DNA from: Pegea sp. RAD2-039
Lineage: Eukaryota; Chordata; Thaliacea; Salpida; Salpidae
Assembly: GCA_034620365.1 (NCBI GenBank)
Contig: JAQGEQ010000263.1
Coordinates: forward strand, 1,426,001 to 1,490,000
Direction of reading: 5' to 3'
DNA: 64,000 nucleotides
Made by a program: the position numbers and the translations under genes. Under the pieces are notes generated by a model. It was not told the DNA's origin, did no database searches, and was given only the letters and a program-made list of their open reading frames with translations. This document shows positions 1 through 64,000 of the stretch, in pieces (positions within the stretch are counted from its first letter, which is position 1; each line of letters opens with the position of its first letter).

Positions 1-332
1 TGTGCTTCTCTCTCTCTTCCTGACTGTGACTAACTTTGCAATAACCACACAGTCGATACGGTTTTAAAGATTTTTATTTTCTGTTTTCGAGATTTTCACA
101 AAAAGATATTTTCTTATTTTGATAATTTGATTTCTTCGAAATTCTCATTTCTAGTTTTTAGTTTTTATCCGATTTCTAGCTGCTTTGATGAAATAAAAAT
201 TTGTGAAAAATCTCTGAATGATTGAGTCATTTGAATCGAATCTTCTTTTACTGAATCTCAAGCAGGAATTGATTTTCAAGGTGAAGATCAGAAAATTTAG
301 AAAACATAATTTAAAAAAAAAAAGGAAAAAGT
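1..332 (-). other. mTOR 3' untranslated region and downstream DNA
   Basis: Downstream of the mTOR stop codon on the minus strand. It is AT-rich with short homopolymer runs. I see no gene. Open stretches here are low-complexity readings of the UTR. Confidence 0.5.
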
Positions 333-3300
333 TCACCAAAAAGAGCACCTGAAAATATATAAATGATTAGATGAAGATCAGTTAAAGATGAAGATCAGTT
401 AATCTTACCAGCCAATATAGCACTGACAAAGATTTTCACAAGATGTAGCTTGTGAGATGAGGAGGTCCACTTGAGTTGGAATATCTACAGTTGAGTTTCC
501 GAAATCACATCCTGTAAATGACGTAATCAGTTGATGACGTCATCACTCACTAGTAACGTAATCACCTGTCAACTTATCTCGAACTCTGTTAACAATCTTT
601 AAAGCTCTTTTGTTGATGACTTCTTGACCTACTCCACTAGAGTCTTCCATATCAACTGATGACGTCACAATTAGATTGATTATTTACTGATGACGTCACT
701 CACTTTGTAACAGACGAGTGACGATAGTTGCTAGGCTTTCTTCGTTGCTAGGTGACTTGTTTTCGAGATCAAGCGAATTTTTATCTTCCATCAACCTCCA
801 ATTAAGAAGAGGATCATATACAAAAGCTTCTAGAACAGCCATAATGCTCTCGCGGTTATGACGTAACACATCCATCGTTTTATGACACACGTGTTTGTAG
901 TTGCCTTCGATACCTGTCACCTGTGACGTCACATCATTGGTTACTACTTGCTGACGTCACCATTTACGTCACAAACCTCCATCGCGTTTACCAACATCCG
1001 TGTGAGACGAAATGGAATTTTCTCGGGGAACTTCTCCCTGGCCATCGCCACCTAGCAATGAACACATAGCAACGCAAAGAAGTGATGACGTCATCGTACC
1101 TCGAAGCAATCACCGAAGTCGATGTGAAGGACTTTCCCGCTGACGCGATCTAACATTAAGTTACTTGGATGCCGGTCACCAAGTCCAAGGACATAACCGA
1201 CCATAGACATGACCGCAAGTGACCTCGTGTAATTGGTCCGCCTCACTAACCAGTCCTGACACATCATATTAAAAGAGGACCACATTTAATAGTTGGTTGG
1301 ACTTACTTCAGATGTGGGACTCTTCAACCACAGCAGTTTGGCCAAGTCATCGCCTGCTGTGTTGTTGATGGCGTGTTCGAAGACCTCGACTTTGTGGAGA
1401 AGAGGAAGATGATCGTAGTCGGGGGCCATCTGAAGATCATATAAAGATGAAGATCATATAAAGATGAAGATGTCATAAAGATGAAGATGTCATAAAGATG
1501 AAGATCATATAAAGATGAAGATCATATAAAGATGAAGATCTTATAAAGATGAAGATCATATAAAGATGAAGATGTCATAAAAATGAAGATCAATTAAGGA
1601 TGAAGATCTTATAAAGATGAAGATGTCATAAAGATGAAGATCTCATAAAGATGAAGATGTCATAAAGATGAAGATCTCATAAAGATGAAGATGTGATAAA
1701 GATGAAGATCATATAAAGATGAAGATCTCATAAAGATGAATATCATATAAAGATGAAGATCATATAAAGATGAATATCATATAAAGATGAAGATCATATA
1801 AAGATGAAGATCATATAAAGATGAAGATCTTATAAAGATGTCTTTAAGATGTATCACCTTCAACATGATCCGATGTTCGATATTCAGCAAGATTCTTTTC
1901 TTCTCGCGATATTCACGAATGAGGAAATGAAAAGTGTCACAATTTGGCACCCAACCAATCAGCCCCGAGTTCATCGATAATGGGACCACCGATAACTTCT
2001 GAATACTGAATCACAAATTCAATCTTCCTGATCAGCAGATGAGTAGATCTTACTTCAAATTCTTCCGATTGCATTGAGCATCAGATGCTAGTAGAGTGTT
2101 GATGAGTCCGAATAACTGCATCACTCTCTCATCTTGTCTTAAATCTTCATGTCCTTTCAACAAGAACGAATGCTCTTTCCCGTCACTTCCTCTAATCACC
2201 AACTTCCGAGGTCTTTGCTTTGAAGCAATCACATGCAATGTGGGGTTGACAGATCGGATGCAAATGATGGGTCTGCCGGGTTCGTAGGTGCCTGGGACGG
2301 CCAAGTCTAAGTTGCAACATGCCAGTAGTTTCGGGGACACATAGTCCAGCCCCAAAGTGGTCAACTGAAAGAGATGGGAGTTGATGAAGAGGACTTTTCC
2401 GATGTGGTGATCTTCACCTGAGGGAGCTGTTTTGTAATCCTCCTAAAGACTTGATAATAAAGATCCCAAGCTTGATTCAGCTCTTTAACATCACCCTTCA
2501 TCTTGTAACTCTTACACAAGTCACGTGCATCTTTCAAGTCGCGCCCATAAGCCTATGACGTAATGACGATGAATCGACCAATCAGATGCAAGTATTCAAG
2601 TTGTACCTGATTAAAACTTTTCTCTTTTAATGTTGTAGCTCCTCTATCTAACTGAATATGAAGAGGTTCTAAAATATTCAACATCCCGTCGATGTCTCTT
2701 TCAGCGAAGTACAAACGCGATGCTTCTTCTAATCCTCCATGCCAAGATTCATGCCATAAAATCGCCACTCTGATTAACTCTTCAGAAACCTACGTTTGAT
2801 GACGTCATTCGATGACGTCACGTGACAACATCGAGACCCACCATGATGGTTTGTTGAACAAGTTCAGCTGAATGTTCACACATCTTATTGAGGATCTTAT
2901 TAGCTGGATGTTGTTGCTGCTTCTCTGCTTTCGAAGCAACCGCCAGTGAATAGATGATCGACTGAAACAAGTGATGACGTCACGAGGTGATGACGTCACT
3001 GACGCGAGTGACTTACTTGAGGATGTTCTTTACCGATGTTAGTAAGAAGTTCGTGAAGTAATGAAGCAACTGCTGGTTTGGGTGAAGCAATTCTTGCTAT
3101 TAGTTGAGGTATCACTTGCAACCAGTGTTCAATTTGAATACTTTTAATTCCTTCTTTCACTTTCTCGTTGACTGATGTAAAATTCCCATGATCAAACCAA
3201 AGAGTGATGACCCTGAAGATGAAACGGGGTTAGTGGTCCTCAATACCTCCAAACACAAGAGATAAGTTCAGAGGCGAGGAGTTTTTACAAGTCAAGGTGC

Positions 3301-6300
3301 TAAATTGATCATTATGTTCTACATCGAAACTGGACCAAGGGTCTTTAGTTGAGATGTGGACCAGGGTTAGGGACAACTGACCTGAGACAGTCCTGAAGTG
3401 AATTTAATTCACAGAGACTGATTGATTTGAAGAAACCATAAACAGCTGTTGATGCAAATTTCACCATCTCACTTGTATCATTCTAAAAATCAAAGTTCAA
3501 AGGTCATGTGCTTTGTGACGTCATCAGTACTCACTGAAATCGCTTTTTGATGAGGTTTAATGACGTCAAGATCGATTAAATGAGTGACGTCATCAGTAGA
3601 AGCAGCTAACTCGTCGATGTCATCACATTCGGGTTGATCTTGAATTGCTATTTGAATCAAAGCTCCAACTTTTTCGCGATTTGATTGAATTCGATTTTTA
3701 TAGAAGTTGACGCTTTCAAAATTCGCCATCGCCCACGAGTACCACGCCTGCGAGTGATGACGTCATTAGAAGGTGGTGACGTCACAAGAAGTGGATGACG
3801 TCACACACGCACCTTGTACCAGTATTCATCTTGTTCAGTACAAGATTTGAAGTAACTGATAATATCTGGAATCGTCTTCTCATTAAATCCATTCAACTCT
3901 TGATGCCAGCGACCCAATCGCAAGTAACATCTGCAGATGATGACGTCATAGGTGGTGATGACGTCACAAGCGGTGATGACTTACTTGGCGAGTAGATGTT
4001 TCATTTCTTGTCGGAATTCGGAGCCACAAATATTTGTTGGATAATATTTGATGGTTGAAACATATTGAAGTAAACCATCGAGAGCACGTGACTTGTTTTT
4101 ATGCAAATTACTTTTCTTCCACATATGCTTGAGGTAAGCAACTGAAACATGAGGTTGGGAAGATGGCAGGACTGCTTCGGGATCATGTTCAGGATCACAT
4201 CGGAGTAATCTCAATAAAGTTTGATGAGCAAGTTTCTAGATGACAACAACTTGAAATATGACGTCATGATGACGTCATCACCACTTACCATTCGTCCATG
4301 TTTATGACAAAGATTTGTGAATTTCAATAAAGTATGAACTCCTTCATGAGGATCAACAACTAATGAACGAACCTGAATGATCCGCTGCCAATCCTCTAAA
4401 TTCTTATCCATGTCCTACAAAAGTGATGACGTCATAGAAATCGGAATCAGATGACGTCATCACTAACCTGTAATCGATCCCACCAAGCTTTACGAACAAC
4501 ACTAGCGCGTTCTGGTTCTAATTTGTAGCTAATTGCTTCTTCTAATTCAGATAGAAGTTGACAATTGATAAGAGCAGGATATGCACGTGTATGTGATTCA
4601 CTTGCAAGTGCTGTTAATTTACAATCGAGTATTTCTCGCGCTTCACCAATACATTTACGCGCGAGTGAATATCGTTGTTGATGAACTGCTATTACAGCTC
4701 GATATAACATTCCATCATATTCGTTTCGTGGTATCACACACGTATATTCATCCATTTTATCCCATTTGTGAAGACCCCACGCAGCGCTGGCCGCTAATCG
4801 CGCCATCTGACGTCTTTCATCTAGAGAATTTTTTGGCCAATTAGCTTCTGTGTATTCGTACATGTCGTCCCTAAAGATCAGTAAAGTTTAATAAATTAGC
4901 GGGAAAACAATTATTAAAATCCGGCTACCATTCGCCCAAAGCCTCGAGACTTCGTAAATATCCAAGTTTTTGAGTGAAATTAAAACTGACATTTATTTCA
5001 GGATCGTCATGACTTCGGAAATAATCAGAATGAGAATTTAGTTTCCGTTGATACATTTTCTTCGCTTCGTCCCATTTATGTAATCTTTCATACCATTCTA
5101 CATTCAAATCTTGACATTGCTGTAAACATCGACACTTACAAACCATTTAGACGGTTACCACGACAACAAACCTCTCCAATGTTAGCAAGCATCTTCTTGT
5201 GATAAACCAAAACACCATCAGCAGCTTCCGGTTGCCCAAGTTTTGTGTAAATACTGCAAAAACAACCATTAGTAACTAGTAGCAACCATCAGTAACTAGT
5301 AGCAACCATCAGTAACTAGTAGCAACCATCAGTAACTAGCAGCAATTATCAGTAACTAGTAGCAACCATCAGTAACTAGTAGCAACCATCAGTAACCAGT
5401 AGCAACCATTAGTAACTAGTAGCAACCATCAGTAACTAGTAGCAACCATCAGTAACTAGTAGCAACCATCAGTAACTAGCAGCAACTATCACTAACTAGT
5501 AGCAACCATCAGTAACTAGTAGCAACCATCAGTAACTAATAGCAACCATCAGTAACTAGTAGCAACTATCAGTAACTAGTAGCAACCATCAGTAACCAGT
5601 AGCAACCATTAGTAACTAGTAGCAACCATTAGTAACTATTAGCAACCATCAGTAACTAGTAGCAACCATCAGTAACTAGCAGCAACTATCAGTAACTAGT
5701 AGCAACCATCAGTAACTAGTAGCAACCATCAGTAACTAGTAGCAACCATCAGTAACTAATAGCAACCATCAGTAACTAGTAGCAACCATCAGTAACCAGT
5801 AGCAACCATCAGTAACTAGTAGCAATCATCAGTAACTAGTAGCAACCATCAGTAACCAGTAGCAACCATCAGTAACTAGTAGCAACCATCAGTAACTAGT
5901 AGGAATCATCAGTAGCTAGTAGCAACCATCAGTAACTAGTAGCAACTATCAGTAACTAGTAGCAACCATTAGTAACTAGTAGCAACCATCAGTAACTAGT
6001 ACCAACTATCAGTAACTAGTACCAACTATCAGTAACTAGTAGCAACTATCAGTAACTAGTAGCAACCATTAGTAACTAGTAGCAACCATCAGTAACTAGT
6101 ACCAACTATCAGTAACTAGTAGCAACCATTAGTAACTAGTAGCAACCATCAGTAACTAGTAGCAACCATCAGTAACCAGTAGCAACCATCAGTAACCAGT
6201 AGCAACCATCAGTAACTAGTAGCAACCATCAGTAACTAGTAGCAACCATCAGTAACCAGTAGCAACCATCAGTAACTAGTAGCAACTAACAGTAACTAGT

Positions 6301-9300
6301 AGCAACCATTAGTAACTAGTAGCAACTATCAGTAACCAGTAGCAACTTACTTTATCAAATCGCCAATAACTGTATCTGAAGGACGTTTATGAAATTCTTG
6401 TTCTTTGTAATGAAGAGCTTTTGCATAAGCACTACATCTCCACGCTGTCTCTCCTAGCAACGCGTAATCATCATTCATTGGTAAGGTTCCCTGTTATGTA
6501 GTAACCATCATCAATATGATTTCACAAATATACAAATACAAACCACATCAGTATGTTCCATGAACTCAGCGAGGTTTAGAAGAGTGTGAATTACTTCTGG
6601 TGGGCAATCTGCTGCAGTTAGAGCTTGTTCAATACAAGAAATTAAATCATCTTGTTGTGATTCATGTAAATTAAGCCAAATTGATAAGAAGCCAGCATTA
6701 AAGAGGTTTCTGTCGGATTAAAAGAGTTAAAAGTCGATAAAAAATTCAACAAGAGTTGATATGACTTTGCAATTAGAGGAAAACTTGTAGCAAGAACATT
6801 GCAAGATTTGAGAGCAATTGAAGGAGATTCTTTCAATAAACTCCTCATCAATAAATTCAACCAACTAATCCAATCATCTTTTGAAACTTGTCGATTAATC
6901 GTCCAATACTAAACAAAAAACAATGATGATAGTTAGACGGTAACATCAGTTGCTAAGTAACATCAGTTGCTAAGTAACATGAGTTGCTAAGTAATATCAG
7001 TTGCTAAGTAACATCGGTTGCTAAGTAACATCAGTTGCCAGGTAACATCAGTTGCTAAGTAACATCAGTTGCTAAGTAACATGAGTTGCTAAGTAATATC
7101 AGTTGCTAAGTAACATCGGTTGCTAAGTAACATGAGTTGCTAAGCAACATGAGTTGCTAAGCAACATGAGTTGCTAAGTAACATGAGTTGCTAAGTAATA
7201 TCAGTTGCTAAGTAACATGAGTTGCTAAGTAACTACAGTTGCTAAGTAACATGAGTTGCTAAGTAACATCAGTTGCTAAGTAACATGAGTTGCTAAGTAA
7301 CTACAGTTGCTAAGTAACATCAGTTGCTAAGTAACATGAGTTGCTAAGTAACATCGGTTGCTAAGTAACATGAGTTGCTAAGTAACATGAGTTGCTAAGT
7401 AACTACAGTTGCTAAGTAACATCAGTTGCTAGGTAACTACAGTTGCTAAGTAACATGAGTTGCTAGGGAACATCAGTTGCTAAGTAACATCAGTTGCTAG
7501 GTACCTTTTGTAGACGCTCGTAATTAGAAATAGGTTTTCGTGGAGTTTCAGAAACTGTAGAAAATTTCAATGTATCAAAATTTTTCGACTTGTGACTTTC
7601 CCATAAACACACATCGGTAACTTCATGCTGTAAAATTCATGACGTCATCAATATGTTAACGATGACGTCATACTCACCTCAGTAATTTGCGTCAAAGCGA
7701 CTTCAAAATCGACGTGATTGATTCGATGACGTAATATAGACTTCCGAATTCGAGGGATTAACAGTTCCAAACTACAAATGACGTCATAAATCAGAGATGA
7801 CGTCACAAACATCAAATGGCGTCACTAACTTAGCACCAAATTGTTTAGTTGTTGCACACAAAGCTTCCATAGCAGCAGAATGGTTGTCAGGGTGATTGTC
7901 GATGACGTAGATAATTAAATGGATGATATGTGACATCAGAAAAGATAAATCGATGTCATTCGCTAATGTTTGTAACGTCATCAAAATCGCGCTGTCAATC
8001 AAAAGATGATGATGATGACGTCATCATATGAGCTGATGACGTATACTTGCGAAGTGTCGAAGTCGCTTGTGGTGATTTGAGTTGTTTAAGCATCGATGGA
8101 AGAATTATCGTGATGTAATCATCGAGACTCACTCCAAAGACTTCGATCGCGTCCAAAAGCTGTTGAAATGATGACGTCATCATGATGTCATGTAAATAAG
8201 AGGGAAAGTACCCTAAGTGTGACCTCTCGGCCTGGTGATGTATCATATTCTAAAATCCGAATAAAATGTGGGATCAATATTGGAAGATGAGACTTGAAGC
8301 TAGCAGAAAGAGGCTCTGCGATCACTTTTATCAAATCCAGTAAACATCTTTGGACCTCATGACCTAATTTCCAGAAATCCTGATGAAAAGAAGATTTAGA
8401 TGAAGATAAAGGAAGATGATGAAGACCTCAATTGCGAGGATGATCTTTCCAGCATATGATCGGACATGTTGCTTCACACATACCACAATACTACTCAACT
8501 CGGTGAGATAAAACTGAAATTGAGAAGATATTAGAGAAGATAGAAGATGAGAGTGATGTTGCGGACCGTTTTAGGATCGATAGTACTTCGTTTCATAGCC
8601 TCCAAATAAGTTGGAATAATTTCTTTTAAAAATGGAATACATTTAACACTCATTTGTAAAAACATTTGTTTTATTGCCTACAAAAAAATGAAGTTAGAAA
8701 AATAGATGATAATTATCAAATAAATAAATGATAATTATCAAATAAATAAATGATAATTATCAAATAAATAAATGATAATTATCAAATAAATAGATGATAA
8801 TTATCAAATAGATGAATGATAATTATCAAATAAATAAATGATAATTATCAAATAAATAAATGATAATTATCAAATAAATAAATGATAATTATCAAATAAA
8901 TAAATGATAATTATCAAATAAATAAATGATAATTATCAAATAAATAGATGATTTATGAAGGAAATTTACTTGAATTGTCAGCCTGTGATGACTTTCAAAT
9001 TGTGGATTGCTTAAAGTTAACATCAAAGATTTCACAGCAATAACTGTATAATAATCATCAGTGACATTTCCATAAGATACAATCAATTCGCTCACTGAAC
9101 TATCTGTAAATCACGTGATTCGATGACGTCAGCACGTGACTCGATGACGTCATCGTCTACTAACCGAGATTATGTTTGTTTGTATCTTCATTTGGTTGGA
9201 TAACAACTTCTACTTTTGGTTTTTTGATCAGATTAAATTGAGAAGCTCCAGGTGTTGGTTGATGTTTATAAGGATCATGAATTCCTAACAAACCTAAAAC

Positions 9301-12300
9301 TCTCATCACCTGTATGACATCATCACTGATGACGTCATCATCACACGTGATCAAAAACTCACTTCAATTCGAAATTGTTGACTAGTTTCAGAATTAACAA
9401 ATTTCAACAAAGTATCTTTTAAAGACGGATATTTATGATAAGGTGTAACCACATATCCAGTACTTTGAATTACTTTTCCAAGTGTCACTAAGGCAGCCTG
9501 AAAAGTAACGATCAGTTGCATAGCAACCAGCTACATAGCAACCAGTTAATTAGTTAATTACTTGTCGTTTAGCAAAACACGTGACATTTTCCAACATTTC
9601 GATAACAGTTGGAAGAATTTCATCAATTATTGAAGAAATAAAAATTCCCCCAATATGAGAAAGTTCTCCAATAGTCTTCATAATTCCAACTGCTACTGTC
9701 GCTGTTTGCTCCTCATTTTTCAATTTCTCGATCAACGTCTATAACAATGACGTCATTCTATGGTTACTATGACGTGACCAGCTTACCTGAATGGTTGCTA
9801 AGGCGTGAGCTTGCATAAATTTTGGGGCATTTGTAGCAATTTGAGAGATTAAGTTAACAGCATGAAGCTTATTACGACCAATTCCACTAAATTTCAACTC
9901 ATTTATCAACTAAAAAAGCAATTTCGTCATTTAAACGTGATATGACGTCACAAACAATGACGTCATCACCTGCATCAATACTCGACGAAGCACGGGAATG
10001 ACATATGCAGGATTAAGCTCACTGAGACGCGCGAAGCTCGCCAGCGCCCTCTGTCGGACTTCAATATCTTCCTCATGTAACGCCATCACTAATATCTTCA
10101 AATTTTCCGTCTGAAACGCGATGATGACGTCATTTGATGGTCGTCAGCAGTTGATGACGTCACTTACCAAGATAAGATAACAGTCGAAATGGTTGTCAAG
10201 GGAACGAAGAACTTGTAAACGAACGCTGACGTCATCATCAGTGACGAGAAGCTTAAGAACACGTGACACAAATCCAGCCAAAGTTCGCGATAACACCGGA
10301 TGTATCTGTGACGTCATATACATATGATGACGTCATAAGCTAGTTGATGACGTCATACTAACCACAGCACGACGAGGTGTGACGTAGACAGGTGGAATCA
10401 TCGGTTGCAGAAGCGAGATGAGAGCAGCGACCGCGTTGAGACGAACTTGTTGCGAATCGTGTTGTAGGAAGCGATCTGATGCCACTTCGCGACAAATCGC
10501 GTCAAATGGCGCCGGAAGTTCGAATGACGTCACTGATTTATCGCGAAGAAATCGAAATGAGGCGAGCATTCGAAGTGATAACGTCATTGCTTCGGCGTTG
10601 ATGACGTCATCAGTAGATGTTGGTGTGAGAAGGATTCGTCGGACGCGATTCAGGATTCCATCGTGAATAAAAGGCGTGTATGACGTCATCACTCGACTTA
10701 ATCGATATAAAGTGTTTATAAGTGCTTCACTGTAGATGACGTCATTAGTAATTGAAGTTGTGATGACGTCACGATCACCTGAGTTCGAATGTGAATAGAA
10801 GCGGAAGTATGACGTCAAGTATCGGAGGCGAGAAGGAGTCGATTTTGGCGAGGACTAAAATTGAAGTGTAAACGGATTCCTCCAACTCAGTGTTTCGATA
10901 ACGTCTGTAATGATGATGACGTCACAACATGATGACGTCACAACTTGATGACGTCATCACTTACTTTGACATCATTGGCAAGTAATATTTGATGCTGGTG
11001 ATGACTTCATCAACGTATATCGTCATGTTGACATGGTTACGATTCATCACGTGACAGAGAACCGCGATTGAATTGAAGGCAGAATGACGTGCGCGATCCT
11101 GATGACGTCATAAGATGATGAGGTGAAAAAGAAAAAGAAATTTCGAACTTTTTTGATGCAATTGAAAAGAAATTTGAAGACATCTTTGAAATAGATGATT
11201 TGGAAAGATTCTGTGTCAAAAGATGCCAAACGTGGAATCAATTTAATGAGGATTGATTGAAGACACAAATTCTTGGATGTCAGATGTCTCATCACTAGCT
11301 CCATCAACTAAAGATCAGTTAAAGATAAAGATCTGAAGATGAAGATAAGAGTACAGACCTTTTTATAGTTTCTTCTAATGATAGAGATGCAGATTTTGCT
11401 GGATAAGGGAGCTTTTGAGACTTCATCGAAGTCATCAATTTTATGCAAATTAGAATGAAGATTTGTTGAAGATAAAACTTTAGATGAAGTTTCAATTTGC
11501 TTTGAAAGTTGAGATTTATTCTAAAAATGGAAATAATTTATCAAAATTCAATTTTTCATTTCAAATTACTTTTTCGGTGTGATCGTTTCGAAGTGCTGAG
11601 AATTCTTCGACGTCATCAACATCTACAAAGTTGTGATTGGTGAAATCATTGATGCGGAACCAAATCAACTTACTGAAGTTACAAAGTTTCAGGATTTCGT
11701 CCAATAGCAGCAAAGCTCCGTGAACTTTATCGTCTCGATTCACTAATTGCCGGTCGTTAGCAGCTGATTGTAAAACTCCAAATAATTTATCAAAACATTC
11801 CTAAAGAAAAAGGAAGTTGTACCACTATTTGGACCAGTGTTTGGACCAATGTTTGTACCAGTTTGTACCACTATTTGGACTAATGTTAGGACCACTGTTT
11901 GGACCAATGTTTGGACCAGTTTGTACCACTATTTGGACCAGTTTGTACCACTGTTTAGACCAGTGTTTGGACCAGCGTTTGGACTAATGTTAGGACCACT
12001 GTTTGGACTAATGTTTGGAGCTTTTCACTACTTTCAAACCCCTACCACTATTATATATCTTGTTTCACTTCAATATAACTTGAAAAATATTTTTAGTTTT
12101 TTGATTCAGCATATAAATTTGTTCTATTTTTAGAAAATTCTTTTCTTCACTTTGATATTTTATATAAAATTGAAAGATTGTTCTTCAAAACCTCCGAAAA
12201 CCTCATTGAATCCGAGTAAACTGAAATTAGTGCTTTTGGGGAAGTTACCTGATAGTAAGGAGAATCAAGTTGAGAGTCTTTAAGTTCACGTTGAACTAGA

Positions 12301-13246
12301 ATCATTAGAGCTCCTTCAATAGCTTCTACGGCACGCTCTCTATTCCCTTGCTGAAAACAATGAATCAAAAAAAGAGGTTGAAGACGTTGAGATGAAGACT
12401 TACTCGATAATCAAAGACAACGTTGAAAATTCCTGCAAAAAATCTCTGAATTCTCATATAAAATAAAGTTGGAGTTTTTTTGGATAGTTGAGTAACAATC
12501 AGTACCTGAAAGACACAAATCAAGAGATGAAGATCAATGTTGGATCAACTTACAGAAGCTCTTCGTCTAAACTCAGAGATTTCTTCATTTAGCCATTCAA
12601 GAGCTTTAACATAGTGATAAGTGATGTGTTCAAGTTGTTCTGCTGATGCTGCTGCTGCTATACGGCCAACTACAGCAGCTGAAATCTCCAAAATTGCTAC
12701 AAAACAACTGATGAGGAAACAGGAAGAAAGAAGGCTATCTGTGGGGGAACTTACCAACATCATTTACATAAAAGACATCTCTAAGTGAAATAGAAAATTT
12801 CATCAATTGATTTTGATTCATTTCAAAGATATCCAATAAACTCACTAAAAATCATTTCAAAAGAATGTTTTAATAAATAAAATTGAATGGATAAGATAGA
12901 AATACGAACTTATGCCAAGTAAACCTCCTTTTAAATCATTTAAATCAGAACCAGTGACCATTAGCTGAAGATGTTGGTTGATATCATTCATAAATTTTAC
13001 TGATATTTCAGAAGATATTTCTTGTACTTCTAAAAAGGTATCAGATTAGATTTTTTTAATTTTAATCAATAAAATAATTTTATAATAAAATTAAAAGCTT
13101 TAAAATTTTCAGGTTACATAGATGAAAAAAAGAGAAATGCTCATGTAACCTGTGTTGATATGTCTTTGTAAAGCGATTGCTGTTTTAAGGCGAATGTCTT
13201 CATTTCTACTTTTTAAGCCATCTATAAAATATTCTGCAGATATCAT
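333..13246 (-). CDS. MTOR: Serine/threonine-protein kinase mTOR (spliced, complete)
   Basis: Catalytic subunit of TORC1/TORC2, which controls growth in response to nutrients and growth factors. The whole protein can be followed exon by exon along the minus strand. The start ATG is at 13246-13244 and opens into a HEAT region whose early sequence GLKSRNE matches vertebrate mTOR. HEAT repeats fill about 13.2-6.4 kb (landmarks [16 protein letters not shown] near 11.7 kb and [12 protein letters not shown] near 9.3 kb). The FAT domain covers about 6.4-2.8 kb ([17 protein letters not shown], 4.8 kb). The FRB domain ([19 protein letters not shown], then [14 protein letters not shown]) lies at 2.76-2.42 kb. 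The kinase has the Gly-rich and Lys region (SKQRPRKL), the catalytic loop [12 protein letters not shown] and [14 protein letters not shown] ends in CYIGWCSFW with TGA at 335-333; the last exon is only 16 bases. Most introns are about 50-150 bases with GT-AG ends; five are enlarged by tandem repeats. No frameshift or internal stop was seen in the exons checked. Exon-level precision is incomplete in the HEAT region. Confidence 0.95.
1436..1850. repeat. 17-bp minisatellite in an mTOR intron
   Basis: About 24 tandem copies of a 17-base unit, AGATCATATAAAGATGA, with variants in the middle (GTCATA, CTTATA, CTCATA). The array fills the intron between the exon ending RIMLK (donor near 1855) and the exon starting MAPDYDHL (acceptor near 1430). 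Low-copy relatives of the motif (AAAGATGAAGATCA) occur near 370-405, 8380-8420 and 11310-11350. Confidence 0.95.
5258..6346. repeat. 20-bp minisatellite, about 54 copies, in an mTOR intron
   Basis: Tandem copies of AGTAACTAGTAGCAACCATC. Over more than 1 kb the period stays exactly 20 bases with no insertion or deletion that I can see. Variation is by substitution only (CCATC/CTATC/CCATT, ACTAGT/ACCAGT). Most units contain the palindrome ACTAGT. The array lies inside one FAT-region intron of mTOR. Confidence 0.97.
6935..7503. repeat. 17-bp minisatellite with an RFX X-box-like core
   Basis: About 33 tandem copies of GTTGCTAAGTAACATCA. Variants replace ATCA with ATGA or CTACA, or read GGTAAC or GCAACA. 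The core GTTGCTAAGTAAC is an imperfect inverted repeat resembling the X-box bound by RFX factors. It sits in a HEAT/FAT-region intron of mTOR. Confidence 0.95.
8700..8950. repeat. 22-bp minisatellite in an mTOR intron
   Basis: About 11 tandem copies of an AT-only-rich unit containing the perfect 12-base palindrome TGATAATTATCA separated by AAATAAATAA. It lies in a HEAT-region intron of mTOR. Confidence 0.95.
11818..12022. repeat. 12-bp minisatellite in an mTOR intron
   Basis: Imperfect tandem units of about 12 bases (ACCACTGTTTGG, ACCAATGTTTGG, ACTAATGTTAGG), with some 10-base units (ACCAGTTTGT). It reads open on the plus strand as a WTNV-like repeat only because the period is a multiple of three. 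I regard it as intronic and non-coding. Confidence 0.9.
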
Positions 13247-14339
13247 TTTAGATGATTTGTGTCAAATGTTTCTTCACAATTCTATAAATTTAATCAAATA
13301 ATAACTTATTCCAATCAAGATTGATTTAATAAAAAACTAAGAAAATTAATAAAAGTTAAATTGAGTTATAAACTTAAAATAAAATATTAAATTTTTTATA
13401 TTCAAAGTAAATTTTTGATTGTTTTATACTAAAAACCTTTTAATTAGTATTCAAAATAAATTTAAAAATTTATATTGTTAAAAAAAGATACAAAAAATGA
13501 ATGAAACTTTTAGCTTTTAAAAAACTAAATAGTTGAAACATTTTAAGAATTTAAAAACATCATTATAAAAATATGTCTTAATTCGTTATAAATTTAAACA
13601 CTGAATAATATTAATAAAATAAATTAATAATCTAGCACAATAACTTGGTTAAAGAAACTAACAATTTGATTATTTAAGAGTTAAACTTAGATATTTAAAT
13701 GAAAACCTTAGTTTCATAAATTCAATTTTGTTTTCAATTTAAAACTAAACTGAAAGAAGATTTATTAAAATCTTACTCTATTTCAATAAGTAATAAAATA
13801 CAATTTTTAAAAATAATTAAGTTTTGAAATTTCACTTTGTAAATAATAATTTCGAAAAAAAGATTATAAACTAATAATATACTGACTTCAATAAGTTTAG
13901 TAATTATGAAAGTAAAACAAAAAGTACGGCCAAAAGCTCATTAAAATTAAAAATTTTAGTAAAACTAAAAAATCACTCATTAACATAAAAAGTATAAATA
14001 AATGTGAAAATAAAAAAGTTGTGTTCCAAATGAAGCAAAGGGTAAAATGTCCATTTAAAAAAAATAGTTTATCAACATTACTAAAAAAATAAATTAAAAA
14101 AAAGTAGTGTAATTAAAAATAAAAATTGAATAAATCATTTAAAAAATATATTTTGAATATTCTTACTACTTTTAAACTTTCTAACATTTTTACAACTTAA
14201 ATTGCATGGTAGACGGCGTTTCTACAACTTTGTGCAATTATCATTTTAAAATTCTCATAGTATGACAAATGCAAAGAGGCTTGCTTATATATGCTTCTTA
14301 TTTTATTATTTTTCCATTATAACCTTTTTATGAAAGTAA

Positions 14340-14435
14340 ATTGCTTTATTTATTGCTTCGAACTATCTTCTCTTGGTCATATATGGCCATTCTCGGCCGA
14401 AGCAGGCCTTATTATTATTATAGTCATACAATACA
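14340..14435 (+). mobile_element. Possible LINE 3' tail with (TTA)n
   Basis: A GC-richer patch (GGCCATTCTCGGCCGAAGCAGG) runs straight into a TTATTATTATTA microsatellite. A hairpin-prone segment followed by a short trinucleotide tail is how many L2/CR1-like elements end. No coding remnant is visible beside it, so the assignment is tentative. Confidence 0.3.
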
Positions 14436-14844
14436 TTTTTTTACTTTTTAGTAATCACGCCTATTAATGCCGTTAGCATGGCAAAAGTCTTTATAATAAT
14501 AATTAATATAATAATAGTTTATAATTTATAATAATTAATGGGATATTAATGAAGTAGGAGGCAATAAAAATGTCGATAATTCTAAAAGTACGATCCTATA
14601 ATGAAAGAAATTATAGATGGCTTATAAAGAAAACTTTTAATGTATGGTGACTCTTGTGCAAGAGTTGTCAAACTCTGGAGCTGGAGAACCGTATCTGAAT
14701 CTCAAACGTAAGTGACAATTTATTACGATTGTTTTTCTCGTTTTTTGAATATTTATATTGTATGTAATTATACAATGTTATATTGTATGGGGACTGCCAT
14801 GTGTTACAATATATTTCCATCTTAATTATATATAACTATATTAT

Positions 14845-14930
14845 TTGTGAGAATGTGTGCTAGCGAGGTGTGTTTTTCAGGTTCCCTCCTTCACATTTAT
14901 TGTAATGAATAAAGTTTGTTTATTTATGTT
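14845..14930 (+). mobile_element. Non-LTR element 3' tail, copy 1
   Basis: Contains CAGGTTCCCTCCTTCACATT followed by TATTGTAATGAATAAA. The same block (TTTGTGAGAATG, then CAGG.ACCCTCCTT, then ATTTATTGTAATAAATAAA) closes the reverse-transcriptase element at 42005-43650. This is a 5'-truncated copy of that family or of a SINE sharing its tail. Confidence 0.7.
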
Positions 14931-16014
14931 GTTGTCAAACAGTTAAGCTAATATGATTTTAAACTAATTATTTTCGCAAGAAGAATATTTGAAGAAAACA
15001 ATTATTTCATGATTTAAATTTAAAATTACTTCTAGATTACTTCTGAGAATAATTTCCATTAAACTTTTTTGGAATATAATATTCCCACTGACTTACAAGT
15101 AAACTAAATTTCTTTTTAAAGTCGTAATAAAATAATTACAGAGTTATTAGTTAAATATTATTATTATAGGATTATTATAATGAGTCTTTTGATAATTTAG
15201 CCTTGATATCTTCTCGGGAAATTCAATTTGCTGTCTTAAAGACAAAACCAAAATTTTGCAAATAATTTGAGAAGAATATAAAAGATAAAAATAAAATAAT
15301 TTTTGGCTGGTTTCGAACATTCATTTATCATTATCACGAATTCTTCAACTAAAACCAACTAGTTTTTTTAACTTGTCAGTTTGTAATCAATTCTATTTAT
15401 AAAAAAGAATAAATTAAACATTGAAAGCGAGCCATTAAAATTTAATATTAAATCGATCAGATAAATGTAATAGTTGAAAATTGAATTAAATAAAACTGAA
15501 ATAGAAATAAATTTATCAAAAAGAGTTAAACTGAAACCAGCTTTCAAGATGTGAACGTGTATTTACATTCAAATAGAGACAAGCATGAAATATTTGGAAA
15601 CTCAAAACTTAGCTATTCTGTACCTCACTTCACCAAGGTAAATCCACCCAAAAATTAAAAAAACATAGGACTCTCTTCAAACAGTCTGACCCCCAAGCAA
15701 CTTCAGTGCTTTACGAAATGATTCGAGCAAAAGTTCTGACAAAAAACACAACAGGAAAGCAGATGACAGATAGACGAGAGAGTTAAACATAAGATGTAGA
15801 TTTCAAAACAAGAAAATTGCTCTTAGCTCGATGGAAACTGCCTCTTCTGTATGCTAAAGTATCACATTCGTTATGCGAGTCACATCTTTACTTTCTTATA
15901 CTGATAATAGGAAGGATTTGATAGAAACACGCTCATAAAACTAATTTCAAAACAAAGGGGGTCGGGCGGGCGTTTGAATACTAGAGAAAAACTGAATGAC
16001 GTCACAGAAGTTTT

Positions 16015-18631
16015 CTAGCGTCGTCTTTTAGGTGAGGACTCATTTGTTCCGCTCATGGAGGCAGATCTTTTTCTGGATGGTGAGGAACGGTCGTGGTATT
16101 GGCATTGTGCGTGGAGAAAAGATGAAAGTTCAACTAGAAAATAAAAATTGAAGTTTTTGTTGATTTTGTGCCATTTTTTAAAGTTTTATAGATTTTATAA
16201 AATCGATAGCAACATATTGTTCAAACAAATATTTGATTATTTATTTACAACCAGAAGTTAAATGGTTAATTGAAAAAAGTCTTGAATAAAATCAGAGATT
16301 TAAAAATGATCATCTTTAATGAAATCAAATTGTTGAGTTTAAAATTGAAAACTAATCATATAAATGAATTTCTTTCAATTTGTTTGATGAAAAAATCTTA
16401 GAAATATTTGAAAAAGTTTCTTTAGCTTTTTTATCATGTAAATAATTAATTCCAAAACTCATCAAGTTAAATAAATGGAATCAAAATGTCAAGATAGATT
16501 TCAACAGATATATTTGAAGGTTTTTAAAATATTTCTTTTCAATTAATCAAAATACCTTGTTGGTTTTTGGCTCTAGGTGAAGACCTATCCTGTTGGCTAC
16601 CCTCAAAGTTAATACCCGACATTCTGGTGTTTAGACCTATCATAAAAATGTCCAATTAAAATATGAGAATGTATCAATTGATTTTATAGATTAGAAAATG
16701 TTACCTCCTAAATAAACGGCTTCTTTGAATGTCTGAAGTCGGTTATCAAGTTCTGGTTGACTTCTGGTCGGCAAATAAGTTAGATAGGGTGAAGGAGCTT
16801 TACGACATAAGAACTTGATCAAATCATCTCGCCTGGAAGAACAAATGTCGATCAACTTTCAGATATTCAGCTTGCTAGTAACAACTAGCTAGGAATAAAC
16901 ATTAATCTTGTAAACCGAGATCAAACCATGGAGTAACAAAACTGATTGAATTGTTGTAAATACATCGATAAAATAAAGAGTATTTACTTGACGAATTTGC
17001 GCTTTTTTCTGAGCCACGAAACCAGTTCCTTATTTCTTCTACTGTATCCGTATTGATGAGAGACATCTCCGAAGCTTTTATAACCTTCTAGAGACTCTAC
17101 AGAACAAATATTATGATATCTAGGGTATATTTAGTAGGGCACAGGGCAGTTCATATCTTCTTTTAGTATTTTAGCAAAATTTAAAGAATAAAAAACATCT
17201 TAAGAGTTAAATAATTACACAACAACAATTTAGTTCCAATTTACAAATAAAAAATTGATTGTTTCAAGCCAGTAAATTGAGTTGAAGAAATCTTACATCA
17301 ATTGACGAGGGTTTTTTGTCAAAAGAAAAAAAAAAGGTTTTGAATAAGATTTATAATTTCAGGTTGAAGTGAGAAAGTCAACTTTTGAAAATTGAAATCT
17401 CTCACAAGCAGATTTAGAAGTGAGAAAAGGATATTTGTGCAAATATCATATACTCAGCTGGTTTTCACAAATCTTTTGACAAATGCCAACATTAACCACC
17501 ATCAATCTAGCTACCAATAACACCCAGTGAAATACTGATAGCAAAATGAAGGTTCAAAATTCTTCAGTCATTAAAACATCAACTGAATTTCGTTTAAGCT
17601 TAAATAAAATCGAATTAAGAAATGTATAATTAGATAAAACAATCAGATATTTTGGGTTAAAGCTAATTAATTAAATTTATTTTTCTTTAGTCTGGTAAAT
17701 GATCTATCATTTTAGGTTTTGAGCAAACTTAAACAGAATTTGGAATAAACACTTAACTTCTAATCTTAATAATCGATTGAAACTTTAAATTTCTGTTGTT
17801 AAAAAAAGCTTTGTGGTTTTGAATAAACTCAGGTTCATGATTAGTACATTCTATATAACAACCTGAAACTAACTCAAATTACAAAACAAAAGCAAGATAG
17901 CATTAAAAAAAAGTAAAGTTAGCTTTAACCTAAATGACCTCTACAAATGTATCAACATGAACATAGTTTTGAAGATTATATAAAACCAAATAGTTGTAAA
18001 AAATCAAATCTTAAAATGCAAAATACAAAAGAATGTCTAAATAAGCAAACACAGTTTCTGGTTTAAAAAAACAAGCAAAAGCATTGAGCTGCTGGAAGTT
18101 GAAACTTTTGCTTACGTCTATATAATACTGTAGCGTGCTCAGCGGCGTTTTGAAAAGAAAACCATTGTTCATCTTTACCATTGTCTTTATCTACAAACAA
18201 ATATTGTAAATTAATTTACAAACAATAGGATGCAGAATAATTGAAGGAATAATCAAATTGGTTTCAATTATTAACAACAAGCTAACAAAATGAAACTGAA
18301 TTTGATTTCTAAAGAACCTAAATGGTTAAAGACAAAAGATTTCGAGTACAAATTAGTAGTTGACATCTACCTTTATACAACTGTGCTATAGCAGCTGCTG
18401 TATGTTGGAAATTATTCCAAAGAATTTGTTCATTAGCTGCTCTTTCAGTGTGATAAAGCTTTTCAGTTTGAGCTTCATGATCGAGAACCTTCAAGAAAAA
18501 ATATTAATAGGAAGTTTGTAATCAAGTTATGATCAGTTATTTACAGAATTCATGTATTCTTCATCTCTAGTCAGCTTTGATGGAGGGCTTAAATTTTGCA
18601 AAGACAGGTCCTTAGTAAAAGATTGGTCCAT
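16015..18631 (-). CDS. HAPSTR1: HAPSTR1 (C16orf72)-like stress-response protein
   Basis: Homologue of the protein family called HUWE1-associated protein modifying stress responses (C16orf72), a small nuclear/cytosolic adaptor. Seven exons join in frame with GT-AG introns to give about 238 residues, ATG at 18631-18629 and TAG at 16017-16015. Diagnostic segments in order: NNFQHTAAAIAQLYK and FSFQNAAEHATVLYR (the paired FQNxAxxxxxLY helices), GYSRRNKELVSWLRKKRK, RDDLIKFLCRKAPSP, LQTFKEAVYLGG, then ELSSFLHAQ and a basic Ser-rich tail ending SPKRRR. All these correspond in order to the vertebrate protein. Introns are 100-1000 bases, unlike the tiny mTOR introns. It is divergent from NBN. Confidence 0.9.
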
Positions 18632-21600
18632 AATTAACTCAAATCAAACGATAGAAGTTCTACTATTAAAACATATAAAAAACAGACAACAAATTATTAG
18701 TTTACTTGCTTGAAATATAAAGTAGAAAAAACTCAAACTAAATTCAATGAAATTAGATAATTATTAGTCAAGTTTAAATACTCATCTATTTTTTAAACTA
18801 CATCTGGTTCTACATACTAAAGCCCAACAACTACTGATTACCATTAGATATAAAAGTTTAAAGAACAAAATACCACCAATCATTAAACCATCATCAGATG
18901 AATAACTCAAAATACTAATTTAATATTATTAAAATTTTATATTACAAAAAATGTAGAACTTTATCTACTTTAATATTGTTTCCTTTAATGACATAAAAAT
19001 GCCATCAACACGTTAGCAGATTTACTATTAAGTAACAACAAAACAAAAAGTTCTTACATCTAATTAATCTTATATAAATTTAAAAATGATGGTTTCATTT
19101 TGTTTAGAAAATAATTTCATAAATAAATATACTTTTCTGAATGGGATTTACTAAAATCAATGCAATAAGAAAAGCTAATTTATGAAATATATAATTTCAT
19201 TATAAAGAAATAGGTCTCTAAGTCATTATATCTTAAAACAGATGAAGACACATATGTAAACTAACTTAACAAATGATATAATTTAACTAATAGACCATTA
19301 AAAGCAAAAATAAAAACTAAAGCCACAAGAATGAAATTAATGTAAAAGAAAGTGATTTAAACAAACTTATTTCACCATCAATTTTACTTATTAATTTTTG
19401 AGTAAAACCACTTGATATTTAATTCTAAAAATGTAAATTTGTAATTTGAAATGTGAAACAATTGAGATAAAAATTGACCATAGAAAAAATATTAACTATT
19501 TTTGTCTTTGTTTGATAATAATATAAAAAATAAAAATTTTTATTATCTGACGATTGATAGCACCAAAAATATAAATTCCCAAATTTGATATAAATGTATA
19601 TTATAATACTGACAGACTTATGGTCTTTAGGAGTCTCATATTGCTTCATAACTACATGTAATGTATAAAAATGCATTTTATTTAAAACTAATTAAAATAA
19701 AGAAATCATAAATTCAGTTTTTACTATACTAAAGTTGATAATAAACCAAATTATAAATATGTTTTGAGTAAAGTAATAAATATTATAGCAATTATTAAAT
19801 AACTATTAAAATAATATGAAGTAGATAAAAATAAAAAACCTTTAAAGTTTTAAGCAGAAACTTAATAAAGAAGCTTTTCTTATCTAGCTAAAAATCAAAA
19901 AAATTCATAGAAAAAGATTTTACATTTAATAATTTAATTCAAACAAATATTTAAAGTTAAAATGACATTTTATTTTACATCTGTTTTTATTTTGCCAATT
20001 ATGAACAATTTAAAAATGACATTTTTTACCATCTAGGGTTGAGTAAAAATATAATTCTGAAATTTTAGTAAAAATCAATTTCTACATTAAAAATAAACTT
20101 TAATGAGTAAAACTTTAAATCATTTCTGGTTTGGACGGAAAAATAAATAAAAAAATGTCACAATAGTCATGTGATATGGAATTATAAAGTAAATATTTAT
20201 AATTATAAAGTTGAGAAAAAAAAGAAAAAAAACTTTTTTTCCAATTTCTAAAACACCAATTTATGGGATAAAACTAATAGAATAAAAAACAAAAATATTT
20301 CCAATAAAACATCTCTAAATATGACATTAATAAATAATATAATTTCAAGAATATAATTACACAATACTAAAAAGACAATTTAAAAAGTAACTAGGGATTA
20401 TATGTAAAATAATATTATAAAAATAAATTATACAATTAAATGATACCAGGACATAAATAAAATTATGAGAATAAAGCATAAAAGCTCAATTCGCACCACA
20501 AAAAAAAGTCTTAAAGCCTTACAAAAAAGTTTTTAAAAACATTTTTAATACAAATAATAGTTGTTAAGTGCAAATTAAAAAATAAAATAACTTACAAAAA
20601 AATGTTAAGCTTTATTTAAAGCTGCCTAATGGAACTCTGTTAATAGCTCAAATAATAAAGTAGATCAAAAGTTGTTTTGGTTATTTAGGATAATTCTTGA
20701 AACTTCGAGAAAAATATAAAAGTATATACCAAAGAAACCATAATTCAGATAATAACTTGTTAATAAATAGCTAAGTCAATAGACAAGATAACTTCATACC
20801 AGTAATTTAATACTACGACAGTCGAAGTAGTTAGCAAAGTCGTTATAACAATGATTACTTAAAGAAAATAACTGAATCATCGAAAACCAATCTTAAACTA
20901 AAAAGATGATTACTTATACCGAGATCGCGCTGTCTATTAAGCAATCAGATTATTTGAAGAAGAAAAGTTTAAGTATTTATCAATTAAATTTTTACATATT
21001 ATTTTAACTGAAATATTTTTTAGTATATAATTGTATATTCTGCACTCGACTATATTTGTCTAAAAGAAGCTTAAAATTATTTTTCTGATTCTGTATCTTT
21101 TTAGTGATTGTCAGCAACTCATATTGGCGAAGGTTATATCACAGTAAAATTATTTTAATTTTAAAAACAAACTTTTAAGATTGTTTTTTACTTATAGAGA
21201 GCTAAAGTTTTTGCTTATTTTTTAAAGAAAGAGGCTTTTTACTAAATTATATTTGATTACCATTTCATAATTTTCTACAGAAGTTTCTACATAAGCACAA
21301 CAGTACCTTTGGTTTTTAATAAGCAAAGTTGCTTTCATTAAATGAGTATAGCATCTATATAATAATTATATAATCTTCAATATACATATGTACGCCTATA
21401 GCACGACAACTTAAAATAAGGCTACTTTGGTTAAATTAACTCTTAAGTCAAGAAAAACTTGTTATATAGACAATTCTTGTATCTGGTAGTCCAAAGTACT
21501 AAGGAATCATGTAGCTGTACACAGCTAATTGGTTGATATTAGCTTAATACTAGATAATTACGTAATTATCACTTCTGTAATTACGCTTCCTTCTAGTAAA

Positions 21601-22259
21601 ATTTAATCAATTTGTTCTGCTTCTTGTGTTTTATTATTTATATGAATATTTTATATTTGATAAAAAAAATATATGTAATTACAAGATATCTCGTTATAAA
21701 GAGAGACTAATATAAGCAATACAGAATGTTTTATAATTATCTCTTAAGTAAAATTTCAATGAGTTTCTTATGACCAAGAATATTTAGGAAAACGCCTGTT
21801 AAAAAACTTGTTAATGATTCAAATTTCATTTTTTATTTAGACTTAAGGTTTTGTTTTTAAACATTGTCTAATTTTCCAACTGTTTTAGTAAATAAAAATA
21901 TTCAAGTGCATTTATGCTGATTAATTTATATTAACTACATCTCATTATAGCTCGATTTTTGATTTGAGTACAAAAAAATCGTCAAAAATAACATTTTTTC
22001 CAAAAAATGCAATAGCCATTTTAGAGCTGTTATACTATTTGTAGTTTTCAGCAATTATTTGAATAGCAATTCAATAATTTTCAATAAATATTTTTCTTTT
22101 GTACATTTTTCGAAAAGTTCGCTTTCAATGTGGATTTTGAAATCACCTCAAGGTTCATAAATGTTTCTAGTGATTAATTTTATTTTGAAATAATTATTTA
22201 AAATAACTATTAAATTTTTACTTGTACTTTTTGTGTTTAATCTGATATTAATGTTTAAG
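18632..22259. other. Intergenic DNA between divergent HAPSTR1-like and NBN genes
   Basis: About 3.6 kb of very AT-rich sequence with no convincing coding region. It should contain both promoters and the missing first exon of NBN, but I cannot locate them. An 83-codon open frame at 19425-19676 (-) is Lys/Tyr/Phe-rich, as expected of chance in AT-rich DNA. Confidence 0.5.
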
Positions 22260-25200
22260 GACAAGTTTATCATTTACTGAACAACAAGGAATACTCAATT
22301 GGAAGAAAAGGTAAAAGTGTTTCTCTCTCTTTTTTCTTGCAGTGTATTTGAGCATTTGGTTTCCATATTAGAAACATTATTTTATCCTAAAATTAAAACA
22401 TCAGAATAAAATATTTCATCTATAACAATAAAATTGTAATTTCTTTTTAAAAGGAACTGACATCATAGTGTCTCAAGATGCTTCAGTCAGCAGATGTCAT
22501 TGCATTGTATCAGTAAGTTGTAAATGTTTATGGAGTAATTAGCAGCTTTATCTATCAATTCTTTTCAAATTATTACCTTATTCAAACATTTTATAACAAT
22601 TATTGTTATTAATGTTAAAATTATTAGAGTTACAAGATAATCTAAAATATTTACTTAAATTAAACATCTTTGCTAGCTTAAGGGAAGCTTTATTAGTTTA
22701 GAGTTTTAAGATAAACTTAAATTGTCCTTATATGAATATGGTAATCAATTTTTTAGACTAAATTATTAAAAAGTTATTATTGTTTTTATATTCATTTTAT
22801 TTTTAGGTTAATTCTGAAGGTAAGCCTTTGGTTCAAGACCAATCAAAGTTTGGTTCATTTTGGGCAAAGGATGAAGACTCGATCTTTGAGAAGATAGTAG
22901 ATTCGAAAGTTGTGAGTGATGGAGAGTTGTTTAGAGTTGGGGTTCATTCAGTTTTCAAGTTAGTCATGAATTTGCATAATTTTGTAATAGTTATCTGAAT
23001 TAGAGATATTTATAAGATTGGTTTGAATCATGTAAAAGATATTTTTATTTAAAACTTTTTTATGATAATTTAGAGTAAAAAAAGAAATCATCAAAGTTAT
23101 GTATTCACTCATACAAACTTCAAATTTAAAGAAATTGCAAAATACTTTATCAATATTAGGATATACTTTATTGAAATCATGGAGTAATGATGTAAATTAT
23201 CTTGTTATGGATAAAATCAAGATGAATATCAAGGTTTATTTCAGTCTTAATTCCTATTTAACTTCCCTGTTGTAAGATTTTTATAATTTATTCTTCAGGT
23301 TTCTACAGCTCTTGTGATTGGTTGTGATATAGTAACAGCAAATTTTTTTGATGATTGGTTATTCTCTTATAAACAAAAAACTTCTTTACCTTCTCCTAAT
23401 AGGTTTGATTTATATATCTGATCATGTAACATCTCCTTTTAATATCTAATCTTAGTTACCTTCCTGAGGTTGATGAAAAGAGCTTAGACTTACAAACCTG
23501 TTCATTTTTGAAAAATGTGTCCAGAAAAAACGTGTTTCTTCATAAAACGTTTATATTTTTTGACAAAACACAGGTTTGTTGTATTTAAAACTAAAATAAA
23601 TTTTGATTTGAAATAAGTATGTTTCAGATGAAAAAACTTAAATCAGCTTGTACATTTGGAGGTGGAAAGATTTTGCATGCTAACTCTTCTATATGTGATC
23701 TTAAATTAGCTACCGACAGCAGCACCATAGCTATCTCTCCTTTAGAAGAATTGGATCTTAGTAGGAATGAAAGATTATTATTCCAACAAACAAAAACACA
23801 GATTTTTAGGTATCTTAAAGTTCCAATTAGATTTTTAAAGTCTTAATCTTCTAAATTTCTAGATCAAAACTTCGTGTAATCCCTGAACATGAGATCGCGT
23901 TGGCAATTTTGTACTGCTGTTCTGATGTTTATTGTAATCCAGCTTTAGATCTTTCTCAATTTATGAATAGTGAAAGTAATAAGCTGGTGAAGACACAAAC
24001 CTTGGAAATAAAAGAGACTTGTCCTTCAAATAGTTTACAAAACAAGTCATTAGCATCCGTCATCTCAGAAACTGATGATGAAGATGATGATCCGATCTTC
24101 AGCCTAGGGGATGACATCTCTTCCAGTAGCAGACCTCTTTTACAGAAGTGAGTAATCTTAAAGGAATCCTAATTTTATGGAACTTCTATTTTCCATTTTA
24201 TTAAAGACATGAAACACAAGATTCGATAACTTCTCAATCCTGGAGGAGCGATTCAATAAAGTCCAGATCCAGAAGAATCGCTCCTGCTCTTAGCCAAAGA
24301 TTTCTTTCTAGTGATGAGGATGATGATGAGGAGCAAGAGTTTAAAAGTCCCACTCAAAATTTGATCTCATTTAAAAGTAAACTTTCATCAATATTTTCTA
24401 ATTTTTGAAATCTAAACATTCCTACTTTTAAACTCTGCCGTCTGCTCGAAAACTTTCTTGTTTTTCAAAATCCTTATATCACCTTGAAGTGTACAAACTC
24501 CTCGACAAACAATTACCAATTTCTCTTTGAGCAATTCACAACTTTCTACAGAGAGCTTTTGTTAATTTAATCAGTTAGATCTGACTTCAAAGTTTTTGGA
24601 GTAAATATTAATAAATTCAAATTCTAAAACATTTGCAATTAGCTAAAAAATTTGATTCATTACACCCAGATCTTTAACATATCTTAAAAATGGTTGGTTT
24701 AATTTGAACCTGTTTATAAGAGTCTTAGACAGAAAATCTGCAATCCATTGACTTTGATGTCAATATTCCAGCTCAATGAACCGTGTCCAAGATCAGCTGA
24801 TCTAAAGAAGGGTGATAGTACGCTACTTTTTACTATAATCAAAGCTAATATACACCTCTGTGATGAAAGGTGACGTTTGGAAGCCACAGTCTGCTTGTAG
24901 GTGGTCCAGGGCATGAGTCGTCGGCGCGTAGATGGCAGCAGCACCTAGCAGCAATAAAATCACGCCATAAATGAGACCCTGGTTCACGAAATATTCATCC
25001 GCGGTTGCTTATGAGTCGCCTGTTTCTAGCAATCAATCACTTGCTGAAATTTTTATCAAAAAACTTTTATTGTGAAGATGTCATCTGAAAGTTTCTAATC
25101 TATTACTAATGTTAAGTTTACTAGAATTTTCAAACAACTAATTTTAAGTCCTGATTAATTATCTGTTTTTATTCAATGGTGATAAAATTCCAAACTTTTA

Positions 25201-26022
25201 GATTTGAAAAATAAAGTGAAGAATGAGAAAAATGTTGATGTCCTTGGCTTTACTTCAAAAGTAAATGATGTAAAAATGGATGAAGATGTAGAAGTCGAAG
25301 ATGTAGAAGGAGTCAAAGATGTAGAAGAAGTCAAAGATGTTGAAGAAGTCGAAGATGTTGAAGAAGTCGAAGATGTAGAAGAAATCGAAGATGTAGAAGA
25401 AAAAATCGAGAAAAAAATTGAAAATTTAAAAGTCGATTGTGAAGATGAAAAGGAGAATGATTTCGAAATGAAGTTTGTGTTTGATAAGATCAAATCAACA
25501 AAAAAAGTAATTTCTATGATTAAACTTATTTGTTAATAAAAAGAAGTGACTTCATCGGTTTTATGATTAGAAATTAAAGTTGAAAAGATTATAAGAATTT
25601 TGCTAAAATTAGAACAACTTTTTCAGCAAATTAAAGAAGAAGCAGAAAACTGTGAACTTCTAATCCAAGTTGTTCTTCTTCCGTTAGTCAAACAGAAAAA
25701 AGATCCACAAGAAAAAGACTTTTCTAAAAAAGTAAAGATATTTTTTAAAGATAAATCTTATTTAAGTAATTTTTTTTATTCACTTTCTTTATTTTTTGAA
25801 TATTTTTATTTACAGCAAAAAAATTTTAAGAAGTTTGTAAAAAGTAAACCAAATAATCGACGACATCTTCATCTAAGCTCAGAACCTCAGATCTCACAGC
25901 TTCTTCCAAAGATCACAACTGAAAAGAGTAAAAAAATATCAAAAAGAAGACCAGTCTCTTTTGAAGATATTGATGAAATGTCACAAGTTATAAATCCATT
26001 TAAAAAAAGAAGACAAAAATAA
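22260..26022 (+). CDS. NBN: Nibrin (NBS1), MRE11-RAD50-NBN complex subunit (first exon not found)
   Basis: Regulatory subunit of the MRN double-strand-break complex that binds MRE11 and activates ATM. Twelve exons join in frame: 22260-22310, 22454-22512, 22807-22958, 23074-23233, 23299-23402, 23456-23573, 23628-23809, 23863-24147, 24207-24376, 25202-25506, 25588-25731, 25816-26022 (about 645 residues; human 754). An FHA domain (YSIGRKGTD, then SQDASVSRCHCIV and DQSKFGSFW) keeps the Arg/Ser phosphopeptide-binding residues. It is followed by tandem BRCT domains (LGYTLLKSWSNDVNYLVMDK; FGGGKI; VIPEHEIALAILYCC). A long acidic region includes the VEDVEE repeat. The C-terminus has the MRE11-binding motif KNFKKF and ends NPFKKRRQK, comparable to the ATM-binding tail. 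An in-frame stop precedes 22260, so a short upstream exon with the start is missing. Confidence 0.93.
24377..25201 (+). other. NBN intron with a GC-richer insert
   Basis: An 825-base intron, the largest in the gene. About 24720-25020 is clearly richer in G+C than its surroundings (CGTCGGCGCGTAGATGGCAG region) and lacks the intron's usual homopolymers. It looks like an inserted repeat but I recognise no family. A 76-codon minus-strand reading frame within it has no recognisable similarity. Confidence 0.4.
25285..25395 (+). repeat. 18-bp coding minisatellite in NBN
   Basis: Six to seven tandem units of about 18 bases (GATGTAGAAGAAGTCGAA type) encode repeats of the hexapeptide (E/K)DVEEV within the acidic linker of nibrin. 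The reading frame is preserved because the unit is a multiple of three. Unit number is likely variable. Confidence 0.85.
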
Positions 26023-29000
26023 AGATGAATGTGTTTTTTGTGTCTTTCTGCTTCAATTTGCCATTAAATCAATTTGTTTGTAACAAAATTTCTATTTAAG
26101 ATATTTGAAATTGTCTATCTGATCTGAGTTCTTTAAAAAAATGTATTTTTTCTAATTGAATTTCAGAAATTTTTCTATCTGATCTGATCATTAGAGTGAC
26201 TTAAGAAGCTGAACACATCTTATTTGCATATTAACAAGTCAATTTTAGAAAACAAATATTTTCTTTTTTTTTAACGCGGCTAAACTTCAAATAGTTGACA
26301 GATTTCATTACCAAATATTCAGCAACAATTATATTTTTTTCTAACAGTTTTTATTTAACATATATAGTGAAAACAAGTAAAATATCATAAAGTTTTATAT
26401 CATATATGTGCGCTCGTCTGATAGAGGCTTGATAGTACTTGCAAAGCTTTTTAAAAAGCAAGTTTAGTCGATGAGGCATCTTCATCAGTAAAAAATGCTT
26501 TTCAGAGTAATTGTCGTAATCAGCGAATAAGTTTGTCTCATCTAAAAAATAAGATTTCAAAAGTATATTACAATTTTTAAAAGATTACAATAAAAATTTA
26601 ACAGATATTTATGAGTGTTATTAAAAGATTTTTCGAAAAACTAGATGAATATAGTACAAGAAAGTATTTATAATTAGCAAGAATTTATGAAAAATTTATA
26701 TATATCAAAATAGAGGAAGAAAGTGAGGAAGCTGGCAGTTTGATATATCACTTGTTAACACGCTTAGATTATATTTTTAAGAAAATCTTCAAATATGTGG
26801 TAGGTTTTGATGTAGTGATGGAATCGGAAAGGTAATTCCAAACGTTGGTCACCCTCCTATCCACTGGGAGTTATTAACCTCGTTGAGCAGTTTAATTTTG
26901 AATGAAGAGCCTCTGATGACGTATAAGAGATCATAATCTTTGACGTAATCTGTGAAGTTAAGATGGTAAAAACTATTAATAATTTTAAATAGTAATACAA
27001 GGTCAAAAAAAAGGGCGTCGATATAAAAGGGCGGCAAAGATTTCATATTAAGCTTATAGAGACCCTCTTCGTATTAGGAAAAGGGTATGCCACCATTTAG
27101 TATGTCACAGTATAAAGCTCTTAATTATATTTTTCATTGGATTATTTATTGAGGAGCATTAAAATTTTTTTTTTCAATTTTTTTCTATTTATAGATTGGC
27201 TTTAACTTTTTAAGATTTTTTTTACGAATAGATAGAAAAAAATGTTGTTTTAGAAAAAAAAATTCGACCCATTTATAGTATTTATTTGATTGAAAATAAA
27301 ATGGTCGGTATTTAAAAAAGGTAGCTTGATGTAAATTGCTGTTTTTATAAGTCTTTTCCTTAATTGTAAAAATAAATTTAATGATTGATTTAAATATATT
27401 TTTTAACTGAAATCTTTTTAAATAATTATATTTTTCATAGATAAATTGTAGCCTATGAAAATGATAAAGCTAGCAAACACCTTTTTCAATTTTTATTTGC
27501 TATTAGTTTGTTACAACTTTTAGCTCACAATATTAAAGTTTTTATTTATTTGGTTTGTTGAGATAATTATAAACTTTTAAGCAAAAGACTGGTTTAAAAA
27601 TTGTGGTAAAAACTAATTTTCTAAAATAGAAATGAATTTTATGAAAAATTACAAAATTAAATCATTTTTAATGAATTAATATTTGTAATGATTTGAAGAT
27701 ATATTTAAAATTGTCTAGAATGTTATATATGCGATAACAATATCAACCAGTTTTGAAATGATCATATGTCATAAAATTTAGTTTTTTTAACACTTATGAT
27801 AAGGTGTTATTGATAAAAGTTGTAAACAGATGCCTACAAGCTCACATTTTTACTTATTGCACGTTATTTCAACATTATCGAGTCAAAAATAAGAGAACAA
27901 ACTAATTTACAAGCTTATTATCAAGTATTTTTGTAGAATTAGCAAAAGTAAAAAAGTTTTTCAACAATTTAAATGATTCATAATAAAGTTAACTAAATGT
28001 TAACTTAAAGTAATAGCTGTCTTCGTAACACATCATTTCCTGCTTACTGAATTTAGCAATATCTTAACATTGAAGTCACGCAACAAACTGAAAAGCATAT
28101 TTTAAAACCTTTATATCTTAAAAAACAAACTAAATACATTGTCTTTTTTTTAACATTTTAGGAAATTTAAAAACAACCAACTTATTGAAATGTTGTTAAT
28201 TGTAATATAATAAAATGATTCATTTTTATTAAAAGACAATGTAGTAAACTAAATTTGGATAATTGTAAATAATTTATTCAAATTATTGCTGTGTAGAGAA
28301 AGTATTTTTTGCTGCCTAGGCTCGAAATTTGAATTCATCACCTAACATAATATTTAATTAATAATATTTTATTGCAAACAAGTAGATTTTTAAACTTTAT
28401 TTTTTCAACACTTTAATCTAGATACAATAAAAAGATACGTTAATAATATAAGCGAGACGTTTAAGATTGCGATAAACTTTAAGATATGATGAAAAATCTA
28501 GTTGAAATTGCTTAAATGTTGTTCTGATTTTGTGTTGTCAGCTTATTTATGTTTAAATTATCGGTCAGAAATTCAAGTGTGGTTTTTAATTCCAAATATT
28601 TATGTCAAAATGTAAACTAAAATATATGTCATTAACATTACTGAAAGCTGATAAATTTTATCATTACTCAAACATTCCAATAGTCGATATCTAAAGTTGA
28701 TTGTAATCACCTTGTATAAAGAGAAAAGCTGATATAGCGGACTTTTTTATTACATAATAATTACTTAAATTTGCTGATTGTAAAGTGAAAATTTGTAATA
28801 CTTATCTAACACCATCAATATTGTATTTAAAGATAAAAACCTATTTCTTATCTAGTGGACATTGTTTGGTTTGTTAGATTAGGAATAAACTATCTTCCAA
28901 CTCAACGCTGAAAAATATTTCATGAACTGAAGTTATTGATCAGAAGATAGGGAGCAGGTCGAGAAAAATAAAATTTATTCTTTTTAATGTTAGAATGAAA

Positions 29001-30269
29001 CACTAAAATGGATCTTTCAGCAGGTGTACGCACAAGAAAATAAACACGAATCAACAATCCGAATCCTTCTCACTAAACCTTGACTTTTCTGATCAGATCT
29101 ATAAAGAAAGGCGAGAAGTTAAAGATGCTGGAAGAAATAATTTCAAGTTTTGTTATTGTGGCTTATTTACAGGTCAGATAGATTGGTTAGTATAAAAGGA
29201 CGCCAAATAAGTTAATCCTTATCAGCATCACTTCACACAGTAAAGTCATCAGCAAAGATGTAGGTGATGAAAAAGCTGATTGAATGATGAGCAAATACCG
29301 TTTTGGGAGTTTGAACGTTGGTGGATGATGAAAGCACGCCGGCGTGCACAAGTACGTCCAATAGTTGCTTGTTGGTATCGTAGTTGGTGAGATTTGTTGT
29401 CAAATTTAGTAATTAAAAGAAACGAAATAAAGTTGGTTTGTAACACTCTCAAATTGATCAAAGTATCGTTTCAATAACAGAAGTATTTGATGGCAAGTGA
29501 AGAGGAAAGAATAAGATGGTTGAAAGTAAGTGACAACGCGAAAGAAAAAAAGCGGGTTGCTTTGTATGATTGGGCACTTTTATATCAACATACACAACAC
29601 ACAAACTAACAAATATCACATTTCAATCCAAACTCGATTTTTTGTCTCCAGAAAAAGCCCGTTTAAACAACCACATTAAAAGTTTGTCAAATGATTATGT
29701 GATTAAACACAAAGTTTACTTGAGTTAAAAATACCAGTAGAAAAAAGAAGAAAACGAACAACATTAGAAGTGTTGTTGTCTACTACCAGATGATATTAAT
29801 TAGAAGTGAAATATTAAAGCTCATTAAAGGCTTTAATAAATATATCCAGGTTAAAGTGCTGTGTAGATGCCACTAAACACAGGTTCTTGCATGAATGTGA
29901 TAATTAAAGAAGATAGATAAATAAATGAGGAATAAATTAAGCTCCAAACTGAAGACGAAACTATCTGGAGTAGGTTGGAAACTTCTGAAAAAGTCAAATG
30001 CAGAAGGCAAGCGTATGAAGGAACACAAAAATCAGTTGTAAGTAGGTATAGGTTGCAAAAAAAGCTTCAAAAAGTTCCCTATCATCGTCATCATTAGCAC
30101 AAAATATGACACAAACTAATCAAAAGTCTCTTCTGTTTCTTTCTCTTCATCAAAATATTCTTCTTTCTGCTCACTCCACTCATTTGAGTGTTTTAAAAGA
30201 TGATAAAGTGGCCCATAGCAGTAGAAGTGGGACGGGAGTGGTCCTCACTAACGCTGCTTGGGTCACTAT
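26023..30269. other. Intergenic DNA between convergent NBN and GNAQ
   Basis: AT-rich spacer containing a LINE relic at 26.8-27.1 kb (listed). About 28950-30269 is less AT-rich and is probably the long 3' UTR of GNAQ. It includes a 58-codon minus-strand open stretch near 29230-29400 that matches nothing I know. No other gene seen. Confidence 0.5.
26780..27085 (-). mobile_element. Non-LTR retrotransposon relic (C-terminal part of RT ORF)
   Basis: Minus-strand translation gives FFDLVLLFKIINSF and, after a stop, VTNVWNYLSDSITTSK. These match the conserved end of CR1/L2/jockey-like reverse transcriptase proteins (DLxLxFKI ... NxWNxLPxxIV) and the equivalent end of the element at 42 kb. Interrupted by stops; dead. 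Confidence 0.7.
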
Positions 30270-34771
<4,502 letters not shown>

Positions 34772-37600
34772 TTTGATACTTTTTTGTCTTAACAATATGA
34801 ATTTAATAAAGTGCCTTATAGATCATAATAGTATATACCTAAAAGCATCATTTTCTATTTAATAAGACAACAAAGTGTACCTAAGATATAATAGAAAGCG
34901 TTATCTAAATGACCATAAAAAATCATAAAAAGACAAAGTGAAAATTACTAATAACAGAAAATCTAAATAAATATAACTTGAGGAATTATGTTGATTAGCT
35001 TTAATATTTATTAGTACCAAACATTTACATTTTTACTTAAGTTAAAAATGTTTTATAAAAGTTAATGCCAATAATCATTTTTAAAACATATCAATACAAG
35101 TTTTCATCTTTAATAGTAACATATTGTTACATTAAATAAAAATTGAAATTTGTTCAAGAATAACAAAAAAAATTGATAATTAAAGTACTAAACAATTTGC
35201 CATTTTTCAAATAGATTTAAGTTAAATGATAGTCGAAAACTAATAGTTTGATATAAGACTAATTTTTAAATCTCTAATGAATTAGTATAATTAGGTAACC
35301 CTAATAAAATTATAAATGCTTGTCAACATTCAAAAAAAATTACAAAAAAAATAAATAAAAGACTATATAAGGATAATTTTAAAATATATATATTTATTCA
35401 AAACTTATAATTTCATACAAAATAAATTATATAAATAAACACAGCAGTAATCTTGTAACCTAATGATGAGGTAATCATAATGATTTTACAAGAAATAATA
35501 AATTGTAAGTTTATTTATTGTGAACAGTTTTTAAATTCCATTTTCATAACTAAATTACTTTTTAACTTATGCAAATTCTATAAATAGAAATTATTTTGAC
35601 GTTCAGTCATGACAACACAAATTTATTTATAAAACAATTATTTTTCGGCATTGATTATTTTTTAACATTTTCAATGCAGTAATGACAAATATGTTTGCAA
35701 AAGAACTATTTATTAAAAGAAAAGTTTTTCTTAATATTAAAGTTTTTTACATAAATATTTAATAACAAAAAATACTTAAATGAATAATAAATAAATTATT
35801 TGTAAATTATTAGAAGAATAAAAGTTAAACGAGCTTTAATCATAGAAAATTGAAGATTTTTAATGTTATTATTATCTATTTCAAAATGTAACGTAGGCCA
35901 ATCCAGAAGTAAAAAATAAATAAAAATTTATCAGCAAACATAACAATAAAAATGATCAAATACAATAAAAAAGATGAAACTTTTTATTTTAAAAAAACAT
36001 CACAATAATTTTGTTTTATAACGCCCTACGATAAATCAAGATAAATAAATTAGCGACCAAACACAAATAATTACAATTACTAATCAGATAAATAAAACAT
36101 TTATCGAATAAAACTTATTAATTAACTTATTCAGTTAACTTTTAATTGTAAAGTTCAAACCAGATAAAACATTACATAAAAATAATTTATGAGATATTAA
36201 AACGAAGGCCTAGCTTCGTAAACCACGTTTCACTGTAAGCATACACAAATCCCAAATTACATCTGTGTGGGTGTAGCATTTACGCCGGGTGTGGCGCAAT
36301 GCATTGTGGGAAATAATTAATATAAAGACATAAAGATGTTAGATAACAAAGGAGTTAGTTGTAAATAAGACTTTTAAACGGTTATAACTTTTATTATAAG
36401 TATTGTTTCATAAAATATAGACCAAAAGATGATAATCTGTGGTATGATATGTACAATCAAAAAAATAGTCTCAAATAAAAAGGTGCATTCAATAATATTC
36501 AACAATTTCATACATAACTTTGATTTTGGGAACCAATAGTTTTAATTTAAAACTTAGTTTTGCTTGAAGCTCCATTATTTAAAAGAATAAACATGGATAT
36601 GAATACTACTGAACATTAAGTAAGGTATTATTTATAGTTTTATCTATTTGTTTCCAACTATAGTATTTTTGTCATAAAATTATCTTGTTTAAATGACTTC
36701 AAACTTTAAAAATGAGTTTTGTTTGATAATTAGTACTGAATAAATCATAAGGCACGAAGTTCTAATGGTATTTTTAAATTATCTTTTATGGTTTGTACTT
36801 TGGATTTCGTTCATGACTTTCTACTAGCGTCTCTATAGATCTTTTCAGTGGACCCCAAAACATTTTTTAAGCTTATGCTAAACATTTTCTGTTTTGGATG
36901 ATCTTGCATTAAAGCAGTAATATTTTTTGCTTATCTAAAATGTTCAAGTGCTAAATTTCAAATGAAATCTATTTATCGTTTTACTAATAAATAATTTTTT
37001 TATGCCAAGATATAATTAATTCAAAGGTGACTAATTGTTAGAAAATTACTTGAGAACTTCAGCCCAAAAAGTAGTTTGATATTTACAGATTTAAAAATGA
37101 AATACTCCAGATAAAATATTCTTTAAAACATTGAATAGCAATAGTTGTGTAGTCAAAGAATCTTGTGGAAAATAAAAATGGACTAACAAAATGTAAAAAA
37201 ATTAAATTGAAAAAAGCTATTAAAGGTGGTATAAAACTTAGATAATCTCGTTAAAAAATCGAATCAATTATAATATAGACTGAATAATTGTAGAAACTCT
37301 CACTAAGTATTATCTAAGACAATGTATATACAAATTTTGAGTAGATATGCAGAAACTGAATAATGTGTAAAAGGTTTATAGAATAAATTTATTGCTTGTT
37401 TATTTTGATGACAAATTATACAGCTCTTATAACAAACAAAACAATAGGACTACAGAAAAAAGTGAAACAAATCTTAAGAGCCACAGTTCAACATAATTGG
37501 ATTTATAAAAACACTGCATGAGCATAAGGAAATATAAGCTAAAAGTTGGTATTCAGAAAGTCGGTTTTTGGGGAAAAAATAAGTCGAATTTTTTTTGTAA
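34772..37600. other. GNAQ upstream region
   Basis: Extremely AT-rich DNA with no gene recognised. The only compositional island is about 36200-36320, which may mark a promoter or non-coding first exon (listed separately). Confidence 0.5.
36200..36320. promoter_or_regulatory. Possible promoter island with ZNF143/SBF-like motif
   Basis: A short GC-richer patch 1.45 kb upstream of the GNAQ start codon. GCAATGCATTGTGGGAAAT at 36296-36314 resembles the reverse complement of the ZNF143/STAF promoter motif (ATTTCCCA.AATGCA type), with mismatches. Suggestive only. Confidence 0.25.
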
Positions 37601-37639
37601 AATAACTAATTTGAAGATTCAACAGCAGCTACTTGTGAT

Positions 37640-38560
37640 GAAAGCTGATCGGTAGTTTAATGGCTTATTTCTGATTCCTTTTTTAGTGACTGGTACAGTA
37701 ACTCTAACATTTGAGAAGATACATAGCTGAAAATAACAAATAATGAAGAGGTATCTATCATAGTTTGTATAATATAATAAATAGTGCGCTTGATAAAGTA
37801 AGAGGGAATTTGTTCAGACGTACAAGTTAGTTTGTCTTTAATGTTGTGAACAGTAGTGAAAATATCAAAATCAGTGATTGCAAAATTGTCCATAAGATTT
37901 GATTTATGAATAATATTTTTAGAAGGGTTTTGGTGAAGACTTTTTAAAGCTAGGGTTGAACAGATCAGATTTTTAAAATTAATGATATATATAATTGTTT
38001 TCAAGAACCAGTGATGGTATGGATCAGAGACGGGAATTTAATTTTGATTAGACAAATTTGTGCAGAGAAGCTCTGTAACAAATTTTACTTTTCCGTTAAC
38101 TTTTCCCCATTATTAAGTACTTCCCTCTAGTATCATTTCTACTGATGTATAGGCTTGAAAATTTATCTGATAGCCAGAACCTATATAGAAGCAAAAGGTC
38201 AGTTTGGTTGAAAAGAAGATAGTGAGATACACCTTTATCTTATATACATTTCAGCTACAATAATAAATTATGTAAGGTAATTAGGTTGATTGTATTGGTA
38301 GTAAAAATGTTAGTATCAATCCCAAAGAAACTGGAGGTTGCAGATGATATAGCCAGGAGAACAGATGTTATTTACAAGGATAATCAATTTTAGCAAGTAT
38401 CTGAGATTCATTTTAGAACAATAGATCTGCTTGGTTAGGATTTTGACCATGAGGTACAGAATCTCTCTGTAACCATCACATATTTTGATCTTATAATAGT
38501 CAATTAACACATTATTACTCATCATTTTTACAAATTTTATAACAGATTTTATCAATTTAA
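37640..38560 (-). mobile_element. Non-LTR retrotransposon relic (linker and RT start)
   Basis: An uninterrupted 115-codon stretch (38004-37657) reads FTTVHNIKDKLTCTSEQIP followed by SYFIKRTIYYIIQ and SYVSSQ. This is the characteristic segment just before the reverse-transcriptase fingers of CR1/L2-like elements (KDKLTxTPEQIPxxFIKR ... SYVPSQWK). Stops follow. A second open stretch at 38555-38316 may be the upstream part of the same copy, but I cannot prove it. Confidence 0.6.
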
Positions 38561-38946
38561 AAGGTTTAGAATAATAAACAATACAAATTAAAAAAATGAC
38601 TTTAAACTTTTTTTAGATTATAATAAATACTACTGATTCAAGATAACTAATCGAAATTTAGAAATTATTTAGATTAAAGCAATTTTATCAACCTAACATT
38701 TTTACTAATAATTATAATAGTTAACTACTAATCAATAGATATTATGTCAAATTTATTTCAAACAAATAACTAAAACCATACTTTTATTTCTAACTAAAGT
38801 TGAAGATTAATTTAAGAATTAACTACTTTTATTTGACTAAGAAGAAAATATCAACCTATACATATAATAGTGATATCAAATGAAAAAACATAAATATACT
38901 TTTTTTAAAAATGGCTATAAACAACAAACATTAAATGATTGGTCTA

Positions 38947-39723
38947 TTAATCTGAATCAAATTCATCTTCATCACCTCCGATAATCTCCCAAAATGCTTT
39001 TGTGGCATTTTCAGCAAATTGAATTCGATCTTCAGTATAAGATGAAAAGGAGTTAATCTTATCTATCAAAGATTTAAATTTCTCATCAAAACTATCAACT
39101 CCAATAGCTTCATCTATTTCTTCTGATTGTTTACTATCATCAGAAGATGATTTTGGTTTGAGACCAGATTGTGCTTGAATAATTTTAGAACTAACAGTTT
39201 TATTCATTTTTAAATTAGGCCAGGTGTGGGATTGAAGAGCTGAAACTATTCTTTTGATACCATAATCAAAATCATGAAACTCCTCAGATTCAGGCAGCAG
39301 TTCTATAAGCTCAAATTGGTTTTTAAGACACCATTGAAGAACAATTTCTCTAGATACAAATTGTGTATCTCCCTCACCTGAATCAGCACATTTTTTACAA
39401 ACCAACAGTTTTACTTCAGGTGACCATTTTTCCACCTCATTTAAGTAAGCTTTCAATTTTTCTTCTTCCAAATTCTTCTTAGTATAATCTAATAAAAGGA
39501 TTACACCTTCTATCGATCCTTTTAAATCTTTCACTAAGTTTTCATCATAAATTTGAAAGAGAACATCAGTTTTATAATACATATTGCTAATATTCCAAAA
39601 TATTTCAGATTCATTAGACATAATTTCTTGGTTATCTTCATCTAAGATTTGTTTTATCAAATTCTTAGCATCATTTTGGTTTTCAGAATAACTCGGAATA
39701 ACAACAACCACCTGTTCAGTCAT
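38947..39723 (-). CDS. AAGAB: Alpha- and gamma-adaptin-binding protein p34 (AAGAB), intronless
   Basis: Chaperone for assembly of the AP-1 and AP-2 clathrin adaptor complexes, acting in the cytosol. A single 258-codon open frame with no intron, ATG at 39723. The N-terminal half is a Rab-like pseudoGTPase fold: VVVVIPSYSE start, a GVILLLDYTKK strand, and SPEVKLLVCKKC. Then LQWCLKNQFELIELLPE (compare the family's WCIKHGFELVEL), YGIKRIVSALQSHTWPN, a Ser/Asp-rich linker, and the C-terminal helical region ENATKAFWEIIGGDEDE, nearly identical to the family consensus AKAFWxAIGGDxDE. Length is slightly below the human protein (315). The absence of introns contrasts with the neighbours. Confidence 0.92.
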   Translation of the reverse strand: MTEQVVVVIPSYSENQNDAKNLIKQILDEDNQEIMSNESEIFWNISNMYYKTDVLFQIYDENLVKDLKGSIEGVILLLDYTKKNLEEEKLKAYLNEVEKWSPEVKLLVCKKCADSGEGDTQFVSREIVLQWCLKNQFELIELLPESEEFHDFDYGIKRIVSALQSHTWPNLKMNKTVSSKIIQAQSGLKPKSSSDDSKQSEEIDEAIGVDSFDEKFKSLIDKINSFSSYTEDRIQFAENATKAFWEIIGGDEDEFDSD

Positions 39724-40780
39724 CCTAATGATTTTGAATCACCTTTAATTTAAAAACATAAAATATAAAAAAACTTTTAATCAATAAACACACAGTTACA
39801 GATAACAAATTATACAGCTCTTATAGCAAACACCAAATTGCAGACAGATAATAGAAATGCCCTAAATACCATAGTTTAGAACATTTAATGTATAAAAAAA
39901 CTGTTAAAAACATAAGTATATTTAAGTTAAGTTTACAAAAAATACAAAATAAGTCACATCATCATATATAACTTGTTAATAAAATTACTCCAATCATATT
40001 TTTAAAACAAATTTTTTTAAAGTGATAGATTTTGACATAATGACCAAGTCAAGGAATAGTATTTCTTTTAATGACGACAGAAATTAAAAGTATTTATAGA
40101 TTTTAATCTTAAAGAAATGATACAAAAACATCTAAAAGATAAACAACTATAAAAAACATAGAATTATATACTAGATAATTGACTATGATAAAAATTTACC
40201 TAGAAATTAGGCAGTTGTTAGATAATAAAATTTATAGTTTAAAACATTAAAATTAATTAACTATCTAAATGAATATTCACATTGAAATATTTATTATTTA
40301 ATATCATAAAAAGCTAATTTGAATTAAAACTATTATAAATGAAGATTAATTTTCCAATAAATTTATATCTGTAGAATAAATTATATTATTAGTAAATTTA
40401 AATAAGACATTATATTAAGTTATAAAAATAGCTCAACAACAAAAGTCTAATCATTTAATGTAATTAACAATATTATTTAAAGTTATGTTTATAACACTCA
40501 TATCATAGCACAAGCCTACAAAATCTACGCGATTTTTCATAACTAAAATAGTTAAAAATAAGTCAGTAAAACTAATATATGCTTTGATATATAAATTATT
40601 TAGTTGAAATACTTTTAAATTTTTATAACAATGTTCTGCTGATGTTCATCTAATAAGCTAATAAACATAAATTTATCTCTTAAAAGGGTATTTCACCATA
40701 CTGCAACTTGTAAGCTAAAACTCATTAAAAAATACTTTTTAAAAATATATACATTCTTTTAAAAGGTTTTTAGAAGCATT
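39724..40780. other. AAGAB upstream region
   Basis: About 1 kb of AT-rich DNA with no coding region recognised. It should include the AAGAB promoter. Confidence 0.4.
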
Positions 40781-40799
40781 TTATTCAAAAGTACCCTGT

Positions 40800-42003
40800 A
40801 TATAAACCTTAATGGTGATGTAGTCTAACTTTAATCGAGCTAACATTGAAGTGATTAACTGTCTATCTTCGATAAACTGGACGTACATCTGAAGTATTAT
40901 CTCTTAAGTTTCTTTTTTACAATTTCAACCAAATTCTATGCATAGTATTGTTTCTCTCAACTTTACTTCCCATCCTATCGTAACAAAACTTCTCGTAACT
41001 TTAAACACTTGTAGAACGAAAAGCATCTCTTTTACATAAAATCTAAAGTCGAAAACTTGTATAAAGCAAAACACAAGCTTAAGTGTGAGGAATATAAAAC
41101 TGAAGATAGCAAGTAGCATAATTACAAAGAAATCAAAATTTTTATCAACAGCTTATCAAGTAAATTCTATAAATTATTTTAATCTAACTTAAATTTCCGC
41201 TCATCTACAACATCGCTCATTGATCAAAACGAAAATATTCCTCGCACATTTATTATATTATACAATCTATGTAAGGATGCCTTTCATTATTTGTTACTTT
41301 TTAGCTATATATCTTCCCAATGGAACAATTATTATCCTAGTCTATACAACTTTTGAAATTAAACCATTAATGCTTGAGTCGAATCTTCGAATAGATTGTT
41401 TATAAAATAATTTTCACTTATCTTCTTCACCAAATATTCCTTGCATATCAATTTAGGTTTCTTCCTCAAAGACCCTCTAGTGATCAGCTATTGTCATGTT
41501 TCCACCAGTGGCTATATTCTGCAAAAAATAATCTTATCTTCGAAATGTTTTTGATCTAATTTCACATCTCATTTTAGTAAAAGTTCTTATTTATTTATTA
41601 CAATAAACGCGAAGGAGGGTGCCTGAAGAGTTTCTACTGTTCAATAAATAATCTATCAAACTCTAACTCAATTTTATCTGATATCTTTTCAAACGAGAAT
41701 TGGGTATTTTCATCTTCTATGACTTAAAATAGGCTCACCACTTTAACTAATTGTCCAGAATTAGTTCAGTTACTTCATGCCAAATTCTTAGTGTTTAGGA
41801 CCAGAAATATTTGAAAACTGTTGAAGTTTGATAACACATACTTCCCAAAATAGGATTCTACTTTTTGTATTAAATCAATTAATACAAAAGCTTTTCCTTA
41901 AATGTGGCATACTCTTTTTATGCAAAAACCCTCTTTCAAAGCTTAATATTAAATTCCTAAAATACCAACGCCTCGCTTCTGACATCGTACTATTGTTTAA
42001 AAT
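40800..42003 (+). mobile_element. Degenerate non-LTR retrotransposon relic, + strand
   Basis: Frameshifted remnants of a LINE ORF2 in order. Linker: KVENLYKAKHKLKCEEYKT near 41040-41100. RT motif: FLPQRPSSDQLLSCFHQWL near 41455-41520, in a frame offset from its neighbours. C-terminal KYQRLASDIVLLFKI near 41960-42003. A segment around 41645-41760 is also present near 46290-46420. The relic is interrupted by a foreign 3' tail at 41590-41640 and ends where the minus-strand element begins. Confidence 0.6.
41588..41640 (-). mobile_element. Non-LTR element 3' tail, copy 2
   Basis: Reverse complement reads CTTCAGGCACCCTCCTTCGC followed by GTTTATTGTAATAAATAAATAA, the same tail as at 42005-42060, 14845-14930 and 50235-50315. 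It lies inside the older plus-strand relic. Confidence 0.7.
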
Positions 42004-42004
42004 C

Positions 42005-43650
42005 ATTTTATTTATTTATTACAATAAATGCAAAGGAGGGTACCTGAAGAGAGTACCTCTCGCTAACACTCATTCTCACAAATAGCATCTATTTAGCTAA
42101 GAATATAGAAAGTAAAAGATGTAGCACATGGTATTTCGATAGCACTCAAGGCATATAACAGTGAACAATTACATGGAATGTTAATAATATAAGAAAGAGA
42201 AAAAAATCACAGTTTAGAAATGACAATGTTGGCAATATTATGACGGTTCAACTTCTTTTTGAACAACGCGAGCGACTGACAATATCTGATGGCAGCTGGT
42301 TCCATATATTAATTGTACGGTATGAGAAAAGATTTGCTCTGACCAATGTACTAGGTGATATAGGTTTATTAAGGTGTAATGTGTGTCGTCTGAGCTGATA
42401 TAACTTGAGGGAAGGACTAATGGAAAACAAATCATCAAACTGAATGTCAATTAAATTGTGGATAATTTTAAAAATAAGAGTTAAGTCGTATTTAATCCGT
42501 CAAATTTCCGAAGTACCTAAATCGAAGAAACTGAGACGATGTTTATAACTATCATTTTTAATATTAAGTTTCCTGCCTACTAATCTTGTAAATGTGGCCT
42601 GAACAGATTCGATTTTTTTGATATCACTAACTTGTTATGGCAACCATGCACTGACATTATATTGAAGAATTGGACGTACGTAAAATTTGAAAAGATTGAT
42701 AAAAAAGCATGGGTCCTTAGAATTAAAGGTCTTTGTAATAATGAAGACAAGGTTGATTGATTTTCCAAAGATTTTGGAAACATAATTGCGCCATTTAAAG
42801 TCAGATGATAGAGTAATGCCAAGGTCTAGGACCGAAGATACTCGTTGAATAATAAATCGATTGATGGAGTATTGGTTCAAGCAATTTACAGCTGGTTTAC
42901 GAGAAAAAGTTATAAGTTCAGACTTTGTGGGCTGGATTCTGAGCTGCCAATTCGTAGACCAGTTTTCTACAGTGTGTAGTGCAATTTGAAGTTTTGAAGA
43001 ATTGTAAGATAATAGCTTGATATCATCTGCATACACAAACACACTGACATCATCTACTGCTACTAGTCTTCTGATGAGGTCTTCGATGAAAATTAAAAAG
43101 AGAAGGGGACCCAGAACAGAACCCTGAGGAACACCACTGGTCATTTGACTAGTAGTAGATAAAGATCTTTCTACACGAGTTTGTTGGGTTCTACCTGATA
43201 GTTAATCTTCAATCCACTGTAAGATAAAGCTGTTGATTTTTAAGTTTTTCAATACATTAACGAGATTATTATGTTTGACAGAATCAAACGCTTTAGCAAA
43301 ATCGAGATATATGATGTCAAAGGGAGTGTTACTTTCATAATGGGCTGTAAGCTCATTAAGAAAAGTGAGATGTTGAGTCAGGGAAGATCTCCGTTTCACA
43401 AATCCATGTTGGACATCAGATATTAGATGGTGCTCCATCAAATGACTGGTCATATGATTATGAATAATATACTCTTGAGTTCTGCAGATTACTGAAGTCA
43501 GCGAAACTGGTCTGTAGTTAAGTGCGGTGTTCCTGGGACCCTTTTTATGAATTGGAGTAATAATAGCTTTCTTCCAAATTTGTAGAACTCTTCCTCGCCT
43601 CAGAGTCATGTTAAAGAAAAGCGATAAAGGTAGTGATAAACTATACTAAA
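42005..43650 (-). mobile_element. 5'-truncated non-LTR retrotransposon with RT, three nonsense codons
   Basis: Minus-strand frame shows a reverse transcriptase of the CR1/L2/jockey type. It starts at WKKAIITPIHKKG (43.57 kb), then NYRPVSLTS, QHGFVKRRS, IYLDFAKAFDSVKH, SGVPQGSVLGPLLF, the catalytic VYADDIKLL, and the C-terminal INIWNQLPSDIV (42.3 kb). The whole 1.4 kb stays in one frame but is broken by TAA at about 43202, TAA at about 42635 and TGA near 42497. The 3' end is a conserved tail, CTTCAGGTACCCTCC then ATTTATTGTAATAAATAAATAA. The 5' end is truncated in the RT N-terminus. Inactive but fairly young. Confidence 0.88.
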
Positions 43651-44480
43651 AAATTTGTTAGACATTTTAAAGATATTTATCATTAAAACTATATTTACCA
43701 AATGTAACGAAGATGAAGTTTTTTATAACTGTGAAATACTTTTAATTCTGTAAAATGTTTCTGAAATTTTTATTACTGAAGTAAAAACTTTACTATATGA
43801 TGTAAAGACGCTATTGCTGACGAAAAGGCTTTTTTCAAAAATTGTTCGAAAGTCATAAGGTGATATTTTATTCATAAACAATTTTAATAAATTGTCTATT
43901 AAGAAATTATGATTTGACTTGACAAGTAATAACTTTGGTTTAATTCATTTCTAGAAACTAATAATTGTGACAGACATTTGCTTCAAGTTGTTGAAGATAT
44001 TTTACTTTTGAGTAGTCCTTCAAAAAGTAAAATTGAAAAGTATTTAAGCCTGTAGCATTGACACAAGATTTACACAGCTATAATTTTTGAAAAAAAGTTA
44101 AAATTGTTTATTCAAACAAGTAATTGCTTTACAATTATTTTTAACAGATTAAAAAACTAACATTTGTATTGTTGCACCAATTTGTACGTTCTGCTGACTA
44201 TGCATAAACAGTTTATTAGAAAATTATCAGACATATTTTTTCTGCTTATAAAACCTAAACAATTTCTTCTTAAGTCATTTCTTTTATTCTGTTTACTTTG
44301 TAAAAAAAATAGATAATTGAGTGGTAAATTACTTTTATAAATTATGTAATCAATTGAACAGTCTCATAAAAGTATTAAACAAAAACACATCATCAATAAA
44401 TGAGAAGAATTATTTTTTTTGTAATCTTATTGCGCCAAAAAACGTTAAGGACTAACATTTATAAAAAAAGTTGAAAATTT
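43651..44480. other. Intergenic AT-rich DNA
   Basis: No coding region, RNA gene or repeat recognised. It may include the interrupted right part of the older plus-strand retrotransposon, but no motif survives to show it. Confidence 0.4.
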
Positions 44481-44499
44481 ATACTTTACTGTAGAAGAA

Positions 44500-44880
44500 G
44501 AATTGGTTCGGTCGAAAACAGTCATGCAGTAAGTCAGGACAGAAATTATTGAGATCCAGTTATTACCCATGCAGCAGTATTCCACTCTTGATTGCCCGAG
44601 GTATGCAGCGGACTATCACAGCTACGCCCGGCTGACGTCGCAGGAGCTGCCAGAACGACACTAAGTACAGTGGCTAACTGGCTATGAAGTTCCAACTCTG
44701 GCTTTAAATTTGGAGTTTTGCGTCTCCTAGAAGTGCTGTCATTAAACAGACTAACTAGACCCTTCTACTCGGATTTTGTATGGAATTTTTTATGTCGCAA
44801 ATATGTGTCCGTTTGGGCTCGAACCCGAGATCTTCTGCATGCCAAGCGGTGTGATAACCGATACAGTACATAGACTTATT
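44500..44880 (-). mobile_element. tRNA-derived SINE-like element
   Basis: On the minus strand, from about 44876, a degenerate tRNA-like head runs ACTGTATCGGTTATCACA (A-box like) to CGGGTTCGAGCCC (B-box, T-loop TTCGAGC). It is followed by about 300 bases that are less AT-rich than the surroundings. Head plus body is the architecture of a tRNA-derived SINE. The anticodon stem does not pair well, so it is not a functional tRNA. Confidence 0.55.
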
Positions 44881-45412
44881 TCTTATTTCAACCGAAAAAA
44901 TACTTTAATTTTTTTTAGTTAACCTTTTTCACATAATCACCGGTTAATTAAAAATTAACAGAAAGGGACCATAAATTTTATTATTTTTATACATGGGATT
45001 GTTTAGATATAAGTTTGTTGATCAACTACTAATATTTAATGTACTTTTCTGTTTCAATATATGATGCTATAAGAAATTTTTTAATTCATTTATCGAATGT
45101 AAGTATTATGATTAACTGTCGCTGATATTTAATAAAAAATTTTCTGTTTACTATTTATCAAGTATACAAATTCTACTTCAGTGATTTCGGTTCAAATAAG
45201 TCACAAAATCAGTAACAAAGTTCACTGTAACTTAAAATTTGAAAATGTCAATTGATACTTCTTACAATCATTTATATATTTATATTAGGGTCATTAACTC
45301 AAACGTTTTTAGGCATTATCATTTATAATCACAGATATACTTTATATTGGATTAGATAAGTTTAATGAATTAGATTTTATAAGATACTGATAAAAGTGTT
45401 TTTTATTAAATA

Positions 45413-46005
45413 AAGTGCATCCTCGCTAATCCGCCCATGTTGGGCAAGCTCTTTTTATAATTATGGCCGAATTAGTCTTTGGCCGGATAAGAACAAAAAA
45501 TCGTTTTTAAACAATCTACCTCTTTCATATTATGCAATGCCTATAAAAAAACGCACACTAAATTGTCCGCTAATTTAATTTATTTTCATTTTTTCAACAA
45601 ACCAAACAATTAAAACAGACAAAAAATAAACAAAACAAAACTTTGATAAAGTTTAAAATCAATTTAACGAAAACAAATCAAACCGTAAACAATTTAATTT
45701 ATATCGGAACTTTTGCAGAAAAAGGAAAGAATGGAGGTTTGTTTGATAGTGCTTTCTCGTTTCTAAGCAGAAAACTCACGGAATTGGACAAGTTGTGACA
45801 CACTTTCTGGTCTGGCTTCTGGTTGACAACGATAGTAGGCTAAGTAATCATCCATTTTCTGCATGGTTTCACCGTGAGAGAACGGACACTTTGATGATTG
45901 TGGAATATCATTTTCGTCTTCCACCTCCTCATCCGCCTCTTTTTCGTTGTCTCCAGAAATCAGTGCAACAATTCCTTGCTCGTCCATGTGCTCATTTTTG
46001 ATTAT
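45413..46005 (-). mobile_element. pogo/Tigger-type DNA transposon 3' remnant
   Basis: The 74-codon minus-strand frame 45987-45763 resembles the end of Tigger/jerky-like DDE transposases: an acidic stretch (EADEEVEDEND), then a segment like the family's HSEALxALxxxLxYxxxQPE (SHGETMQKMDDYLAYY, CQPEA) and a final QLVQFREFSA. About 350 bases further, GCATCCTCGCTAATCCGCCC next to TA is typical of the terminal inverted repeat of this family. No matching second end was found to the right, so the copy is 5'-truncated. Confidence 0.65.
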
Positions 46006-47563
46006 TTAATAACGGAAATAAGTGAGCTTTTTAACTACCTTTAGAGAAGTTAATTTTCAAAATAAATCTCGTTTTATTTGTGAGTAATTGAAAGATGAAG
46101 TAAACTGTACATTAGTTTTCGTTTTAAAGATTAAACTATTTATTTCCGCCCACTTGAAATATGATCTTTTTAATAGTTTATTATAGAAGAGAAATTGTTA
46201 TCAAACTAAAGTGAAAGTCTAATAAAGAACTATTTCTAAAATATGGTTTCAATCTAGACAAGTTAAGCTAGCTACCTACAAATGTTTCCACCTCTCAATA
46301 AATAAACTCTCAAACTCTAACCTGATACCATCTGACTTTTATCTGAACACCAATCAAATTTCATCACAAAACTACGCATCTTCATCTTTCATGACTTATA
46401 AGTGATCTCATCAAGTAAATGAGTAAAGTGGTCTTATTGTCTCAAAATGGTTATGCTTTAACGGAAATAGAACTGATGTTGTTGTGACTTTGAATCATAT
46501 TCTTTAAGATTTTCTTTGTTTAACTACTCTTAACAATTTAAGATCTATCATCAGATTTATTATTAAGAATTCAAATAAACTAGCATTAATAAACTTAAGC
46601 TAAAAAGACCACTTCATTCAAAACTAAATCTGATGGAATAAAATTAAAAAAATCATTTTCATTTTTTCTGTTTTATCGCTTCTGTTTGTTTTAGGTAAAA
46701 CTGGTTGAAAATTTGATCAGTATTTTTGAACCAGTCAGCAAAGTAGACTTATTTACTGATTGAAATTTCAGGAAGAATTTTTTTTTGTTTTGAAGAGTTT
46801 TTATCAACTTTTTTTGTTATTCGATTTCTTTTACCTGTGTTGAGGAATATATAATTATAAAATGTTCAAGCAAACTCCTGTGTACTTGACTAAATAAAAC
46901 AATAAAGATTACCAGAGAAATTTACCAGTATTAACAGATGTTTTCTAATCAAGTTGAATATTATTGCATTTTAAAACTTAAATTAATCATTGTTTGGTGA
47001 TAAGTAATTTACAAGTGATTTAATTGAGTCATTACAGATTTTGTACGTTTTATTTTACCAAATTGTACTGCTGTGTTTATAAAAGTTAATTTTAAAAATA
47101 ATGCTTCTTGTTGATAACTTAAAATTAATTATTTGAAAAGCTCAATTAACAAAATTGTGAATGATTGAGAGCATTTAATAACAGAAATAAGTCAGCTATG
47201 TCCTGGTTTGTATGTGTCAGCTATATGTAATTATCATGTGATAATTATTTGTCTAAAACTTGTTGCAAAGTACCAAAACCTAAATTGTAACAAACAAAAA
47301 TTTGAAGTAAATAATTTATCTTTAATTAACATCAAATTCAATACCAGATAGGAAATGTTTTTTTTTTCTTCAAATAGTTGTTTTTTGTAATAAATTGTAG
47401 AAATATTTTAACTTAACAATAATGTTGTTATAACATTTTCTTAAAACAGACTTATCTGAATTAATTTTTTATATCAATAAATAATAGAGTATAAATTGAT
47501 TATCTTGTTTAAACAATTTTTATAATTTCTGGTATTTTTATTTTACAGACTTAAATAAACAAA
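46006..47563. other. Upstream region of sulfotransferase 1 with retroelement debris
   Basis: 46260-46480 repeats the segment seen at 41640-41760 (CTCTCAAACTCTAAC, then CATCTTTCATGACTTA), a LINE fragment on the plus strand. The rest is AT-rich with no gene. Confidence 0.5.
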
Positions 47564-49258
47564 ATGAGAAAAGCTTTTTTTTATAGGAATTTATCCTTAA
47601 ATAGATATTCATGCTTCTTTTTCATAGTTGCAATTGTTATTTCTTTGATATTATTCAATGCGTTTCACCTACACCTACAATGGTTTAAAACCATCTCAAA
47701 GAAAGGTGATGGTCCACTGACAGTGTTTATAGTAACGCAATGCCGCTCAGGCTCCAGCTTTTTAGGCGAAATTTTCAACCAACGAAGAAATGTAACTTAT
47801 TTTTATGAACCTTTATACCCATTCCGTAAATCAGATTATAATCCACCAACAACTGCATTAAAAAAAGATAGTATAAATGCAACAGAAATTATAGCAAGAT
47901 GTGAATTTGAAAAGTTACCCCAACTTTATCAAAGAGCTTTTCATAAAACCGGCCAAGCTGATAACGCTGGGTAAGATATGAAATAATTTGAAAGATCTAC
48001 TTATTTACTTATCTCAATTTATTAAATTAGTTTTCTTACAGATGTGTTCATAATCACTTATGTTGGGTTGGTTGTGGAAAATGTGGAGCATTTTTAGACA
48101 GAGATGGAAAAGGTAGCTTAATAAGAGATGGAAAAGTTATCATTTCAGAACTCAACAGACACTGCAAAGCTAGCGAATTTCGCGCGGCAAAAATAAATTA
48201 TTTACAACAATTATCTGACATCGAGCATTTGATGAGAGCTGAGGACATCACAGTAAAAGTTATCCATCTAATTCGCGACCCAAGAGCTACTGCTGCTTCA
48301 CTTTTTAAGGCTATAGGAGGAAAGAGCCGCTCTGAATCAGTGTTTGAGTGAGAATTGTTAGTTCTTTTATCACAAGCTTCAAATAATAAGATTTCTAAAG
48401 ATTATATTGGCTAAAAATAGTTAAAAAATTTAATTTTGGAATATTTATTTGAAGCAACTTTAGAAATTCTACTTCAGTTTATCTTTAAATAATTTTGAAA
48501 AACTGATTTCTTAAATTTTCTGAATTCTGTTAGCTGATTTAGTTTATTCGTAGCAATTCAGGAAAATTTGTTTAATTTTTCTATGATTTCAACTAAGTAT
48601 TTCTTTAAAACATTATCTAAATTATTCTTAATATCTAATTATTAATAATAATTGATTTAATATAAATTATTGTTGAATTTGGCTTGTAGATTGTCATATT
48701 AATGGTTTCTTTTTTTTAAACATATTTTCTATTAGTTTATTTTATAAGTTAAATCATCACTTAAAATTATTAACCATCGCAAAAGATATCATTTCAAAAT
48801 GTTTAACTAAATTCTAATATCAAGTGTTTAATTATATTGATTTTTATTTACACAGTACTATAGCAAGAAGTATTTGCAGTCGGTTGTTATCAAATTCTTT
48901 TCATGCAAATAGATTTAAGAAAATTTACTCAGACAAATTTCTACAAATACGTCATGAGGACTTAGCAATGAAACCCTTAGAAACCGCGGAACAAATATAC
49001 AGCTTTATAAAGAAGCCACTTACAGAAGATGTTAAAAAATGGATTGTCAAATCAACAACTGATACTAAAAAGAAGCAATCTCAGGCTTCTACGAATAGAA
49101 ACTCTCATACTGTTGTGTCTGCTTGGAGAGAATGGTTGCAAATTGGTGAGATGAAAACCATCCAAGCTGCTTGCGGTGAAGCAATGAACCAATTTGGCTA
49201 CTTACAACTATATAATGAAAGTGATTTGAGAAATAAAACAATAAAATCTTTTGTTTGA
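47564..49258 (+). CDS. Golgi carbohydrate sulfotransferase, CHST1/3-like (paralogue 1)
   Basis: Transfers sulfate from PAPS to a sugar hydroxyl, probably the 6-O position of Gal/GlcNAc/GalNAc in the Golgi lumen. Substrate is inferred from the family only. Three exons (47564-47970, 48042-48347, 48856-49258) join to 371 residues. Type II topology: a short basic N-terminus, then a membrane segment (FFFIVAIVISLILFNAF, residues about 19-35). The 5'-phosphosulfate-binding loop is TQCRSGSSFLGEIF (about 64-77). The 3'-phosphate-binding motif is IRDPRATAASLF. A conserved RHEDLAMKPLE and a C-terminal WREWL complete the fold, plus Cys-rich CVHNHLCWVGCGKCG at the start of exon 2. First member of a tandem pair; it shares intron positions and phases with the gene at 52773. 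Confidence 0.9.
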
Positions 49259-50700
49259 CCTTATGTATTATTAACTTTTTTGAGCTAATAAATTTGTCTT
49301 TTTTTTCTTTATTTTACATTTCTTCTCTTTTTTATATCATAATTGGAAAAACTCATATAAATAAATACATCATTATTGTCATGGCTTAAGAGCTTGTCAA
49401 ATAAAATATTATTTATAAATTGCAAATAAAAGATTCTATACCAAAATGATATCAATTTTAATTTTTTGTTTTTATAGCTTGAAGAAAACATCGTGAAAAT
49501 TTCAAACAATTTGTTTATCCTTATCACGATTCACAATATTTTACATGTTTTTAATATGAGTAGTATAAAGCCATCAGAAGATGAACAGTAAATAGTTTAA
49601 ACCACTCTTACAGGATGTAAACAATTAGTAGATACAAAATTCGAAGAATTTGACTTCTATTTCAATTCAACTTGTAACAATAACCCGACCTTTATTGTAA
49701 AAGTGGCACATGAAAGTCATTAAACACAAACTTTCAGATTTTTACTATTTATCACCATTCATATGTTTGCCTAGAATGGTAATAAAAGCTTAACTTCTAA
49801 CATTTGTAAACAAAAGTTTGTAGTTGAAGGTACCTGACTACACGCGGTAAAAAGCTGGCAAGTGCTTTCAAAAAAGTTTGTGGTAGTATGTGAGGAAAGA
49901 TTGAAACATGTTTAGCATCAACTTTAGGATCCACTCACATTATTATACTCTTTTTATTATAAATATAAAACTGGAAATGTTTTGAGAACATAAACCAAAT
50001 TCTAAGTAATTTGACTTTATATTGATCGAATATTCTATAACGTCATCGCTCTCATATTAGAGAGAAATTTGTGCATCAAAAGAAGTCGTTTGTTGTAGTT
50101 GGACGTCGGCGGTCTTTTGTTGCTAAAACTCATTTAAAATTACTTAAAACGCTTAATGAAAAGTTAGTGAAAGTTAGTTTGATTACCTTGATTAAGAAAT
50201 AGAATGATGTACAAAAGGTATTAATTGTGAGGATGTGTGTTTAGAGGGAGGTGCTCTCTTCAGGTACCCTCCTTTCCATTTATAGCAATAAATAAATAAA
50301 TCTATTTCTAACGAATAATGAGAGTCTTATTTACAAAAAATGTTTTACAAAGTTTTGTTCAATTATTTAATAATTGTTGGCAGTGCTTTGAGGTCAGAAT
50401 ATAATAAATAGATAACCATGTAATAAAAACACGTATGAAAGATACACCAAGAAAGTAGTGGCATAAGGAAGAGTTTACAGAAGGGTGTTAATCATTAAAC
50501 TATTTTTATAATATCACTTTTATTTTAGCTAATTTTTATTCTATAAATTAATTGCTTGATATAAAAATGTATATGGCTAGAAGATAAAAAGTTATTTCTA
50601 AATTTAAGCATGTAAAAGATCTTTAAAGTATTAATTTATAGAGTTTGCCATAAAACACAAAATCTTTAGGGTTTAGCAGCAGATTAGTAGTTCTTATTTA
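49259..50700. other. Spacer downstream of sulfotransferase 1
   Basis: Contains one non-LTR tail at 50235-50315 and no gene that I can see. The first 300 bases are probably the sulfotransferase 3' UTR. Confidence 0.4.
50235..50315 (+). mobile_element. Non-LTR element 3' tail, copy 3
   Basis: CTCTTCAGGTACCCTCCTTT followed by CCATTTATAGCAATAAATAAATAA, the same tail as the RT-bearing element at 42005-43650. No coding part is attached. Confidence 0.7.
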
Positions 50701-50734
50701 CCAACGGGTATATATGATGCCATCAAAAGTTTAA

Positions 50735-51955
50735 TGAATTGTTCAGAAATGGGTAATGATAAAAATTTTTAATTTGCTTTATTTGCAAATCTTCTTGAAT
50801 AATCAAAGTTCATAATATTTGTTTATGAATTTGTTTTAAAATTAAAAAGCTGTCAATTCTTGTAAATCTCTAAATAATTTGTTATGTACTGTTTATTTTG
50901 AATTTTCCAGCATAAAGAGAGTTAGCTATCCAGATAGGCTTAGTGACTAACTACATTCTTGGTCAAACAGCAGCAGAAATGAAAGTATACTTTGTTGGAT
51001 TACAATCTTTTCGTAATACTTTCAGAAACAGTAAATATTTTTGCTACAAAATATTATACCATAAAAGTTTCTAGCTTTTGTATTTGCTTTTAATTTTTGA
51101 AAATTTTTCATTTAACAGTTTTTTTAGAGATATTTCATAAGATTTTTTACTTTTAGTGTTGCTCTTCTTTTAGGCTTTCTCGACCACCAAGCGTAATATC
51201 TATCTGTGGCACATATTTTTTGGATTATTTTTAAGAAGTCTTATGAGCTAAATCCAACCTCTTCTATTATTGATATGTTCGTTATGCACAAATCATAGCA
51301 ACATTGCTAGCATTATAAGTTGAAATTGTTAGTTCACTGTTAGACAAACACACGATAATTAAGTAACTACTCTTATAAAATACATATGATCAAAAGAAAT
51401 TTTTCTTTTGAAAAGACTATTGTCAAGTCTTTCGTAGAAAGATTTTTTGCTTAATTAAGTAGACCTTAGGTTAGTAGACCTTAGAATTTCTTGCCAATAA
51501 ACTTAAAGCCAACTTAGTGCGTAGTAACGGCCCATCGATGTTTAGGGTAGAATGATACAAGAAACAGAAAATAATCCTGTCGCTGAATTAAGATTAACTC
51601 GTCTAGATTGAAAAGTGGGCTTTAAACCCATAAAATACTTTTAACTAATATAAATAATGTAAAACTTGATTTTTGCAAGCTCCGGGTTACTAGTATTAAT
51701 TTTATTATAACAATGGGGAAGCCCCTGACAATCTGTTATTATTTTTGATAATTAACAAAAGTGACTAGCTTTTAGTTGGTACCGTTATTCTATTTATTAT
51801 TTCTAGGTAGTTAAATATACCGAAAAAATATTCTAATTTTATCAAAGAGAGTTTTAGTGGAAAAAAATGAAACTTGTTCAATTTGTGTATAACGGCGAAC
51901 AAGAAATTGGTTTACTAGAAGATGGTTGTGGAAAATTATCTGTGTTGGTTTAGAC
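50735..51955 (+). repeat. Duplicated FAHD2 upstream block, copy A
   Basis: Matches 55985-57900 in the same orientation. 50735-51470 aligns with about 55985-56760, and 51508-51953 with about 57270-57890. The part next to the gene (51515-51900 against 57277-57660) looks about 95% identical by eye. Copy B has about 500 extra bases between the two blocks. Confidence 0.9.
51867..51953 (+). pseudogene. FAHD2: FAHD2 pseudogene, internally deleted and truncated
   Basis: Starts with the same ATG context as the intact gene at 57639 and matches its first 21 codons with one change (GEQEIGLLEDGC for GEQAIGLLEDGC). It then jumps from the first GGTTGT (57696-57701 in the intact copy) to the GGTTGTG near 57858, losing about 160 bases. 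A TAG stop follows at 51951-51953, and all similarity ends a few bases later. The remaining 240 or so codons are absent. The upstream block is preserved, so transcription is possible, but no FAH enzyme can be made. Confidence 0.9.
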
Positions 51956-52772
51956 TATATGTTGCCATCAAAACTTTACTGCGCGTCAATCAGAACTTCT
52001 TGACTAATGATCGCTAGATTTGTCTTTGAGTCAATAACTATGTAGTTTTTTCAGAAAACCTAGTTTGAAGTTAAAGTAGATAAGTCAATCGAACCGATTT
52101 TTATTTAATTGCTCAATTAGTATTTTTATGAAGTTTGAACGAGTATTATGAAACTACAAAGGAAAAGCGTTATGAAGCTGCAAAACTAGAAGAGACTTGT
52201 ATTTTACTTCATTCTTTTTTGACCGTTAAACAAATTGTGAAATGTCTTTTTAAATTTTTATCAAAAAAGTTGATATTTAATTGTTAAAAGTTTAATTTGT
52301 TTTTTTCCTTTTCTTAATTGATTAGTTATTCCGCATTTTATATAAGTTATATTTTTTTTAATATTAAACTACTTAAAAAATAGTCTAACTTTCTCTAAGT
52401 TTTAAATAAGTTATTGTATGATTCTAATCTAGGGTTAATATTTGTTAAATGAATAATATTTGTTAAATCAATAATAATATTTAGCAAATAATAGATTAAT
52501 CTTACAAACTTTCTTCAGTTTTTTAGGAATCATATTCTTAATTATTTGTACAAAACACGTTAAATTATTTAATGAAATTTGTACAATAAGAATAATGAAG
52601 TTAGATTTAAATTATTTTTTTACAGATTGATATTTATTGTTCAAATATTTGTTGTTCTACAAACTCTTAAAACTTTATTTTTTGACAAAACTTTTTAAGT
52701 TTATAGGAAAAAGTAAAAGCAATTATTGAAATTTTGTAAAATAAAACTGATTTACGAAAAACTTTTCAAGAC
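51956..52772. other. Spacer upstream of sulfotransferase 2
   Basis: AT-rich. No coding region or recognised repeat. Should contain the sulfotransferase 2 promoter. Confidence 0.4.
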
Positions 52773-54485
52773 ATGACAAAATCGGGTATAAAAATAAGAA
52801 AATTATTTCTATTGATTATCTTTATGTTGGTATTTTTTGGAATTAATGTAAAAAACCATTTTGTAACAAACAAAACTTCTACTAAATCCGACAATACTTT
52901 TCCAAAATCGACTGTAATCTTGAACCGAAGCGAAAGACCGACAGCAGTTTTTATCATTACTCAATGTAGGTCAGGTTCTAGTATTTTAGGGGAGCTCTTT
53001 AATCAAGAGAGCGGTGTTACGTATTTATACGAACCTCTGTACCCCTTTCGTGAGAAAAACTGCTTACCTGTCGAGTTAGAATTAGAACCTCTCTGTGTAA
53101 AAGCTGTTGAAGAAATTGCTCATTGTAATTTTGAGGATTTACCTGCAAAATATAGAACAGCCTTTAAAACAACTAAACAAACAGATGCAGCTGGGTAAGT
53201 TACTACATTTGTATTTATTAAATTTTAGTTGTTTTAAAAAGTTAGTTTTATCAATTCGTTTTTAATTTCAGCATTTGTATGTTCAAAAACCTTTAAAAAA
53301 ACATTATTTCTATTGTATTAAAATAGTTTTTTAAAACGTATAAAAGAATATTAAAATCTATTAACTGCTTTGTACAACTTTCACTTTTTTGTAAATTATT
53401 TGACCGAAAACCTGATATTAATCCATACTTCAAATTAGATAAAGTTTGAAAAGTTTTGAAAACTTGTTTATGATTTATAAACAATCTCATCTTTTTGCCA
53501 TAAAAATCAAGAATAGTCAAGCTTTAGTCAGTTTATCTGAAATATTCATAATTTTAACTACTCTAAATGACTAATATAATATAAAATAAAAAGTATAAAA
53601 CTAAATTAAAAAAGTGTGTAATAATGAAACATGAATCGATAAAAATAAATTTAAAAAGTAAATTGTTAATAACCAATTACTAAACAGTCCCAATGAATCA
53701 GCATCAAGTATATTTTTTTACAGATGTCTTAGTCACAACATCTGTTTTTCTGATTGTGCAAAATGCAGCAAATTCCTAACTCGTGATGCGCCAGAAATTG
53801 TCAATGTATTTAATACTGTGAATGTCGCAAAACTGTCACAATTCTGTAAACAAAGTAATTTCGTAGCTGCCAAACTGAACTATTTGCGCAGTATTGAAAG
53901 TATCCAACATCTTCTATATTCAACTGAGATCAATGTGAAGATCATTCATTTAGTCCGTGACCCTAGAGCAATAGTAAGATCATTATTTCGTGCTAACCCT
54001 TCTACCCCCCGCAGTCCTGAACAATTTCGGTTAGTTGATAAATTAGATAATTTTTTTCGTAATCAATTTTGTTTTCTAGTTTGATGGCTGAACAAGTTTG
54101 TAAACGATTATTGTGGAACACAAAATATGCTGAAAACGTTTTACAAAATTCTTCTTCATATATTCGAATACGCCATGAAGACTTCTCGTTAAGACCTCTT
54201 GAAAGTCTGAAAAGTCTTTACAAATTTATTGAAAAAGTACCAACACAGAAACTTGTTAATTGGCTACTTGCTGCTACTTCTAGCTCTAAAAATTCAGGAG
54301 AGTTTTCGACTAATAGAAAGTCGACAGAGGTAATTCATGCTTGGAGAAAATGGTTTGAGGTTGAAGAAGTTAACCAAATTGAAGAAACTTGTTCTGAAGT
54401 ATTTAGTCTTCTTAGATATAACCGCTTTCTATCTAATAATGATATGAACAATTTAAATCTTTCATCATTTGAAAAAATACCGTGA
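52773..54485 (+). CDS. Golgi carbohydrate sulfotransferase, CHST1/3-like (paralogue 2)
   Basis: Second member of the tandem pair, 377 residues from exons 52773-53194, 53724-54029 and 54080-54485. Exon 2 has 306 bases, exactly as in paralogue 1, and both introns interrupt the same codons. A type II membrane anchor (LFLLIIFMLVFFGI, residues about 11-24) is followed by a stem with potential N-glycosylation sites. The PAPS loop is TQCRSGSSILGELF and the 3'-phosphate motif is VRDPRAIVRSLF. RHEDFSLRPLESL and WRKWF are also conserved. Intron 2 is only 50 bases against 508 in paralogue 1. N-terminal and stem regions have diverged strongly while the nucleotide-binding motifs are kept, so both copies are probably active. 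Acceptor sugar unknown. Confidence 0.9.
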
Positions 54486-55984
54486 ATTAAAAGCCAAACT
54501 TTTAGCTATTTACTTTTTCAAGTTACGCAATAACAATTTCTATAGAATAATTTTTCTTTAATAAATTACAAGAAACTTTAAGTAGTCACATATATGCTAT
54601 CTACTAAGTATTTATTTTTTGAATGTTTTAAATAAAATAAACTATTTTTTCAAGTTTAATTTCGTTCTTTTTATGCTTATTTTATGATGTTTTGAATCAA
54701 ATGCTTATAAGTCTTACAAAATAATGTTGCTGCAAAAAAGTGAACCTCTCTATTTAATATTAACAAAAATGTTAAAAGATTTATTAGATATAACAAGAAC
54801 AAATAAAGCTATCAAAAATGTAAGAAAACTATCATGAAATATTTAAATAAATTGTAAATTTTTTCTTCATTATGTATTTCAGTAAATAATATATAAATTA
54901 GTCTCTACAACAATTTCATTAATAACTTAAATAAATATAAAAATATTCTGATTTTGAGACGTTTCCTATTCTGTTTTCATTTTAACTTTATTGAGAATTC
55001 ATCTTTGGGAAAATTCTTTTGTTGTTAGTATCGAAAATAGTTTTTATTAGTTTGCAAGTCATTTTTTATAAATACGTTTTTTTACTTTTTAAAAATTGCT
55101 TATTTTAATAGAAGCTTACAAATTCAATATTGGAAATCTTCAGCATCTATATTTGCTCAATTTAAATTTTAAAAAAAGTTTGATTATACATTAATTATTG
55201 TTTTGATGGCTCATTAAAATTTAATTATAGATTATTTTATATTTATTTTCAACATATTAGATACTTTTAAAATATTAAAAAAAAATCTCAGACTAAAAGA
55301 GATAAAAAAAAGTAAATCATCTTAAAATTTTTCCAAGAAAAATTGTTATCTTAAAGAAGGTTGAAGATATTTTTAGTTATTGTTTGATCTAACTTTCACT
55401 TTTTAAGTTTACTTTAAAGCAATATCTCCCAGCATTTTTTTACCTCTTAACGTTTTTAAATTGAAGAATTTTTAATGAAAACTTGATTTGAAAGAATGAT
55501 ATTTTTAGGAGATACTTTTCTTTTAGTAATATTTGATTTGTAACTTATTTTAAAGAAAACTTCTAAAGCTCAAAAAATTCCAAAAAATAATTGAAAATCC
55601 TGTAAAAGTTGGTATGAATAATCTAAAATTTTTTAATAAAAAATCGTTAATCAATCAAAAAAATAACTCTTTATAATTCTTGCCAATGAAAAAGATAAGA
55701 AGTTACTAATACCAAGATTAAAGATGCTCTTATTCATATTACTTTATTCATATTTCTTGAACTATCGACTGTTAATTGGTCGGTAATTACTATTTGACAA
55801 GATTCTGCCACGTGAGAAGCGGTCAGATCTTTATCTTGATTTTTTAATGTTTGTCGGTAAGTTTATTAACTTACACTCCTGCAAACGTCGTCGGATATTT
55901 TTGACTTGTTATATTGATTTCAATTGAGCTTTATCGAAAGAAAAAAGTTAATTTGACAATTAAAACATTCCAAATACTGTGAAT
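54486..55984. other. Spacer downstream of sulfotransferase 2
   Basis: AT-rich with no gene recognised. The first part is the likely 3' UTR of the sulfotransferase. Confidence 0.4.
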
Positions 55985-57638
55985 TGTTTAGAAATGGATA
56001 ATGATAAACATTTTTAAGTTGTTTTATTTGCAAACCTTCTTGAATAATCAAAATTTATAACATTTTTTTATGAATTTGTTTTCAAATTAAAAAGCCGTCA
56101 ATACTTGTAAATCTCTAAATAATCTGTTATGCAATTGTTTATTTTACATAATTTATGTTTATTATGTTCATTTATCGTGTTTATTTAGAATAAATAACGT
56201 TTGCTATCCAGATAGGCTTGGTGACTAACTACAGATTTTTATAATACTTTTTGGTCAAACTGAAGCAGAAATGAAAGTATACTTTGTTGGATTACTACAA
56301 TCTTTTCGTAATACTTTCAGAAACAGTAAATATTTTTGCTACAAAATATTATACCATAAAAGTTTCTAGCTTTTGTATTTGCTTTTAATTTTTGAAAATT
56401 TTTCATTTAACACTTTTTTTAGAGATATTTCATAAGATTTTTTACTTTTAGTGTTGCTCTTCTTTTAGGCTTTCTCGACCACCAAGCGTAATATTTATCT
56501 GTGGCACATATTTTTTGGATTATTTTTAAGAAGTATTATGAGCTAAATCCAACCTCTTCTATTATTGATATGTTCGTTATGCACAAATCAAAGCAACATT
56601 GCTAGCATTATAAGTTGAAATTGTTAGTTCACTGTTAGACAAACACACGATAATTAAGTAACTACTCTTATAAAATAGGAAATAAGAAATTTTTCTTTTG
56701 AAAAGACTATTGCCAAGTCTTTCATAGAAAGATGTTTGCTTAATAAAGTATACCTTAGGTTATCCTTGGAGTTAAACTCTAGTTTTTCTAAAAGTTTAGC
56801 AGCAGAGGCGATGAAAAATTATCAACAATCTGTCTTATAAATTTAATTAGAGTAAATTCCAACTTATTTCATTACCAAATTTCCCTCCTATATTCAAACA
56901 AAGACGAAGTCATAGACAAAACGACAATAAGAAGAAATAGTCTCATACATGACAATCAATAGTATGAAATGTAGACTTAATAAGATTTGAGCTGAGGTAG
57001 TTGGAAGAAATGTTTTTATATACTGTTGTAGTATGCTATAGTGTCAATATAGAATTAATAAGTAAATATAGAGTAATATAGAATAAACATATCAGAGTAA
57101 AAAGCCTTGATGTTTCATATATCAGTAAGTTGTACGGAAATGTGGAAGTTTGGTGATTTCAACCGTACCCTTGGTGACCAGAGAGGTACTTTCAAAGCGC
57201 TTTAGATAAGACTAGTAAATTTTAATTATTTATTTGTAAATATTTTGTTTTGTTTCAATGCAAAACGTTTTAATTAAAGCCAACTTAGTGCGTGGTAACG
57301 GCCCATCAATGTCTAGTGTAGAATGATACAAGAAACAGAAAATAATCCTGTCGCTGAATTAAGATTAACTCGTCTAGATTGAAAAGTGGGCTTTAAACCC
57401 ATAAAATACTTTTAACTAATATAAATAATGTGAAAATTAATTTCTGCAAGCCTTGGGTTACTAGTATTAATTTTATGATAACAAAGGGGAAGCCCCTGAC
57501 AATCTGTTATTATTTTTAATAATTAACAAAAGTGACTAGCTTTTAGTTGGTACAGTTATACTATTTATTATTTGTAGGTAGATAAATATACCAAAAAAAC
57601 TATTCTAATTTTATCAAAGAGAGTTTTAGTGGAAAAAA
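55985..57638 (+). repeat. Duplicated FAHD2 upstream block, copy B
   Basis: Counterpart of 50735-51866. The last 360 bases before the FAHD2 start are nearly identical between copies. They contain two hairpin-prone motifs, GTGGGCTTTAAACCCATA and GGGGAAGCCCCT, which are unchanged in both copies. About 56765-57270 has no counterpart in copy A. Confidence 0.9.
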
Positions 57639-58502
57639 ATGAAACTCGTTCAATTTGTGTATAACGGCGAACAAGCAATTGGTTTACTAGAAGATGGTTG
57701 TATAAAAATTATTTCCAATTTTCATAAAGATATTCCAAACTCTATGGTAGAGTTGCTTGCTGGTGGAGAAGAACTTTTGAACATTGTAAAGTCAGTTTCT
57801 GTCCAATGTAAATCTGTAGTTTCTATTAAAGATGTTCAATTGCTGTCACCTATTACTGGTTGTGAAAAAATTATTTGTGTTGGTTTAAACTATAAGGATC
57901 ATTGTACTGAACAAAATTTATCTTTTCCTGAAGAGCCAGTTATTTTCAGCAAATTTCCAAGTGCTATTATTGCTAGTGGTGAGGAAATTGTTTTACCTAA
58001 AATTTCTGATTCTGTTGATTGGGAAGTTGAACTTGCTGTTGTAATTGGAAAAAAAGGAAAACATATTAAGAAAAATGAAGCTTTTGATTTTGTTGCTGGG
58101 TACACTGTTGCTAATGATGTTAGTGCTAGAGATTGGCAATTGAAAAAAAATGCAAATCAATGGTTGCTTGGAAAAACTTTTGACACTTTTTGTCCGCTTG
58201 GTCCGGCTCTGGTTACTAAAGATTCTGTTTCTGATCCTCATCATTTGAATTTGAAGTGTATTGTTAATGATGAAGTTATGCAATCAAGCAATACAAAGGA
58301 GTTGATATTTGATATACCAACTTGTATTGAATGGATTTCACAGTTTTGTACTTTGAAACCAGGTGATATTATTTTAACTGGAACTCCACCTGGGGTTGGT
58401 GTGTTTAAAAGACCAGCAACTTATCTAAAAAGTGGAGATGTTGTTAAATGTCAGATTGATGAAATTGGTGAAATTGTGAACAAAATAGTTTGTGAAAAAT
58501 GA
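57639..58502 (+). CDS. FAHD2: Fumarylacetoacetate hydrolase domain-containing protein 2, intronless
   Basis: Member of the FAH family of metal-dependent hydrolases/decarboxylases acting on oxo-acids; the natural substrate of FAHD2 is not settled. A single exon of 287 codons. It covers the FAH fold from the N-terminal KLVQFVYNG domain through ICVGLNYKDHCTEQN, the metal-binding acidic cluster around VDWEVELAVVIGKKGKHI, NDVSARDWQ, WLLGKTFDTFCPLGPALVTK and the PGDIILTGTPPGVGVF signature. Order and sequence match animal FAHD2 closely. It begins where the human protein begins after its mitochondrial leader, so no clear targeting peptide is visible. Its upstream 360 bases are shared with the broken copy at 51867. 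Lack of introns suggests an old retrocopy or intron loss; close similarity to animal FAHD2 argues against bacterial transfer. Confidence 0.95.
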   Translation: MKLVQFVYNGEQAIGLLEDGCIKIISNFHKDIPNSMVELLAGGEELLNIVKSVSVQCKSVVSIKDVQLLSPITGCEKIICVGLNYKDHCTEQNLSFPEEPVIFSKFPSAIIASGEEIVLPKISDSVDWEVELAVVIGKKGKHIKKNEAFDFVAGYTVANDVSARDWQLKKNANQWLLGKTFDTFCPLGPALVTKDSVSDPHHLNLKCIVNDEVMQSSNTKELIFDIPTCIEWISQFCTLKPGDIILTGTPPGVGVFKRPATYLKSGDVVKCQIDEIGEIVNKIVCEK

Positions 58503-58854
58503 ATTTGAAGAATGGAAATAACCTTTTAAATTATCTTCTTAAAATTCTTTTTCAATTTCAATCATCTAAATTATTTTGTGAGATCAGATATTTACAAATA
58601 ATCATAAATTGCTGTTATGCTTAATCATACTAATATAAGTAACTCTTTTATTTTAACTAATTTGTTTAGATTAGACTTAAAGAAATGAAAAATAAATTGT
58701 TGCAATTATGTATTCATTCTGCCCTATTTATTTCATAGATTTATTAAATTTTCTTCTGTATGAAACTAATAAATTAAAACTTATAATTAATATATGATCC
58801 ATAGTTTTCAGGAAATAGTAATGATTTGTTTATAAATAGTTTCAAAGAATAAAA

Positions 58855-61800
58855 ATGAACTTTTCAGATCAAGAGGAAGATAGCCAAAAGAATAATGAAG
58901 GAAAACTTATTGGTGATAGTTCTGATATTGTTTCTTCAATTTCTAAGTCAGTTTTGTTTAAAACTGTTGTATTTAGTTGAATTATGAAAAATATGTTTTG
59001 TGTAGCTTCAATACTCTCAAGATGGTTTATAATTAAATTTTAATTTAATGTATTTTATTTTTGTATTGATAATTTCATTAACTAATAAAATTTAAAAAAA
59101 GTTTTAAGATTTTATTGATATTTAGCTTTCATATAGAAATATCTTTTATGTATTTTGGGTAATGTAAGCAAAATTATGTTGTTTTGAACTTTATACTTAC
59201 TCATTTTTATTTTTAGTTGAGTTATTCATCTATATTTTGAAATCAAACAAAACTAAATTTGAACTGAAATTAAATATAATTTTCAATAATTTTCTACTTG
59301 AATGTCATCATTAAATTTATATATTTATAAAATGAACATTGTATTTAAAGTCCCATAGGTTAATTTATTTGGCATCTTATGAAAGCTGATTAAATGATAG
59401 ATAATCAAATGTTTATTGTTGTATAAAAAGCTTAGCTAAAACTATAAATAGTATACTTATCGTTCAGTGTTTATCAAGCTAATGTGTCTTCAAGTTAACT
59501 TATTAGTATCTCAGTTCAAATCAATTGTATCAAATCAGATATTATTATAAAATATTTTTTAGGTTTTTCAACAATGATGAAATGAGTGATATTACTTTGA
59601 AAGTTGGACACCAACTATTTCATGCTCATCGTTTTGTCCTTGTTCTAATGAGTGATGTCTTTCGTGTATTATGCTCACAAAGGTGACTATAACTATTCAT
59701 AATAAGTTAAATAAAGAATGATCAATTTTAGTAAACAGTCTTCTAATAAAATGTTATTTAAATAAATATAATTCAAAACTATTTATGTGGTTGTAGTACA
59801 TTTCAAATGTCTTTCAACAACTAACTATCTCCTATTTTCTTGATTTTATTAAAACACAGACACCCTTCAATTACTTTTACTTTCAAACAGGTGGAACTCT
59901 TCAACAATAAAAGAGATTGAATTAGCTGAGACTGAACAGTGCGCAAGAGTATTCCCAATATTTCTTCATTTTCTTTATCATGGTTCAGTCCATGTAAATG
60001 CTTCTACAGCTTTACCTTTACTTATGTTAGGAGATAAATATGATGTCAGGCCCCTTAAAAAGTCATGTGAAGAGTATGTGCAGTCACAGGTAAACCTGCT
60101 GTCTTGTAAGTTTTGATTTAATCATCTTGAAGTGCTTGTGCTTTAGTCTTCTGTCGAATATTTCCGGATTTTCTGTAATATATTTTCCGATAAAATTTTA
60201 AAATTATTTTTCGCCACAAGAGGTCACTTTTGAGTAGGGGTCAAGAAATCTGTTGAAGGGAATTTTATGGGGGGATTTTTTCATGAAGCTCTTGTATCAA
60301 TTAAATCATGAATTAGTTTACTTTTAAAATAAAATTTCCTGAAATTAAATTTTTTAATAAGTAATATTTTCTTGTTTGTTTTATAATCACAAAACTAATT
60401 AAATTTACCTTATAAATAGGTTGACGATGGGAATGTTTCAGCTGCTTTAAAATGGCTTCCTTATTTGGTTTTATATGGACATGAAGGTCTTGAAAAATCC
60501 TGCAGAGAAGTCATTATTTTGGATATGGATTTCGTGGTGAAATGCGCAGACTTTATCAATCTAAACATCGAGTTTTTGATCGATATATTAACAAGAGATG
60601 ATCTTGTTGTTAGCTCAGAACATTTTCTCTACTTAGTAAGCAGCAATATTTTCACTTGGATGTTTTAACTATCTGTTATTGTATCAGGGTGTTCTACAGT
60701 GGTTGGCTTCTCACAAAACTAACATCGTTTTTTCTTCACCTGAAGATAACCATAAAAGTCAAGTTGAAAGTCTGATTCCATTGATTAGATTCTCAATGAT
60801 GAGTTCAAAACAACTTATGATGATTGAAAAGTCGGAATTTTATGAAGAGTATCATGATATAATGCAACCTTGCATTAACTGTGCTCATCGTTATCGCTCA
60901 GTTGCATGTGAAGTAAGTTTCGATGTCCTCTTATGAATAATATTAATTTTTTATAACAAAAATTCATTTTTAATTTGAATTTTTGATCAATTTTTACATA
61001 AAGATATCAAAACAAGATTTCTTTTTTATAAATTTTCTGGTATTTTTCTCTACTGGTTGACTTCAACTTTATCAAATATTTTTGCTTAAATTGTTGATAA
61101 TTGATTTAGATAACTGATCCATCTTTTTTTTGCTCACAATATCGTCCTCGAAATTACACTGATAACAAATGGTGTTTATCCTTTAATATCGCTTCAAATG
61201 GAAATAGTGTTCATCCAAATCGAATTGGATCTTTTATTGCTAATGATATTGTCAGCACAAAATGTATCTGCCCTAAAATCAACTCTATGTCAGCTGACAG
61301 CAACTGGGAGGTATTTTTATCTACATGTTTTTAGACAAAACTTTGGATATTGAAAGTTTTTTTTCAGTTTTTTATCGTAGTAGGAGATCAATACGAACTG
61401 CCAATTAGAGGTAAGAACTTCTTGTTGCTTTTCACCAACGAAACTAGTTTAGAAGTTTCTAAGTTTATTAATAACTTTTTAGAAATAATTAAGTAAAACC
61501 CAAAAGTGAAGAGATTTTATTATATAAACAGTAAAACCTCATTAGCAACAAATAATTTGATAATTTCTTTAAACATATTTCTGAATATATCTTTTAAATC
61601 AATTTATAAATTCTCCTTTTTCTATAATCTAAATATTTACAAACCTTTTAAAATTAGTTGGTTGACAAACATCTTTCAGTTTGAATATTATTTTTACTAA
61701 TCAGATAACAACAATTTCATCTTTGAAGACTTTTTCTTTTACTAATCTCTTTCATTTCTCAGCATATGAACGTTGGAGGTCCAGTATCGGGAATTTTCCA

Positions 61801-62646
61801 GTAGATCCACGTTTTAGACCCACAGCAAGAGACTTCTTCCCAAACGAATCAGTCTCCAAATCATCGGTCCAGTCTTCATCAAGTCTTCTAGATCTAAGAA
61901 AGAATAAAGATCCAGAAATGATCCCTTTATACATCAATGTCCGACCTACAAAGCCTCTTCGATGTAATACTGTAGTTGATGTCAGTCTGTTTCTCGTTCG
62001 AAAGAACAAAATTTGTCGTCTTCTGGACACTAAAACTGTCCTTGGACCAGTAGATATGACGGAAGTTTGCGGTCAGTTACAAATTCGATTAACTTTCACA
62101 CAATCGATCACTTTTTCATCTTTAGATTTTCGATGCTATGATAACAATGGACCAGATATTGGCCCAAAGACCAGTACAGTCCGGCCCAGATCTAATCCAA
62201 GCTCTGCTCCTCTTGCAAGTATCTCACAAACTCCAAGAGTCTTTCATCCTGCTCCCATGCACTTCTCTTTCATTCAGCCTTCATCTCCACAACCTGAAGA
62301 ATTTCGTGAAGATAATTCTGTTCTTTTAGAGTTTGTTTCTTGTTTTTAATCCTAAAATTCAAAAGATCAATTATATCATTATTAATAATTCTGAGATAAT
62401 AAAGTTTATAAATCAGAAACTTTCTGATCAGCTCTCAACTTCTTAAATTGTTTTTTAAATTTCAGATATCTTCTACCGAAAGAGTGGTTTATCCTGCCTC
62501 CGGAGGTTCCGTGTGTGTCTTTCCCCATACGATATGCTCCTTCTAAACCTATACAAGGCATGCTTTGTATCGCAATAATCTGTAAACCTCGTTTGCGATG
62601 CCCAGATGATGCTATAAATGAAGAATCAATTTCTGAAAAAGATTAA
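58855..62646 (+). CDS. BTB-BACK domain protein, BTBD17-like
   Basis: Nine exons (58855-58946, 59563-59682, 59891-60089, 60420-60635, 60688-60912, 61110-61310, 61368-61410, 61763-62330, 62466-62646) join in frame to 614 residues. The BTB/POZ domain is at about residues 31-135 (MSDITLKVGHQLFHAHRFVL ... FPIFLHFLYHGSVHVN, LLMLGDKYDV). A BACK domain follows (GLEKSCREVI, LIDILTRDDLVVSSEHFLYL, VLQWLASHK, LIRFSMMSSKQL). The C-terminal part has YRPRNYTDNKW, as in BTBD17 (LPRNYL), then a long Ser/Pro/Arg-rich region that I do not recognise, and a final segment ending CIAIICKPRLRC. BTB-BACK proteins usually oligomerise, and many are CUL3 adaptors. Vertebrate BTBD17 has a signal peptide; this N-terminus (MNFSDQEEDSQ) is acidic and has none. 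The 5' end could be incomplete. Confidence 0.8.
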
Positions 62647-64000
62647 ACTCTAACTGTCTCAGATCAATCTTTCCCTTGCCCATGGTGTCAGCTTAAATTG
62701 CTGAAGCTTCGAATTTTCTGTGATATTTGTTACTTTTTTAGATTTTGTTTAAAATAGCGAGGACAAAACTATTTGGAAGTTTAAGTTCTTGTATAATTTA
62801 CTTTCAAACTTTTTAGTTCTTTAACTGCTGTATCTCTTGTTAGTTTCTTTTATCATTTAGTTTACCCTTTTTGTCGCTCTTAAATAGTTTTCACTTTATT
62901 GATTAGATTTAAGTTTGACTTTCATCCAAAATTAAATTGAAGAATGTAAAAAAGAGATTAAATAATGTAGAAAACAGAGATTAAAAAAAATTCCAACTTC
63001 AGCTCACAACTTTGAGAGAACAAAGGCAGCAGCTGAGGACATTTAATTTATTTCAATGCTGACAAACCAATGAGTAATGTTGTTAGTAGACCTTGTGAAC
63101 TGATATTAAAGTTAATCTCTATGAAGAGACAATTCGCTTTAAGTCTCAGTAATCTATTGCATCTACAAAGCAATGTTTAGAATGTGAAAATACATTGCTT
63201 AGACCTTTGATCACACTGCTGGTGGTTTAATTGATTTAAATTAAATGGCAAATGATAAAAATAGGGTTTATAAGCAGTATTGTACACCAGCCAGCAATTA
63301 CGTGGACTTAAAAATTAAGCTTGTAATTATCTATTGACTAATTAGTAGCTAAATTGGAATTTTTAATTATTTATATGACAATAAATTTAATCAAATATTA
63401 AAAAAGAATAGAACTTCATTAATTTTTCCATAATTCTTTTAGCTTATTTTTCAAAACTTGAAGTTTACTTCATTCTAATAAAAAAAAATCATTGATTCTA
63501 AAAATTAAAATAAAGTCATTTCTTAGACACTTGAAAACAATTCGACAAAAAAAATAATTTACGAATTGATATTTGTCAAAAATTTTTGGTTAAAATTTAG
63601 GTTTAAAATGAAAAGTTTTGCTGATTCTTAAGTGCAAACATAATTTTCTCACTTAGTCTTCAAACTGCTGCAGGTCAAAAAAAGTTTAATAAATACGTAC
63701 CACTCATGCAATCATTTGCTATACAAATGCTTATTTTTAGTTTAACTATTAAATACTAATCAACTATTACTACTGTTACTTTATCTGTAATAATTATATA
63801 ACAAAAGTAAATGTCATCCCTATTTATATACTCTTTAATTTGCATTTTTAGATTTAAACCTGTTAATAATTGATTAATTGGTCTGCTATATCCGATCATA
63901 TGAACTCTACAACGGTGTTCCGGTGGTTCTAGAAACGTTTTGTCATTTATCAAGCCTAGTATTTGACTTTTAATATACTGAATCGTGTTGATATACAGTT
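62647..64000. other. Downstream of the BTBD17-like gene to the window end
   Basis: The first few hundred bases are probably 3' UTR. The rest is AT-rich. A minus-strand open stretch at 63953-63756 (KTFLEPPEHRCRVHM, then IGYSRPINQLLTGL) is less biased in composition than chance frames here. It might be an exon of a gene beyond the edge, but I recognise no family. Confidence 0.35.

Follow-up and report, generated by a model that had tools for sequence, protein, structure and literature searches.

A HIP1-like, highly iterated palindrome with the sequence of a CREB/ATF site in an apparently animal genome, probably kept by a bias of repair or conversion or by weak binding selection

Highly iterated palindromes (HIPs) occur in coding and non-coding DNA, and introner elements are short intron-associated sequences that are repeated across genes. 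HIP1 of cyanobacteria, GCGATCGC, is an 8-base palindrome iterated about once per kb, and the accessible part of one study models a repair bias that writes this palindrome across the genome (PMC4390886). The octamer described here, TGACGTCA, is the CREB/ATF site (CRE), which clusters just upstream of start sites in vertebrates and lacks such a positional bias in fly, worm, and sea squirt, according to the available portion of PMC1796609. The fission yeast site M26, with an ATGACGT core, is bound by the ATF/CREB dimer Atf1-Pcr1 and is active in a coding region; it ties a transcription factor to meiotic recombination, a bZIP/CRE precedent, and some fission yeast CRE sites are not hotspots (PMC9775316, accessible part). 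Periodic A/T clusters of C. elegans provide a distributed, position-free DNA signal in a subset of genes, as far as the available text of PMC7725773 goes. A literature search that extended to neither subscription papers nor preprints, and hence is weak evidence of absence, revealed, among the titles and abstract openings listed, no description of an animal genome in which TGACGTCA is iterated.

The window, i.e., the whole stretch of 64,000 bases that was analyzed, contains 51 exact copies of TGACGTCA, of which 50 form a field at 535-11110 and one lies alone at 15997-16004. Dinucleotide-preserving shuffles of the whole window (n = 100) yielded a mean of 0.45 copies and a maximum of 4. These numbers bear out the sequence-only reading, which had placed about 50 octamers within ~10.6 kb and one elsewhere, with a chance expectation below one, and which had correctly assigned the field to mTOR. 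This gene (copy a) occupies 1-13260 on the minus strand, with its 3′ part at low coordinates, as judged from PDB and FAT-domain matches, an exon model, and the alignment to a second copy on contig C190. An octamer-free exon ORF of the kinase region (2050-2442, minus strand) matched human mTOR in the PDB (E about 1e-42), an ORF at 4447-4887 (minus strand) matched the FAT domain and carries one octamer at its end, read as SDDVI, and one exon alone gave a Pfam mTOR-domain match under the curated cut-off. The end of the FAT-domain ORF, where SDDVI is read, may extend into an intron. The 5′ end of the gene lies at ~13,250 (start codon judged by eye; the C190 copy is alignable to position 13445), and therefore the 5′-most 2.1 kb (11116-13260, minus strand), which is AT-richer, is free of TGACGTCA. 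By our gene models, which are home-made and rough such that exon and intron shares are estimates, 38 of the 50 octamers are intronic, 7 are exonic, and 5 span modeled boundaries. Two octamers are located inside a 21-bp tandem duplication (9112-9152), beside which the C190 copy misses bases. An mTOR intron contains a 20-bp minisatellite of 54 copies (5263-6346), and a larger array of this unit occurs in the adjoining DNA polymerase B gene. Rfam at gathering thresholds gave no match across the whole window.

Genome-wide (105.7 Mb), TGACGTCA occurs 27,792 times, versus 969 times for the reversed word, in dense patches that reach 8 per kb (peak 79 per 10 kb) over an average of 0.26 per kb. This genome is probably that of an animal, judging by its genes; a family search of the assembly for cytochrome oxidase I gave no match. 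An ankyrin/RCC1/BTB gene (L026) holds 30 octamers in 5 kb, and contig C24 holds 370 in 60 kb. The enrichment had initially been read as restricted to mTOR, which these counts contradict, and an equal density in most introns had been named as the finding that would remove any mTOR-specific part. Such evenness was found only partly: Among 10 systematically placed 5-kb samples, 5 contained no octamer and 2 contained 11 or more. The octamer therefore marks a class of genes, neither all genes nor mTOR alone. A sample of 323 kb (34 sources, 323,066 bases, with L003 left out since it overlaps L002) contained 588 octamers against 6.1 expected; because L001, L002, L004, and most stretches of one further set were picked for the presence of octamers, its density of 1.8 per kb is not that of the genome. 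The runner-up by ratio among palindromes with more than 10 copies in these 323 kb, TCACGTGA, was found 50 times against 5.3 expected. Octamer density correlated with the observed/expected ratio of CpG (Spearman 0.60) and with GC content (0.44; 314 1-kb windows), the CpG ratio being 1.03 in dense versus 0.68 in octamer-free segments. A second palindrome, CACGTG, was also enriched in dense segments (128 versus 15, both strands counted; 62 segments with at least three octamers compared to 178 with none, repetitive segments dropped), and the force at work may therefore not be tied to a single reader.

The expectation that the octamer sits in introns holds, by the gene model, for most mTOR copies but fails for other genes. 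Among sampled open frames of at least 130 aa, 88 ORFs carried octamers at 138 distinct places (141 hits), and 94 of these places were at least 30 codons away from both frame ends; stop-to-stop frames may enter introns at their ends, and four of the ORFs are near-identical tandem copies (C38). The hits were split 63 and 78 between two frames, with zero in the TGA-reading frame. Five octamers fell within one BTB-domain match and one within a CH-domain match, and exon density was on a par with intron density in several genes among six modeled pieces. Coding and non-coding DNA alike thus contain octamers, which even alter the predicted protein sequences. Within mTOR, a 173-codon open frame (10336-10854, minus strand; 66% protein identity to the C190 copy) carries seven octamers in frame, read as YLTSY, RDVI, NDVI, VMTS, DDVI, SVTS, and SMTS. 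Some of these seven are intronic by the gene model, and the ends of this frame may enter introns. The genome-wide spread, coding sequence included, suggests that something reading double-stranded DNA may keep making and protecting the octamer.

Alignment of 573 octamers revealed a 14-bp consensus, TGRTGACGTCAYCA, with symmetric flanks: The preceding base was A or G in 93% (A, completing the ATGACGT heptamer, in 69%) and the following base T or C in 92%, in line with the CREB/ATF-type site that had been proposed. Flank pairs occurred as often as independence predicts (observed versus independent: A..T, 261 versus 265; A..C, 102 versus 100; G..T, 101 versus 94; G..C, 30 versus 35), and there is therefore no left-right pairing. 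Beyond three bases on either side, information dropped to 0.1 bit or less per position. Symmetric, independent flanks and short information would fit a dimer that reads double-stranded DNA, and together they argue against hairpins, splicing stems, and a longer mobile repeat. In 94 1-kb segments with at least two octamers (segments with exactly one were excluded), 554 exact copies stood against 125 single-mismatch variants (36.5 expected). The largest excess was found for TGACGTAA/TTACGTCA, altered at the second or seventh base (48 of the 125 versus 3.0 expected), while near-misses at the CpG of the octamer numbered 32 (7.0 expected) and those at the first and last bases 11 in all (4.6 expected). 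Abutting copies are excluded: With expectations scaled on the 72 pairs at gap 6, the genome contains one site at gap 0 versus about 152 expected, one at gap 1 versus 27, and 221 at gaps 3 to 5 versus 260, with no deficit at gap 2 (6 versus 2). Octamer spacing displayed no helical phasing at 10, 10.5, or 11 bp, and a 3-bp periodicity (R 0.18) that fits pairs sharing coding frames.

The second mTOR copy (copy b, on C190) was compared with the window over 8074-12830 (minus strand), a single gene pair covering 4.4 kb of the C190 copy. Here, the window contains 23 octamers, none beyond 11110, and the C190 copy contains 8, all of which are also octamers in the window; of the window's 15 additional sites, 14 align to C190 without an internal gap and with 1 to 5 substitutions. 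Turnover in this pair thus occurred largely without insertion. It was also strongly asymmetric: From C190 to the window, 7 of 7 ungapped octamers were kept (8 of 8 when counting one beside a 2-bp gap), versus 7 of 21 in the opposite direction (leaving out the one beside the 2-bp gap and one with an internal 9-bp gap), with 517 of 2,772 kept for all ungapped 8-mers as a control. Words containing CpG showed the same skew (133 of 525 from C190 to the window, 133 of 805 in return), and part of the asymmetry is therefore a general loss of CpG in copy b. Since all eight C190 octamers are shared despite ~20% divergence of the neighboring sequence, the shared octamers are old. Copy b is constrained, with differences at 159 of 485 third codon positions versus 98 of 485 and 80 of 486 at the other positions; 3 of its 22 modeled exons carry gaps with lengths not divisible by three, and its full integrity is therefore not proven. 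Two of these three exons are tiny and doubtful, and the third falls where the alignment is poor. In the PDB, the open frame of C190 went unmatched, and its identity as mTOR follows from its agreement with the window copy in DNA and protein sequence. On the basis of this one pair, window-copy gains are indistinguishable from C190-copy losses.

The best explanation that we can offer is that TGACGTCA is a HIP1-like highly iterated palindrome with the sequence of a CREB/ATF site, maintained either by a bias in repair or conversion or by weak selection on binding. Taken as a whole, we tentatively favor, at somewhat short of even confidence, a double-stranded-DNA site that is made by substitution and kept by a bZIP-read repair or conversion bias. 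Within a class of genes whose bodies are richer in GC and CpG, point substitution would create the octamer in exons as well as introns, and, once made, it would stay intact. The reader would be a CREB/ATF-type bZIP dimer, given that the octamer is the classical bZIP site; twelve bZIP-domain matches were found in the genome. The engine, which is the least certain step, would be a repair or gene-conversion bias favoring the intact bound site, acting chiefly in recombining, probably unmethylated gene bodies, and near-site sequences would be drawn to the exact octamer largely irrespective of their coding content. Conversion and chromatin, which the sequence-only reading had listed among possible causes, thus stay on as candidates. 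A bolder version, which we regard as a more speculative but still serious possibility, is that the putative dimer, or repair machinery recruited by it, rewrites gene bodies toward its own palindrome via biased conversion, with DDV(I/T) and (M/V)TSS in proteins as a by-product. HIP1 would then have a counterpart in eukaryotes, and about 28,000 sites would be subject to meiotic drive. Hotspot motifs under conversion normally lose, and such a drive would therefore need a bias that favors the site.

Binding selection predicts nearly everything that conversion bias predicts. It assumes weak natural selection for bZIP occupancy in gene bodies, with each octamer a slightly useful binding site, for example for the transcription of long genes, for chromatin opening, or for germline licensing as proposed for the C. 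elegans A/T clusters. The consensus and flanks match a good dimer site, abutting sites are avoided, near-misses are scarce with the commonest, TGACGTAA, a plausible lower-affinity site, and octamers are concentrated in certain genes. However, densities rise to 79 sites per 10 kb, with some sites altering conserved protein domains, and about 28,000 sites would each require their own selection coefficient above drift, and we rate selection as somewhat unlikely. To our knowledge, no regulatory need approaches such a density.

A methylation-linked repair bias of the HIP1 type, where a DNA methyltransferase acting at the site steers mismatch repair to the octamer, appears improbable. Eleven DNA-methylase (PF00145) matches in the genome, of which 8 lie within ORFs 603 to 873 aa long, provide putative cognates, and HIP1 and alternate HIPs occur together with methyltransferases that target either the site or its core (PMC4390886, accessible part). 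Yet, the higher CpG ratio of dense segments looks like less CpG methylation there, and the near-misses are dominated by TGACGTAA, not by changes at the end positions.

Even less probable is a recent burst of short-element insertion or templated copying whose decay is just starting, akin to the short intron-borne repeat of the sequence-only reading. Exact copies do exceed the single-mismatch excess, and some local tandem duplications carry octamers, with 8 of 157 near pairs matching at five or more of six upstream bases (1.7 expected). These points are set against the near absence of common sequence beyond three bases, the gap-free state of nearly all window-only sites, and the preservation of every C190 octamer in diverged surroundings. 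For the mTOR pair compared, repeat insertion was largely rejected on the gap-free alignments.

We consider an RNA or DNA hairpin, e.g., two octamers pairing across a short intron for splicing, very improbable. Two copies are self-complementary, and 55 of 139 short modeled introns contain octamers, 27 of those with two or three. However, flank complementarity within a copy was 291 versus 302 expected, and among flank comparisons of neighboring copies, 7 of 10 fell below the shuffled mean, two were about equal, and one was above it (inner position 5, 58 versus 47.1 ± 5.5). A stem between octamer copies is thus unsupported, and this result, as well as exon densities that are as high as intron densities in several genes and the absence of 10- to 11-bp phasing, speaks against the splicing element suggested previously. 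Strand asymmetry among near-misses lends an RNA role no support, with 14 TGACGTAA and 14 TTACGTCA in C24, where mixed gene directions make this a weak test, and small, mixed differences elsewhere. The canonical CRE sequence might speak for a regulatory array or enhancer specific to mTOR, but this is refuted by the 27,792 genome-wide copies and the existence of denser genes, and the sequence-only reading had rightly doubted a normal enhancer, with 50 copies running through the gene body.

If this account is true, a HIP1-like word in an animal genome doubles as a classical transcription-factor site and is dense enough to alter proteins. Why highly iterated palindromes exist at all could then be tested in a sexual organism, through transmission ratios and allele frequencies, and bZIP proteins, gene conversion, and gene-body chromatin could be studied in a natural experiment. 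In genomes of this kind, CRE motif counts, as well as peptides resembling DDVI or MTSS, would be DNA-level products and not evidence of regulation or protein function.

Compared with known systems, the octamer resembles introners in being a short sequence repeated across genes, but insertion was not seen (one pair), introns are not exclusive, and nothing longer than the site is shared; a single 21-bp local duplication is present. Like the C. elegans A/T clusters, it is a scattered, position-free signal tied to a gene subset, whereas the worm signal, as its available description has it, is a non-coding A/T periodicity and ours an exact octamer that includes coding DNA. The M26 heptamer is completed at 69% of the 573 octamers, but a plain hotspot is expected to lose its motif, not to gain it. 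The CREB/ATF bZIP site is identical in sequence, with a purine before and a pyrimidine after it, and its CpG-transition variant TGATGTCA occurs among the near-misses; the flank consensus resembles the in vitro motifs of ATF7/JDP2/BATF3. Unlike the vertebrate CRE, tens of sites occur per gene body, exons included, and in mTOR, 50 sites extend across 10.6 kb of gene body with 0 in the 5′ 2.1 kb. The closest likeness is to HIPs: The palindrome is grossly over-represented, both genome-wide and in the sample, it is found in coding and non-coding DNA, and it is gained via point changes (modeled for HIP1, seen here in one gene pair). Its host differs from cyanobacteria, with a 105.7-Mb genome, a spliced mTOR, and CH-domain genes, and its near-misses peak at the second and seventh bases and then at the CpG rather than at the first and last bases. 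Unlike HIP1, it has the CRE sequence, is concentrated in a class of genes, and has only putative cognate methyltransferases, and a dimeric reader is suggested by the exclusion of abutting copies and by the symmetry of its extended flanks.

The octamer TGACGTCA occurs 51 times in the window against an expectation of 0.45, with 50 exact copies within 535-11110 and a single further one at 15997. The gene that carries this field is encoded on the minus strand. Its identity as mTOR, proposed in the sequence-only reading, is borne out by a match of the kinase-region ORF to human mTOR (E about 1e-42) and by a FAT domain found with Pfam; the count given there stands as well. That reading had also taken the enrichment to be restricted to mTOR, a claim refuted by the genome-wide count: across the 105.7 Mb (387 contigs) of the genome holding the window, TGACGTCA was found 27,792 times versus 969 for the reversed word, and dense patches were present elsewhere. 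One patch on contig C24 holds 48-79 octamers per 10 kb across 60 kb, another at C1:2050001 holds 30 per 5 kb, and 28 lie in a 10-kb stretch separated from the window's left edge by 10 kb. Among ten regularly stepped 5-kb samples from C1 and C3, five held none, three held 2-3, and the other two held 11 and 30. The octamer, far from being a curiosity of mTOR, is a palindrome iterated throughout the genome and even into protein-coding sequence; the first reading had seen a real feature but underestimated its scale.

In a 323-kb sample, partly picked for octamer density, TGACGTCA was the top over-represented 8-mer (588 vs 6.1 expected), and the next palindrome by ratio, among those with more than 10 copies, was TCACGTGA (50 vs 5.3). 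This CACGTG word forms a second iterated palindrome, at about eight times expectation in 62 octamer-dense segments (for example, at window 9112-9152). Over 314 segments, octamers per kb correlated with CpG o/e (0.60), GC (0.44), and CACGTG (0.47), and CpG o/e was 1.03 in segments with at least two octamers versus 0.68 in octamer-free ones. Of four genes judged by eye, three have an octamer-free 5' part, namely mTOR (window 11116-13260), an ankyrin/RCC1/BTB gene (L026:2611-4344), and the neighbouring B-family DNA polymerase gene (L005:6799-9655), while a CH-domain gene on C24 breaks the pattern with an octamer near its start.

Several other features were seen alongside. A tRNA-Glu(CTC) gene (L013:1176-1248, on C24) lies apparently within an intron of the giant CH-domain gene, and at C38:680001-700000 (samples L020 and L021), tandem repeats of 1,740 bp, about 99% identical, carry several octamers per unit. 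Long arrays of one 20-bp minisatellite unit occupy introns of mTOR (window 5263-6346) and of the polymerase gene (L005:6944-8995); the two arrays are about 93-94% identical and the genes lie near each other. Just past the mTOR 5' end, an interspersed repeat of about 190 bp (window 14727-14913) has at least 38 other copies of 72-77% identity among the candidates scored. Reverse-transcriptase ORF pieces (Pfam RVT_1) at window 42635-43645 on the minus strand resemble a LINE-type remnant, and adjacent genes at 47555-49258 and 52740-54485 carry ORFs that are mutually similar by eye, one piece giving a weak Sulfotransfer_1 match under the curated cut-off.

The mTOR copies are mostly intronic, as first described (38 of 50 by our home-made gene model), but other genes carry octamers in coding frames. 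In our sample, 88 ORFs of at least 130 aa contained 138 octamer places, 94 of them at least 30 codons from either frame end; 78 hits read xDV(I/T) and similar, 63 read (M/V/L)TS, and none fell in the frame that reads a TGA stop. A single BTB-domain match (residues 23-93) contains five octamers at residues 28-85 (LSDVT, RNDVI, MMTSS, DDDVI, and IRDVI), and a CH-domain match contains one, read IDDVM. Because they lie inside domain matches, these octamers are truly translated, and restriction to introns is ruled out by the 138 ORF places, six of them inside such matches. DDVTTDDVTTYDVTSDDV likewise lies in an open frame of the polymerase gene, which we take to be REV3-like, adjoining a frame with an exonuclease domain. 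By home-made gene models, exons and introns held 7.1 and 7.4 octamers per kb in L013 and 6.4 and 7.1 in L017 (both on C24), 8.6 and 4.9 in the BTB gene, 1.7 and 3.8 in mTOR, 5.4 and 1.0 in the polymerase gene, and 0.8 and 0.9 in a nucleoside transporter with three octamers in all.

Near-misses were scarce. Ninety-four dense 1-kb segments held 554 exact octamers versus 125 single-mismatch words of every kind (36.5 expected), the commonest being TGACGTAA (48) and the CpG transition (32); genome-wide, words with at most one mismatch numbered 64,917, the exact copies included, versus 28,668 for the reversed control. The exact word is therefore either very young or kept, and a second mTOR copy speaks against plain youth. 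This copy, on C190 (51.7 kb), is 79% identical to the window across a 1,416-base query (C190:18840-20272) and 72% at C190:16682-17944, with matches extending slightly past the start codon; we read it over 4.4 kb (L036, C190:17340-21772). The stretch at window 8074-12830 contains 23 octamers, its C190 counterpart 8. Each of these 8 is an octamer in the window too, whereas the two copies agree at only 517 of 2,772 ungapped 8-mers (18.7%). Of the 15 sites that are octamers only in the window, 14 align with an ungapped C190 word (one substitution at 3 sites, two at 7, three at 3, and five at 1) and the remaining one has a 9-bp internal gap, so point change is the main mode; one octamer pair lies in a 21-bp local duplication in the window, beside which C190 lacks bases. 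The window copy thus keeps or gains octamers missing from C190, gain and loss being distinguishable only with an outgroup.

The C190 copy has been under protein constraint, because third codon positions differ most (159/485 vs 98/485 and 80/486). Since, in addition, 19 of its 22 aligned modelled exons are gap-free or gapped in threes only, it is unlikely to be broken; the exceptions are two very short, doubtful exons (12032-12041, and 9947-9969, which ends in a stop in C190) and 11674-11775, where the alignment is poor. Outside octamers, C190 is also drifting towards A+T, with 280 sites where it has A/T and the window G/C, against 164 of the opposite kind. CpG-containing words are kept from window to C190 in 133/805 cases vs 133/525 in reverse, and octamers in 7/21 vs 7/7; CACGTG sites number 6 in the window stretch and 0 in C190. 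The octamer difference thus belongs to a broader contrast in sequence regime between the copies, but exceeds it.

Among 573 octamers, relative entropy was 0.24-0.68 bit for the three flanking bases on either side and at most 0.1 bit further out, giving the symmetric consensus TGRTGACGTCAYCA. The -1 and +1 bases are independent (261, 102, 101, and 30 observed vs 265, 100, 94, and 35 expected). A hairpin or cruciform is expected to favour complementary flanks; within one copy they showed no excess (291 vs 302 expected), and between neighbouring copies pairing was under the shuffled mean in 7 of 10 comparisons, about equal in 2, and over it only at inner position 5 (58 vs 47.1 ± 5.5). Genome-wide, gap 0 and gap 1 each had a single octamer pair, gap 2 had 6, gaps 3-5 together had 221, and gap 6 had 72, whereas flank preference by itself, with gap 6 as the yardstick, predicts about 152, 27, 2, and 260 for the first four classes. 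Pairs are therefore strongly excluded at gap 0 and probably at gap 1, and not beyond flank preference at gap 2. Such exclusion of abutting copies is the pattern expected of a protein dimer whose footprint exceeds 8 bp. The sequence of the octamer is that of the classical CREB/ATF site, 12 bZIP-domain matches occur in the genome, and we infer that the reader is a bZIP protein.

This anatomy is that of a dimeric site in double-stranded DNA that is iterated through substitution, occurs in both coding and non-coding sequence, and is retained in one genomic regime. We give most weight to a repair or conversion bias directed at the site, which would pull nearby sequence to the octamer and keep it there. 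A hotspot motif is classically expected to be lost, so for the conversion step a bias favouring the intact site must be postulated. Close behind stands selection for intragenic bZIP binding, which would maintain the octamers. A methylation-driven repair bias is possible in view of several long DNA-methylase ORFs in the genome, each in a single frame, but the CpG pattern points the opposite way. Eight PF00145 matches lie in ORFs of 603-873 aa (C57:819728-826344, C249:1740707-1742050, C32:10146-38173, C52:9209-10639, and C262:183044-183379), including an oppositely oriented pair within 7 kb of C57 and a group of three in 28 kb of C32, with a further match on C49 in three pieces; these may be mobile-element or acquired enzymes.

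The titles and abstract openings of the literature searched describe no comparable animal case. The nearest known kind is the bacterial highly iterated palindrome, from which the octamer differs in two defining features, its near-miss pattern and its host group; for a third, a cognate methyltransferase, the DNA-methylase ORFs are candidates at most. The site-directed bias that we prefer has two precedents: the HIP1 model outlined in PMC4390886, where a bias of repair is by itself enough to spread a palindrome over a genome, and the fission-yeast hotspot M26, as outlined in PMC9775316, where meiotic recombination is directed by an ATF/CREB dimer bound to ATGACGT within a gene.
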